Shown one piece after another: positions 1 to 43,294 of a stretch of DNA of 43,294 bases; the first letter of the stretch is position 1, and each line of letters begins with the position of its first letter. The translations under genes and the position numbers were made by a program. The DNA comes from Rubrivivax sp. (GTDB taxonomy: Bacteria; Pseudomonadota; Gammaproteobacteria; Burkholderiales; Burkholderiaceae_C): NCBI GenBank assembly GCA_016790395.1, contig JAEUPH010000330.1, positions 1 through 43,294 on the forward strand. The letters are read 5' to 3'. The notes under the pieces were generated by a model. It was not told the DNA's origin and made no database searches. It saw only the letters and a list, made by a program, of their open reading frames with translations.

Positions 1-828
1 GGGGCGGCCCAGCCGCTCCCACACCGCCACGAACAGCGGGGTCGCCGCGCACCAGGCCAGCAGGTCCGGCAGCGGCTGGCAGCGCTCTTCCATCAGGTGG
101 TACTTCACCAGCACCTTGGCGCCGTGGCGGGCGTGGCGGTCGGGCCGTGCGCGGAACCCCTCGAGGCGTGCACGCGCAGCGCGCAGCGCCCCCTGCACGT
201 CATTGAAGGGCGCACCGTGGCCGGGAACGACCCAGCGCGCGTCCAGCGACTCGATCAGGTCCAGCACCGCGGCCACGTCGTCGAAGGCCGAGCTGCCCTC
301 CAGCTCGGGAAAGACAACGCCGAACCCGCTCTGCCACAGCGCGTCGGCGCTGATGAGCACACCCAGCGCAGGCTCGAAGAGGATCAGGGAGTGCGGGTCG
401 TGGCCCGGCGCGGCCAGCGGCTGCCAGCGCTGCGTGCCGACCTCCAGCACGTCCGCGGGCTTCAGCACCGCGTGCGGCACGAATCGTTCGCAGCGCTGCC
501 CGGTGGGGCGGTAGCTCAGGGCGTCCTCGTCCCAGTCGCGAGCCGCTTCCCACTGGCCCGGCGGAATGCGGATGCAGCCGCCCAGTTCGCGCTGGATGCG
601 TGCATTTCCGCCACAGTGGTCGGAGTGCAGGTGGGTGTTGACGATGCCCGAAAGCGCCGCTTCGCCCAGGGCTTGTCGCAGCAGGGCCACGGTCTGATCG
701 CCATGCAGGACATGGCCGGAGTCGACCAGCACCGCCGTGCCCTCGCTCCGCAGCAGGACATTGTTCGAAGACATCCAGCCGCGCTCGAAGACCGTAAGAC
801 CGGGAGGAAGGCTGTCGCGGGCGCTCAT
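1..828 (-). CDS. MBL-fold metallo-hydrolase (3' end cut by window edge)
   Basis: The reading frame is open from an ATG at 828 to the first base of the window, giving 276 residues with no stop, so the C-terminus lies outside. The metallo-beta-lactamase zinc signature HLHSDH is at residues 66-71, preceded by the strand AVLVDSGH. Further zinc-ligand regions follow in the family order: PGHDPHS at about 141-147, SADALW at about 160-165 and PGHG at about 202-205. This arrangement is that of the glyoxalase II-like/hydrolase branch, which binds two metal ions and hydrolyses ester, thioester or similar bonds. No signal peptide is visible, so it is probably cytoplasmic. The substrate cannot be read from the sequence. 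It diverges from the heme sensor gene across 149 bases. The family call is strong, the reaction unknown. Confidence 0.85.
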   Translation of the reverse strand, partial: MSARDSLPPGLTVFERGWMSSNNVLLRSEGTAVLVDSGHVLHGDQTVALLRQALGEAALSGIVNTHLHSDHCGGNARIQRELGGCIRIPPGQWEAARDWDEDALSYRPTGQRCERFVPHAVLKPADVLEVGTQRWQPLAAPGHDPHSLILFEPALGVLISADALWQSGFGVVFPELEGSSAFDDVAAVLDLIESLDARWVVPGHGAPFNDVQGALRAARARLEGFRARPDRHARHGAKVLVKYHLMEERCQPLPDLLAWCAATPLFVAVWERLGRP

Positions 829-880
829 CGTTGACGTCTGGAAGCTCAGGGCCAGCCCGCGATTCTGCGGGAAGACGGGG

Positions 881-896
881 TGGCATCCTGCTGGCT
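881..896 (+). promoter_or_regulatory. Candidate sigma-54 type -24/-12 element
   Basis: TGGCATCCTGCTGGCT has the GG and GC dinucleotides ten bases apart that define sigma-54 promoters, with TGGCA matching the -24 box and TGGCT a weaker match to the -12 box TTGCA. It lies in the 149-base divergent gap, about 80 bases before the start of the heme sensor. No activator site was recognised, and such a short degenerate match can occur by chance in GC-rich DNA. Confidence 0.22.
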
Positions 897-977
897 GCAA
901 GATACCATCGCGCACGTTCGACACCCCAGGAAACCTTGCGCCACCGGCCCTCGAGGCGGTCGCGCGCCGGAGCCGAC

Positions 978-1850
978 ATGAAGCTGCTGCTGAAGTTCAA
1001 CCTGATCTTCGTGCTGGTGATGGCCCTGGGCGTGGCCGTCAGCGGCTGGATCAGCCGCGGCCTGCTGCAGAAGCAGGCGCTGGAGGAGGTGGTGGGTGGT
1101 GCCCGCCTCATGATGGAGCAGGCCAGCGCCGTGCGGGCCTACACCTCGGGCCAGATCACCAAGCTGCTGCAGGCGCAGATGGAGACCGAGTTTCTGCCGC
1201 AATCCGTGCCCAGCTACTCCGCCACCGAGGTGCTGGCCACGGTGCGCAGCAAGCATCCCGAGTACACCTACAAGGAAGCGACGCTCAACCCGACGAATCC
1301 GCGCGACCGCGCCGCCGGCTGGGAGGTCGACATCGTCAACGCCTTCCGCGGTGACGTGGAGTTGAAGGAACTGGTGGGCCAGCGCGACACGCCCACCGGC
1401 AAGTCGCTCTACGTGGCGCGGCCGCTGCGCATCACCAACGGCGCCTGCCTGCAGTGCCACAGCAGTGTCGAAGCCGCGCCGAAGACGATGGTGGCGAAGT
1501 ACGGCCCGGCCAATGGCTTCGGCTGGCAGATGAACGAGGTCGTCGGGGCGCAGGTCATGTCCGTGCCCATGACGGTGCCGCTGCAGCGCGCCGACGAGGC
1601 CTTCCGCTTCTTCATCGGCTCGCTGGTCGGCGTCTTCATCGTCGTCGGCATCGTGCTCAACATCATGATCTGGCTGGTGGTGGTGCGGCCGGTCACCATG
1701 CTGTCGGAACTGGCCGACAAGGTCAGCCAGGGCGACCTCAACGCCGCCGAGTTCAAGACCGGCAGCCGCGACGAGATCGGTACCCTGGCGGAGTCCTTCA
1801 CGCGCATGCGCACGAGCGTGGTGCAGGCGATGAAGATGCTCGAGAACTAG
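978..1850 (+). CDS. Membrane c-heme sensor: Tll0287-like (DUF3365) domain plus HAMP
   Basis: This is a 290-residue protein. An N-terminal hydrophobic segment (KFNLIFVLVMALGVAVSGW) acts as signal anchor. A periplasmic domain of the Tll0287-like/DUF3365 type follows and carries a c-type heme motif CLQCH at about residues 157-161. A second membrane helix lies around residues 213-238. A cytoplasmic HAMP linker (RPVTMLSELADKVSQGDL, then DEIGTLAESF) ends the protein. There is no kinase, cyclase or methyl-accepting output domain. I chose the ATG at 978 over an upstream in-frame ATG at 831 because it puts the membrane anchor at the N-terminus; the extra 49 residues of the longer frame are Arg-rich and unlike a leader. 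The next gene, a Ser/Thr kinase, starts 25 bases downstream and is the obvious candidate partner. Sensing of redox state or a small gas is an inference from the heme. Confidence 0.85.
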   Translation: MKLLLKFNLIFVLVMALGVAVSGWISRGLLQKQALEEVVGGARLMMEQASAVRAYTSGQITKLLQAQMETEFLPQSVPSYSATEVLATVRSKHPEYTYKEATLNPTNPRDRAAGWEVDIVNAFRGDVELKELVGQRDTPTGKSLYVARPLRITNGACLQCHSSVEAAPKTMVAKYGPANGFGWQMNEVVGAQVMSVPMTVPLQRADEAFRFFIGSLVGVFIVVGIVLNIMIWLVVVRPVTMLSELADKVSQGDLNAAEFKTGSRDEIGTLAESFTRMRTSVVQAMKMLEN

Positions 1851-1864
1851 CGCCCGAGGGCGCT
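1849..1864 (+). other. Stem-loop over the sensor stop codon, before the kinase start
   Basis: AGCGCC and GGCGCT form a perfect 6-bp stem around a CGAG tetraloop. The left arm includes the last two bases of the sensor TAG stop, and the structure ends 11 bases before the kinase GTG start. There is no U-run, so it is not a standard terminator. It could tune how much kinase is made relative to sensor; this is inference. Confidence 0.3.
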
Positions 1865-1875
1865 GAAAGCTGCAC

Positions 1876-3345
1876 GTGGCTCACCCGGAGAAGCTCGGCA
1901 AGTACCGCATCACCGGCGTCCTCGGCGAGGGCGCCATGGGTGTGGTCTACCGCGGCTTCGACCCCGACATCCGCCGCGTGGTGGCGCTCAAGACCATCCG
2001 CCACCAGCCGGGCCTGGCGCCCGAAGCCACGGCGCAGGCCGCCGCGCGCTTCCGCAACGAGGCGCAGGCCGCTGGGCGGCTGCTGCACCCGGGCATCGTC
2101 GGCGTCTACGACTTCGGCGACGACGGGCAGGTGGCCTACATCGCGATGGAGTACGTCGAGGGCCACACGCTGTCGGCCTACCTGCAGCAGCGGGTCAGCT
2201 TCTCCGAGCCCGACATCGCCTGCATCGTGTCGCAGCTTTGCGAGGCGCTGGGCCACGCCCACGAGAACGGCGTCTGGCACCGCGACATCAAGCCCTCCAA
2301 CGTCATCATGACGAAGGCCGGCCGCGTGAAGATCGCCGACTTCGGCATCGCCCGCACCGACAACACCGGCCTGACCATGGCCAACAGCGTGCTCGGCACG
2401 CCGATGTACATGGCGCCCGAACAGTTCATGGGCCGCCCCATCGACCACCGCGTCGACCTCTACGGCGTGGGCGTGGTGATGTACCAGCTGCTGGCCGGCC
2501 GGCCGCCCTTCGTCGGCCCGCCCGAGGCGCTGATGTACAAGGTGGTGAACGAGATCCCCATGCCGCCGTCCACGGTGGAAGGCAGCCGGGGGTTCGCCGC
2601 CTTCGATGCCGCGGTCGCGCGGGCGCTGGCCAAGGACCCCGTCGAGCGCTGGCCCAACGGCGCGGGTTTCCGCGAGGCGGTGACGAAGGCGCTGGGCCAG
2701 CCCCTGCCGGCGGCGGTGTCCCGCGAGGCGGTCTATGCCTTGCCCATGCCCAGCGATTTCGCGCCCACCGAGCGCATTCCCACGCAGCACAAGGCGGGCG
2801 CTGCGCCGCCACCCACCGGCACCGGCACCGGCGCCACGCCCACGCACTGGGACCCCTCGGTCCTGGCCAAGGTGGAGGCCACCCTGGCCAAGCATGTCGG
2901 GCCGCTGGCCGCCGTCATGGTGCGGCGCGCCGCACGCGAGTGCCTGGACGTGCCGTCGCTCTACCAGCGACTGGGCGAACAGATCACGCAGCAGTCGGCC
3001 CGCGAGGCCTTCCTGCAACACCTGCAGGGCACGGGCTCCGGCAGCGGAACAGCGGGCGTGGCGCCGACGCCCGGCAGTACCGGCCATCACCGGGTGGCTC
3101 CGCCACCCACCGGGGGCAGCCACCCCACGGGCGTCATTCCGAGTGGCGGGCCGCCTGTCGGCGAAGCCTGGCTGGAGCAGGCGGTCAGGCTGATGGCCGC
3201 CCACGTCGGCCCCATCGCCAAGGTGGTGGTGCGCCGAGCGGCCGAGCGCACGCGCCAGCGCGACGCCCTGTGCGCGTTGCTGGCCGAGGCCGTGCCGGAG
3301 GCGGCGCGCCAGAAGTTGCTGACGGAACTCGCGCGCATCGCCTGA
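1876..3345 (+). CDS. Cytoplasmic Ser/Thr protein kinase with a duplicated C-terminal domain
   Basis: This 489-residue Hanks-type kinase starts at a GTG, only 25 bases after the heme sensor, so the two are probably co-transcribed. The glycine loop GEGAMGVVYRG (18-27), VALK lysine (K39), HRDIKPSN catalytic loop (135-142) and DFG (155-157) are all present, as are the APE-like MAPEQ and the later lobe. An active enzyme is therefore expected. After residue 270 comes a Pro/Gly/Thr-rich linker, then two copies of a helical segment of about 55 residues: one with KHVGPLAAVMVRRAA (about 340) and one with AHVGPIAKVVVRRAA (about 440), separated by a second Gly/Pro-rich linker. No membrane helix is visible, unlike typical T6SS PpkA kinases. 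It could take its signal from the adjacent sensor or phosphorylate the FHA-domain protein at the far end of the window; neither is shown. Confidence 0.9.
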   Translation: MAHPEKLGKYRITGVLGEGAMGVVYRGFDPDIRRVVALKTIRHQPGLAPEATAQAAARFRNEAQAAGRLLHPGIVGVYDFGDDGQVAYIAMEYVEGHTLSAYLQQRVSFSEPDIACIVSQLCEALGHAHENGVWHRDIKPSNVIMTKAGRVKIADFGIARTDNTGLTMANSVLGTPMYMAPEQFMGRPIDHRVDLYGVGVVMYQLLAGRPPFVGPPEALMYKVVNEIPMPPSTVEGSRGFAAFDAAVARALAKDPVERWPNGAGFREAVTKALGQPLPAAVSREAVYALPMPSDFAPTERIPTQHKAGAAPPPTGTGTGATPTHWDPSVLAKVEATLAKHVGPLAAVMVRRAARECLDVPSLYQRLGEQITQQSAREAFLQHLQGTGSGSGTAGVAPTPGSTGHHRVAPPPTGGSHPTGVIPSGGPPVGEAWLEQAVRLMAAHVGPIAKVVVRRAAERTRQRDALCALLAEAVPEAARQKLLTELARIA

Positions 3346-3501
3346 GGCCGCCGCCCGGCCATGCTGACGCCGGGAACATCTGCTTACCAGTGCGTGCGGC
3401 GATTTGTCGCAACTGGCCGGTGTTCCGCCTCTTCATCCCCGCACGGCGGGAAGACAGGCGGCCGATAAACGGCGTATCTTGAAGCCATCGCCGAGGCCGC
3501 C

Positions 3502-3750
3502 ATGACCCGCACCGCCCCCACCGAGACGCTGAGCCCCGAGGCCATTCAGGCCCAGCGCGCCTCCGTGGCCGTCGGCGTCGCGCCGCTGCTGGTGTTGTTG
3601 GCCTTCACGGCCGTGGTCAGCGGTCTCATCGATCCTGATCTCGGCGTGGCCATCTTCGCTGCCTGCACGGCCTGGGTGGTGTACGAGATGTACCGCTACC
3701 AGGACCGCCTGGACGCCGCGGCCGACGAGGTCGCGGGCCCCTTGCTCTGA
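3502..3750 (+). CDS. Small two-helix membrane protein, unknown function
   Basis: This is an 82-residue protein with two predicted membrane segments: VAVGVAPLLVLLAFTAVVSGL (about 23-43) and GVAIFAACTAWVVYEMY (about 49-65). A short polar N-terminus and an acidic C-terminal tail flank them. It starts at an ATG 156 bases after the kinase stop. That gap contains no other gene that I can support; a TATCTT box at about 3475-3480 is a possible -10 element but I see no convincing -35. It converges on the caspase-like gene with only 19 bases between stops. The family is not recognised. Codon use looks like its neighbours, which supports it as real. Confidence 0.65.
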   Translation: MTRTAPTETLSPEAIQAQRASVAVGVAPLLVLLAFTAVVSGLIDPDLGVAIFAACTAWVVYEMYRYQDRLDAAADEVAGPLL

Positions 3751-3769
3751 CGCCAGCCCGCCAGGGCGC

Positions 3770-5116
3770 TCACTTTCTGGAGTTGTCCAGCGAAGGCGGC
3801 GGCGTGTAGCCGAGTTCGCGCGCACGCGACTCGTACTGCGCCGCCAGCAGCGGCTGTTCCACGCGCCGGTAGTGCAGCGCCAGCTCGTAGCTGGCGATGC
3901 CGTTGCCCAGCGCCGCAGCGTATTGCAGCCAGCCCTCGTAGCGTGCCGAGCCGCGTTCGTGGCGCCGGGCGATGCGCGCCGCCGCATCCTTGTCGCCGCG
4001 GCCGGCCTTGGCCAGTTCCCCCAGCGGTGCCTGCTCGTTCGGCTGGAAGGCGCTCTTGAACAGGCGCACGTCGTTGCGCCGCAGGATCTGCATCGCTTCC
4101 CGCGCACCTTCGCGCGCCACCTGCGCGCTGGCCGCCAGGCGGCTGCCGGCGTGGTGCTTGAGGAACTCGTCGGCCAGCTTTGCCACGTCGGCCGGCCAGC
4201 AGGCGGCCTCCAGCGCGGCGAAGTCGGCCGCCTCGTCGCGGCTGGCGAAGCGCGGCGCCGGCGTCTCGCTGGCCGCCGCAGGCGCGATGCGCCGCTGCAC
4301 CTGGGTGTTCTCGGCGATGAAGGGAAACTGCGCGAACTGCCGCAGCAGCGGCACCGGGTGGTTCAGCATGGTGTTCTGCACGTCGTACTTCACCAGCCGG
4401 AAGAGGTCGCTGAACGAGATCTCGCCGGAGGCCTGTTCCAGCATCTTCACCAGCGAGGCCGTGTAGAAGGTGTTGCGCGTGTCGTCGGCCGGTGCGATGG
4501 CCGGCTTGCCGGCACCGGTGGCGAAGGCGATCAGGCAGCCCGGCGGCGCCTCCACCTGGTTCAGGCCGTCGCCGCGCGCCACGTCGCGCAGCGAGGTGCG
4601 GCAGGCGTCCACCACGGCGATGGTCAGGCCCTGCGGCCGCACCGGCAACTGGCCGACCACGCCGCGCGTCAGCAGCAGGCTGTTGCGCAGCAGCGCATCG
4701 GCGCTGGCCTTGGGGCTCAGCCGGGCGGACACCAGCAGGTTCTCGGCGTCCACCTGGGCGCCGTGGCCCGAGAAGTAGAAGAAGACGGTGGTCTCCGGGG
4801 GCGAGGCGCGCACGCGCGTCGCGAAGGCGCTCATGGCCTCGCGCGCCTGCGCGAGGTCAAGGTCCAGGCCCTCGGTGACGGAGAAGCCGCGACGCTCCAG
4901 CACGGCGCGCAGGTCGCGCACGTTCTTGTGGATGGGTGGCAGGTCGTCGCCATCGGGATAGTCGCGGTTGCCGATGAGCAGCGCCAGGCGCGGCGGCTCG
5001 GCGCTGGCCTCGGGCGCCGTGGCGGTCTGTGCCCAGGCGCCGCGCACGCCCAGCCAGGCGGCCAGCGTGCCGGCGCATTGCAGCCAGCGGCGGCGGTGTT
5101 GCAGGTTCATCTTCAT
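3770..5116 (-). CDS. Exported caspase-like protein (peptidase C14) with Sel1-like tail
   Basis: This 448-residue protein has an N-terminal leader containing RRRWLQ and a hydrophobic stretch ending at GAWAQ (residue 30), compatible with Tat or Sec export. The caspase fold follows: LALLIGNRDYPDG (44-56), a catalytic histidine in YFSGHGAQ (His118) and a catalytic cysteine in VVDACRTS (Cys172), so the His/Cys dyad is intact. The C-terminal 150 residues are helical and end in a Sel1-like segment (YAAALGNGIASYELALHY). The start is ATG 5116, which overlaps the tpsA stop as ATGA, indicating translational coupling. A second ATG two codons on (5110) is an alternative. Bacterial C14 proteins usually cleave after basic residues; whether this one processes the TpsA exoprotein, or regulates its release, is inference. 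Catalysis is not demonstrated by the sequence alone. Confidence 0.9.
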   Translation of the reverse strand: MKMNLQHRRRWLQCAGTLAAWLGVRGAWAQTATAPEASAEPPRLALLIGNRDYPDGDDLPPIHKNVRDLRAVLERRGFSVTEGLDLDLAQAREAMSAFATRVRASPPETTVFFYFSGHGAQVDAENLLVSARLSPKASADALLRNSLLLTRGVVGQLPVRPQGLTIAVVDACRTSLRDVARGDGLNQVEAPPGCLIAFATGAGKPAIAPADDTRNTFYTASLVKMLEQASGEISFSDLFRLVKYDVQNTMLNHPVPLLRQFAQFPFIAENTQVQRRIAPAAASETPAPRFASRDEAADFAALEAACWPADVAKLADEFLKHHAGSRLAASAQVAREGAREAMQILRRNDVRLFKSAFQPNEQAPLGELAKAGRGDKDAAARIARRHERGSARYEGWLQYAAALGNGIASYELALHYRRVEQPLLAAQYESRARELGYTPPPSLDNSRK

Positions 5117-8100
5117 GGCGCTCCGCAGCTCAGCAGGCTGGCTGCCGGCGGGCACGTCAGGGGCACACGGATGCCTTCGGTGCCCTGGGTGGCCGAAGGC
5201 GCGGGTCCGACCTCGGCGATGACGCCGGCGCGCAGGCGCACGGCCACGTTCTCGGTGCGCACGGCCTCCTCGAACCGCTGCTTGCGCGCGCCTTCGGACA
5301 CGGCCACGGTGGCCGAGATCGAGTTCTCCACCTGCGGGGTGGTGGGCAGCACGCCGTTGTAGAAGACGGGAATCTCGCTTTGCCGGCCGGCCCCGTCGAA
5401 GAAGAAGCGGTAGCCGCCGGCCGGGTTGACGGCCGGGCCTGTCAGCAGCACGGCCGTGCTGCCCTGCGCACCGCCGCGAGGCAGCACGGTCACGTAGCCG
5501 GCGTTCAGCGGCAGCGTGCGGTTGCCGTAGGCCTGGCTGCCGATGTCCACGCGCAGGCCGTTGGCGGCACCGGCCTCGCCGAAGGGGAAGGCCAGGGTGA
5601 AGGCCGTCGGCGTGAGCTCCAGCGTCAGTGCGGGCAGCGAGACGGCCGTGCCCGCCGCGGCGTCGAAGGGCAGCCGCGCCACGATCGTGGCCGTGGCGCC
5701 CTGCGTCGTCAGCCGGTCGGCGCGCAGCGCGATGACATCGGACACGATGCCGGCGCCGCCCACGTTCACGGTGCTGCCGGCCACGCGCACGCGGCTCTGC
5801 ACGGCGTAGCTTTGCGAGACCCCGCCGAAGCTCAGCGGCGTCGCGTTCACCGTCCACGCCGTGTCGGCGGTGCCCGTCACCACGGACAACTGCCCGAGGA
5901 AGCTGTTGCCCGACTGTTCCAGTTGCACCGAGGCCCCCTGGGAGGACGTCACCGCGAGTGTCGCGCCGCTGGCCACGGCGATGCGGCTGCCCTCGGCCTG
6001 CGCCACGCCATCGGCCGCGAGCGCGATGGGCAGACCGGTGGCCAGGCGGCCGAGCAGGTCGGCGCCCGGCGCCTCGGCTTGCGCCGGCGCGGCCGAAGCC
6101 AGTTCCAGCGTGCCCCCGTTGACGCTGGTGACGCCCAGCAGGTTCAGCGTGCCGGCGTCGATGCGCCCGCCGTCGGCAGCGGTCACCGTGTCCAGCGTCA
6201 GCGCACGCGCGCCGGTGCCGTCGGTGCCGGCATTCAGCGTCAGGCGTCCGCCAGCGTCCAGCGAGAGCGCGCCGCCGAATCGGTTGCCGGGGTTGGTGGC
6301 CTCGATGAGCTGGCCGGCCCGGAGCCCCACGGCGCCGCCGGTGCTCACGGCGCCGCGCAGCAGCAGCGAGTTCGTGGCGCTGAGGTTGCCGCCGAGCGTG
6401 ACGCTGCCCTCGGCTTCCATCTGCCGCACCGTCTCGGCGCCAGCCAGCGCCAGCCTGGCGCCACTGGCCACGGTCACGGCGCTGCCGCTGGAGAGCTCAC
6501 CCGCCGCGCTGGTGGCCAGTTCGCCGCTGGTCACCCGCGTGGTGCCGGTGAAGGCCTTGTTGGCGCCGCTGAACAGCAGACGGCCGCTGCCGGCCTGCTC
6601 GACGTCGCCGCTGCCGCTCACCGCCTGCGGCAGCGTCACGTCGTCGCTGCGCGCGAACGCCAGCGTGCCTTCGACCAGGAAACCGCTGCTGGCCGCCACG
6701 CTGCCGCTGCTGCCACCCGCGCCCAGGCGCAAGGTGCCGGCGGCCACGCGTGTGAGGCCTGTGTAGGTGTTGGCACCGGTGAGCGTGAAGATGCTGGCGC
6801 TGCCCTGCTTGACGAGCCCGCCGCTGCCGCTGATGACGCCGGCAAAGCTGCTGTCCCCGCCGCTGCCGGTGGCCAGCGTGAAGCTGCCCAGACCCAGTTC
6901 GCCGGCGCCGGACAGCAGGCCGAAGACCTGATCGCCGGCCAGGGCCAACGTGGCGCCGGCAGCCACCTGCACGGCGGGCGCGGCGCTCAGGCGCTGCGCG
7001 CCGGCCAGCGTGAGCGTGCCCGCTTCGACGGTGACCGTGCCGGCCGCCGAAACGCCGGCCAGCGTGCTGCTGCCGCGCGAAGTCAGCGTGCCGGCGCCGA
7101 GCCTGGCGCTGACCGTGCCACCGTCGAGCGCGTAGCTCGCGGCGGTGAGCGTGCCGTTGCCCGACAGTGTGCCGTTGAGGACCAGGCTGCCGACCGTGTC
7201 GGCTTCGTCCAGTGCCATCGTGGCGCCGCTGGCCACCGACAGCGCGGCCGTGTCGGACAGGCGATTGGCGGCGGCCAGCGTGAGCGTGCCGGTCTCCACC
7301 CTCACCGTGCCGGCGGCGCTGGTGCCACCCAGCCGGCTGGCGCCGCGGGCCACCAGCGTGCCGGCGCCCAGGTCGGCTGTCGTGCTGCCGCCGTCCAGCA
7401 GCACGCTGGGCGCCGTCAGGGTGCCGCTGCCGGCCAGCGCGCCGGAGAGGTTCAGGGCCGCCACGGTCTCGGTGCCGGCCAAGGCCAGCGTGGCCCCGGC
7501 AGCGACGTTGACCGTGGCCGTATCGGCCAGACGCTCGGCCGCACCCAGCGACAGCGTGCCGCCCTCCACGGCGACGCTGCCGGAGGCCAGCGTACCGTTG
7601 AGCACCAGGTTGCCGGCCTGCACCCGCGTGGGGCCTTCGAAGCCGCCGCTGCCGGCCAGGATGAAGGTGCCGGCCCCCTGCTTGACCAGGCTGCCGGCGC
7701 TGCCGGTCAGCTGGCCGTCGAACTGGCTGTCGCCGCGCTGGCCGGTGCTCAGCACATGCCCGCCCAGCGCCACGGTGCCGGCGCCGGCCAGGGTGCCCAG
7801 GGTCTGATTCCCGCCCAGTTGCAGCGTGGCGCCGCTGGCCACGCTCACGGCGGGCAGGGCATCCAGGCGGTCGGCCGCGCCGAGCAGCAGCGTGCCGCTG
7901 GCCACCTGCAGGCTGCCTGCGGAGGCCGTGCCGTTGAGCGTGCTGTTGCCTCGGCTCACCAGCGCGGCGGTGGTGAGGTCCGCGTCGACCTGCGCGCCGT
8001 CCAGGTTGACGGCCTGGGCCGTGAGCCTGCCGGTGCCGGCCAGGGTGCCGGCGATGTCCGCGCCGGCCAGGGTCTCGGTGTTCGCGCCCAATGCCAGCGT

Positions 8101-11100
8101 GGCGCCGGCCGCCACCGCCACGCGGCTGGCGTCGGCCAGTCGCTCCGGGGCGGCCAGAGCCAGCGTGCCGGCCTCCACGCGCAGGGTTCCGGTGAACAGG
8201 TTGGCCCCGCCCAGCGTGAACGTGGAGGCGCCTTGCTTCACCAGCGCGCCGCTGCCACTGGCGACACCGTCGAAGCGGCTGTCGCCGCCGCTGCCGGTGG
8301 CCAGCTGTGCGCTGCCCAGGTCGATGGCGCCGCTGCCGGCGAGCGTGCCGACGGACAGGTCGCCGTCGAGCTGCAAGGCGGCCCCAGCGGCCACCGTCAG
8401 TGCGGGTGCGGCCGTCAGCCTGTCGGCCGCAGCCAGGCGCAGGGTGCCGGCTTCAACGTCCACGATGCCGGCGGCGGATGTGCCGTCGAGCCGGCTGCTG
8501 CCGCTGCTGCGCAGGCTGCCGGCGCCCAGGTTCGCGATGACCGTGCCGCCGTCCAGCGCATAAAGGGCTGCCGTCAGCGTGCCGCTACCGGCCAGCGTGC
8601 CGGACAGGTTCAGCGCGGCGATGGTTTCGGTGGCGTCCAGGCTCAGGCTGCCGCCGCTGGCCACGTTCACCGTCGCCGCGTTGACCAGGCGCTCGGCGGC
8701 GGCCAGGCGCAGCGTGCCGCCGTCCACCAGCAGGCGCGGCGAGGCCAGCGTACCCGCCAGCGTCAAGGTGCCCGCCAGGACCTGCGTGTTGCCGGTGAAG
8801 ACGCTGTCGCCGCCCAGCGTGAAGGTCCCGGCGCCCAGCTTGGCGAAGCCGCCGCTGCCGCGCAGCACGCCGTCGAAGCGGCTGTCGCCGCCGATGCCGC
8901 TGCGCAGCGTGGCGTCGGCCAGGTCCACCGTGCCGGTGCCGGCCAGCGTGCCCAGGGTCTCGTCGCCCGTCAGCTGCAGCGTGGCACCGGCGTCCACCGT
9001 GACGGCCGGCGTGGCCGTGAGGCGGCCTGCGGCGCCCAGCGTCAGCGTGCCGGCGTCCACCGACACGCTGCCGGCCGCCGCCGTGGCGGCCAGCGTGCTG
9101 GCGCCACGGCTGCGCAGGGCACCCGCGCCCAGCGCGGCGCCGACCGTGCCGCCGTCCAGCGCATAGGTGGCGGCCGTCAGCGTGCCGGCGCCGGCCAGCG
9201 TGCCGGCCAGCGCCAGGTCCGCGACGCGGTCGTTGCCTGCCAGGCGCAACGTGGCGCCGCGGTCCACGACGAGCAGCGCCGTGTCGGCCAGGCGGTCGGC
9301 GGCGGCCAGTTGCAGCTGGCCGTCCAGCACGTTCACGGTGGCTGCCGCGGCCGTGCCCGCCAGCGTGCTGCTGCCGCGCGAACTGAGCGCCCCCGCGCCC
9401 AGCGCGGCGTTGGCCGTGCCGCCGTCCAGCAGGTAGTTCGGTGCCGTGAACGTGAAAGCCCCGTTCAGCGTGCCCGCCAGCGACAGCGCGGCCATGTGTT
9501 CGTCGCCGGCCAGCTGCAGCGTGGCGCCCGCCGCCACCGTGAGCGCGCTGCCGTCGGCCAGGCGCTCGGCCGCGGCCGTGGCCAGCGTGCCTGCGGCCAC
9601 GCGCGTGCTCCCGGTGTAGAGGTTGTCGCCGCCCAGCGTGAAGCGGCTGGCCGCGCCCGCCTTCGTGAGCCCGCCGGTGCCGGCGATGACGCCGTCGAAG
9701 CGGCTGTCGCCGCCGGCGCCCGTGGTCAGCGTGAAACTGCTCAGGTCCACGCGGCCGTCGCCGGCCAGCGTGCCGAAAGTCTGGTCGCCGCTCAGGGTGA
9801 GCGTGGCGTTGGCGGCCACGGTGACGGCTGGCGCGGCCGTCAGCCGGGAGGCACCGTCCAGCGTCAGCGTGCCGGACTGCACCGTGACGGTGGTGGCAGC
9901 GGCCTGGCCGGCGATGCGGCTGTTGCCGCTGCTGCTGAGCGCGCCGGCGCCCAGGTTGGCCAGCACTGTGCCGCCGCTGAGCTGCGTGCTGAGGGCCGTG
10001 AGCGTGGCGTTGCCGGTGGCGTTCAGGGTGCCGGCGAGGTTCAGCGCCGTGATGCTCTCGTTGCCGCCCAGCAGCAGCGTGGCCGGCGCGGCGACGTTGA
10101 CGGTGGCCCCGGCGGCGAGCAGGCCGCCAGCGGTCAGGGCGAGCTGGCCGCCATCGAGATTCAGCGTGGTGGCGCCGATGGGGGCGCTGAACTGCGTGTC
10201 GCCCAGGCTCGTCAGGGTGTTGCTGGAAAGACCGGCGCGCACGCGCGCACCGTCCAGCGTGATGCTGTCGGCGCTGAGCGTGCCGTTGCCGGCCAGCGTG
10301 CCAGCCAGCGTCACCGTGCCGACGCGTTCATTGCCCGCCAGCGCCAGCACCGCGCCGCGCACGACCGCCAGGCTGGCGGTGTCGGCCAGCAGCTCGGGCG
10401 CACCCAGGGTGAGCGTGCCGGCGTTCACGAGCACCGTGGCGGCCGCCACTGGCGCTGCCACGCGGCTGGCGCCCACCGATTCCAGGCGGCCCGTGCCGAG
10501 TTCGGCCTCCACCGTGCCGCCGTCCAGGCTGTAGACGGCGGCCGTGAGCGTGCCGCTGCCGGCCAGCGTGCCGGCGAGGTCCAGCCGCGCGGCGCCCTGG
10601 GCGCCGCCCAGCGTGAGCCGGGCGCCGCTGGCCACGGTCACGGCCGTCGTGGACGGCAGCAGCGCCGCCGCGGCCGTGGCCAGCGTGCCGGCCAGCACGG
10701 AGGTGTCGCCGGTGTAGGCCTGCGCGGCGCCCAGCGTGAAGCTGCCGCTGCCGGCCTTGACGAGGTGGCCGCTGCCCGAGATGACACCGTCGAAGCGGCT
10801 GTCGGCCGCGCCACCGGTGGTCAGCGTGGCCGCGCCGATGGCCACTGCACCGTCCCCGCTCAGCGGCCCCAGCGTCTCGGCGCCGCCCAGGGCCAGCGTG
10901 GCCCCTGAGGAGACCGCCGTGGCGGGTGCCGCCGTGAAGCGGTTCGCCGCCCCCAGCGTCAGCGTGCCGCCGGTCAGCGCCAGTTGCGTGGCTGCCGAAC
11001 GGCCGGTCAGCGTGCTGCTGCCCTGCGACGACAGCCGGCCGCTGCCGAGGTCGGCGTTCACCGTGCCGCCGCTGAGGAAGACATCGGCCGCCGTCAGCGT

Positions 11101-14100
11101 GCCGGTGCCGCCCAGGGTGCCGGCGAGGTTCAGCGTCGTGACCGTGTCGTTGCCGTTCAGCGTGGCGCTGCCGCCGGTGGCCACCGTGAGCGTGGCGCCG
11201 TTGGCCAGCCGGTCGGCGGCCCCCAGCACCAGCGTCGCGCCGCCGTCCACCTGCAGCGTGGTGGAGGCCAGCGTGCCGTCCAGCGCCAGCGTGCCGACGG
11301 CCACGCGCGTGCTGCCGCTGAAGCCGTTGGCGCCGCCCAGCGTGAAGCGGCTGGCACCGGTCTTCACCAGGGCACCGGTGCCGTTGAGGGCGCCGCCGAA
11401 ACTGCTGTCGCCGCGGCTGCCGGTGGTGAGCGTGAAACTCCCCAGCGACACCGTGCCGGCACCGGCCAGCGAGCCGAAGGTCTCGTCGCCGCCCAGGGCC
11501 AGTGTGCCGGCACTCACGGTCACGGCCGGTGCATTCGTGAAGCGGCCCGCCGAACCCAGAGTGAGCGTGCCGTTGTCCACCGTCACCAGCGCCGCGCCGC
11601 TGCTGCCGTTGAGCCGCGTGGTGCCGCGGCTGACGATGTCGCCGCTGCCGAAATCGATGTCGTAGGTGGCGTTGTTGAGCAGGTAGCTGCCGGCGTTGAG
11701 CTGCCCGCTGCCGTTGATGGTGCCCGAGGCGTCCAGGCTGCCGACGGTGTCATCGCCGTTCAGCGTCAGCGTGGCGCCGCTGGCCACGCTGAGCGTGGCC
11801 AGGTCATTGAGCAGGTCGCCCGCGCCCAGGGTCAGCGTGCCGCCGCGCACGGTGACGGTGCCCGCACCGGCCGGGGCATTCAGCGCGACGTTGCCGGCAA
11901 CGTTGGCCGTGCCCACGTCCAGCACGCCGGCGCCCAGCCGGGCCGAGACCTCGGCGCCGGCCAGCAGCGTGTACTGGGCGGCCGTCAGCGTGGCGGCACC
12001 GCCCGTCAGGCGGCCGCTCAGCGACAGCGAAGCCGCCGCCTCGTCGCCGCCCAGCGCCAGCGTGGCGCCACCGGCCACGGCGATGGTGGCACTGCCGGTG
12101 AGCCGGCCGGCGCCGGCCAGCGTCAGCGTGCCGGCGTTCACCTGCAGGTTGGCGGTGGCGCTGGTGCCGCCCAGCGTGGCATCGCCCAGCACCGTCACCG
12201 TGCCGGCGCCCAGGTTGGCGACGACATCGGCGTTGGTGCGCAGCGTGGTGCCGTTGCCGGCCGTGAGCGTCTGCCCCGCGCCAGCCAGCGTGCCACTCAG
12301 GTCCAGCGTTCGCACGGTCTGTGCGCCCGCCAGCTGCAGGCTGCCGGCGCTGACCACCACGTCGGCCGCCGCGGCCAGGCGTTGCGCCGACGTCAGCGCC
12401 AGCGTGCCGCCGGTGACGGTGACGCTGGTCGCCGCGGCGGTGCCCGCCAGCGTGCTGCTGCCGCTGCTGGTCAGCGTGCCGGTGCCCAGCGCCGCATTGA
12501 GCGTCACGGTGCCGCCCGTCAGCGTGTAGCTGGGTGCCGTGAGCGTGCCGCTGCCGGCCAGCGTGCCCGCCAGCGAGAACAGGCCCACGGTGTCGTCGCC
12601 GCCCAGCGTCAGCGTGCTGCCGGCAGCCACCGTGAGGGTGCCGGTGTCGGGCAGCAGGTTGTCGCCGTCCAGCGTGAGCCCGCCCTGCGAGACCGTGGTG
12701 CCGCCGTGCGCATGGACACCGGTCAGCGTGAGCGTGCCGGCGCCCTGCTTGATGAAGCTGCCTGTGCCGCCGAGGTGGCCGGCGAAGGTGCCGGGCGCCG
12801 CCAGGTTCAGCGTCAGGGCCACGCCGTCGAGCGTGACGGTGCCCGTGCCGGTGAGCCCCGACAGCGTCTGCGCCGCGCGCAGCAGCAGGGTGCCCGTGAC
12901 ATCGGCCGTCGGTGCGCCCGTCAGCAGGCCGGCGGCACCGACCGTCAAGGTGCCCGCGTCCACGGCCAGGCTGCCCACGGTGGCGCTCGCGCCCAGGCTG
13001 CTGTTGCTGATGACGCTGAGCGTCGGCGCCACCACGGGCGCGCCGAGCTGGCCGCCATCGAGCACCACCGCGCCGGCGGCGGTGAGCGTGCCGGCACCGC
13101 CGAGCGCGCCGCGCAGCGTCAGCGCCTGCACGCCGGTGGCGGCGTTCAGCCGCAGCGTGCCGGGCGCCGACACGTTCACCGACGCGCCGGCGGCGAAGCG
13201 GTTGGGCGCCGTCAGCGTCAGCACGCCGGCATCGACATGCACCGCCGCTGCCGTGACCAGGCCCGAGACCGAACTGTCGCCGCTGACGCGCAGGCTCGGC
13301 GCGCTGAGGTTGGCCGCCACCGCAGCGCCGCCGGACAGCGTGGCCTCGGCCGAGGAGGTGAGCGTGGCGACGCCCGACAGCGTGCCGCCCAGCGCCAGCG
13401 AAGCCACCGTCTCGTTGCCCGCGAGCGCCAGCGCGGCGCCTGTGGACACCGACACTGCGGTGCCGTCGGCGATGCGGTCGGCCAGCGGGCCCAGCGTCAG
13501 CGTGCCGCCGGTGACGGCCAGGTTGGCGACATTGGCACGGCCGTTGAGGGTGCTGTTGCCGGTGACGCTGATGTCACCGCCGGCCAGCGTGCTGCCGACC
13601 AGCGCGCCCGCGTCCAGTCGGCTGCCGGCCACGCCCGTGCTCAGCGTGAAGGCGCCGGACAGCGTGCCTGCGGTCTGGAGCCGGCCGACGCTCAGGTCGG
13701 CCGCCAGCTGCAGCGTGCCCCCGTTGGCGATGGTGACGTTGGCAGCGTTGTCCAGCGTCCCGCCGGCAGCCAGGGTCAGCGCGCCGCCGGCGTTGATGCG
13801 CACGGTGCCCTGGGCACTGGCTGCTTCCAGCGAGGCCGCGCCGTCAACGTCCAGCACCCCGGCGCCCAGCGGCGTGGCCACGCGGGCGCCAGTGTTGAGC
13901 TGCACGTTGGCGGCCGTGAGGCGGCCGCCCCCGGTCAGCGTGCCGGCCAGCGTGATGCTGGCCACGGTGTCGTCGAAGGCCGTGGACAGGGTGGCGCCGC
14001 CGGCGACACTGAGCCCGGTGCCGTTGGGCAGCAGGTTGGCCGCGCCCAGCGTCAGCGTGCCGGCGCTGACCGTGGTGGCGCCGGTGTAGCCCAGCGCGCC

Positions 14101-17100
14101 GCCGAGCGTGAGGTTGCCGTTGCCGGCCTTGGTGAAGCCGCCCGTGCCGCCGATGCTGCCGTTGAAGCTGGCGGGTCCGGCGTTGGACAGCGTCAGCGTG
14201 CCGCCGCCCAGCGACACGCTGCCGGCGCCGGCCAGCGCCGAGAAGGTCTGCGAGGTGGCCAGGGCCAGCACGCTGCCGCCGGCCAGCGTGGCCGTCGGGC
14301 TGCCCTGCAGCGTGGCGCCGACGTTGAGCGTCAGCGTGCCGGTGTCGACCTGCAGCGCCGGGACGGCGACGGCCCCTCCCAGCGAGCTGATGCCGTTGGA
14401 GGCCAGGCTGGTGGCGGTGAGCGTGCCGGTGCCGCCCAGCGCGGCGGTGTTCAGGGTGGCTGCGCCGGTGCTGGCGTCGGCGTCCAGCGTCACCGTGCCT
14501 GCGGCCGTGAGGCTGCCCGAGCTGAGCGCGACGCTGCTGCGGCCGCCGTCGCTGAACGCGGCCAGCCCGGACGCCGAGAAGACCCCGGCGCCCGACAGCC
14601 TGCCGGCCAGCGTGAGCGAGGCCACCGACTCGTTGCCCGCGGTCGCCAGTTCCGCGCCGGAGGCCACGCTGACGGCGGTGCCCGCGGCCAGCCGGCCCGG
14701 GCTGCCCAGCGTCAGCCGTCCGCTGTTCACCTGCAGCGTGCTGGCGGTGCTGCTGCCCGCCAGCGTGGCGTTGCCGGCCACGTCCACGCGCGGGCCGGCC
14801 AGCGTGACGTTCGCCGCCACGCTGCCGCCGGCCTCCAGCGTGCTGCGGTCGGTGGTGGTCAGCGTGCTGGCGACGCTGGCGTTCAGCGTGCCGCCCAGGT
14901 TGAGGGCCTGCAGGGTCTGGTCGCCGCCCAGCCGCAGCGTGCCGGCGTCGACGTCCACGGTGGCCGTGTTGGCCAGCCGGCCGGCGCTGGACAGCGTCAG
15001 TTGCCCGCCGTTGACGGTGACGTCGCCGCTGGCCGTGCCCGCGAACGTGGTGCCGCCCACGCTGGTGATGCTGGTGGCTACCAGGGTCTGTCCGAGAGCG
15101 AGCGTGCCGCCGTCGAAAGCCGCGCTGTCGGCGGTGAGCGTGCCCGTGCCGGCCAGCGTGCCCAGCACCGACAGGTTGCCGATGCGTTCGCTGGCGCTGT
15201 CCTGCCGCAGCGTGGCGCCCGGTTGCACGCTCACGGTGGCCGTGTCGGCCAGGCGGTCGGGCCCGCCGGCAGCCAGCGAGAGCGTACCGGCGGCCACCGT
15301 CACCAGCGCCGTGCCGGCGCGCCCGGTGATCTGCGTTTCGCCGCTGCCCGCCTGGCGCAGCGTGCCGGCGCCATCGACCGTGAGGCCCAGGACGACGGTG
15401 TTGTTGCGGTCGATGGCCAGGGTGGCGCCGCCGGCCACCGTGGTGGTGCCGCTGACGCCCAGGCTGCCGGCAGCGGCGCCGTCGCCCACCGTGAGCGTGC
15501 CGCCATCGACCGATGCGTTGCCGTTAACCTGCACCGCGGCGCGCAGCACCGAGGCGCCGCTGCTGTTCAGCGAGGTGGCGACGACGGGGGCCGCCACCGT
15601 GGCGGCAGTCAGCGTGAGGTTGCCCATCGTCAGCGTGCCGGCGCCGTCCAGCCGGCCGGCCAGGGCCAGGCTGGCCACCGTGTCGTCGGTGCCCAGCGTC
15701 AAGGTGCCGCCCTGCACGACCGTCAGCGCACTGGCATTGCCGAGGTTGGCCGCCGCACCCAGCTGCAGCGTGGCGCCATTGCCCACGTTCAGCGTCGCCA
15801 CGTCGGCCCCGCCGTTGATCTGCACGCTGCCGTTGCCGCTGACGGCCACGGCGCCGCCGCTGAGTGCGGCGTTCACCACGGCCCCCGGCTGCAGCGTGTA
15901 CGTGGTGGCGATGAGCGCGGCGCTGCCGTTCAGCGTGCCGCCGAGCGTGAGGCTGCGCACCGTCTCGGCGGTGTCGCCCAGTGTCAGCGTGGCGGTGGCG
16001 CTCACGCTCAAGTCGGTGTCGTCGCCGATGCGCGTGCCGCTGCCGTCGGCCAGGCGCAGGGTGCCGGCGCCCGTCACCTGCACGGCGGCGAGGGTGTCGG
16101 CGCTGCCATTCAAGGTGAGCGTGCCGCCGCCGCTGTGGCGCAGCGTGCCGGTGCCGAGCAGGTTGTCGAAGGCGGCGGCGGCGGCTCCGTCGAAGGCCAG
16201 CGTGGCGCCGGCGCTCACGGTGACGGGCCCCGACAGGCTGCCCGCCAGCGCCGCGCTGCCCACCGTGAGCGTGCCGTCCTGCACCGTGCTGCCGCCGCTC
16301 GACACGTTGGCCGTGATGAGGGCGTTGGCGCCGCTGCTCGTCAGCGTGGTGGTGTTGAGCGTGCCGCCGGTCACCGTGCCCGCCAGCGCCAGTGAACCCA
16401 CGGTGCTGCTGGCGGCGGCGATGTCCAGCACGGCGCCGCTGGCCACGCTGGCGGCGGCGGTGCCGTTGAGCGTGGCGCCGACGGCCACGCGCAGGGTGCT
16501 GCCGGTGTCCACGTCGATGAACTTCAGGCCGTTGGCGGTGCCGGTGAGGCTCAGTTCGCCGGCCACCAGCTGCAGCCGGCCGGTGCCGGTGAGGCTGGCC
16601 AGGGAGACGGTGTTGTTGCGGTTGACGGCCAGCGTGGCGCCGTCGGCGACGTCGATGGCCGCCGCCGTGACCGCGCCAGTGGCGCCGCCGTTGCCCAGCG
16701 TCAGCGTGCCGCCTGAGACGCTGGCGTTGGTGGCCGTCACCGCGCCCAGCACGCTGCTGTTGCCGCTGCTGGTGAGGTTGGTGACGCTCAGCGCCGAGGC
16801 GCCGTCCACGGTGCCGCCGGTGAGGGCCAGCGTGGCCACGGTTTCACTGGCGTTGGACAGCGTCAGCCTCGCGCCGCTGGCCACGGTGACGCTGCTGGTG
16901 TTGGCGATGCGGTCGTTGCTGCCGGCAGCCACCAGCAGGGTGCCGCCGGTGACGGCCACGTTGGTGCTGGCCAGCTGCCCGCTGGCGCCATTGAGCGTGA
17001 GCGTGCCGCTGCCGGCTTGCCGCAGTGTGCCGGCGCCCGTGACCGCGTGGCGGCCGGTGTCCAGCGTCACCGCCCCGGCGCTGTTGAACTCCAGCACGGC

Positions 17101-19065
17101 GCCGGCGGCGATGCTGATGTCGCGTGAGGCGGGCGGCACGTCCAGCCCGGTGGCCAGCGACAGCACGCCGCCGCTGACGGTGAGCGGTGCGCCGAAGCCC
17201 GTGGCGTCGCCGATGCTCAGGGTGCCGGCGCCGGCCTTGGTGAAGGTGTTGCCCGGCGCAGGCCCCGTGCCGACGAGGGCACCGCTGAGCGAAGAGGCGG
17301 CGAGGTTGTCGCTGAGGTTCCAGGTGCTGGTGCCGGACAGCGTCACGCTGCCGGTGATGACGGCCCGTCCCGCCACGAGGCCGGATCCGCTGAGGAAGGT
17401 GTGGGCCGTGCCGCTGCCGTTGTCGGTGATCGTCAGCGTGCCGGTGTTGGCACTCAGCGTGACTGCACCGAGCTCCAGGTGGCCGCTGCCGGTGCGGCTG
17501 CCGTCGCCGTTGTCGTTGGCGGAGATGGTCAGGCCGCCCGGCACCGTCATGGGGCTGCTGATGGAGATGTTGCCGCCGGCGCGCAGCGTGAGCGATGCGG
17601 TGCCGGTGGCCACCACCGGGGTGGTGTTGTCCTCGATGCGGATGTTGCGGCGCGCGGCCAGCGTGATGGCGGTGTTGCCCTCCAGCAGCGTGTTCAGCGA
17701 GGCCTTGGAGAAGATGCTGTCGGTGTCGTTGCCGCCGGTGCCGAAGTCGATGCTGCCCGTCAGCCCCGGGGGCGAGCCCGTTTCCCGGATGGTGAGGTCG
17801 CGCGGGTCCAGCAGCAGCGTGCCGCCCCGGCCGCTGGGCGCGGACAGGTCCACGCTGCCGGCAAAGACCAGCGTCTCCTTGCCCGAGACCTCGGCGAAGC
17901 CGCCCTGGCCGCTGCCGGCCCCGCGCGCCGAGATCGCGCCACCGAAGCGCGTGCGGTCGTCGGCCCACAGGATGACGCGGCCGCCGTCGCCGCCTTCGGT
18001 GGCGTCGGCGCGCAGCTGCGCGCCCGTCATCACCGCCGTCTGCTCGGCATTGCGCACCGCGGCGTTGGCGCCCTGGAAGTCGCCGCCGATGCGCAGGCTG
18101 CCGCCGCCAGCGGCGCCGGAGACATCGACCACGGCCGTGCCCGACAGGCCCACGCGCTGGCCGAGCACGTCCACCGCGCCACCGCGCCCGCCGGCCGCCA
18201 GGCCCTGGGCGTCCAGCGTGCCGCCGACCAGCGTGTTGCCTGCGCCGCCGCCGTCGATGACGATGCGGCCCTCGCGCGTGCCCAGGCTGCGCGCCTGCAC
18301 CACGCCGTCCATGTTCAGCACGGTGTCGGCGAAGCCGGCGCGTGCGGCGGCGCGGATCTCGGCGCTGCCGCCGTCGGCACGCACGCTGCCCAGCACCGAC
18401 AGGCGGGCGTCCAGGCGGTCGTTGCGGACGTTGAAGAGCACGAGGCCGTCGCCCTCGACGTCGACCAGCACGTCGCTGGCCGCCACCAGACCCACGCGCC
18501 GCGCGCTGATCTGCCCGCTGTGCGTGAGCTGCGGCGCGGCCAGCACCACGCTGCCTTCGCCGGCGTGGATCTGCCCTTCGCTGCGCAGTTCTCCGGCACC
18601 GCCGGCGCCAGCGCCGAGCTGCAGGCGGCCCGCGGCGAGGGCATCGCCGCTGATCTGCAGCGTGCTCGCCACGAGAGAGCCGACGTCGACCACCGACCCG
18701 GCGCCGAACACGATGCCGCGCGGGTTGATCAGCCACACGCTGCCATTCGCGGTGAGCGAGCCGTAGATCAGCGAGGGGTTGTCGCCCACCACGCGGTTCA
18801 GCAGCACGGCGCTGCTGCTCGGCTGCACCACCGTGACACGTTCGCCGGCGGCGATGGAGAAGTTCTGCCAGTCCAGCACCGCGCGCGGCGTGGTCTGCAC
18901 GATGTCGGTCTGCGTCGCGCTGGGCTGCTTCACCGTGGCCTGGCCGGACACCAGCACCGCGCCTTGCGGCCCGGCTCCTGCGGCTGGCGCGGCCAGCAGC
19001 AGGCACGCGGCCAGGGCCACGGGCGTCAACACCGGCAGGGCGTGCGGGGCAGGGGGGTGGCGCAT
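5113..19065 (-). CDS. Giant two-partner secretion exoprotein (filamentous-haemagglutinin-like TpsA)
   Basis: This is a 4650-residue protein. A Sec signal peptide (hydrophobic core to about residue 31) precedes a haemagglutinin-activity/TPS domain. That domain has the family marks VLDWQNFSI, AVLLNRVVG and INPRGIVFG, the last being the variant of the NPNGI motif recognised by TpsB transporters. Short Gly-rich beta-helical strands follow to about residue 470. Then comes a very long array of passenger-associated transport repeats of the form TKxGxGTFTLGGxNxYTGxTxVxAGTL. The last 300 residues are non-repetitive. The protein ends in TCPPAASLLSCGAP, a cysteine pair; apart from one cysteine in the signal peptide I saw no others. 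It is predicted to cross the outer membrane through the TpsB encoded 25 bases upstream and to act as a surface adhesin or matrix fibre. The target is unknown. Several antisense frames over this gene are also open but are shadows. Confidence 0.93.
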   Translation of the reverse strand: MRHPPAPHALPVLTPVALAACLLLAAPAAGAGPQGAVLVSGQATVKQPSATQTDIVQTTPRAVLDWQNFSIAAGERVTVVQPSSSAVLLNRVVGDNPSLIYGSLTANGSVWLINPRGIVFGAGSVVDVGSLVASTLQISGDALAAGRLQLGAGAGGAGELRSEGQIHAGEGSVVLAAPQLTHSGQISARRVGLVAASDVLVDVEGDGLVLFNVRNDRLDARLSVLGSVRADGGSAEIRAAARAGFADTVLNMDGVVQARSLGTREGRIVIDGGGAGNTLVGGTLDAQGLAAGGRGGAVDVLGQRVGLSGTAVVDVSGAAGGGSLRIGGDFQGANAAVRNAEQTAVMTGAQLRADATEGGDGGRVILWADDRTRFGGAISARGAGSGQGGFAEVSGKETLVFAGSVDLSAPSGRGGTLLLDPRDLTIRETGSPPGLTGSIDFGTGGNDTDSIFSKASLNTLLEGNTAITLAARRNIRIEDNTTPVVATGTASLTLRAGGNISISSPMTVPGGLTISANDNGDGSRTGSGHLELGAVTLSANTGTLTITDNGSGTAHTFLSGSGLVAGRAVITGSVTLSGTSTWNLSDNLAASSLSGALVGTGPAPGNTFTKAGAGTLSIGDATGFGAPLTVSGGVLSLATGLDVPPASRDISIAAGAVLEFNSAGAVTLDTGRHAVTGAGTLRQAGSGTLTLNGASGQLASTNVAVTGGTLLVAAGSNDRIANTSSVTVASGARLTLSNASETVATLALTGGTVDGASALSVTNLTSSGNSSVLGAVTATNASVSGGTLTLGNGGATGAVTAAAIDVADGATLAVNRNNTVSLASLTGTGRLQLVAGELSLTGTANGLKFIDVDTGSTLRVAVGATLNGTAAASVASGAVLDIAAASSTVGSLALAGTVTGGTLNTTTLTSSGANALITANVSSGGSTVQDGTLTVGSAALAGSLSGPVTVSAGATLAFDGAAAAAFDNLLGTGTLRHSGGGTLTLNGSADTLAAVQVTGAGTLRLADGSGTRIGDDTDLSVSATATLTLGDTAETVRSLTLGGTLNGSAALIATTYTLQPGAVVNAALSGGAVAVSGNGSVQINGGADVATLNVGNGATLQLGAAANLGNASALTVVQGGTLTLGTDDTVASLALAGRLDGAGTLTMGNLTLTAATVAAPVVATSLNSSGASVLRAAVQVNGNASVDGGTLTVGDGAAAGSLGVSGTTTVAGGATLAIDRNNTVVLGLTVDGAGTLRQAGSGETQITGRAGTALVTVAAGTLSLAAGGPDRLADTATVSVQPGATLRQDSASERIGNLSVLGTLAGTGTLTADSAAFDGGTLALGQTLVATSITSVGGTTFAGTASGDVTVNGGQLTLSSAGRLANTATVDVDAGTLRLGGDQTLQALNLGGTLNASVASTLTTTDRSTLEAGGSVAANVTLAGPRVDVAGNATLAGSSTASTLQVNSGRLTLGSPGRLAAGTAVSVASGAELATAGNESVASLTLAGRLSGAGVFSASGLAAFSDGGRSSVALSSGSLTAAGTVTLDADASTGAATLNTAALGGTGTLTATSLASNGISSLGGAVAVPALQVDTGTLTLNVGATLQGSPTATLAGGSVLALATSQTFSALAGAGSVSLGGGTLTLSNAGPASFNGSIGGTGGFTKAGNGNLTLGGALGYTGATTVSAGTLTLGAANLLPNGTGLSVAGGATLSTAFDDTVASITLAGTLTGGGRLTAANVQLNTGARVATPLGAGVLDVDGAASLEAASAQGTVRINAGGALTLAAGGTLDNAANVTIANGGTLQLAADLSVGRLQTAGTLSGAFTLSTGVAGSRLDAGALVGSTLAGGDISVTGNSTLNGRANVANLAVTGGTLTLGPLADRIADGTAVSVSTGAALALAGNETVASLALGGTLSGVATLTSSAEATLSGGAAVAANLSAPSLRVSGDSSVSGLVTAAAVHVDAGVLTLTAPNRFAAGASVNVSAPGTLRLNAATGVQALTLRGALGGAGTLTAAGAVVLDGGQLGAPVVAPTLSVISNSSLGASATVGSLAVDAGTLTVGAAGLLTGAPTADVTGTLLLRAAQTLSGLTGTGTVTLDGVALTLNLAAPGTFAGHLGGTGSFIKQGAGTLTLTGVHAHGGTTVSQGGLTLDGDNLLPDTGTLTVAAGSTLTLGGDDTVGLFSLAGTLAGSGTLTAPSYTLTGGTVTLNAALGTGTLTSSGSSTLAGTAAATSVTVTGGTLALTSAQRLAAAADVVVSAGSLQLAGAQTVRTLDLSGTLAGAGQTLTAGNGTTLRTNADVVANLGAGTVTVLGDATLGGTSATANLQVNAGTLTLAGAGRLTGSATIAVAGGATLALGGDEAAASLSLSGRLTGGAATLTAAQYTLLAGAEVSARLGAGVLDVGTANVAGNVALNAPAGAGTVTVRGGTLTLGAGDLLNDLATLSVASGATLTLNGDDTVGSLDASGTINGSGQLNAGSYLLNNATYDIDFGSGDIVSRGTTRLNGSSGAALVTVDNGTLTLGSAGRFTNAPAVTVSAGTLALGGDETFGSLAGAGTVSLGSFTLTTGSRGDSSFGGALNGTGALVKTGASRFTLGGANGFSGSTRVAVGTLALDGTLASTTLQVDGGATLVLGAADRLANGATLTVATGGSATLNGNDTVTTLNLAGTLGGTGTLTAADVFLSGGTVNADLGSGRLSSQGSSTLTGRSAATQLALTGGTLTLGAANRFTAAPATAVSSGATLALGGAETLGPLSGDGAVAIGAATLTTGGAADSRFDGVISGSGHLVKAGSGSFTLGAAQAYTGDTSVLAGTLATAAAALLPSTTAVTVASGARLTLGGAQGAARLDLAGTLAGSGTLTAAVYSLDGGTVEAELGTGRLESVGASRVAAPVAAATVLVNAGTLTLGAPELLADTASLAVVRGAVLALAGNERVGTVTLAGTLAGNGTLSADSITLDGARVRAGLSSNTLTSLGDTQFSAPIGATTLNLDGGQLALTAGGLLAAGATVNVAAPATLLLGGNESITALNLAGTLNATGNATLTALSTQLSGGTVLANLGAGALSSSGNSRIAGQAAATTVTVQSGTLTLDGASRLTAAPAVTVAANATLTLSGDQTFGTLAGDGRVDLSSFTLTTGAGGDSRFDGVIAGTGGLTKAGAASRFTLGGDNLYTGSTRVAAGTLATAAAERLADGSALTVAAGATLQLAGDEHMAALSLAGTLNGAFTFTAPNYLLDGGTANAALGAGALSSRGSSTLAGTAAAATVNVLDGQLQLAAADRLADTALLVVDRGATLRLAGNDRVADLALAGTLAGAGTLTAATYALDGGTVGAALGAGALRSRGASTLAATAAAGSVSVDAGTLTLGAAGRLTATPAVTVDAGATLQLTGDETLGTLAGTGTVDLADATLRSGIGGDSRFDGVLRGSGGFAKLGAGTFTLGGDSVFTGNTQVLAGTLTLAGTLASPRLLVDGGTLRLAAAERLVNAATVNVASGGSLSLDATETIAALNLSGTLAGSGTLTAALYALDGGTVIANLGAGSLRSSGSSRLDGTSAAGIVDVEAGTLRLAAADRLTAAPALTVAAGAALQLDGDLSVGTLAGSGAIDLGSAQLATGSGGDSRFDGVASGSGALVKQGASTFTLGGANLFTGTLRVEAGTLALAAPERLADASRVAVAAGATLALGANTETLAGADIAGTLAGTGRLTAQAVNLDGAQVDADLTTAALVSRGNSTLNGTASAGSLQVASGTLLLGAADRLDALPAVSVASGATLQLGGNQTLGTLAGAGTVALGGHVLSTGQRGDSQFDGQLTGSAGSLVKQGAGTFILAGSGGFEGPTRVQAGNLVLNGTLASGSVAVEGGTLSLGAAERLADTATVNVAAGATLALAGTETVAALNLSGALAGSGTLTAPSVLLDGGSTTADLGAGTLVARGASRLGGTSAAGTVRVETGTLTLAAANRLSDTAALSVASGATMALDEADTVGSLVLNGTLSGNGTLTAASYALDGGTVSARLGAGTLTSRGSSTLAGVSAAGTVTVEAGTLTLAGAQRLSAAPAVQVAAGATLALAGDQVFGLLSGAGELGLGSFTLATGSGGDSSFAGVISGSGGLVKQGSASIFTLTGANTYTGLTRVAAGTLRLGAGGSSGSVAASSGFLVEGTLAFARSDDVTLPQAVSGSGDVEQAGSGRLLFSGANKAFTGTTRVTSGELATSAAGELSSGSAVTVASGARLALAGAETVRQMEAEGSVTLGGNLSATNSLLLRGAVSTGGAVGLRAGQLIEATNPGNRFGGALSLDAGGRLTLNAGTDGTGARALTLDTVTAADGGRIDAGTLNLLGVTSVNGGTLELASAAPAQAEAPGADLLGRLATGLPIALAADGVAQAEGSRIAVASGATLAVTSSQGASVQLEQSGNSFLGQLSVVTGTADTAWTVNATPLSFGGVSQSYAVQSRVRVAGSTVNVGGAGIVSDVIALRADRLTTQGATATIVARLPFDAAAGTAVSLPALTLELTPTAFTLAFPFGEAGAANGLRVDIGSQAYGNRTLPLNAGYVTVLPRGGAQGSTAVLLTGPAVNPAGGYRFFFDGAGRQSEIPVFYNGVLPTTPQVENSISATVAVSEGARKQRFEEAVRTENVAVRLRAGVIAEVGPAPSATQGTEGIRVPLTCPPAASLLSCGAP
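6500..17260 (-). repeat. Repeat array inside tpsA: 90-residue modules between PATR anchors
   Basis: Degenerate repeats fill most of tpsA. Nine higher-order anchors of the type GGDSRFDGVxxGSGxLVKxGA were aligned at plus-strand positions 6850, 7726, 8278, 8881, 9703, 10798, 11404, 12790 and 14170. Their spacings are 876, 552, 603, 822, 1095, 606, 1386 and 1380 bases, or 292, 184, 201, 274, 365, 202, 462 and 460 residues. These fall near 184 or 202 plus multiples of about 90. One full module counted by hand, from LLADTASLAV to the next LLAAGATVNV, is exactly 90 residues. The array limits given are approximate. Confidence 0.8.
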
Positions 19066-19090
19066 GGCGGGGTCCGGTTGGGGCGGCGGT

Positions 19091-20821
19091 TCAGTCGAAC
19101 AGCAGGGCGGCCTGCAGCCAGCTGCGCGTGCCGGTGATCTTCTCGCCGCCGCGCGTGATGCCGCGCACCGGTCGGGCCACCGCCGCGCGCAGGCTCCAGC
19201 CGCCCGGCCGCACCCAGGCCAGCCCGAGGCCGGCGCCGGCGAACTTGCCGTGGTTCAGCGAGGCGTTCAGGTCGGTGGTCTGCTGGCGCTTGAAGCGGTA
19301 GTGCACGTAGCCGCCATCGCCGAAGACGCTGAACACCATCTCGCGGGCGACGCGGCCGAACCAGCTCTCGGGAGGCAGCAGCCGGATTTCGGTGGTGACG
19401 ATGACGCCGATGTCGCCCGTGCCTTCGCCGCTGCCGAAGGCGCGCACGCCATCGGGCCCGCCGATGCGGAACTGCTCGGTGGTGTCGAGGTTGTTGCGCG
19501 CGTACTGGCCGCGCACGGCGAAGTAGACGAGGGCGCGGTTGGTCACCAGGTCCTGCAGACGCGTGTAGCCGTAGGCCAGCTTGGTGTAGGTCTCGTCGTC
19601 GTCCAGCGCCGGATTGCGGCCCAGTTCGTACTTCACGCGGCCGCGGCTGAGCGTGGCTTCGTAGGTGTTCACGCCGCCGCCGAGCAGCGAGTCGCGGAAG
19701 TCGCCGGTGGTGCCCAGCGCGAAGGCGCTCACCGACTTGCGTGTCTCGCTCAGGCCGTCGCCCTGGCGGTCGACGTAGTTCTTGCGTTCGGCCGATGCCA
19801 GCGTGAAGAGGTTCAGGTTGCGCGAGCGCACCAGCGGATACAGGCCGTAGACGTTGGCCGTGGCGGCCTGGCCGTTGAGGTTCAGCGGGAACTGGGTCTT
19901 GTCGAGCTGGTAGCGCACGGCCGACAGCGAGGCCCCGGCCTTGAAGCCGTCGCTGCCGATGGGCGTGGTGTAGCCCAGCAGCGCGAAGCGCAGTCCCCCG
20001 GTGTTGCTGCCCAGGGCGGTGGCCGTGAAGCCGTCGCCGCGGCCCAGCGGGCTGTTCACCTGCAACAGGGCGCCCAGGCGGTACAGGCCGAGCGCATCGG
20101 AGCCATTGCGGTCGATTTCCACCCGGCCCGCGTAGGTGCTTTCAGGCGCCGGCGTCACCGTCATCAGCGCCGTGCCGGGCTGGCTGCCGGCTTTCAGCTC
20201 GAAGCGCGCCGTCATGCCGCGCAGGTCGTTGACGAGAAAGACCACGCGCTCGACGTCGCGCACCTTGAGGATGCTGCCCGGTTCGAGCCGGGCCAGGTAG
20301 GCCTCGACCACGGCGCGGTCGACGGGGATGCCGTTGCGCCAGTTCAGCACCACACGGTCGAGACGGCCTTCCAGCACGGCGATGCGCACCACCACGCCGT
20401 CGGCCGTCTTCTCGGGGGTCTGCTCGGGCAGGTAGGCGTAGCCGAGGTAATAGCCCAACTCGCGCTGCAGGAATCGTGTCACCTCGGCGGCGGCGGCCAC
20501 GAGGTCCTCGAAGCCTCGCTGCCGGCCGGTGAAGCGCGCGGTGAGTTGCGGCAGCGCGGCGCGCAGCTCGGCCGGTGCGTTGTCGTCGACCGCGAAGCGC
20601 GCGATGTCGAGCCGCAGGTCGTCTTCGGGTTTACCCAGCTCTCTTGGCGGCGCGGGTCGGGCCGGCGGCTGGGTCTTGTCGCCCTGCTCGGGTTTGGGCG
20701 CGAGTTCGGCCGGCGTGGGCACCACCGGCGGCGTGCGCACCGGCGCCGTCTGGCTCCAGGCCAGCTGCGCCGCGAGACAGGCCACCATCGCTGCAAGACC
20801 ACGTCGCAGGTGAATGCCCAT
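19091..20821 (-). CDS. TpsB outer-membrane transporter of the two-partner secretion locus (ShlB/FhaC/HecB type)
   Basis: The protein belongs to the Omp85/TpsB superfamily. A signal peptide (MGIHLRRGLAAMVACLAAQ, cut near AWSQ) is followed by a Pro-rich linker. Two POTRA domains come next, the second including VVLNWRNGIPVDRAVVEAYL and VVFLVNDLRGM. The 16-stranded barrel starts with YAGRVEIDRNGSDALGLYRLG. GGPDGVRAFGSGEG is the lid-loop motif, VRAF in place of the usual VRGY/F, and the barrel closes at WLQAALLFD. It should bind the TPS domain of the downstream TpsA in the periplasm and move it to the surface. The frame is open upstream to an ATG at 20869, with another ATG at 20857. I chose 20821 because it gives a normal signal peptide; none of the three has a strong ribosome binding site. 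The gap to tpsA is 25 bases. Confidence 0.9.
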   Translation of the reverse strand: MGIHLRRGLAAMVACLAAQLAWSQTAPVRTPPVVPTPAELAPKPEQGDKTQPPARPAPPRELGKPEDDLRLDIARFAVDDNAPAELRAALPQLTARFTGRQRGFEDLVAAAAEVTRFLQRELGYYLGYAYLPEQTPEKTADGVVVRIAVLEGRLDRVVLNWRNGIPVDRAVVEAYLARLEPGSILKVRDVERVVFLVNDLRGMTARFELKAGSQPGTALMTVTPAPESTYAGRVEIDRNGSDALGLYRLGALLQVNSPLGRGDGFTATALGSNTGGLRFALLGYTTPIGSDGFKAGASLSAVRYQLDKTQFPLNLNGQAATANVYGLYPLVRSRNLNLFTLASAERKNYVDRQGDGLSETRKSVSAFALGTTGDFRDSLLGGGVNTYEATLSRGRVKYELGRNPALDDDETYTKLAYGYTRLQDLVTNRALVYFAVRGQYARNNLDTTEQFRIGGPDGVRAFGSGEGTGDIGVIVTTEIRLLPPESWFGRVAREMVFSVFGDGGYVHYRFKRQQTTDLNASLNHGKFAGAGLGLAWVRPGGWSLRAAVARPVRGITRGGEKITGTRSWLQAALLFD

Positions 20822-20858
20822 CGACGCACCGCCGTTCCGCTGGTTTCGTGTCTGCATG

Positions 20859-20885
20859 TTAGGGCGCATGACTGATCCGTGCCAT
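20859..20885 (-). CDS. Possible 8-residue leader peptide upstream of tpsB
   Basis: The best ribosome binding site in this region, AGGAG at 20894-20898, is eight bases from an ATG at 20885 that encodes only MARISHAP before TAA. The stop is followed after one base by an ATG in the tpsB frame (TAACATG), which suggests re-initiation or coupling. The mini-ORF contains no runs of a single amino acid, so classical amino-acid attenuation is not indicated. It may be fortuitous. Confidence 0.3.
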   Translation of the reverse strand: MARISHAP

Positions 20886-21086
20886 GAGCGGCACTCCTCA
20901 GTTCAGCTGACGCTTTTCGACGCGGCCTGCGACAGCATCGCGACGAAATTTATTCCTCGCGTGACATGCGCTGCGCGGGGCCCGATGCGTTAGCGTTCGA
21001 CACCCGTCAGGGGTTTGCATGCCGCTCCGTTTCCGCGACACTGCCGCCGCTTTGGCGTTGGTCCCTTCACTCTCCGAAACCGATCG
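20886..21086. promoter_or_regulatory. Divergent control region between the TPS operon and the T6SS operon
   Basis: The two large operons start in opposite directions from this gap of about 200 bases, so promoters for both should be here. It contains the most AT-rich run of the neighbourhood, GAAATTTATT at 20944-20953, which could belong to a -10 or UP-type element. I could not assign a convincing -35/-10 pair or a sigma-54 site on either strand, so only the location is claimed. Confidence 0.45.
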
Positions 21087-22160
21087 ATGAGCGAATTCGA
21101 AGATCTCGAGGCCCAGGTGACAGCGTGGCTGGAGCCCCTGTCCGGTGATGCGGGCACCTGCGGCGCGGACCTCGAGTACGACAACGAGTTCCTCGATCTG
21201 ACCAAGGCGGCTGCGGGCAAACCCGAATCGCAGTTCGGGCCCGCCGAGCCGCCCGACTGGCGGGCCGTCGTCAACATCTCGGCCTCGCTCTTCGATCGCA
21301 CGCGCGATCTGCGTGTGGCCATCGAATGGCTGCGTGGCAACCTGCACCTGCGTGGCTACGGCGCGTTGCCGGCCGGCCTCAAGCTGGTGAACGGGCTCAT
21401 CGAGTGGTACTGGCCCACGCTCCATCCGCTGCCCGATCCCGACGACGGCGACCCGTACGGCCGCGTCAATGCCCTCACGGTGCTGCGCGAGCAGTCCGGC
21501 GCCCTGGCCGACCTGCGCGAGGCCGTCGTCTGCGCCGACCGTGCCGTCGGCATGCTGCGTGTGCGCGACATCGAGGCCGTGCTGGCCCCGGCCGGTGCCG
21601 CCGTGCTGCCCACCGAATTCACGAAGGAGCAGGCGGCGCGCATGGTCGCCGCACTGGTGGAGAAGTCGCCCGAACTGCGGCAGACCTGCAGCGAAGCCGT
21701 GGCGGAAGTGAAGACGCTGATCGCTGCGGTGGGCGTCAAGCTGGAGTCGAGCGACGCCCCCGACCTGCGACCGCTTCTGGCACTGGTGAACGCCGTGGCC
21801 AGCCTGCTGCCGGCCGAGGAGACCGAATCCGCCGAGGACGGTGACGACGACGGCGGCGAAGACGGCACCGAGGAGACCGCCGGCGGCGGTGGCCGCGGGC
21901 GCGGCCTGTCGGGCAAGGTCACGTCTCGCGAAGAGGCGCTGAAGGCCATCGACCTCGTCATCGAATACCTGGAACGCGCCGAGCCCACCAACCCGGCGCC
22001 GCTGTTCCTGCGTCGCGCCCGCCAGCTCGTGGGCCACAACTTCCTGCAACTGCTCAAGGTGCTGGCGCCCGACGCGCTGCCGGAGATGGCACGCATCGTC
22101 GGCGTCGACCCCGACACGGTCCAGGATCCCAACGAACCCCCTGGCGAGTCCTCGTATTGA
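21087..22160 (+). CDS. tssA: T6SS assembly protein TssA (ImpA)
   Basis: This is a 357-residue protein whose first 200 residues are an ImpA N-terminal domain: GTCGADLEYDNEF near residue 27, then DLRVAIEWLRGNLHLRGYGALPAGL and a WPTLHPLPDPDDGDPYGRVNAL block. A Gly/Asp/Glu-rich linker (about 250-290) separates it from a C-terminal segment with SREEALKAIDLVIEYLERAEPTNPAPLFLRRA, typical of the short TssA class. TssA docks on the baseplate and stays at the distal end of the growing tail, coordinating tube and sheath polymerisation. The chosen ATG (21087) places the conserved region at the N-terminus; the frame is open 24 codons further upstream but that stretch is unlike the family. It is the first gene of the main T6SS operon. 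Confidence 0.93.
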   Translation: MSEFEDLEAQVTAWLEPLSGDAGTCGADLEYDNEFLDLTKAAAGKPESQFGPAEPPDWRAVVNISASLFDRTRDLRVAIEWLRGNLHLRGYGALPAGLKLVNGLIEWYWPTLHPLPDPDDGDPYGRVNALTVLREQSGALADLREAVVCADRAVGMLRVRDIEAVLAPAGAAVLPTEFTKEQAARMVAALVEKSPELRQTCSEAVAEVKTLIAAVGVKLESSDAPDLRPLLALVNAVASLLPAEETESAEDGDDDGGEDGTEETAGGGGRGRGLSGKVTSREEALKAIDLVIEYLERAEPTNPAPLFLRRARQLVGHNFLQLLKVLAPDALPEMARIVGVDPDTVQDPNEPPGESSY

Positions 22161-22239
22161 CGAGCCCGCGCGCTTGGAAGTAAACCCTCCGTCCCCGCAT
22201 TGAACCGGCCTTCATCTCACCGAAGCACAGGAGCCCGCC

Positions 22240-22737
22240 ATGAGCAGCAGTCAGAAATTCATCGCCCGCAACCGCGCCCCGCGCGTCCAGATCGAGTACG
22301 ACGTGGAGGTCTACGGCGCCGAGAAGAAGGTGCAGCTGCCCTTCGTGATGGGCGTGCTGGCCGACCTGTCGGGCAAGCCGGCCGAACCGCTGGCGCCGGT
22401 GGCCGACCGCAAGTTCCTCGAGATCGACGTCGACAACTTCGACGCTCGCATGAAGGCGATGAAGCCGCGTGTCGCCTTCCCCGTCGCCAATGCGCTCACC
22501 GGTGAGGGCAATCTCAGCGTGGACATCACGTTCGAGAGCATGGACGACTTCTCGCCCGACGCCGTGGCGCGCAAGGTCGACTCGCTGAACAAGCTGCTCG
22601 AGGCGCGCCAGCAACTGCAGAACCTGGTCACCTACATGGACGGCAAGGGCGGCGCCGAGGAACTGATCGGCAAGCTGATGCAGGACCCGGCGCTGCTGGG
22701 TGCACTGGCTGCCTCGGCCAAGCCCGCCGAAGGCTGA
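22240..22737 (+). CDS. tssB: T6SS sheath small subunit TssB (VipA/ImpB)
   Basis: At 165 residues it has normal family length. It opens with the basic N-terminus SSSQKFIARNRAPRVQIEYD, continues with LPFVMGVLADLSGKP and the signature RKFLEIDVDNFDARMKAMKPRV, and has the helix FSPDAVARKVDSLNKLLEAR. TssB pairs with TssC to form the cogwheel-like contractile sheath in the cytoplasm. A ribosome binding site (AGGAG) precedes the ATG. It follows tssA by 79 bases and precedes tssC by 46 bases, the usual tssB-tssC order. Confidence 0.97.
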   Translation: MSSSQKFIARNRAPRVQIEYDVEVYGAEKKVQLPFVMGVLADLSGKPAEPLAPVADRKFLEIDVDNFDARMKAMKPRVAFPVANALTGEGNLSVDITFESMDDFSPDAVARKVDSLNKLLEARQQLQNLVTYMDGKGGAEELIGKLMQDPALLGALAASAKPAEG

Positions 22738-22783
22738 AGCCGCGCCCGATTCAATCGACTGACCGACAACAGGAGCCCACAGA

Positions 22784-24274
22784 ATGGCCGAATCCCAAAC
22801 CGCCGCGGCGTTGGCCGGCGTCACGATGGAAGGCAGCGACCTCGCGTCGCTGTTGCAGAAGGAGTTCAAGCCCAAGTCCGACGACGCCAAGAGCGCGGTG
22901 GAACAGGCGGTGCAGACGCTGGCGCAGCAAGCGCTGGCGCAGACCCAGCTGATCGGCAGCGATGTCGTGGCCTCGATCGAAGCCATGATCGCCGCGCTCG
23001 ACAAGAAGCTTTCCGAGCAGGTCAACCTGATCATCCACCACGAGGACTTCCAGAAGCTGGAAGGGGCGTGGCGCGGTCTGCACTACATGGTGAACAACAC
23101 CGAGACCGACGAGCAGCTGAAGATCCGCGTCATGAACATCTCCAAGCAGGAGCTGGGCAAGACGATGAAGCGCTACAAGGGCACGAGCTGGGATCAGAGC
23201 CCGATCTTCAAGAAGATCTATGCCGAGGAGTTCAGCCAGTTCGGCGGTGAGCCTTTCGGCTGCCTGGTGGGCGACTACCACTTCGACCAGAGCGCGCCCG
23301 ACGTGGAACTGCTGGCCGAGATGGCCAAGGTGGCGGCGGCCTCGCACGCGCCCTTCATCACCGGTGCTTCGCCCACGCTGATGCAGATGGACAGCTGGCA
23401 GGAACTGGCCAACCCGCGCGACCTGACCAAGATCTTCACCACGCCCGACTACGCCGCCTGGCGCTCGCTGCGCGACTCCGAGGACTCCAAGTACATCGGC
23501 CTGGCGATGCCGCGCTTCCTGTCCCGGCTGCCCTACGGCGCCAAGACCAACCCCGTGGAAGCCTTCAACTTCGAGGAAGACACGGGCTCTGCCGACCACG
23601 GCAAGTACACCTGGGCCAACGCCGCCTACGCCATGGCGACGAACATCAACCGCTCCTTCAAGGAATACGGCTGGTGCACGCGCATCCGCGGCATCGAATC
23701 GGGCGGCGCGGTGCAGAACCTGCCCACGCACACCTTCCCGACGGACGACGGCGGCGTGGACATGAAGTGCCCCACCGAGATCGCCATCGAAGACCGCCGC
23801 GAAGCGGAACTCGCCAAGAACGGCTTCATGCCGCTGGTGCACCGCAAGAACAGCGACTTCGCCGCCTTCATCGGCGCGCAGAGCCTGCACAAGCCGGCCG
23901 AGTACGACGACCCGGACGCCACCGCCAACGCCAACCTGGCGGCCCGCCTGCCCTACCTCTTCGCCACCTGCCGCTTCGCGCACTACCTGAAGTGCATCGT
24001 GCGCGACAAGGTCGGTTCGTTCAAGGAACGCGACGACGTCCAGAAGTGGCTGTCCAACTGGATCATGCAGTACGTGGATGGCGACCCCGCCCACTCGTCG
24101 GAAGGCACGAAGGCGCGCAAGCCGCTGGCGGCCGCCGAAGTCGTCGTCGAGGAAGACCCGGCGAATCCGGGCTACTACAGCTCCAAGTTCTTCCTGCGTC
24201 CGCACTACCAGCTCGAAGGGCTGACGGTGTCGTTGCGCCTTGTTTCCAAGTTGCCGTCGGCCAAGGCAGGCTAA
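22784..24274 (+). CDS. tssC: T6SS sheath large subunit TssC (VipB/ImpC)
   Basis: This is a full-length 496-residue sheath subunit. The N-terminal helix region includes EGSDLASLLQKEFKPKSDDA; in homologues this end carries the ClpV-recognised segment. The core has HHEDFQKLEGAWRGLHYMV, the EPFGCLVGDYHFD block, the proline-rich CPTEIAIEDRREAELAKNGFMPLVHRKNSD block and the C-terminal domain around FAHYLKCIVRDKVGSF. A ribosome binding site (AGGAG) lies 10-15 bases before the ATG. This copy is complete, in contrast to the TssC-like half of the fused protein at 35245-36663. It should form the sheath with the TssB just upstream. Confidence 0.97.
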   Translation: MAESQTAAALAGVTMEGSDLASLLQKEFKPKSDDAKSAVEQAVQTLAQQALAQTQLIGSDVVASIEAMIAALDKKLSEQVNLIIHHEDFQKLEGAWRGLHYMVNNTETDEQLKIRVMNISKQELGKTMKRYKGTSWDQSPIFKKIYAEEFSQFGGEPFGCLVGDYHFDQSAPDVELLAEMAKVAAASHAPFITGASPTLMQMDSWQELANPRDLTKIFTTPDYAAWRSLRDSEDSKYIGLAMPRFLSRLPYGAKTNPVEAFNFEEDTGSADHGKYTWANAAYAMATNINRSFKEYGWCTRIRGIESGGAVQNLPTHTFPTDDGGVDMKCPTEIAIEDRREAELAKNGFMPLVHRKNSDFAAFIGAQSLHKPAEYDDPDATANANLAARLPYLFATCRFAHYLKCIVRDKVGSFKERDDVQKWLSNWIMQYVDGDPAHSSEGTKARKPLAAAEVVVEEDPANPGYYSSKFFLRPHYQLEGLTVSLRLVSKLPSAKAG

Positions 24275-24306
24275 GACGTCTGTAGTCGTTAGGGAACACC
24301 ACCGAA

Positions 24307-24349
24307 CCTTCGCCGGCTGCACGGCGAAGGGCGCCCCCGCCAAGGGCGC
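24307..24349 (+). other. Two abutting stem-loops between tssC and hcp
   Basis: The first is a perfect 9-bp stem, CCTTCGCCG with CGGCGAAGG (24307-24330, 6-base loop). The second is a 6-bp stem, GCGCCC with GGGCGC (24331-24349, 7-base loop). There is no base between them and no U-run after them. They lie inside the 123-base gap before hcp, whose own ribosome binding site AAGGAG is at 24385-24390. Such structures often protect a downstream message end from exonucleases after processing, or pause transcription; either would change the Hcp-to-sheath ratio. This role is inferred. Confidence 0.45.
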
Positions 24350-24397
24350 TGATCGCAGCGTTCAATGCCCGGGGTCGGGCTATCAAGGAGAAGCATC

Positions 24398-24886
24398 ATG
24401 GCTATGGACATGTTCATCAAGATCGGTGACGTCGCGGGCGAGTCCACCGACAAGAAGCACCCGGGCGACATCGACGTGCTCGCGTGGAGCTGGGGCCTGT
24501 CGAATTCCGGCACCACGCACCACGGTGGTGGTGGCGGCTCGGGCAAGTCGAACGTGCAGGACATCTCCTTCACGAAGTACGTCGACAAGTCGACGCCGAC
24601 GCTGGCGGCCGCCTGTTTCAACGGCACGCACTTCCCGACGGCCAAGCTGGTGGTGCGCAAGGCGGGCGGCAAGAACGCGCCCATCGAGTACATCAAGATC
24701 GAGATGACCGAAGTGCTGATCTCCGCCGTGTCCACCGGCGGCTCCGGCGGCGAAGACCGGCTCACCGAGAACGTGACGCTGAACTTCGCCAAGATCAAGT
24801 ACGAGTACACGCCCCAGAAGCCCGACGGCTCGGCCGATGCATCGATCCCCGTGATCATGAACATCGCCGAGAACGCCGACGAGTGA
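24398..24886 (+). CDS. hcp: T6SS tube protein Hcp, first copy
   Basis: This is a 162-residue Hcp (TssD). The N-terminus AMDMFIKIGDVAGESTDKKHPGDIDVLAWSWG has the GESTD and W-W marks of the family. SFTKYVDKSTPTLAAACFNG, AKLVVRKAGG and the C-terminal NVTLNFAKIKYEYTPQ complete the fold. An extended glycine/histidine loop (THHGGGGGSGKS, about residues 45-57) is noticeable. Hcp hexamers stack as the inner tube and can carry small effectors in their lumen. The ATG at 24398 is preceded by AAGGAG at an ideal distance; an in-frame ATG at 24365 would add 11 unlikely residues. Hcp is usually made in much greater amounts than its neighbours, which fits the paired hairpins upstream. Confidence 0.96.
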   Translation: MAMDMFIKIGDVAGESTDKKHPGDIDVLAWSWGLSNSGTTHHGGGGGSGKSNVQDISFTKYVDKSTPTLAAACFNGTHFPTAKLVVRKAGGKNAPIEYIKIEMTEVLISAVSTGGSGGEDRLTENVTLNFAKIKYEYTPQKPDGSADASIPVIMNIAENADE

Positions 24887-24924
24887 TCGCCCGCAGCGGC
24901 TGATCCTGTTGTCCCGCGACTCCT

Positions 24925-24950
24925 CGAGGCCGGCCGCCCGGCTGGCCTCG
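24925..24950 (+). other. Stem-loop between the two hcp genes (possible weak terminator)
   Basis: CGAGGCCGGC and GGCTGGCCTCG-side bases pair as a 10-bp stem with one G-U pair and a 6-base loop. A pyrimidine run TTCTTTTCT begins about eight bases later, at roughly 24959. This resembles a rho-independent terminator, but the spacing between stem and T-run is too long for a good one. Partial termination or transcript processing after the first hcp is possible. Confidence 0.35.
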
Positions 24951-24987
24951 GCGGAGCGTTCTTTTCTGGCTTGCGCGAGAAGGCACC

Positions 24988-25488
24988 ATGGCTCAATCGG
25001 ACATGTTCCTCAAGGTGACGGGCCAGCGGACCGGTGAGATCCGGGGCGAGTCCACCGACAGGACCTACCCCGACCACATCGAGCTCGTGGACTGGACCTG
25101 GGGCATGAAGACCCACACCAACGCGGGTGGCCAGGCCACCGGGCGTCGGCAGCTCTCGGAGCTGAAGGTCGTCAAGCGCGCCGACATCGCTTCCACGGCG
25201 CTGATGTCCGTGCTGAGCCACAACGAGACGCTGACTTCGGTGGTTCTGTTGGTGCGCAAGTCGGGGGGCGCCAGCGGCGGCGTGGCGTACTTCAAGGTCA
25301 CGCTGGAGAAGGCCCGGGTCAGCGAGTACACGGTGCAGTCCGACGTGACGCCGCATGGCTCGCCGACGCTCACCGAACGCCTGTCCTTCACCTTCCAGCG
25401 CATCACGGTCGACTACACGCCGCAGCTGAGCGCCGGTGGCGGTGGCGGCGGCACCTCATTCACCGACGACGTCGGCCCGGGCACCTGA
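24988..25488 (+). CDS. hcp: T6SS Hcp-family protein, second diverged copy
   Basis: This 166-residue Hcp paralogue has the same fold order as the first copy: QSDMFLKVTGQRTGEIRGESTDRTYPDHIELVDWTWG, then STALMSVLSHNE, VVLLVRKSGG and LSFTFQRITVDYTP. The two share the GESTD and TWG/SWG landmarks but are clearly diverged elsewhere. It lacks the histidine/glycine loop of copy one and instead ends in a flexible SAGGGGGGTSFTDDVGPGT tail. A GAGAAGG ribosome binding site precedes the ATG. It could form mixed or alternative tubes, or act as a carrier for a specific cargo. It lies between the first hcp and tagJ, in the same direction. Confidence 0.93.
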   Translation: MAQSDMFLKVTGQRTGEIRGESTDRTYPDHIELVDWTWGMKTHTNAGGQATGRRQLSELKVVKRADIASTALMSVLSHNETLTSVVLLVRKSGGASGGVAYFKVTLEKARVSEYTVQSDVTPHGSPTLTERLSFTFQRITVDYTPQLSAGGGGGGTSFTDDVGPGT

Positions 25489-25514
25489 AGCCCCGGCAGC
25501 CCCACGGAGACCCC

Positions 25515-26336
25515 ATGTCCCAAGCGCGTGCGGCCGAGCAGGCCCTCAAGGATGGCGACCCGCAGGCGGCACTGAAGCTGCTCACCGAGCAGGTGCGCGC
25601 CGCGCCGCAGGACGCCAAGCTGCGCGTCTTCATGTTCCAGCTGCTGTGCCTGCTGGGCCAGTGGGAGCGCGCGCTGAACCAGCTCAAGGTGGCGCAGGAA
25701 CTGGACATCGGCACCTTGCCGATGGTGCAGACCTACCGTGAGGCCATCGCCTGCGAGACGCTGCGCCTGCAAGTCTTCGCCGGCCACAAGGTGCCCATGC
25801 TCTTCGGCGAGCCCGAGACCTGGGTGGCCTTGCTGATCGAGGCCCTGTTGCGCGCCGGTCGGGGCGAGGCCGAGGCCGCGCGTCAGCTGCGGGAGCAGGC
25901 GCTGGAGCAGGCGCCCGCCACGCCGGGACAGGCCAACGTCGGTGAGGCCGTGCAGGCCTTCGACTGGATCGCCGATGCCGATGCTCGCCTGGGCCCCACG
26001 CTCGAGGCGGTGATCAACGGCCGCTACTATTGGCTGCCCTGGAACCGCCTCGCGAAGGTCGACATCGACCCGCCGCAGGACCTGCGCGACCGCATCTGGA
26101 TGCCGGCGCATTTCGAGTTCACCAATGGAGGCAGCGTGGTCGGGCTCATCCCCACGCGCTACCCCGACACCGACCTGGCCGCCGGCGGCCTGCTCGCGAT
26201 GGCGCGCAGCACCGAGTGGCGCGAAACCGGCGACGGCGGCTTCGTGGGCCTGGGCCAGCGCGTGATCACGACCAACGATGCCGAGTTCGCGCTGATGGAC
26301 CTGCGGTCGGTCACGCTGGCAGGCGCCGACGCTTGA
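25515..26336 (+). CDS. tagJ: T6SS accessory protein TagJ (ImpE)
   Basis: This is a 273-residue ImpE-family protein. The N-terminal half has TPR-like helices (AEQALKDGDPQAALKLLTEQVRAAP and FMFQLLCLLGQWERALNQL). The C-terminal half has the ImpE core, including VINGRYYWLPW, RDRIWMPAHFEFTNG and GLIPTRYPDT, and ends with an ALMDLRSVTLAG strand. In Pseudomonas aeruginosa HSI-1 TagJ binds the N-terminus of TssB and helps link the sheath to ClpV. Its presence places this cluster with the TagJ-containing T6SS lineages. It starts 26 bases after the second hcp, with a GGAG ribosome binding site, and is followed by tssE after 16 bases. Confidence 0.92.
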   Translation: MSQARAAEQALKDGDPQAALKLLTEQVRAAPQDAKLRVFMFQLLCLLGQWERALNQLKVAQELDIGTLPMVQTYREAIACETLRLQVFAGHKVPMLFGEPETWVALLIEALLRAGRGEAEAARQLREQALEQAPATPGQANVGEAVQAFDWIADADARLGPTLEAVINGRYYWLPWNRLAKVDIDPPQDLRDRIWMPAHFEFTNGGSVVGLIPTRYPDTDLAAGGLLAMARSTEWRETGDGGFVGLGQRVITTNDAEFALMDLRSVTLAGADA

Positions 26337-26352
26337 GCGCCGGAGCGGCACC

Positions 26353-26859
26353 ATGTCCACGCTGCGCGCCCAGGACAGGTTGCAACCGGCGCTGCTGGAC
26401 CGCCTGACCGACGACGACACCGAAGCGCGCCACGAGACCGGCGAGTCGCGGGTCATCAACCGCAACCGCCTGCGCGAACTGGTGCTGCGCGACCTCGCCT
26501 GGCTCTTCAACACCACCGCGCCCGGGGCCGAGATCGACTGGTCGAAGGCGCCGCATGCGCGCAATTCGGTGCTGAACTACGGCCTGCCTGCGCTGTCGGG
26601 GCAGACGGCGTCCACCATCGATCCGCTGGTGCTGCAGTCGCGCGTGCGCCAGGCCATCATCGAACACGAGCCGCGCATCCTGCCGGGCACGCTGAAGGTG
26701 GAAGCCATCCTGTCCGAAGAGCAGATGGACCACTTCAACCAGATCGGCTTCCGCATCTCGGGCCAGCTCTGGGCCCAGCCGGTGCCGCTGGAGCTGCTGC
26801 TGCACACCGACATCGATCTCGAAACCGGCCGCGTGGCCGTGCGCGAACTGGACCGCTGA
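26353..26859 (+). CDS. tssE: T6SS baseplate protein TssE (gp25-like)
   Basis: At 168 residues it matches the GPW/gp25 lysozyme-like baseplate family in length. Landmarks are LQPALLDRLTDDD, the basic RNRLRELVLRDLAWLFNT, the segment VLNYGLPALSGQTAS and the C-terminal VRQAIIEHEPRILPGTLKVEA. TssE sits in the baseplate wedge with TssF, TssG and TssK and starts sheath assembly; it has no lysozyme activity in studied systems. The ATG follows a GGAG ribosome binding site and lies 16 bases after tagJ. Confidence 0.94.
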   Translation: MSTLRAQDRLQPALLDRLTDDDTEARHETGESRVINRNRLRELVLRDLAWLFNTTAPGAEIDWSKAPHARNSVLNYGLPALSGQTASTIDPLVLQSRVRQAIIEHEPRILPGTLKVEAILSEEQMDHFNQIGFRISGQLWAQPVPLELLLHTDIDLETGRVAVRELDR

Positions 26860-26863
26860 AATG

Positions 26864-26932
26864 AAGCTCCCAAGCTCACGCCGTTCGCAGCCGCCCGAGG
26901 GGGCGCTCGGTGGCTTCGGAGCGGCCGGGCGC
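26864..26932. repeat. Probable dispersed REP-like element between tssE and tssF
   Basis: The 80-base gap holds TGAAGCTCCCAAGCTCACGCC, then a CGCCC-GAGG-GGGCG hairpin (26892-26905) and a GCGGCCGGGCG end. From memory this resembles short intergenic repeats common in Comamonadaceae and relatives (AAGCTC...CGCCCCCCGAGGGGGCG...GGCCCGGCG). I cannot confirm copy number from one window. It interrupts an otherwise tightly packed operon and may affect message stability. Confidence 0.4.
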
Positions 26933-26939
26933 CACTGAC

Positions 26940-28814
26940 ATGGACCCGCGGCTGCTTCGCTACTACAACGAGGAACTGCGCCATCTGCGCGAGATGGGGG
27001 CCGAGTTCGCGCAGGCCTTCCCGAAGATCGCCTCGAGGCTGGGCATCGAGGGCCTGGAGGTCACCGACCCCTACGTCGAGCGCCTGCTCGAGGGTTTCGC
27101 CTTCCTCGCCGGGCGCGTGCAGCTGAAGATCGATGCCGAGTTCCCGCGCTTCACGCAGCGCCTGCTGGAGATCGTCTACCCGCAGTTCCTGGCGCCCACG
27201 CCGGCCATGCTGAACGCGCAGGTCGTGCCCGAGCTCGGTGAATCGGCGCTGGCCGCGGGTGTGCGCCTGCCGCGGGGCAGCGTGATGCGCAGCCAGGCTG
27301 GCAAGGCCGGTGCCACGGTGTGTGAGTTCCGCACCGCGCACGACCTCATGCTGTGGCCGCTGGAGATCACGCAGGTCGAGTACTTCACGCACGCCGCCGA
27401 CCTGCCCGTCTCGGCCGTGCCGGCGTGGCGCAAGTACCGCGCCGGCCTGCGCATCCGCCTGCGCACCACGGCCGGGCTCGACTTCGCGCAGCTTGCCCTG
27501 CGCGACCTCCAACTGCATTGCGCCGGCATCGACGACGTCGCGTACCGGCTGCACGAGCTGTGCTGCGGGCATGCACTCGGCGTGCTGGTGATGCCGACCA
27601 AGCGGCCGGCCGCCTGGCACGAGGCGCTGGACGGCGACTGCATCGAGCCGGTCGGCTTCGGCGACGACGAGGCCCTGCTGCCGCCCACGCTGCATGGCTT
27701 CCAGGGCCATCGGCTGCTGCAGGAGTACTTCGCGTTTCCGCAGCGCTTCCTCTACTTCAAGCTCGCAGGCCTGGGCGAGGCGCTGCGCAGGCAGGGTGGC
27801 GAGGAAGTCGACATCGTCATCCTCTTCTCGCGTCCCGACAACGCGCTGCTGCAGGCGGTGGACGCCAGCTGCCTGGCCTTGCACTGCGTGCCCGCCATCA
27901 ACCTGCTGGACAAGCGCTGCGATCGCATCCAGGTTGCCACCGATGTCAGCGACTTCCACGTCGTCCCCGACCGCACGCGGCCGATGGACTACGAGGTCCA
28001 CTCGATCACCGAAGTGACGGGCTACGGCACGGGCGCGCAGGCCGAGCGGCGCTTCCTGCCCTTCTACAACGCCTTCCACACCGAGCAGGCGGGTCATGAC
28101 GCCTACTACGCGGTGCAGCGCGAGCCGCGGCTGCTCTCGCAGCTGCAGAAGCGCGAAGGGCCGCGCACCTCGTACATGGGCACCGAGATCTATCTCAGCG
28201 TGGTCGACGCGAACGAGGCGCCGTACTCGGCGGAACTGCGCCAGATCGGCGTGCGTGCGATGTGCACCAACCGCGACCTCCCGCTGCTGATGCCCGTGGG
28301 CAGCAGCAAGGGCGACCTCACGCTGGCCCACACCGCACCGGTGAAGGCGATCCAGGTCATCAAGGGGCCGTCGCGCCCGGTGTCGGCGGTGCGTGATGGC
28401 AGCCTGGCCTGGAAGCTGATCAACCAGCTGTCGCTGAACCACCTGTCGCTGACGGACACCGACGCCGAGCAGGGCGCGGCGGCGCTGCGGCAGATCCTGC
28501 GCCTGTACACGCACAGCGGCGACGCCGGTGCGCAGCGGCAGGTCGACGGGCTGCGTTCGGTGCAGCTGCGGCCCGTGGTGCGGCGGCTGCCGCTGCCGGG
28601 CCCCATCACCTTCGGCCGCGGCGTGGAGGTGCGCGTGGAGGTCGATGACCTCGCCTTCGAAGGCGCCAGCGCCTTCCTCATGGGCTGCGTGCTCGAACGC
28701 TTCGTCTCGCGCCATGTGTCGATCAACGGCTTCACGCAGGTGCGCCTGCATTCGGCGGCGCGCGGCGACATCCTCGCCGGCCAGCCGCGGTCCGGCGCGA
28801 GGCCGATCCTGTGA
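26940..28814 (+). CDS. tssF: T6SS baseplate protein TssF (ImpG/VasA)
   Basis: This is a 624-residue protein of full family length. The N-terminal block MDPRLLRYYNEELRHLREMGAEFA, then DPYVERLLEGFAFLAGRVQLK and the IVYPQFLAPTPAM segment are diagnostic. Later blocks include RPMDYEVHSI and the C-terminal GVEVRVEVDDLAFEGASAFLMGCVLERFVSRHVSINGF. TssF forms the central part of the baseplate wedge with two copies of TssE/TssG-bound partners. The ATG at 26940 was preferred to an in-frame upstream ATG at 26910, because the family starts at MDPRLL and the extra residues fall in the repeat-like spacer. The end overlaps tssG by four bases. Confidence 0.95.
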   Translation: MDPRLLRYYNEELRHLREMGAEFAQAFPKIASRLGIEGLEVTDPYVERLLEGFAFLAGRVQLKIDAEFPRFTQRLLEIVYPQFLAPTPAMLNAQVVPELGESALAAGVRLPRGSVMRSQAGKAGATVCEFRTAHDLMLWPLEITQVEYFTHAADLPVSAVPAWRKYRAGLRIRLRTTAGLDFAQLALRDLQLHCAGIDDVAYRLHELCCGHALGVLVMPTKRPAAWHEALDGDCIEPVGFGDDEALLPPTLHGFQGHRLLQEYFAFPQRFLYFKLAGLGEALRRQGGEEVDIVILFSRPDNALLQAVDASCLALHCVPAINLLDKRCDRIQVATDVSDFHVVPDRTRPMDYEVHSITEVTGYGTGAQAERRFLPFYNAFHTEQAGHDAYYAVQREPRLLSQLQKREGPRTSYMGTEIYLSVVDANEAPYSAELRQIGVRAMCTNRDLPLLMPVGSSKGDLTLAHTAPVKAIQVIKGPSRPVSAVRDGSLAWKLINQLSLNHLSLTDTDAEQGAAALRQILRLYTHSGDAGAQRQVDGLRSVQLRPVVRRLPLPGPITFGRGVEVRVEVDDLAFEGASAFLMGCVLERFVSRHVSINGFTQVRLHSAARGDILAGQPRSGARPIL

Positions 28815-29893
28815 GCGAGGTGCCTGACGCCGCTGACGGCGCACCGGCTCCGCCGGTGGCCGCCGACGACTTGGCGCGGCGCCGCCGCGCGGCCCTGCAG
28901 GACATCGCCGAGCGGCCCTACCGCTACGACTTCTTCCATGCGCTGCGGCTGCTGGATGCGCTGCATCCCGAACGGCCGCGCCTGGGTCTGGCGCGGCGGC
29001 CGATGGACGAGCCGCTGCGCCTGGGCCAGACGGCCGACCTGTCCTTCGCCGGCAGCGCGATCGCGTCGATGGACCTCGCCGATCCGGCCGGCATGCCGCG
29101 CATGGCCGTGCGCTTCTTCGGCCTGTTCGGCCCGAACGGCCCGTTGCCGCTGCACATGACGGCCTACGCGCGGGAACGCGCGCTGCACAAGGGCGACCTC
29201 ACCTTCCAGCGCTTCGCCGACTGGTTCCACCACCGGCTGCTGCTGCTGTTCTACCGCGCCTGGGCCCAGGCCCAGCCCACGGCCAGCCTGGACCGCCCCG
29301 GCGAGGACCGTTTCGCCGACTACGTTGGCGCGCTGGTCGGCAACGGCGGCGCCGAATGGCGCGGCCGCGACGCTGCGCCCGACCACGCGCGGCTGGCCTT
29401 CGCCGGGCTGCTGTCGCGCCAGGTGCGCAACGCCGACGGCCTGGCGCACCTGCTCTCGGGCTTTCTCGGCATGACGGTGCGGGTGGAGCAGTTCGTCGGC
29501 CGCTGGATGCCCCTGCCCGACAGCGAACGCACGCGTCTGGGCGGCCGCGGCCGGCGCCGGGGTGCGGGCCCGCAGCTGGGCGCCAGCGCCGTCATCGGCC
29601 ATGCCGTGTTCGACCGCCAGCACCACGTGCGCATTCACGCCGGCCCGCTCTCGCGCAAGGACTTCGAGTCGTTGCTGCCCAGTGGCTCCGCGCTGCCGGC
29701 CGTGCAGGCGCTGGTGCGCCAGTACCTGGGCCTGGAGTTCGGCTGGGACCTGCACCTGCTGCTGAACCCCGGCGACGTGCCGGCGGCCCGCCTGGGCCGC
29801 GAAGGGCGCCTGGGCTGGACCACCTGGCTGCGCACGCCGGTACGTACCGAGGTCGTGGCACTGAACCTCGAACCCGGCACCGCGGGCCGTTGA
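28811..29893 (+). CDS. tssG: T6SS baseplate protein TssG (ImpH/VasB)
   Basis: This is a 360-residue TssG. It starts at a GTG that overlaps the tssF stop (GTGA), implying translational coupling, as expected for two wedge subunits made in fixed ratio. Diagnostic blocks are YRYDFFHALRLLDALHPERPRLG, VRFFGLFGPNGPLPLHMTAYARER, FQRFADWFHHRLLLLFYRAWA and the C-terminal LGLEFGWDLHLLL. A short Ala/Pro-rich N-terminus precedes the core, and a basic Gly/Arg stretch (TRLGGRGRRRGAGPQLG) lies at about 240-256. The protein is predicted cytoplasmic, at the baseplate. Confidence 0.94.
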   Translation: MSEVPDAADGAPAPPVAADDLARRRRAALQDIAERPYRYDFFHALRLLDALHPERPRLGLARRPMDEPLRLGQTADLSFAGSAIASMDLADPAGMPRMAVRFFGLFGPNGPLPLHMTAYARERALHKGDLTFQRFADWFHHRLLLLFYRAWAQAQPTASLDRPGEDRFADYVGALVGNGGAEWRGRDAAPDHARLAFAGLLSRQVRNADGLAHLLSGFLGMTVRVEQFVGRWMPLPDSERTRLGGRGRRRGAGPQLGASAVIGHAVFDRQHHVRIHAGPLSRKDFESLLPSGSALPAVQALVRQYLGLEFGWDLHLLLNPGDVPAARLGREGRLGWTTWLRTPVRTEVVALNLEPGTAGR

Positions 29894-29930
29894 ACCGCAA
29901 ATCACAAGCAGAACCGTCGAAAGGAACCTC

Positions 29931-32663
29931 ATGGCAGAGATCAACCGCGTCACGCTCTTCGGCAAGCTGAATGCGCCGACCTACAAGGCCGTCGAAGGCG
30001 CCACGGTGTTCTGCAAGCTGCGCGGCAACCCCTACGTCGAGCTGGAGCACTTCCTGGCCCAGCTGCTGCAGCAGCCCGACAGCGACTGGCACCGCGTCAT
30101 CAAGCACGCGCAGCTGGACATGTCCGCGCTGGCCAAGGACCTCACCACCGCGCTCGACCGCCTGCCGCGGGGCGCCAGCAGCATCAGCGGCATCGCCGAG
30201 AACATTGCCGACGCCATCGAGCGGGGCTGGGTCTACGGCACGCTGCTGTACGGTGACAGCGTGGTGCGCAGCGGCTACCTGCTGGTGGGCATGCTGAAAA
30301 CCAAGAACCTGCGCAATGCGCTGGTGGCCATCAGCCGGCAGTTCGAGAAGCTCAAGGTCGATGACGTCTCCGACGCGCTGCCCAAGGTCATCGCCGGCAG
30401 CCCCGAAGACGGGCAGGGCGCCAGCGACGGCAGCGGTGCCGGCGGTGCGGCCCCGGGCGAGGCCAGCGGCGCCATCGCGCCGGCCGCCATGGGCAAGCAG
30501 GAGGCGCTGAAGAAGTTCACCGTCGACCTCACCGAGCAGGCGCGCAGCGGCAAGATGGACCCCATCGTCGGCCGTGACGACGAGATCCGGCAGGTGGTCG
30601 ACATCCTCATGCGCCGCCGCCAGAACAACCCCATCCTGGTGGGCGAGGCCGGCGTCGGCAAGACCGCGGTGGTGGAAGGCTTCGCGCAGCGCATCGCGCG
30701 CGGCGACGTGCCGCCGAGCCTGAAGGACGTGGAGCTGCGCGCGCTCGACGTCGGCCTGCTGCAGGCGGGCGCCAGCATGAAGGGCGAGTTCGAGCAGCGG
30801 CTGCGCAGCGTCATCGACGAGGTGCAGGCCAGCCCCAAGCCCATCATCCTGTTCATCGACGAGACGCACACCCTGGTGGGCGCTGGCGGTGCGGCCGGCA
30901 CCGGTGACGCCGCCAACCTGCTGAAACCGGCGCTGGCGCGCGGCACGCTGCGCACCATCGGCGCCACCACCTTCGCGGAGTACAAGAAGCACATCGAGAA
31001 GGACCCGGCATTGACGCGCCGCTTCCAGACCGTGCAGGTGGACGAGCCCGACGAGCCCAAGGCCATCCTGATGATGCGCGGCGTGGCCAGCACGATGGAG
31101 AAGCACCACCAGGTGCAGATCCTCGACGAAGCGCTGGAAGCGGCCGTGAAGCTGAGCCACCGCTACATCCCGGCGCGCCAGCTGCCCGACAAGAGCGTGA
31201 GCCTGCTCGATACGGCCTGCGCCCGCGTCGCCGTGAGCCTGCACGCCACGCCGGCCGAGGTGGACGACTGCCGCAAGCGCATCGAGGCCCTGGAGACCGA
31301 GCTCGGCATCATCGGCCGCGAGAAGGCCATCGGCGTCGACATCGGCCAGCGCGAGGCCAGCACCGCCGAACTGCTGCAGGCCGAGAAGGCGCGCCTGGCG
31401 GGGCTGGACGCGCGCTGGGCCGAGGAGAAGGCGCTGGTCGACGAACTGCTGGGCCTGCGCGGCAAGCTGCGCGCCGGCATCCAGCCCGTGGAAGGCACGG
31501 GCAGCAACCTGGAGGCCGAGGCCAATGCGGTGGTCACGCCGCCCATGAGCGACGGCGAGCGCGCCGACCTGCAGGCGCAGCTGCGCGCCGTGCAGGACAA
31601 GCTGCACGCGCTGCAGGGCGAGACGCCGCTGATCCTGCCCACGGTGGACTACCAGGCCGTGGCCGCCGTGGTGGGCGACTGGACGGGCATCCCCGTGGGC
31701 CGCATGGCGCGCAACGAGATCGAGACCATCCTCAACGTCGCCAAGCACCTGGGCGAGCGCGTGATCGGCCAGGACCACGCGATGGAGATGATCGCCAAGC
31801 GCATCCAGACCAGCCGCGCCGGCCTGGACAACCCCAGCAAGCCCATCGGCGTGTTCATGCTGGCCGGCACCAGCGGCGTCGGCAAGACCGAGACCGCGCT
31901 GGCGCTGGCCGAGGCGCTCTACGGCGGCGAGCAGAACGTCATCACCATCAACATGAGCGAGTACCAGGAGGCGCACACCGTCTCCACGCTCAAGGGCGCA
32001 CCCCCGGGCTACGTGGGCTATGGCGAAGGTGGCGTGCTCACCGAGGCCGTGCGCCGCAAGCCCTACAGCGTGGTGCTGCTCGACGAGGTGGAGAAGGCGC
32101 ACCCGGACGTTCACGAGATGTTCTTCCAGGTCTTCGACAAAGGCTTCATGGAAGACGGCGAAGGGCGCTTCATCGACTTCAAGAACACGCTCATCCTGCT
32201 CACCACCAACGCCGGCACCGACCTCATCGCCAGCCTGTGCAAGGACCCGGACCTGATGCCCGATCCCGAGGGCATGGCCAAGGCACTGCGCGAGCCGCTG
32301 CTGAAGATCTTTCCCCCGGCGCTGCTGGGGCGGCTGGTGACCATTCCGTACTACCCGCTGTCCGACGAGATGCTGGGCAGGATCGTCAAGCTGCAACTGA
32401 ACCGCATCAAGAAGCGGGTGGAGGCGCGCTACAAGATCCCGTTCGAGTACGGCGAAGACGTCGTGAAGCTGGTGGTCAGCCGCTGCACCGAGAGCGAATC
32501 GGGCGGCCGGATGATCGACGCCATCCTCACCAACACCATGCTGCCGGACATCAGCCGCGAGTTCCTGACGCGGATGATGGAAGGGCAGGCCATCGAGCGG
32601 GTGAGCGTCGGGGTGGCCGGCGCCGGCTTCTCATACGACTTCGACGTGAACGTCACGACATGA
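29931..32663 (+). CDS. tssH: T6SS sheath-recycling ATPase TssH (ClpV)
   Basis: This is a 910-residue AAA+ unfoldase of the ClpB/ClpV type. The N-terminal Clp repeat domain is at 1-160, followed by a Gly/Ala/Ser-rich linker to about 185. The first AAA domain has Walker A GEAGVGKT (238-245) and Walker B ILFIDETH. A coiled-coil middle domain (about 430-560) follows. The second AAA domain has Walker A GTSGVGKT (646-653) and Walker B VVLLDEVEKAH. ClpV binds contracted TssB/TssC sheath and disassembles it for reuse. A ribosome binding site (GAAAGGAA) precedes the ATG, 37 bases after tssG. Both ATPase sites look intact. The gene closes the structural part of this operon. Confidence 0.96.
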   Translation: MAEINRVTLFGKLNAPTYKAVEGATVFCKLRGNPYVELEHFLAQLLQQPDSDWHRVIKHAQLDMSALAKDLTTALDRLPRGASSISGIAENIADAIERGWVYGTLLYGDSVVRSGYLLVGMLKTKNLRNALVAISRQFEKLKVDDVSDALPKVIAGSPEDGQGASDGSGAGGAAPGEASGAIAPAAMGKQEALKKFTVDLTEQARSGKMDPIVGRDDEIRQVVDILMRRRQNNPILVGEAGVGKTAVVEGFAQRIARGDVPPSLKDVELRALDVGLLQAGASMKGEFEQRLRSVIDEVQASPKPIILFIDETHTLVGAGGAAGTGDAANLLKPALARGTLRTIGATTFAEYKKHIEKDPALTRRFQTVQVDEPDEPKAILMMRGVASTMEKHHQVQILDEALEAAVKLSHRYIPARQLPDKSVSLLDTACARVAVSLHATPAEVDDCRKRIEALETELGIIGREKAIGVDIGQREASTAELLQAEKARLAGLDARWAEEKALVDELLGLRGKLRAGIQPVEGTGSNLEAEANAVVTPPMSDGERADLQAQLRAVQDKLHALQGETPLILPTVDYQAVAAVVGDWTGIPVGRMARNEIETILNVAKHLGERVIGQDHAMEMIAKRIQTSRAGLDNPSKPIGVFMLAGTSGVGKTETALALAEALYGGEQNVITINMSEYQEAHTVSTLKGAPPGYVGYGEGGVLTEAVRRKPYSVVLLDEVEKAHPDVHEMFFQVFDKGFMEDGEGRFIDFKNTLILLTTNAGTDLIASLCKDPDLMPDPEGMAKALREPLLKIFPPALLGRLVTIPYYPLSDEMLGRIVKLQLNRIKKRVEARYKIPFEYGEDVVKLVVSRCTESESGGRMIDAILTNTMLPDISREFLTRMMEGQAIERVSVGVAGAGFSYDFDVNVTT

Positions 32664-32718
32664 GCGCCGGTCGCCGATCGTCGCTTGCCTCAACCACCGA
32701 TGAACGAGGTGACCTGAA

Positions 32719-33864
32719 ATGATCAAGTACGCGAACCTGGGTCTGGACAAGCAGCTCAACGAGATCGTCATCGTGGGAAGCCACGACGCCGGTGTGACCG
32801 GCGGCGATCCCAACACGCAGACGCAGAGCCTGGACATCTTCGGGCAGGCCGAAGCCGGCGTGCGATTCTTCGACATCCGCATCACGGGTGCCGTGGTCAA
32901 GAAGGGCGGCGCCAGCGACGTTGTGACGCTCAAGGCGTATCACGGCAAGGGGCCCTCCAGCACCAAGACGGCTGTCGATCTGCGGACCGGGCAGACGGGC
33001 AAGGTGGAGGTGAAGAGCCTCTGGGGGGGCGACTTCGGGCTGTCGCTGACGAACATCCTCAACGACGCGCTCCGCTTCGTGACGAAGAACAGCACCGAGT
33101 TCCTGATCCTCAAGTTCGACAAGTGCGCGAACTGGGACATGATCGCCGACGCGTGCAGGAGCATTCTCGGCTCGGCGCTGTTGAGCGGTCGGAACCTCAA
33201 CACCGCCACCCTGCGAGAACTCCAGGGCAAGGTGATCTGCGCCTTCATGACCAAGGGCTACACGTCCCTGAAGCTGCCAGGGCAGAACGCTGGCATCAGT
33301 CACATCACGAACCTGTACAAGCCGCCTGCCGGCTACAGCCGCACCTTTCCGGGCTTGCAGTACTGGGGGTCCGGCGGCACGCCGATCAACAACCACGGTT
33401 TCGAGAAGAAGATCGGCGACAACATCAGCAAGCAGACGAAGATCCTGACGAGCGCGTCGACCGGCATCAGCGAGAAGAAGAGAACCTTCAAGAAGAACAT
33501 CCCTGGCTGTTCCCCCGCCGACCCGAACGCCATCGGCATGATGTACTGGACCACCACGGGCGTGAACAAGAGCATCAAGGAGCGCAACGAACTGATGTGG
33601 GACAAGGACCACCGTGGTGGCCTTGAAGAACTCTGGCGCACGGGATTCGCCAGCTACATCAACAACGCGCTGCCCAAGAGCGTCGATGCCTGTTCGTTCT
33701 CCTCCGGCGGCACCCTCAAGCTGTTCATGCCGAACATCGTGATGATCGATTTCGCGGACGAGGACAAGTGCGAGTACATCTACGGGTTGAACACCGTGGC
33801 CGCGATCGAATTGGTCAAGATCTGCCAGAAGCTCGATATCCACGGCGGCCACAACAGCCTGTAG
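32719..33864 (+). CDS. PI-PLC X-domain-like phosphodiesterase, candidate T6SS effector
   Basis: This is a 381-residue protein. It matches the phosphatidylinositol-specific phospholipase C X-domain in the order of its key elements: IVGSHDAGV with a catalytic-type His22, AGVRFFDIRI with the substrate-binding Arg, a second histidine in KAYHGKG (His75), and FVTKNSTEFLILKF, which aligns with the conserved segment after the second histidine in Bacillus PI-PLC. The C-terminal half (from about residue 190) is unusually Lys/Asn/Ser-rich. No signal peptide is visible. It starts 55 bases after tssH with a good ribosome binding site (GAGGTGA) in the same direction, a common place for cargo genes. Base and codon use differ from its neighbours (lower GC, more Lys and Asn), suggesting transfer. 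Enzymes of this fold cleave phosphoinositides or related glycerophospholipids; use as an antibacterial or anti-eukaryotic effector is inference. Confidence 0.75.
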   Translation: MIKYANLGLDKQLNEIVIVGSHDAGVTGGDPNTQTQSLDIFGQAEAGVRFFDIRITGAVVKKGGASDVVTLKAYHGKGPSSTKTAVDLRTGQTGKVEVKSLWGGDFGLSLTNILNDALRFVTKNSTEFLILKFDKCANWDMIADACRSILGSALLSGRNLNTATLRELQGKVICAFMTKGYTSLKLPGQNAGISHITNLYKPPAGYSRTFPGLQYWGSGGTPINNHGFEKKIGDNISKQTKILTSASTGISEKKRTFKKNIPGCSPADPNAIGMMYWTTTGVNKSIKERNELMWDKDHRGGLEELWRTGFASYINNALPKSVDACSFSSGGTLKLFMPNIVMIDFADEDKCEYIYGLNTVAAIELVKICQKLDIHGGHNSL

Positions 33865-33922
33865 CCGCCGGCTCGTCACGTACCGGCGCGCCGTATGGCC
33901 CGTCGCGCGGCGACATCAAAGC

Positions 33923-35224
33923 ATGGCCGACGACCTGATATCCCACAAGACCTGGATCTCCCGCACCGAGGTCTCGATGCAGCGCCGCAGCCCCGAGCTG
34001 AAGGCGCTGGACCAGTTGCTGCTGGACTACGAGGCCCGGGGCGGCGGCGATCTCCGCTGGCGTGTCGAGCAGGCGCTGCAGGCGTGGAAGGCCGCGCACG
34101 GCGCCGGTGACGAATGGCGCAAGAGCTCGCGCAACCGCAATGGCGCCTTCGACGACCTCACGCGCGCGCTGGCCACCAAGCACACGCTGTCCGAGGCCGA
34201 TGAAGCCGCGCTCGAGGCCATCGCCGAGGCGAACAAGTCCTTCCTGCAGGCGCTCTTCGCCGAGCGGCGCGTGGTGCTGTCGGCACGCGCGCTGACGGCC
34301 TATCAGGGTCTGGACCTGGCGCACGATCTCGACCGCCTGGTGGCGCAGGCCCGCGGCGGCGAGTCGGGCACCCACTGGCTGATGCGCGAGGCCCACGGCC
34401 TGGTGCAGAGCCTGCTCGGTGACGTCTGGCACATGGAGGAACTGCAGTTGCTCGTGGGCCAGGTGCTGGGCCGCAGCGCGAGCGACCTGGCGAGCGCCAT
34501 CGCGCCGGGGCTGGGACTGGTGAAGTCGGCGTCGATGACGATGTACCACTCGATCATGCTGGCCGCCAATGCGCGCAAGGTGGTCCAGCTGGAGGCGGCC
34601 GAGCCGGCCATCGCGGCTGGCGACCCCGCGGCGGCGCTGCTGGCCGTGCAGGAACTGGCCAAGCGCGAGACCGCCCACAGCGCGGGCCGCATGGCCAGCT
34701 ACGCCGCCGAGACCGGCGGCAAGCTGGTGGGCACCTTCGTCGACGGCGGCACGGCCACGGCGGCCGTGGTCGGCGCGGCGGCCACCATCACGCGCATGGT
34801 CATCACGCTCAACGCCATCCGCGTCGACGTGCTGGAGATGCGCGCGGCCAACCAGCTGCTCGCAAAGCCCGACACGCTGGACGCCACGCTGTTCGCCAAG
34901 AGCCCGCTGCTGGGCTGCTACTTCCTGGTGTGCGCCGACACCAGCACCATCGTGAACTTCATGTTCAGGAACCTGGGCAAGCCGGGCTTCCAGTACGAGG
35001 TGGAGAAGGCCTGCAAGGACCACCTGGACACCACGCTGAAGATCGCCAGCCACCTGGTGTACGAGCACCGCATGAAGCTGTCGGGCCGGCAGCTGCCCAA
35101 GATGTCGGTGCTGCGCGGTGACGGGCAGGACCAGATCGCCGTGCGCGAGCCCGGCACGCTGATGCACCTGAAGGCCGCGACGGCCAACCGCGTGCGCGGC
35201 CGTGACAAGGGCTTCTACAAATGA
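33923..35224 (+). CDS. Uncharacterised helical protein next to the PI-PLC-like gene
   Basis: This is a 433-residue protein that I do not recognise. It looks almost wholly alpha-helical, with a basic N-terminal helix (ISHKTWISRTEVSMQRRSPE). A central Gly/Ala-rich hydrophobic stretch (GGTATAAVVGAAATITRMVITL, about residues 275-295) could insert in a membrane. A basic C-terminal tail ends in RVRGRDKGFYK. There is no signal peptide. The start codon ATG at 33923 has no clear ribosome binding site. It follows the PI-PLC-like gene by 58 bases, and it converges on the TssB-TssC fusion gene with 20 bases between. Its position suggests a second cargo, an immunity protein or an adaptor for the phospholipase-like protein; the sequence does not decide. 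GC content is back to the level of the T6SS genes. Confidence 0.7.
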   Translation: MADDLISHKTWISRTEVSMQRRSPELKALDQLLLDYEARGGGDLRWRVEQALQAWKAAHGAGDEWRKSSRNRNGAFDDLTRALATKHTLSEADEAALEAIAEANKSFLQALFAERRVVLSARALTAYQGLDLAHDLDRLVAQARGGESGTHWLMREAHGLVQSLLGDVWHMEELQLLVGQVLGRSASDLASAIAPGLGLVKSASMTMYHSIMLAANARKVVQLEAAEPAIAAGDPAAALLAVQELAKRETAHSAGRMASYAAETGGKLVGTFVDGGTATAAVVGAAATITRMVITLNAIRVDVLEMRAANQLLAKPDTLDATLFAKSPLLGCYFLVCADTSTIVNFMFRNLGKPGFQYEVEKACKDHLDTTLKIASHLVYEHRMKLSGRQLPKMSVLRGDGQDQIAVREPGTLMHLKAATANRVRGRDKGFYK

Positions 35225-35236
35225 GGCGCCTGATGC

Positions 35237-35254
35237 CCGCGGGATCAGCCGCGG
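35237..35254. terminator. Small hairpin in the convergent gap
   Basis: CCGCGG-GATCAG-CCGCGG can form a 6-bp stem with a 6-base loop. It overlaps the stop codon of the TssB-TssC fusion gene and sits 13 bases after the stop of the opposite gene. It could act for both strands but has no T-run, so termination is doubtful. Confidence 0.22.
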
Positions 35255-36663
35255 TGCGGCAGGCCGGCCAGCGGCCGCGCCGGGTGCGCGACCGACTGCA
35301 GGCGCAACACCGTGACGGCGTTGCGGTGCTTGTGGCTCATCAGCGGCATGAGGCCGGCGTCCAGCAGGGCCTGGCCGGCCTGTTCGCCCAGCAGGTGCTC
35401 GGCACAGGGCTGCAGCACGGTCTCGCCGTCCAGCTGGAAGCTGAAGGCCGGCAGGTCGCCGATCTCGCGCTCGTCGCCGGGTTCGAAAGCCCAGCCGGAG
35501 GCGTTGAAGGCGCGGCCGATGAGATGGGCCACGGCCAGCGAGCCCGCGCCCCACAGCAGCTGTTCGTGCCCGGGCGTGCCCGGGAACTCCTCGAAGGCGA
35601 ACGAGGACAGCGGGTCGCTGCGCTTGCCATAGGGCTGACGCAGCAGCAGGCGCGGCGCAGCCAGGCCGATCCAGGGTGCGGCCTCGCTGGCGCGCAGCGC
35701 GGCCCAGCCGGCCAGCGCCGCGGGCTCGGCGGTGGCCAGGGCGAGGTCGGCGGCGGCCAGCCAGGGGCCACCGGCCTGCGCCGAGATCAGGCCCATCGCG
35801 GCGGCCAGGCCGATGTCGGCGTCGCCGGGGCCGAAGCTGAAGAGGCCGACCAGCGCGTGCCAGGGTTCGCCGCCGGGCAGGTTGCGCCAGCGGTCGGCCA
35901 GGTTGTGGTGGAGCGCCGTCTGCGCCAGGCGCCCCTGGCTGGCCACGACATCGGCAACGAGCTCGTCGCGCGAGACATCCAGCAGGTGCAGTTCCAGCCC
36001 GTCGTCCAGTTCCAGCGTCGACACCAGCCACATCGCGCCGCGCCAGGCCGCTTCCAGCGCCTGGAAAGCCGGTGCGTGCAGCAGCGCGCGCATCTCGGCC
36101 GCGATGGCCGCGTCCACCGAGGCCACCAGCTCGGCCTGCTGGGATTGGGTGTCGGGCCGGACATGCGGTGCCACGATGCGGCGGACCAGGGCGTCGATGC
36201 CGCTGGTGGGCGTGGGCGCGGGCGGCGCTGCCAGCCCGGCGGGGCGCCCACCCAGCAGGCCGGCCAGCAAGTCGCCGCCGGGCGCCGCGGCGGGGGCGGG
36301 TTCGGTGGCGCCACCCAGCTCGGCAGCGGCCTGCGCAAACTGGGCCGGGTCCAGCAGACGCTGGCGCAGGCGGCGCAATGCGCCGAAGCGGGGCACGCGC
36401 GCAAAGAGGCTGTCGGGGTGGAAGTGCTCCAGCTCCTCGAACTCGAGCGTCTCGCCGTCCAGCGCCAGCTGCGGCGCCAGCCGCGCCATCACGGTGTCGA
36501 AGCGGTCGGCGTCCAGGCGCAGCGTCGGGCGTTCCTTCAAGGCGGGGCGATCGGCCAGCACGCGATGGCTGAAGTCGCCCACCAGAAGCAGCCGCAGCGG
36601 GCCTTGCGTGCGCTTGCGCGCGGCTGGCGCGGGATGGAAATCGAACTCAAGGCGTCCAGGCAT
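35245..36663 (-). CDS. Fused TssB-like/TssC-like sheath protein
   Basis: This is a 472-residue protein in two parts. Residues 1-115 follow the TssB pattern: GRLEFDFHP, LRLLLVGDFSHR, RPTLRLDADRFDTVMARLAPQL and LEFEELEHFHPDSLFARVPRFGALRRL each align with the TssB of this window. After a Pro/Ala/Gly-rich linker (about 118-150) comes a TssC pattern: APAFQALEAAWRGAMWLV, EPWHALVGLFSFG, APWIGLAAPRLLLRQPYG and DAGLMPLMSHKHRNAV. It stops there, lacking the last 130 or so residues of normal TssC. The ATG at 36663 is preferred to one 60 codons upstream, because it matches the TssB N-terminus and has a GGAG box nine bases before it. It lies antisense within the T6SS cluster. It may cap, regulate or terminate sheath growth; function is unknown. 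Confidence 0.85.
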   Translation of the reverse strand: MPGRLEFDFHPAPAARKRTQGPLRLLLVGDFSHRVLADRPALKERPTLRLDADRFDTVMARLAPQLALDGETLEFEELEHFHPDSLFARVPRFGALRRLRQRLLDPAQFAQAAAELGGATEPAPAAAPGGDLLAGLLGGRPAGLAAPPAPTPTSGIDALVRRIVAPHVRPDTQSQQAELVASVDAAIAAEMRALLHAPAFQALEAAWRGAMWLVSTLELDDGLELHLLDVSRDELVADVVASQGRLAQTALHHNLADRWRNLPGGEPWHALVGLFSFGPGDADIGLAAAMGLISAQAGGPWLAAADLALATAEPAALAGWAALRASEAAPWIGLAAPRLLLRQPYGKRSDPLSSFAFEEFPGTPGHEQLLWGAGSLAVAHLIGRAFNASGWAFEPGDEREIGDLPAFSFQLDGETVLQPCAEHLLGEQAGQALLDAGLMPLMSHKHRNAVTVLRLQSVAHPARPLAGLPHRG

Positions 36664-36784
36664 GGTGAGGGGCTCCGCGCCAAGCGCCTGCGCCTGCCCG
36701 TCCGCCCATGCGTCCCTGGCCTTCGCTGCTTGTCGCCCTGGGTACTTTGCTTCAGAGTCGGGCCCGGCAGCAACCACTTTCCAC
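36664..36784. promoter_or_regulatory. Divergent promoter region between the sheath fusion and the TPR-methyltransferase
   Basis: Two genes diverge from this 121-base gap, so promoters on both strands are expected. I see GTACTTTGCTTC near 36739-36750 as the least GC-rich stretch, but no clear -35/-10 pair. The plus-strand gene has no visible ribosome binding site at its ATG. Confidence 0.35.
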
Positions 36785-38116
36785 ATGTCTGAGATCACTT
36801 CACCCGAAGCGGCCACCGTGAGCGCACTGCTGCAGCGCGGCATGTCGGCGCACCAGGCCGGCGACTTCCAGGCCGCGCTGGAGGCCTACCGCAGCGTGCT
36901 GGAGGCCGACCCGCGCAACGCCGACGCCCTGCACCTGGCCGGCCTGCTGCATGCGCAGCACGGCAGCACGGAGATGGCGCAGCAGCTGATCGAGGCGGCG
37001 CTGGAGCTGCTGCCCGACGAACCGCTCTACAACAACAACCTGGGCAACCTGCACGTCGAATGCGGCCGGGCCGAGCTGGCGCTGGCTTCCTTCGAGCGCG
37101 CGCATGCCGCGGCGCCGGAACGCCCGGACATCTGCAACAACCTGGCCGTGATGCTGTCGCGCGCCGGCCGGGCCGACGAGGCCGAGCGCCTGTTCAACCA
37201 GGTGATCGCGGTGGCGCCCGGCTTCGACGACGCCCGCCAGAACCTGGCCAACCACCTGCTGCGCCGCGGTCAGGTCCAGCAGGCGGTGCAGACCTGCATC
37301 GACGGCCTGCTCATCGCGCCGCGCAACCGGCACCTGCGCCGCATCCTCGGCGCGGCCTACATCTCCGTGGACATGCAGGGCGAGGCCGAGGCGCTGTACC
37401 GCGCCTGGCTGGCCGATGAACCCGACAGCGCCGAGGCGAACTTCAAGCTGGCGGCCCTGACGCAGAGCGACGTGCCCCAGCGCGCCCCCGACCGCTTCGT
37501 CACCGCCATCTTCGACACCTTCGCGCACAGCTTCGACGCCAAGCTGGCCCAGCTGGGCTACCGTGCGCCCGAACTCGTGGCCGAGGCCGTGGCCCGCCAC
37601 GCGCATGCGCCGGCCGCGGCGCTGGACGTGTGCGACGCCGGTTGTGGCACCGGCCTGTGCGGCCCGCTGCTCAAGCCATGGGCCCGCTGGCTCGCCGGCG
37701 TGGATCTTTCCGAGGGCATGCTGCTGAAGGCGCAGCGGCGCGGCGTCTATGACGACCTCACCGTCGCCGAGCTGGTGGCCTACCTGCAGGCGCGCCCGGC
37801 GGCCTTCGATCTGATCGTTTCGGCCGACACGCTGTGCTACTTCGGTGCGCTGCATGACTTTGCCGCGGCGGCGCACGCAGCGCTTCGCGCCGGTGGGCTG
37901 CTCGTCTTCACGGTCGAAGCCCATGCCGACGAGCCCGCCGAACCCGGATTCCGCCTGCACGGCCACGGCCGCTACAGCCACCGGCCGTCCTACGTGACCG
38001 GAGCGCTGGCGGCCGCCGGCCTCGAACTGCTGGAGCAGCAGGCCGTGGTGCTGCGCATGGAAGCCGGCCAGCCCGTGGCAGGCCGGCTGGTCACCGCGCG
38101 GCGCGCGGCCGGCTGA
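36785..38116 (+). CDS. TPR-repeat protein with SAM-dependent methyltransferase domain
   Basis: This is a 443-residue protein. Residues 13-225 are at least five tetratricopeptide repeats, for example AGDFQAALEAYRSVLEADPRNADALH and GRADEAERLFNQVIAVAPGFDDA. The segment DRFVTAIFDTFAHSFDAKLAQLGY (about 236-259) is typical of the COG4976-type TPR-methyltransferases. A class I methyltransferase follows, with motif I DAGCGTGLCG (284-293), GVDLSEGMLLKA and a VSADTLCYFG motif near 355. It should methylate a protein or small molecule held by the TPR part; the substrate is unknown. It diverges from the sheath-fusion gene and is 35 bases before vgrG, in the same direction. A role modifying a T6SS component or cargo is possible. 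Confidence 0.88.
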   Translation: MSEITSPEAATVSALLQRGMSAHQAGDFQAALEAYRSVLEADPRNADALHLAGLLHAQHGSTEMAQQLIEAALELLPDEPLYNNNLGNLHVECGRAELALASFERAHAAAPERPDICNNLAVMLSRAGRADEAERLFNQVIAVAPGFDDARQNLANHLLRRGQVQQAVQTCIDGLLIAPRNRHLRRILGAAYISVDMQGEAEALYRAWLADEPDSAEANFKLAALTQSDVPQRAPDRFVTAIFDTFAHSFDAKLAQLGYRAPELVAEAVARHAHAPAAALDVCDAGCGTGLCGPLLKPWARWLAGVDLSEGMLLKAQRRGVYDDLTVAELVAYLQARPAAFDLIVSADTLCYFGALHDFAAAAHAALRAGGLLVFTVEAHADEPAEPGFRLHGHGRYSHRPSYVTGALAAAGLELLEQQAVVLRMEAGQPVAGRLVTARRAAG

Positions 38117-38151
38117 AGCGCCGCCCCCCGAACCCCTGATCCCGAGACGCC

Positions 38152-40221
38152 ATGCCTGAAGCGACCACCCCCCTGCCGATCAAGATCGTCACCGAGCCCG
38201 ACCTGTCGCTGCACTTCAGGGCCATGGCGGGCCACGAGGAGATGTCGCGCCTCTTCGAATACGAGGTGGTGGTGCGCGCCGAGGACGCCGCCGTCGACTT
38301 CGACAGCCTGCTCGGCACCTACGCCGGCGTGTCCTTCGAGGTGGCCGAGGGCAGCTTCCGCTGGTTCAACGGCATCGTCGCGGCCGCCGGCATCGAGGAC
38401 CACCAGGGCGCCTTCCACGACTACCGGCTCGTGCTGCGGCCCTGGCTCTGGCTGGCCACGCAGTCGTCCAACCTGCGTGTCTTCCAGGAGATGACGGCGC
38501 CCGACATCATCAAGGAGGTGCTGGGCACCTACGGGGGCACGGTCACCGACGAGCTCTCGGGCACCTATGCCACCCGCACCTACTGCGTGCAGTACCGCGA
38601 GAGCGACTTCAACTTCGTCAGCCGGTTGATGGAAGAGGAGGGCATCTTCTACTTCTTCCGCCACGTCGACGGCGACCACGAGTTGGTGCTGGGCGACGCC
38701 GCCAGCTCCAACGTGGCGGCCACGGGCTTCGAGACCATCCGTTTCGTCGAAGGCGGCGAAGGCAGCGACGAGGACATGGTCATCCGCCGCTGGCGCATGC
38801 GGCACGAGATCCAGAGCGGCAAGTTCACCCTGCGCGACTACAACTTCGAGACGCCCTCCGACGACCTCACCAGCACCTCGGCCGAGACGGCGCGCACCCA
38901 CGCCGAGGCCACGCACGAGGTCTACGACTACCCGGGGCTGTACGGCGTGAAGGCCGATGGCGATGCCCGCGCGCTGGTGCGCCTGGCCGAAGCCGATGCC
39001 CGCCACGCCCGCTTCACCGGCCAGGGCAACTCGCCGGGCCTGGTGTGCGGTGGCAAGTTCACGCTCAGCGAGCACAAGCGCGACGACCAGAACGCCGACT
39101 ACCTGGTGCTCTCCACGCGCATCGAGCTGCAGCTGGCCGAGTACGAGGCCACCGATGCCGGCGGCCAGACGCGCTACACCTGCGACTTCGTGGCCCAGAA
39201 GCACGCCGACGTCTTCCGCCCAGCGCGGCTGACGCGCAAGCCCGCGGTGGCCGGCCCGCAGACGGCCAAGGTGGTGGGCGACGGCGACCCGGGCGACATC
39301 ATCACCGACGAGCATGCGCGCGTGAAGATCAAGTTCCACTGGGACCGCCTGGGCGCCGACGACGGCACCAGCTCCTGCTGGGTGCGCGTGGCCAGCCCGA
39401 TGGCCGGCAACGGCTGGGGCTTCATCTCCATCCCGCGCCTGGGCCAGGAGGTGGTGGTCGACTTCCTCGAGGGCGACCCCGACCAGCCGCTCATCACCGG
39501 CCGGGTTCACAACCCCGAGCAGCTGCCGCCCTACCTGCTGCCCGACAACGCCGCCGTCACCACGCTCAAGAGCCGCAGCAAGCTGGCCGGCGCCGATGCC
39601 TTCAACGAGCTGCGCTTCGACGACACCGACGGCAGCGAACTGCTGCTGTTGCACGCGCAGAAGGACCGCTTCGAGTTCGTGGAGGAGACGCTCAAGAGCA
39701 CCATCGGCATGGCCGAGCACCGCCACGTGAAGGAAGACCGCAAGGAGCACGTGGAAGGCAAGTGGCACCTGAAGGTGACCGGGGACGTGCTGCACAAGTA
39801 CGAGGCCAAGTGGCACCTCGCCGTGGCGCAGGACATGTTGTTGAAGACCGACGCCAAGTTCAACCTGAAGACCGGCGCCGACATCCTCATCGACGGAGGC
39901 GCCAAGTTCGGGCTGAAGACCGGTGCCGACATCGACGTGAAGGGGGGCGGCAACCTGGGCGTCGATGCCTCCACCAACGTCCACATCAAGGGCGGCGCGA
40001 ACGTCGTCATCGAGGCCGGCTCGCAGCTCAGCATCAAGGCGGGCGGCTCTTCGGTGGTGCTGGGACCGGACGGTGTCTCCATCACCGGCAGCATGGTGAA
40101 GGTGAACTCCGGAGGCTCGCCCGGCTCGGGCAACGGGGCCAGCCCGGGTGCGCCCACCGAGCCCGATGCACCGGAAGATCCCGAGCTGCCGGAAGACCCG
40201 CTGGCCGACGCCCACCGCTGA
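38152..40221 (+). CDS. vgrG: T6SS spike protein VgrG (TssI)
   Basis: This is a 689-residue VgrG. The gp27-like part covers roughly residues 1-370 (MSRLFEYEVVV, APDIIKEVLGTYGG, YCVQYRESDFNFVSRLMEEEGIFYFF). The gp5 OB-fold follows (DEHARVKIKFHWDRLG, SSCWVRVASPMAGNGWG, PRLGQEVVVDFLEGDPDQPLITGRV). A C-terminal beta-helix needle has short repeats (KTDAKFNLKTGADILIDGG and relatives). The last 40 residues form a Gly/Ser then Pro/Glu/Asp-rich tail (EPDAPEDPELPEDP), with no enzymatic domain attached. The trimer forms the spike tip. The tail may be the docking site for the two proteins encoded next. The ATG has only a weak ribosome binding site. Confidence 0.96.
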   Translation: MPEATTPLPIKIVTEPDLSLHFRAMAGHEEMSRLFEYEVVVRAEDAAVDFDSLLGTYAGVSFEVAEGSFRWFNGIVAAAGIEDHQGAFHDYRLVLRPWLWLATQSSNLRVFQEMTAPDIIKEVLGTYGGTVTDELSGTYATRTYCVQYRESDFNFVSRLMEEEGIFYFFRHVDGDHELVLGDAASSNVAATGFETIRFVEGGEGSDEDMVIRRWRMRHEIQSGKFTLRDYNFETPSDDLTSTSAETARTHAEATHEVYDYPGLYGVKADGDARALVRLAEADARHARFTGQGNSPGLVCGGKFTLSEHKRDDQNADYLVLSTRIELQLAEYEATDAGGQTRYTCDFVAQKHADVFRPARLTRKPAVAGPQTAKVVGDGDPGDIITDEHARVKIKFHWDRLGADDGTSSCWVRVASPMAGNGWGFISIPRLGQEVVVDFLEGDPDQPLITGRVHNPEQLPPYLLPDNAAVTTLKSRSKLAGADAFNELRFDDTDGSELLLLHAQKDRFEFVEETLKSTIGMAEHRHVKEDRKEHVEGKWHLKVTGDVLHKYEAKWHLAVAQDMLLKTDAKFNLKTGADILIDGGAKFGLKTGADIDVKGGGNLGVDASTNVHIKGGANVVIEAGSQLSIKAGGSSVVLGPDGVSITGSMVKVNSGGSPGSGNGASPGAPTEPDAPEDPELPEDPLADAHR

Positions 40222-40230
40222 CCTCCGCCC

Positions 40231-41958
40231 GTGCAGCCCGTCGACACCGAAGCCCGGGAAGCCGCCGCGTGGGCGGCCTTCCTGCAGCAGCTCACCGGCC
40301 ACCTGGCCGCGCAGTGGCCGCTGATGCAGGAGCGCCTGGGCGATCGCATGCCGGCCTTCGTCGAACTCTGCGCCCAGCAGACGCTGCAGCGCGGCTTCGT
40401 GCGGGCGGCCAGCGTGGCGCGCATGGCCAACCTGTGGTGCGTGTGGGGCCCGGGCTTCCACGACAAGCCCGGTTTCGAGTGGGCCGCCGAACTGCTCAAG
40501 CGCGACAGCGACGCCGAATGGCTGACGCTGCACCAGCTGCTGCAGCGCTCGCTGAAGGCGCTGGCGCAACTGCCCGACACACGCATCGCGCCGGCCACGC
40601 TGGTGGCGGCCGACCAGCGGCTGATCGAGACCTTCGGCCGCCTGGGCCGGCACGGCGAGCTGCACCCGCGCGAACCCGAGCCGCTGCCGGCCCGGGCCTG
40701 CGACCTGGAAGCCGTCGAACTGCGGCTGCTGGAGCCTGCCGTGGCTGAGCAGTACGTGTTCGCGGCCGGGCAGTGGCAGCGCGCCACCTTGCCGGTGCCG
40801 GCGCCGGTGCGGGTGGACATCGATCACCCGGTGCCGCGCTTGATCGCCGTGCTGGGCGACGTGCCCGAGGCCAAGCCCGCCACGCGCGTCCAGCTGCGCT
40901 CGCGCGCCCATGCACAGTGCGACGACCGCGAGCACCCCGCGCTGCGCTTCGCCGGCACGCACGGCCAGTGGCTCTGGGTGGGCCACGAGACGCGCGCCGT
41001 CAGCTGGCCTGTCTCGGCGCTGCGGCAGCCTCTGCCGCCCGCCGGGGCGGGCACGGCCATCGCCGAGGAGACCTCGCCCGACATCTTCAAGCTCGAGCTC
41101 GCCACCTGCGGCCTGCGCGACGACGGCGAGGCCATCGGCCCGCTGGCCACGCAGCTCTGGGTGTGGCCGGCAGCGCAGTGGCTGCTGACGCTGGAGCGCA
41201 CCGCGGCCGAAGCGCAGCCGGTGCTGCCCGGCCGCGACGCCGTGGCACGGGGCGCCACGCGTTGCACGGTGGAGCGCGACGGCACGGCCCAGGACGCGGC
41301 GCCGCTGCGGGCCGGCTTCGACCAGGGCCTGGATGCCGCCGCGTGGCGGGCTCAGCAATCGCTGCTGGCAGCCCTGGCCGCCGCGCCCGGCATGGCACCG
41401 CCGCGGCTCGATGGCGCGCTGTCGCTGCTGACCGGCCGGGCTGCCATCACCTGGGGCTGGGCGCTGGGCCCGCAGGGCATGAACGCGCGCGCCTTCCTGC
41501 GCACGCTGGGGGCCCTGGAGATGCAGGCCTGCGCCGTGGACCTGCATACCGAAAGTGAGCTGACGGTGGGTGAGGGCCGCGCGCGGCTGCGCCTGCACTG
41601 CAGCGGCCGGGAGGCGCTGGCCGTGCAGTGGCAGCGCGACAGCGCCGAGCCGCTGCTCACGGCGGCGCTGATGCCGGCCAAGGCCAGCTTCCGCATCCCC
41701 TTCACGGCCGAGGTGTTGCCGCTGGCGGGCGACGCCGGCACGCTGCTTCAGGCCGCCGGCCCCTGCAGCGGCGCGCTGGTGGGTGAAGCCGGCCTGCGGC
41801 CGCGGCTGTCGGGGGGCAGCGGCTGGTGCTGGTACGCGCAGCTTCGGCTGGAGCCGGCGGCGCTGCCGCTGGCGCTGGTCGACCCGCTGCTCGGCCGCCG
41901 CGAAGTCGTCCTTCCGCTGTGGGGCGCGCAGGCGCTGCTGGACTGGAGCCTGGGCTGA
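40231..41958 (+). CDS. VgrG-linked protein of unknown function (575 residues)
   Basis: This protein starts at a GTG ten bases after vgrG and ends overlapping the next gene (TGATG), so the three are very likely co-translated. I do not recognise the family; it is not an obvious DUF4123, DUF2169 or PAAR protein. The first 150 residues are helical, with many Trp and Leu (AAWAAFLQQLTGHLAAQWPLM, LWCVWGPGFHDKPGFEW). The middle (about 190-310) looks beta-rich, with VRVDIDHPVPRLIAVLG and GQWLWVGHET. The C-terminal third is also mainly beta (YAQLRLEPAALPLALVDPLL, VVLPLWG). No signal peptide, membrane helix or catalytic motif is visible. It is best regarded as a spike-associated cargo or a loading adaptor. 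Confidence 0.75.
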   Translation: MQPVDTEAREAAAWAAFLQQLTGHLAAQWPLMQERLGDRMPAFVELCAQQTLQRGFVRAASVARMANLWCVWGPGFHDKPGFEWAAELLKRDSDAEWLTLHQLLQRSLKALAQLPDTRIAPATLVAADQRLIETFGRLGRHGELHPREPEPLPARACDLEAVELRLLEPAVAEQYVFAAGQWQRATLPVPAPVRVDIDHPVPRLIAVLGDVPEAKPATRVQLRSRAHAQCDDREHPALRFAGTHGQWLWVGHETRAVSWPVSALRQPLPPAGAGTAIAEETSPDIFKLELATCGLRDDGEAIGPLATQLWVWPAAQWLLTLERTAAEAQPVLPGRDAVARGATRCTVERDGTAQDAAPLRAGFDQGLDAAAWRAQQSLLAALAAAPGMAPPRLDGALSLLTGRAAITWGWALGPQGMNARAFLRTLGALEMQACAVDLHTESELTVGEGRARLRLHCSGREALAVQWQRDSAEPLLTAALMPAKASFRIPFTAEVLPLAGDAGTLLQAAGPCSGALVGEAGLRPRLSGGSGWCWYAQLRLEPAALPLALVDPLLGRREVVLPLWGAQALLDWSLG

Positions 41959-42752
41959 TGGAACGTCTGCTCGTGCTGCGGCTGGAAACCCTGGGCGTGG
42001 CGGCCGAAGCGTCGCTCAATGGCGTGCCCCTGGCGCGCACGCCCGCGGCGGGCGGCGCCGTCACGGTGCCGGTGCACGAGTACACCTTGTCGGGTGCCAA
42101 CCAGCTGGAGCTGGTGATCCAGCCGTCGCCGCCCGGCGCCCCGGCCGCGCCCGAACCGCTGCTCAGCGACGGGCGTTGCGGCGCCAGCCTGAGGCTGCTG
42201 CTGCCGCGCATCGGCCAGGCGGCCCACCCCGAGCATGCGCGCACGCTGGCGCAGATCGACTGGACACCGCTGGCCGACGAAGTGACCGAGGTGCCGCACA
42301 CGGTGCGCCAGGCCGTCGACCTGCCCATCGCCTTCCCGCGCTGGCGCTGGTTCGACGCGCCGGTGATCGCCGATGTGCCGGGGCAGCTGGCGCCGGCCGC
42401 GCGCTTCCTGCAGGGCCTGGTGCTGGGGCTGCAGCGCGGCGACGTGGAGCCGCTGATGCTGGCTGCGCGGCTGCGCTTCGAGGAACTGGCCCAGGCCTAC
42501 CAGCGCAACGTGGCCGACGACGCGCAGCGTTTCCGCCAGCAACTGCTGCAACTGCATGCGGCACAGCCGCTGAAGCCGGCCATGCCCAAGGCCGACGCGC
42601 TGCTGCTGCGCCCGCTGGCCGGCGGCCGCCTCCTGGAGTGTTTGCGGCCCGATGGTCAGCCGGTGCTGCAGGTGCCGGTGGCCGGCGGTGGCACGCTGAT
42701 GCTGCCGCTGCGCTTGGCGCAGATCGAAGGGCGGTTCTATGTCATCCGCTGA
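41958..42752 (+). CDS. VgrG-linked protein of unknown function (264 residues)
   Basis: The ATG at 41958 overlaps the stop of the preceding gene (TGATG), so it is translationally coupled. The frame is open further upstream, but the coupled ATG fits best. The first 55 residues look like a small beta-sandwich (VLRLETLGVAAEASLNGVPL, VTVPVHEYTLSGANQLELVI). The middle is helical (FLQGLVLGLQRGDVEPLML, LRFEELAQAYQRNVADDAQRF). The last 45 residues look beta (ALLLRPLAGGRLLECL, MLPLRLAQIEGRFYVI). No signal peptide or known enzymatic motif is visible. Together with the previous protein it forms an unrecognised pair between vgrG and the FHA gene. It ends 63 bases before the FHA start. Confidence 0.75.
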   Translation: MERLLVLRLETLGVAAEASLNGVPLARTPAAGGAVTVPVHEYTLSGANQLELVIQPSPPGAPAAPEPLLSDGRCGASLRLLLPRIGQAAHPEHARTLAQIDWTPLADEVTEVPHTVRQAVDLPIAFPRWRWFDAPVIADVPGQLAPAARFLQGLVLGLQRGDVEPLMLAARLRFEELAQAYQRNVADDAQRFRQQLLQLHAAQPLKPAMPKADALLLRPLAGGRLLECLRPDGQPVLQVPVAGGGTLMLPLRLAQIEGRFYVIR

Positions 42753-42815
42753 ACGTCCCACCGGCGCAGGCCGGGCCGCTATGCTTTGGCGTTCACCGTT
42801 CGATGGAGTGCAGGG

Positions 42816-43294
42816 ATGATCGTGCTGAGGGTGCTCAGCTACAACGGCGCGCCGGCCGAAGGGCTGCAGGCGCAGTTCGACGAGATCGGCGGCACCATCG
42901 GCCGCGCCGACAACAACCAGCTCGTGCTGCCCGACCCCGAACGCACGATCTCGCGCGTGCATGCGCGGGTGGTGTTCAGGAACGGCAGCTACGCCGTCGT
43001 GGACAACGGCAGCAATCCCATCAGCGTCAACGGACAGGTGGTGGGGGCCGGCCGCGAGCAGCCGCTGCGGCCGGGGGACCAGTTGCAGATCGGCGGCTAC
43101 GTGCTGCAGGCCTCGGCCGCCGCGGTCCCGGTCTCGTCCGACCCTTTCGCGGACCTCTTCGGCGAGGGATCCCTCGGCCTGGCCGCGCCGCCTGCGCCTC
43201 CGCCGGCGCGGACGGCGATGTCGTCGTCGCCGCTGGCCTCCACCGCGATGTGGCCCGCGCCCCCGGCGCCCACGGCCATGCCGCGCACGGCGCC
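42816..43294 (+). CDS. FHA-domain protein, T6SS regulator (3' end cut by window edge)
   Basis: The first 159 codons of an open frame are present. Residues 1-100 form a forkhead-associated domain: GGTIGRADNNQLVLPD, the phosphothreonine-binding ISRVHARV, and the NGSNPISVNG turn. A Pro/Ala/Ser/Met-rich stretch (PPAPPPARTAM) follows and runs to the edge. In T6SS loci such proteins (Fha/TagH) bind threonine-phosphorylated targets and help activate assembly after phosphorylation by a PpkA-type kinase. A short GGAG-like sequence (GATGGAGTG) lies just before the ATG at 42816. The rest of the protein, and presumably tssJ, tssK, tssL and tssM, lie beyond the window. The gene name is not fixed because the C-terminus is missing. 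Confidence 0.87.
   Translation, partial: MIVLRVLSYNGAPAEGLQAQFDEIGGTIGRADNNQLVLPDPERTISRVHARVVFRNGSYAVVDNGSNPISVNGQVVGAGREQPLRPGDQLQIGGYVLQASAAAVPVSSDPFADLFGEGSLGLAAPPAPPPARTAMSSSPLASTAMWPAPPAPTAMPRTA

What the first reader, a model, noticed from the sequence alone, without database searches (positions are those of the whole stretch)
35245..36663. A single protein that fuses a TssB-like half to a truncated TssC-like half
The N-terminal ~115 residues follow the TssB pattern of this window block by block, and the remainder follows TssC up to the GFMPLVHRKN-equivalent block. Then it stops, missing the C-terminal domain of TssC. Complete, separate tssB and tssC are present 11 kb away, so this is an extra protein, encoded on the opposite strand. 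A tethered 1:1 sheath protomer lacking the TssC C-terminus could join the sheath but block further stacking. It could be a cap, a length limiter or a baseplate adaptor. That role is inference; the alignment is read by eye.
Basis: partly seen in the sequence, partly recalled or inferred. Interest (0 to 1): 0.82.

Follow-up and report, generated by a model that had tools for sequence, protein, structure and literature searches.

The report
Sheath stopper encoded beside the spike
This gene makes one protein that joins a small sheath subunit of the bacterial type VI injection machine to a cut-short large subunit; it belongs to a widespread, separately evolving family often found beside the gene for the machine's spike, and is likely a removable stopper that would sit on an open sheath end and block the next ring.

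Summary
The 472-aa ORF at 35245-36663 (-) matches TssB/VipA (E 1.7e-12) and the whole TssC/VipB N-terminal domain (E 7.8e-48) and lacks the TssC C-terminal gpW/gp25-like domain. It is no broken gene: 48 members branch apart from 31 TssC and 9 full-length TssB-TssC chains, dN/dS is 0.07-0.44 in 11 of 11 pairs, and 74 of 79 host genomes also hold the TssC C-terminal domain. vgrG lies within 3 kb in 48 of 80 loci. The linker carries a short motif in 73 of 77 members; its class matches the host's own TssC N-terminus in 29 of 29 pairs, the site ClpV binds in one published class. Roseobacter relatives are giants: a second TssB domain (90 of 120), a long acidic stretch with repeated motifs, then the same core. 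The fold model (pLDDT 91.5) overlays TssC1 at 2.1 A. Likely a sheath-end stopper at the spike or baseplate end that ClpV could clear; docking, blocking and clearing are inferred. 32 of 80 loci have no vgrG within 3 kb.

The parts
35245..36663 (-). Truncated single-chain TssB-TssC protein, 472 aa (the finding)
   Evidence: Pfam and NCBIfam; family alignments A1, A2; fold model m89f00691f8d3, pLDDT 91.5, pTM 0.88
36304..36663 (-). TssB-like half (residues 1-120), with the helix (about residues 92-104) in the place of the TssB helix that binds TssC
   Evidence: PF05591 at residues 15-105; F93 in 76, L96 in 75 and R100 in 74 of 77 members
36637..36654 (-). N-terminal strand-like stretch RLEFDF (residues 4-9), in the place of the TssB strand that grips the ring below
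   Evidence: phmmer match to VipA 3j9g_A starts at residue 4; a strand pattern at 25-32 residues before the GDFS-like block in 90 of 110 rows, against 26 in 8 of 8 readable TssB
36247..36273 (-). Linker motif DLLAGLLGG (residues 131-139), in the position of the TssC N-terminal ClpV-class motif
   Evidence: L132, L133, L136 and G138 invariant in 31 rows; motif in 73 of 77 members, shuffled mean 1.84
35248..36201 (-). TssC-like half (residues 155-472): TssC N-terminal domain, no gpW/gp25-like C-terminal domain
22240..22737 (+). tssB, complete
   Evidence: PF05591 E 9.4e-58, TIGR03358 over cut-off
22784..24274 (+). tssC, complete, with PF18945; N-terminal motif DLASLL
   Evidence: PF05943 E 2.2e-137, PF18945 E 3.3e-43
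25515..26336 (+). tagJ (ImpE)
   Evidence: PF07024 E 5.7e-41
26353..26859 (+). tssE-like ORF, candidate sheath-acceptor of the baseplate (label from gene order and recall; no curated profile was run on this ORF)
   Evidence: ORF; clusters with like ORFs of other loci; position between tagJ and the tssF-like ORF as in the annotated clusters
29931..32663 (+). tssH (ClpV)
   Evidence: TIGR03345 1255.8 bits, over cut-off
36785..38116 (+). TPR-methyltransferase gene, divergent from the fusion (121 bases between start codons), lies between it and vgrG
   Evidence: Pfam; coordinates
38152..40221 (+). vgrG
   Evidence: TIGR03361 563.8 bits, over cut-off

Best explanation
The gene encodes a single-chain TssB plus TssC-N-domain protein, from a widespread family that branches apart from the true sheath subunits, that is predicted to dock on an open sheath-acceptor site (likely TssE on the VgrG-loaded baseplate, otherwise the last sheath ring) and would block the next ring because it lacks the domain that the next ring grips. 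Shown: domain make-up, loss of exactly the TssC C-terminal domain, monomer fold (model), a separate branch in the tree, purifying selection, frequent linkage to vgrG, and a linker motif that matches the class of the host's TssC N-terminus. Inferred: (1) its N-terminal strand adds to the two-stranded handshake sheet of TssE or of the ring below, as the TssB strand does; (2) without the C-terminal strand and acceptor sheet it cannot hold its neighbour or take a further ring, so it acts as a stopper; (3) its exposed linker motif lets ClpV/TssH (with TagJ in TagJ-type systems) bind and clear it, freeing the site; (4) linkage to vgrG means that the step it controls belongs to spike loading or the start of sheath growth. 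In roseobacters the stopper is tied by a long acidic motif-bearing tether to a further TssB domain, which would keep it attached to a sheath subunit.
Against: No complex was modelled and nothing was measured. The stretch at residues 4-9 is of low confidence in the model (mean pLDDT 64-65 for residues 1-20), and 19 of 110 rows did not show the strand pattern. Without the C-terminal strand docking may be weak; deleting either strand in IglA/IglB abolishes secretion although heterodimers form (PMC5924787). In the window's own class (TagJ present, TssC DLASLL) the TssC N-terminus is dispensable for ClpV1 binding in P. aeruginosa (PMC4239648), so the motif may bind something else. The two motif classes sort largely by lineage, so 29 of 29 may reflect very few independent events, and the patterns were written after seeing the sequences. 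32 of 80 loci have no vgrG within 3 kb; 19 of 80 have neither vgrG nor any of seven core genes, 6 of them with about 10 kb on both sides; in Rubrivivax sp. A210 and Panacagrimonas the fusion lies on another contig than TssC and the vgrG matches over the cut-off. The protein is rare: 3 of 250 genomes of the order against 58 with PF18945.
Confidence: 0.36

Rival explanations
1. A ClpV (TssH) or TagJ docking scaffold: the sheath-like core holds the protein at the sheath, and its one or many TssC-type motifs concentrate the hexameric ATPase there. It does not cap anything.
For: Motif in 73 of 77 linkers and class match 29 of 29; repeated motif in roseobacter giants, median 6 copies, shuffled mean 0.98, above all 100 shuffles in 80 of 105; in class-1 hosts the motif matches the published ClpV-binding LLDEII class.
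Against: Does not explain the loss of exactly the C-terminal domain nor the linkage to vgrG; one linker motif is what the short members show; ClpV1-type systems do not need the TssC N-terminus; acidic repeats can arise from composition (25 of 105 do not exceed every shuffle).
Confidence: 0.25
2. A spike-module factor: a soluble adaptor or checkpoint acting with VgrG, DUF4123 and PAAR proteins at the baseplate, using the sheath fold only as a scaffold, without entering the sheath.
For: vgrG within 3 kb in 48 of 80 loci; 29 loci have vgrG and none of seven core genes; DUF4123-type genes (identity) in 29 of 80 loci; sheath assembly waits for VgrG loading in Agrobacterium (PMC6945064, abstract read).
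Against: Keeps TssB-TssC interface residues and the TssC motif; giants carry an extra TssB domain; in 39 of the 52 loci with vgrG the two genes are divergent, so not one operon there; 19 of 80 loci lack both vgrG and core genes.
Confidence: 0.2
3. A soluble chaperone or decoy that handles free TssB or TssC and keeps the pool from polymerising.
For: TssB half and TssC N-domain each retain their folds and conserved helix positions; the TssC N-domain suffices for TssB binding.
Against: The two halves are modelled as one unit (pTM 0.88), which would hide those interfaces; linkage is to vgrG more than to tssB.
Confidence: 0.09
4. An exported anti-sheath protein delivered by VgrG that poisons the T6SS of a rival.
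For: Encoded by the spike gene in many loci; acceptor-less sheath mimics could be dominant negative (non-contracting VipA mutants co-assemble and block function, PMC5797969 passages).
Against: Divergent from vgrG in 39 of the 52 loci with vgrG; no toxin or carrier domain found; one copy in each of 20 genomes searched; no cognate immunity gene was sought.
Confidence: 0.05
5. A relic of a duplicated tssBC with no function.
For: Faster evolving than TssC: long end branches on the fusion side.
Against: dN/dS 0.07-0.44 in 11 of 11 pairs (two loci serve in two pairs each); separate branch with SH-aLRT 100; residues kept family-wide, such as H82 in 77 of 77 and L465 near the end in 70 of 77.
Confidence: 0.03

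Closest known systems
TssB (VipA, HsiB, IglA; PF05591)
   Same: Fold, N-terminal strand-like stretch and helix in the place of the one that binds TssC
   Different: Fused to TssC; profile match ends at position 122 of 155; H82 of the FHPD block in 77 of 77 members; spacing of the strand varies
TssC (VipB, HsiC, IglB; PF05943 plus PF18945)
   Same: Whole N-terminal domain, 32% identical to TssC1 over 298 aligned residues; N-terminal motif class
   Different: No gpW/gp25-like C-terminal domain, hence no acceptor sheet and no C-terminal strand; separate branch
Single-chain sheaths of phages, pyocins and eCIS (gp18, Afp/Pvc sheath)
   Different: Those go on into a C-terminal domain and build the sheath; hosts here have TssBC as well
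TssE / gp25 sheath initiator
   Same: Also a partial sheath protein
   Different: TssE resembles the C-terminal handshake part that this protein lacks (PMC5924787 passages); the two are complementary
TssA and TagA caps
   Same: Would share the role of acting at a sheath end
   Different: No match to another Pfam domain over its cut-off in this protein; built from sheath domains instead
Full-length natural TssB-TssC fusions (L088-L094, L097, L098)
   Same: TssB and TssC in one open frame
   Different: They keep PF18945, group with TssC and look like working sheath subunits

Membership tests
TssB, sheath small subunit | PF05591 over its gathering score | tested here: met
   47.9 bits against 24
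TssB, sheath small subunit | NCBIfam equivalog TIGR03358 over cut-off | tested here: not met
   44.6 bits against 97.25
TssC, sheath large subunit | PF05943 N-terminal domain | tested here: met
   163.5 bits against 27, profile 2-300 of 301
TssC, sheath large subunit | PF18945 gpW/gp25-like C-terminal domain | tested here: not met
   no match; not shown for any of 360 listed relatives
TssC, sheath large subunit | NCBIfam equivalog TIGR03355 over cut-off | tested here: not met
   160.1 bits against 271.5
TssC, sheath large subunit | groups with TssC in a tree of the shared domain | tested here: not met
   48 fusions (of 77 rows held) on one side, 40 TssC and full-length chains on the other, SH-aLRT 100; with 7 giants 38 against 42, SH-aLRT 100; quick trees, no bootstrap
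Single-chain contractile sheath (gp18 type) | TssB-like and TssC-like parts fold as one unit in one chain | tested here: met
   model pTM 0.88; eCIS sheaths align from about residue 20 to 472; a prediction, not a solved structure
Single-chain contractile sheath (gp18 type) | C-terminal handshake domain | tested here: not met
   no PF18945; the chain ends there
Single-chain contractile sheath (gp18 type) | polymerises around the tube | not testable with these tools
   needs protein
ClpV client with TssC-type recognition motif | LLDEIM-like or EFASLL-like motif before the TssC domain | tested here: met
   73 of 77 members; LAGLLG in the window
ClpV client with TssC-type recognition motif | binds the ClpV N-domain | not testable with these tools
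   only monomers could be folded
Sheath-end cap (as TssA or TagA) | located at a sheath end | not testable with these tools
   needs imaging

The most novel reading that the evidence does not exclude
A third kind of sheath protein: besides building (TssBC) and initiating (TssE) parts, some T6SSs have an acceptor-less sheath protomer, inherited with the spike gene, that holds the first acceptor ring shut until the spike is loaded and is then pulled off by ClpV through a copy of TssC's own tag. In roseobacters it is tied to a further TssB by a tether of several hundred residues, a built-in ruler or leash for a machine in which no tape measure is known.
Probability: 0.15. Interest if true: 0.9.

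Novelty: new variant of a known kind. Interest (0 to 1): 0.7.

Why it matters
How T6SS sheath assembly is held back until the spike is loaded, and what sets sheath length, are open; V. cholerae sheath length appears unregulated, unlike phage tails with their tape measure (PMC5511345, passages), although TagA is said to end sheath growth there (PMC7545191, listing only). A conserved sheath-derived protein that lacks exactly the acceptor domain, often travels with vgrG and carries TssC's ClpV-class motif is a ready test object for both questions. The roseobacter giants tie it physically to a further sheath subunit domain. It also warns that automatic names (sheath large subunit, small subunit, ImpC, even FimV) hide a different protein.

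Tried and rejected
Phage origin: tblastn against 50,697 phage records gave 2 weak partial matches, none covering 80%. Recent duplicate or pseudogene: rejected by the trees and dN/dS. Assembly artefact: rejected, the architecture recurs across the listed relatives and in 79 of 80 loci without an inner stop. Standard part of T6SSs: rejected, 3 of 250 genomes in the order (at E <= 1e-60) and 3 of 398 in the phylum; the phylum threshold (E <= 1e-108) may miss divergent members, so that is a lower bound. Mapping of VipB K223 onto the fusion was inconclusive: residue numbering was uncertain and I did not use it. First fold with 31 rows gave pLDDT 74.1 and was replaced by the 68-row model. Literature: ten searches and passages of two overviews (PMC2660368; PMC10433429) showed no truncated TssB-TssC fusion and no giant; the library is open-access only and the papers not named with passages were seen as listings. 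Tandem-repeat search of the Qingshengfaniella gene found no DNA-level array.

Full report
Observation. The frame at 35245-36663 on the minus strand gives a 472-residue protein. Pfam finds TssB/VipA (PF05591, E 1.7e-12, residues 15-105) and the TssC/VipB N-terminal domain (PF05943, E 7.8e-48, residues 178-458, profile 2-300 of 301), and no PF18945, the gpW/gp25-like C-terminal domain of TssC. NCBIfam's two sheath equivalogs hit below their cut-offs. The window also has a complete tssB and tssC (with PF18945) about 11 kb away on the other strand, tagJ, tssH and vgrG and ORFs that I label tssE, tssF and tssG by order and recall. The window is a whole contig, so the remainder of the cluster is not seen.

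A family, not a fragment. Of 841 hits the 120 best are listed; 118 carry both domains, two (396 and 435 aa) only PF05943, none PF18945. A second search from a Desulfobulbaceae member lists 120 of 1580, all with both domains. A genome scan kept 80 of 112 loci, with record titles from Burkholderiales, Competibacteraceae, tubeworm symbionts, Deltaproteobacteria, Acidobacteriota, Planctomycetota and Lentisphaerae; many are MAGs and a few titles look misbinned (L014 sits with the Burkholderiales and L028 with Competibacteraceae in the tree). 79 of 80 had no stop inside the match. After the QS..xP block that TssC shares, most end within a few residues (Q456 in 69, S457 in 70, P461 in 67, L465 in 70 of 77 rows). 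In a tree of the shared TssC N-domain, 48 fusions (of 77 rows held) lie on one side of a branch (SH-aLRT 100) and 31 TssC plus 9 full-length TssB-TssC chains on the other, among them TssC of the same hosts; the root is not inferred, so this is consistent with a single origin without proving it. Eleven of eleven close pairs have dN/dS of 0.07-0.44.

Hosts. PF18945 is found in 74 of 79 host genomes, once in 66 of them; the misses are the genomes of L021, L059, L067, L068 and L077. Each of 20 hosts searched holds one fusion (for G010 the match covers profile positions 147-498 only). In the window's order 3 of 250 genomes have the fusion and 58 have PF18945; in the phylum 3 of 398 and 88 of 398 (L086 and L087 checked). 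The fusion-bearing genomes of these two samples are all among those with PF18945.

Neighbourhood. Genes were called by profiles built from clusters of the same loci. In 80 loci (many short) vgrG is present in 52, within 3 kb in 48, upstream and divergent within 1.5 kb in 39, downstream on the same strand within 1 kb in 6; 29 loci have vgrG and none of seven core genes, 10 of these with at least 8 kb on both sides; 9 have core genes and no vgrG; 19 have neither. Within 5 kb: vgrG 51, DUF4123 27, an unnamed 278-aa family 21, tssH 19, tssB 6 (DUF4123 identity). In five Competibacter-type draft genomes (G026, G030, G034, G051, G060) the fusion stands beside a vgrG on one contig and tssBC on another. 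Against this, in G002 and G017 the fusion lies on another contig than TssC and the vgrG matches over the cut-off.

What the missing and kept parts mean. [quoted passage not shown] TssE and gp25 carry such an acceptor (PMC5924787, first part of section 11 and passages). The family keeps an N-terminal strand pattern (90 of 110 rows, two overlapping sets; 19 rows did not match the pattern, one match was spurious), at 25-32 residues from the GDFS-like block, while 8 of 8 readable TssB have exactly 26. Adding two or more residues to that linker stops V. cholerae sheaths from contracting (PMC5797969, passages). So the anatomy is one-way: able to grip, not able to be gripped, and apparently free of the contraction constraint. 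That it does grip is inference.

The linker motif. VipB's N-terminal helix binds ClpV through LLDEIM; HsiC1 of the TagJ-type H1 system has EFASLL instead (PMC4239648, section 18 read in full). The fusion's linker carries LLDEI-like sequences in one set of members and (F/L)xxLLG-like ones in the others: 73 of 77 rows against a shuffled mean of 1.84 and maximum of 5; the four misses are L060, L061, L065 and L081. In 29 hosts where both were read, 6 of 6 with an LLDxI TssC have an LLDx(I/V) fusion and 23 of 23 with a (D/E)(F/L)xxLL TssC have the other form. The patterns were chosen after reading the sequences and the classes follow lineages, so the number of independent events is small. In the window, TssC reads DLASLL and the fusion DLLAGLLG. 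In HsiC1 the N-terminus is not needed for ClpV1 binding, so what reads the motif in TagJ-type systems is open.

Roseobacter giants. A plasmid search led to a 1063-aa annotated homologue in Qingshengfaniella alkalisoli, between the tssH region and vgrG, in a cluster with separate tssB, tssC and tagJ; its frame is open upstream into a TssB. A search with its core lists 120 of 823 relatives of 610-1579 aa, mostly Rhodobacterales where a name is given (grouping of the names from recall). 90 of 120 have a TssB-like match in the first 150 residues; in the 40 printed it spans nearly the whole of TssB at 69-75% identity to the window's TssB. Pfam of five confirms two VipA stretches plus VipB and no VipB_2. 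In 105 of 110 parsable rows the stretch before the core, the extra TssB included, is at least 200 aa (median 717) and holds a median of 6 (range 1-14) copies of (D/E)(hydrophobic)xxL(hydrophobic), mainly DLDALL and DLDDLL, against a shuffled mean of 0.98; 80 of 105 exceed all 100 shuffles. Seven of their cores fall on the fusion side of the tree. A Leisingera plasmid has the same gene order (the start of that gene was not re-checked).

Mechanism. The most likely reading is a sheath-end stopper working where VgrG works: it occupies TssE, or the last ring, and has to be cleared, plausibly by ClpV through the motif, before rings can add. The nearest rival is a ClpV-recruiting scaffold; the next is a spike-module checkpoint that does not use sheath docking. 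Agrobacterium shows that sheath assembly waits for VgrG loading (PMC6945064, abstract), which gives such a stopper a job, though no fusion was looked for there.

Novelty. Databases already name such proteins sheath large subunit, small subunit, domain-containing protein, ImpC or FimV. Ten literature searches (open-access library only) showed no paper on the truncated fusion or the giants. I file it as a new variant of a known kind: sheath-derived, but failing the defining C-terminal domain and standing outside the TssC branch.

Noticed in passing
L088 1630-3855 (-), L089 3731-6013, L090 4141-6339 (-), L091 4612-6627, L092 3915-6200, L093 4127-6016 (-), L094 4428-6659, L097 2538-5075, L098 3730-5985: Full-length TssB-TssC chains in one open frame (629-845 aa, some starts probably too early) that keep the TssC C-terminal domain; one branch among the TssC rows: T6SSs whose sheath subunit appears to be a single chain.
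   Followed up: partly
L119 12495-15686 (frame open to 11991) and relatives P0242-P0361: Roseobacter giants: TssB domain, long acidic motif-bearing stretch, truncated TssB-TssC core; several are named FimV and the Qingshengfaniella start codon appears to be set too far downstream.
   Followed up: partly
L039 2418-3254 (-) and 20 further loci: A 278-aa family without Pfam match (one member scanned) near DUF4123 and vgrG, in 21 of 80 loci.
   Followed up: no
window 32719-33864 and 33923-35224: A PI-PLC-X-like protein (below cut-off) and a 433-aa protein without Pfam match between tssH and the fusion; both have relatives in other fusion loci. Possible effector pair, not tested.
   Followed up: no
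window 40231-41958 and 41958-42752: Two proteins without Pfam or NCBIfam match after vgrG, with relatives near the fusion in other Burkholderiales-type loci.
   Followed up: no
window 5113-20869 (-): A 4650-aa frame followed by a 592-aa frame; by recall this looks like a two-partner secretion adhesin and its transporter. No profile was run.
   Followed up: no
window 24365-24886 and 24988-25488: Two adjacent ORFs in one cluster with Hcp-like proteins of other loci (Hcp label by recall).
   Followed up: no
genome of L068 (G064, about 14.1 Mb, Lentisphaerae MAG): Has a fusion and a tssK-like gene but no PF18945 match: either an incomplete bin or a T6SS with an unusual sheath.
   Followed up: no
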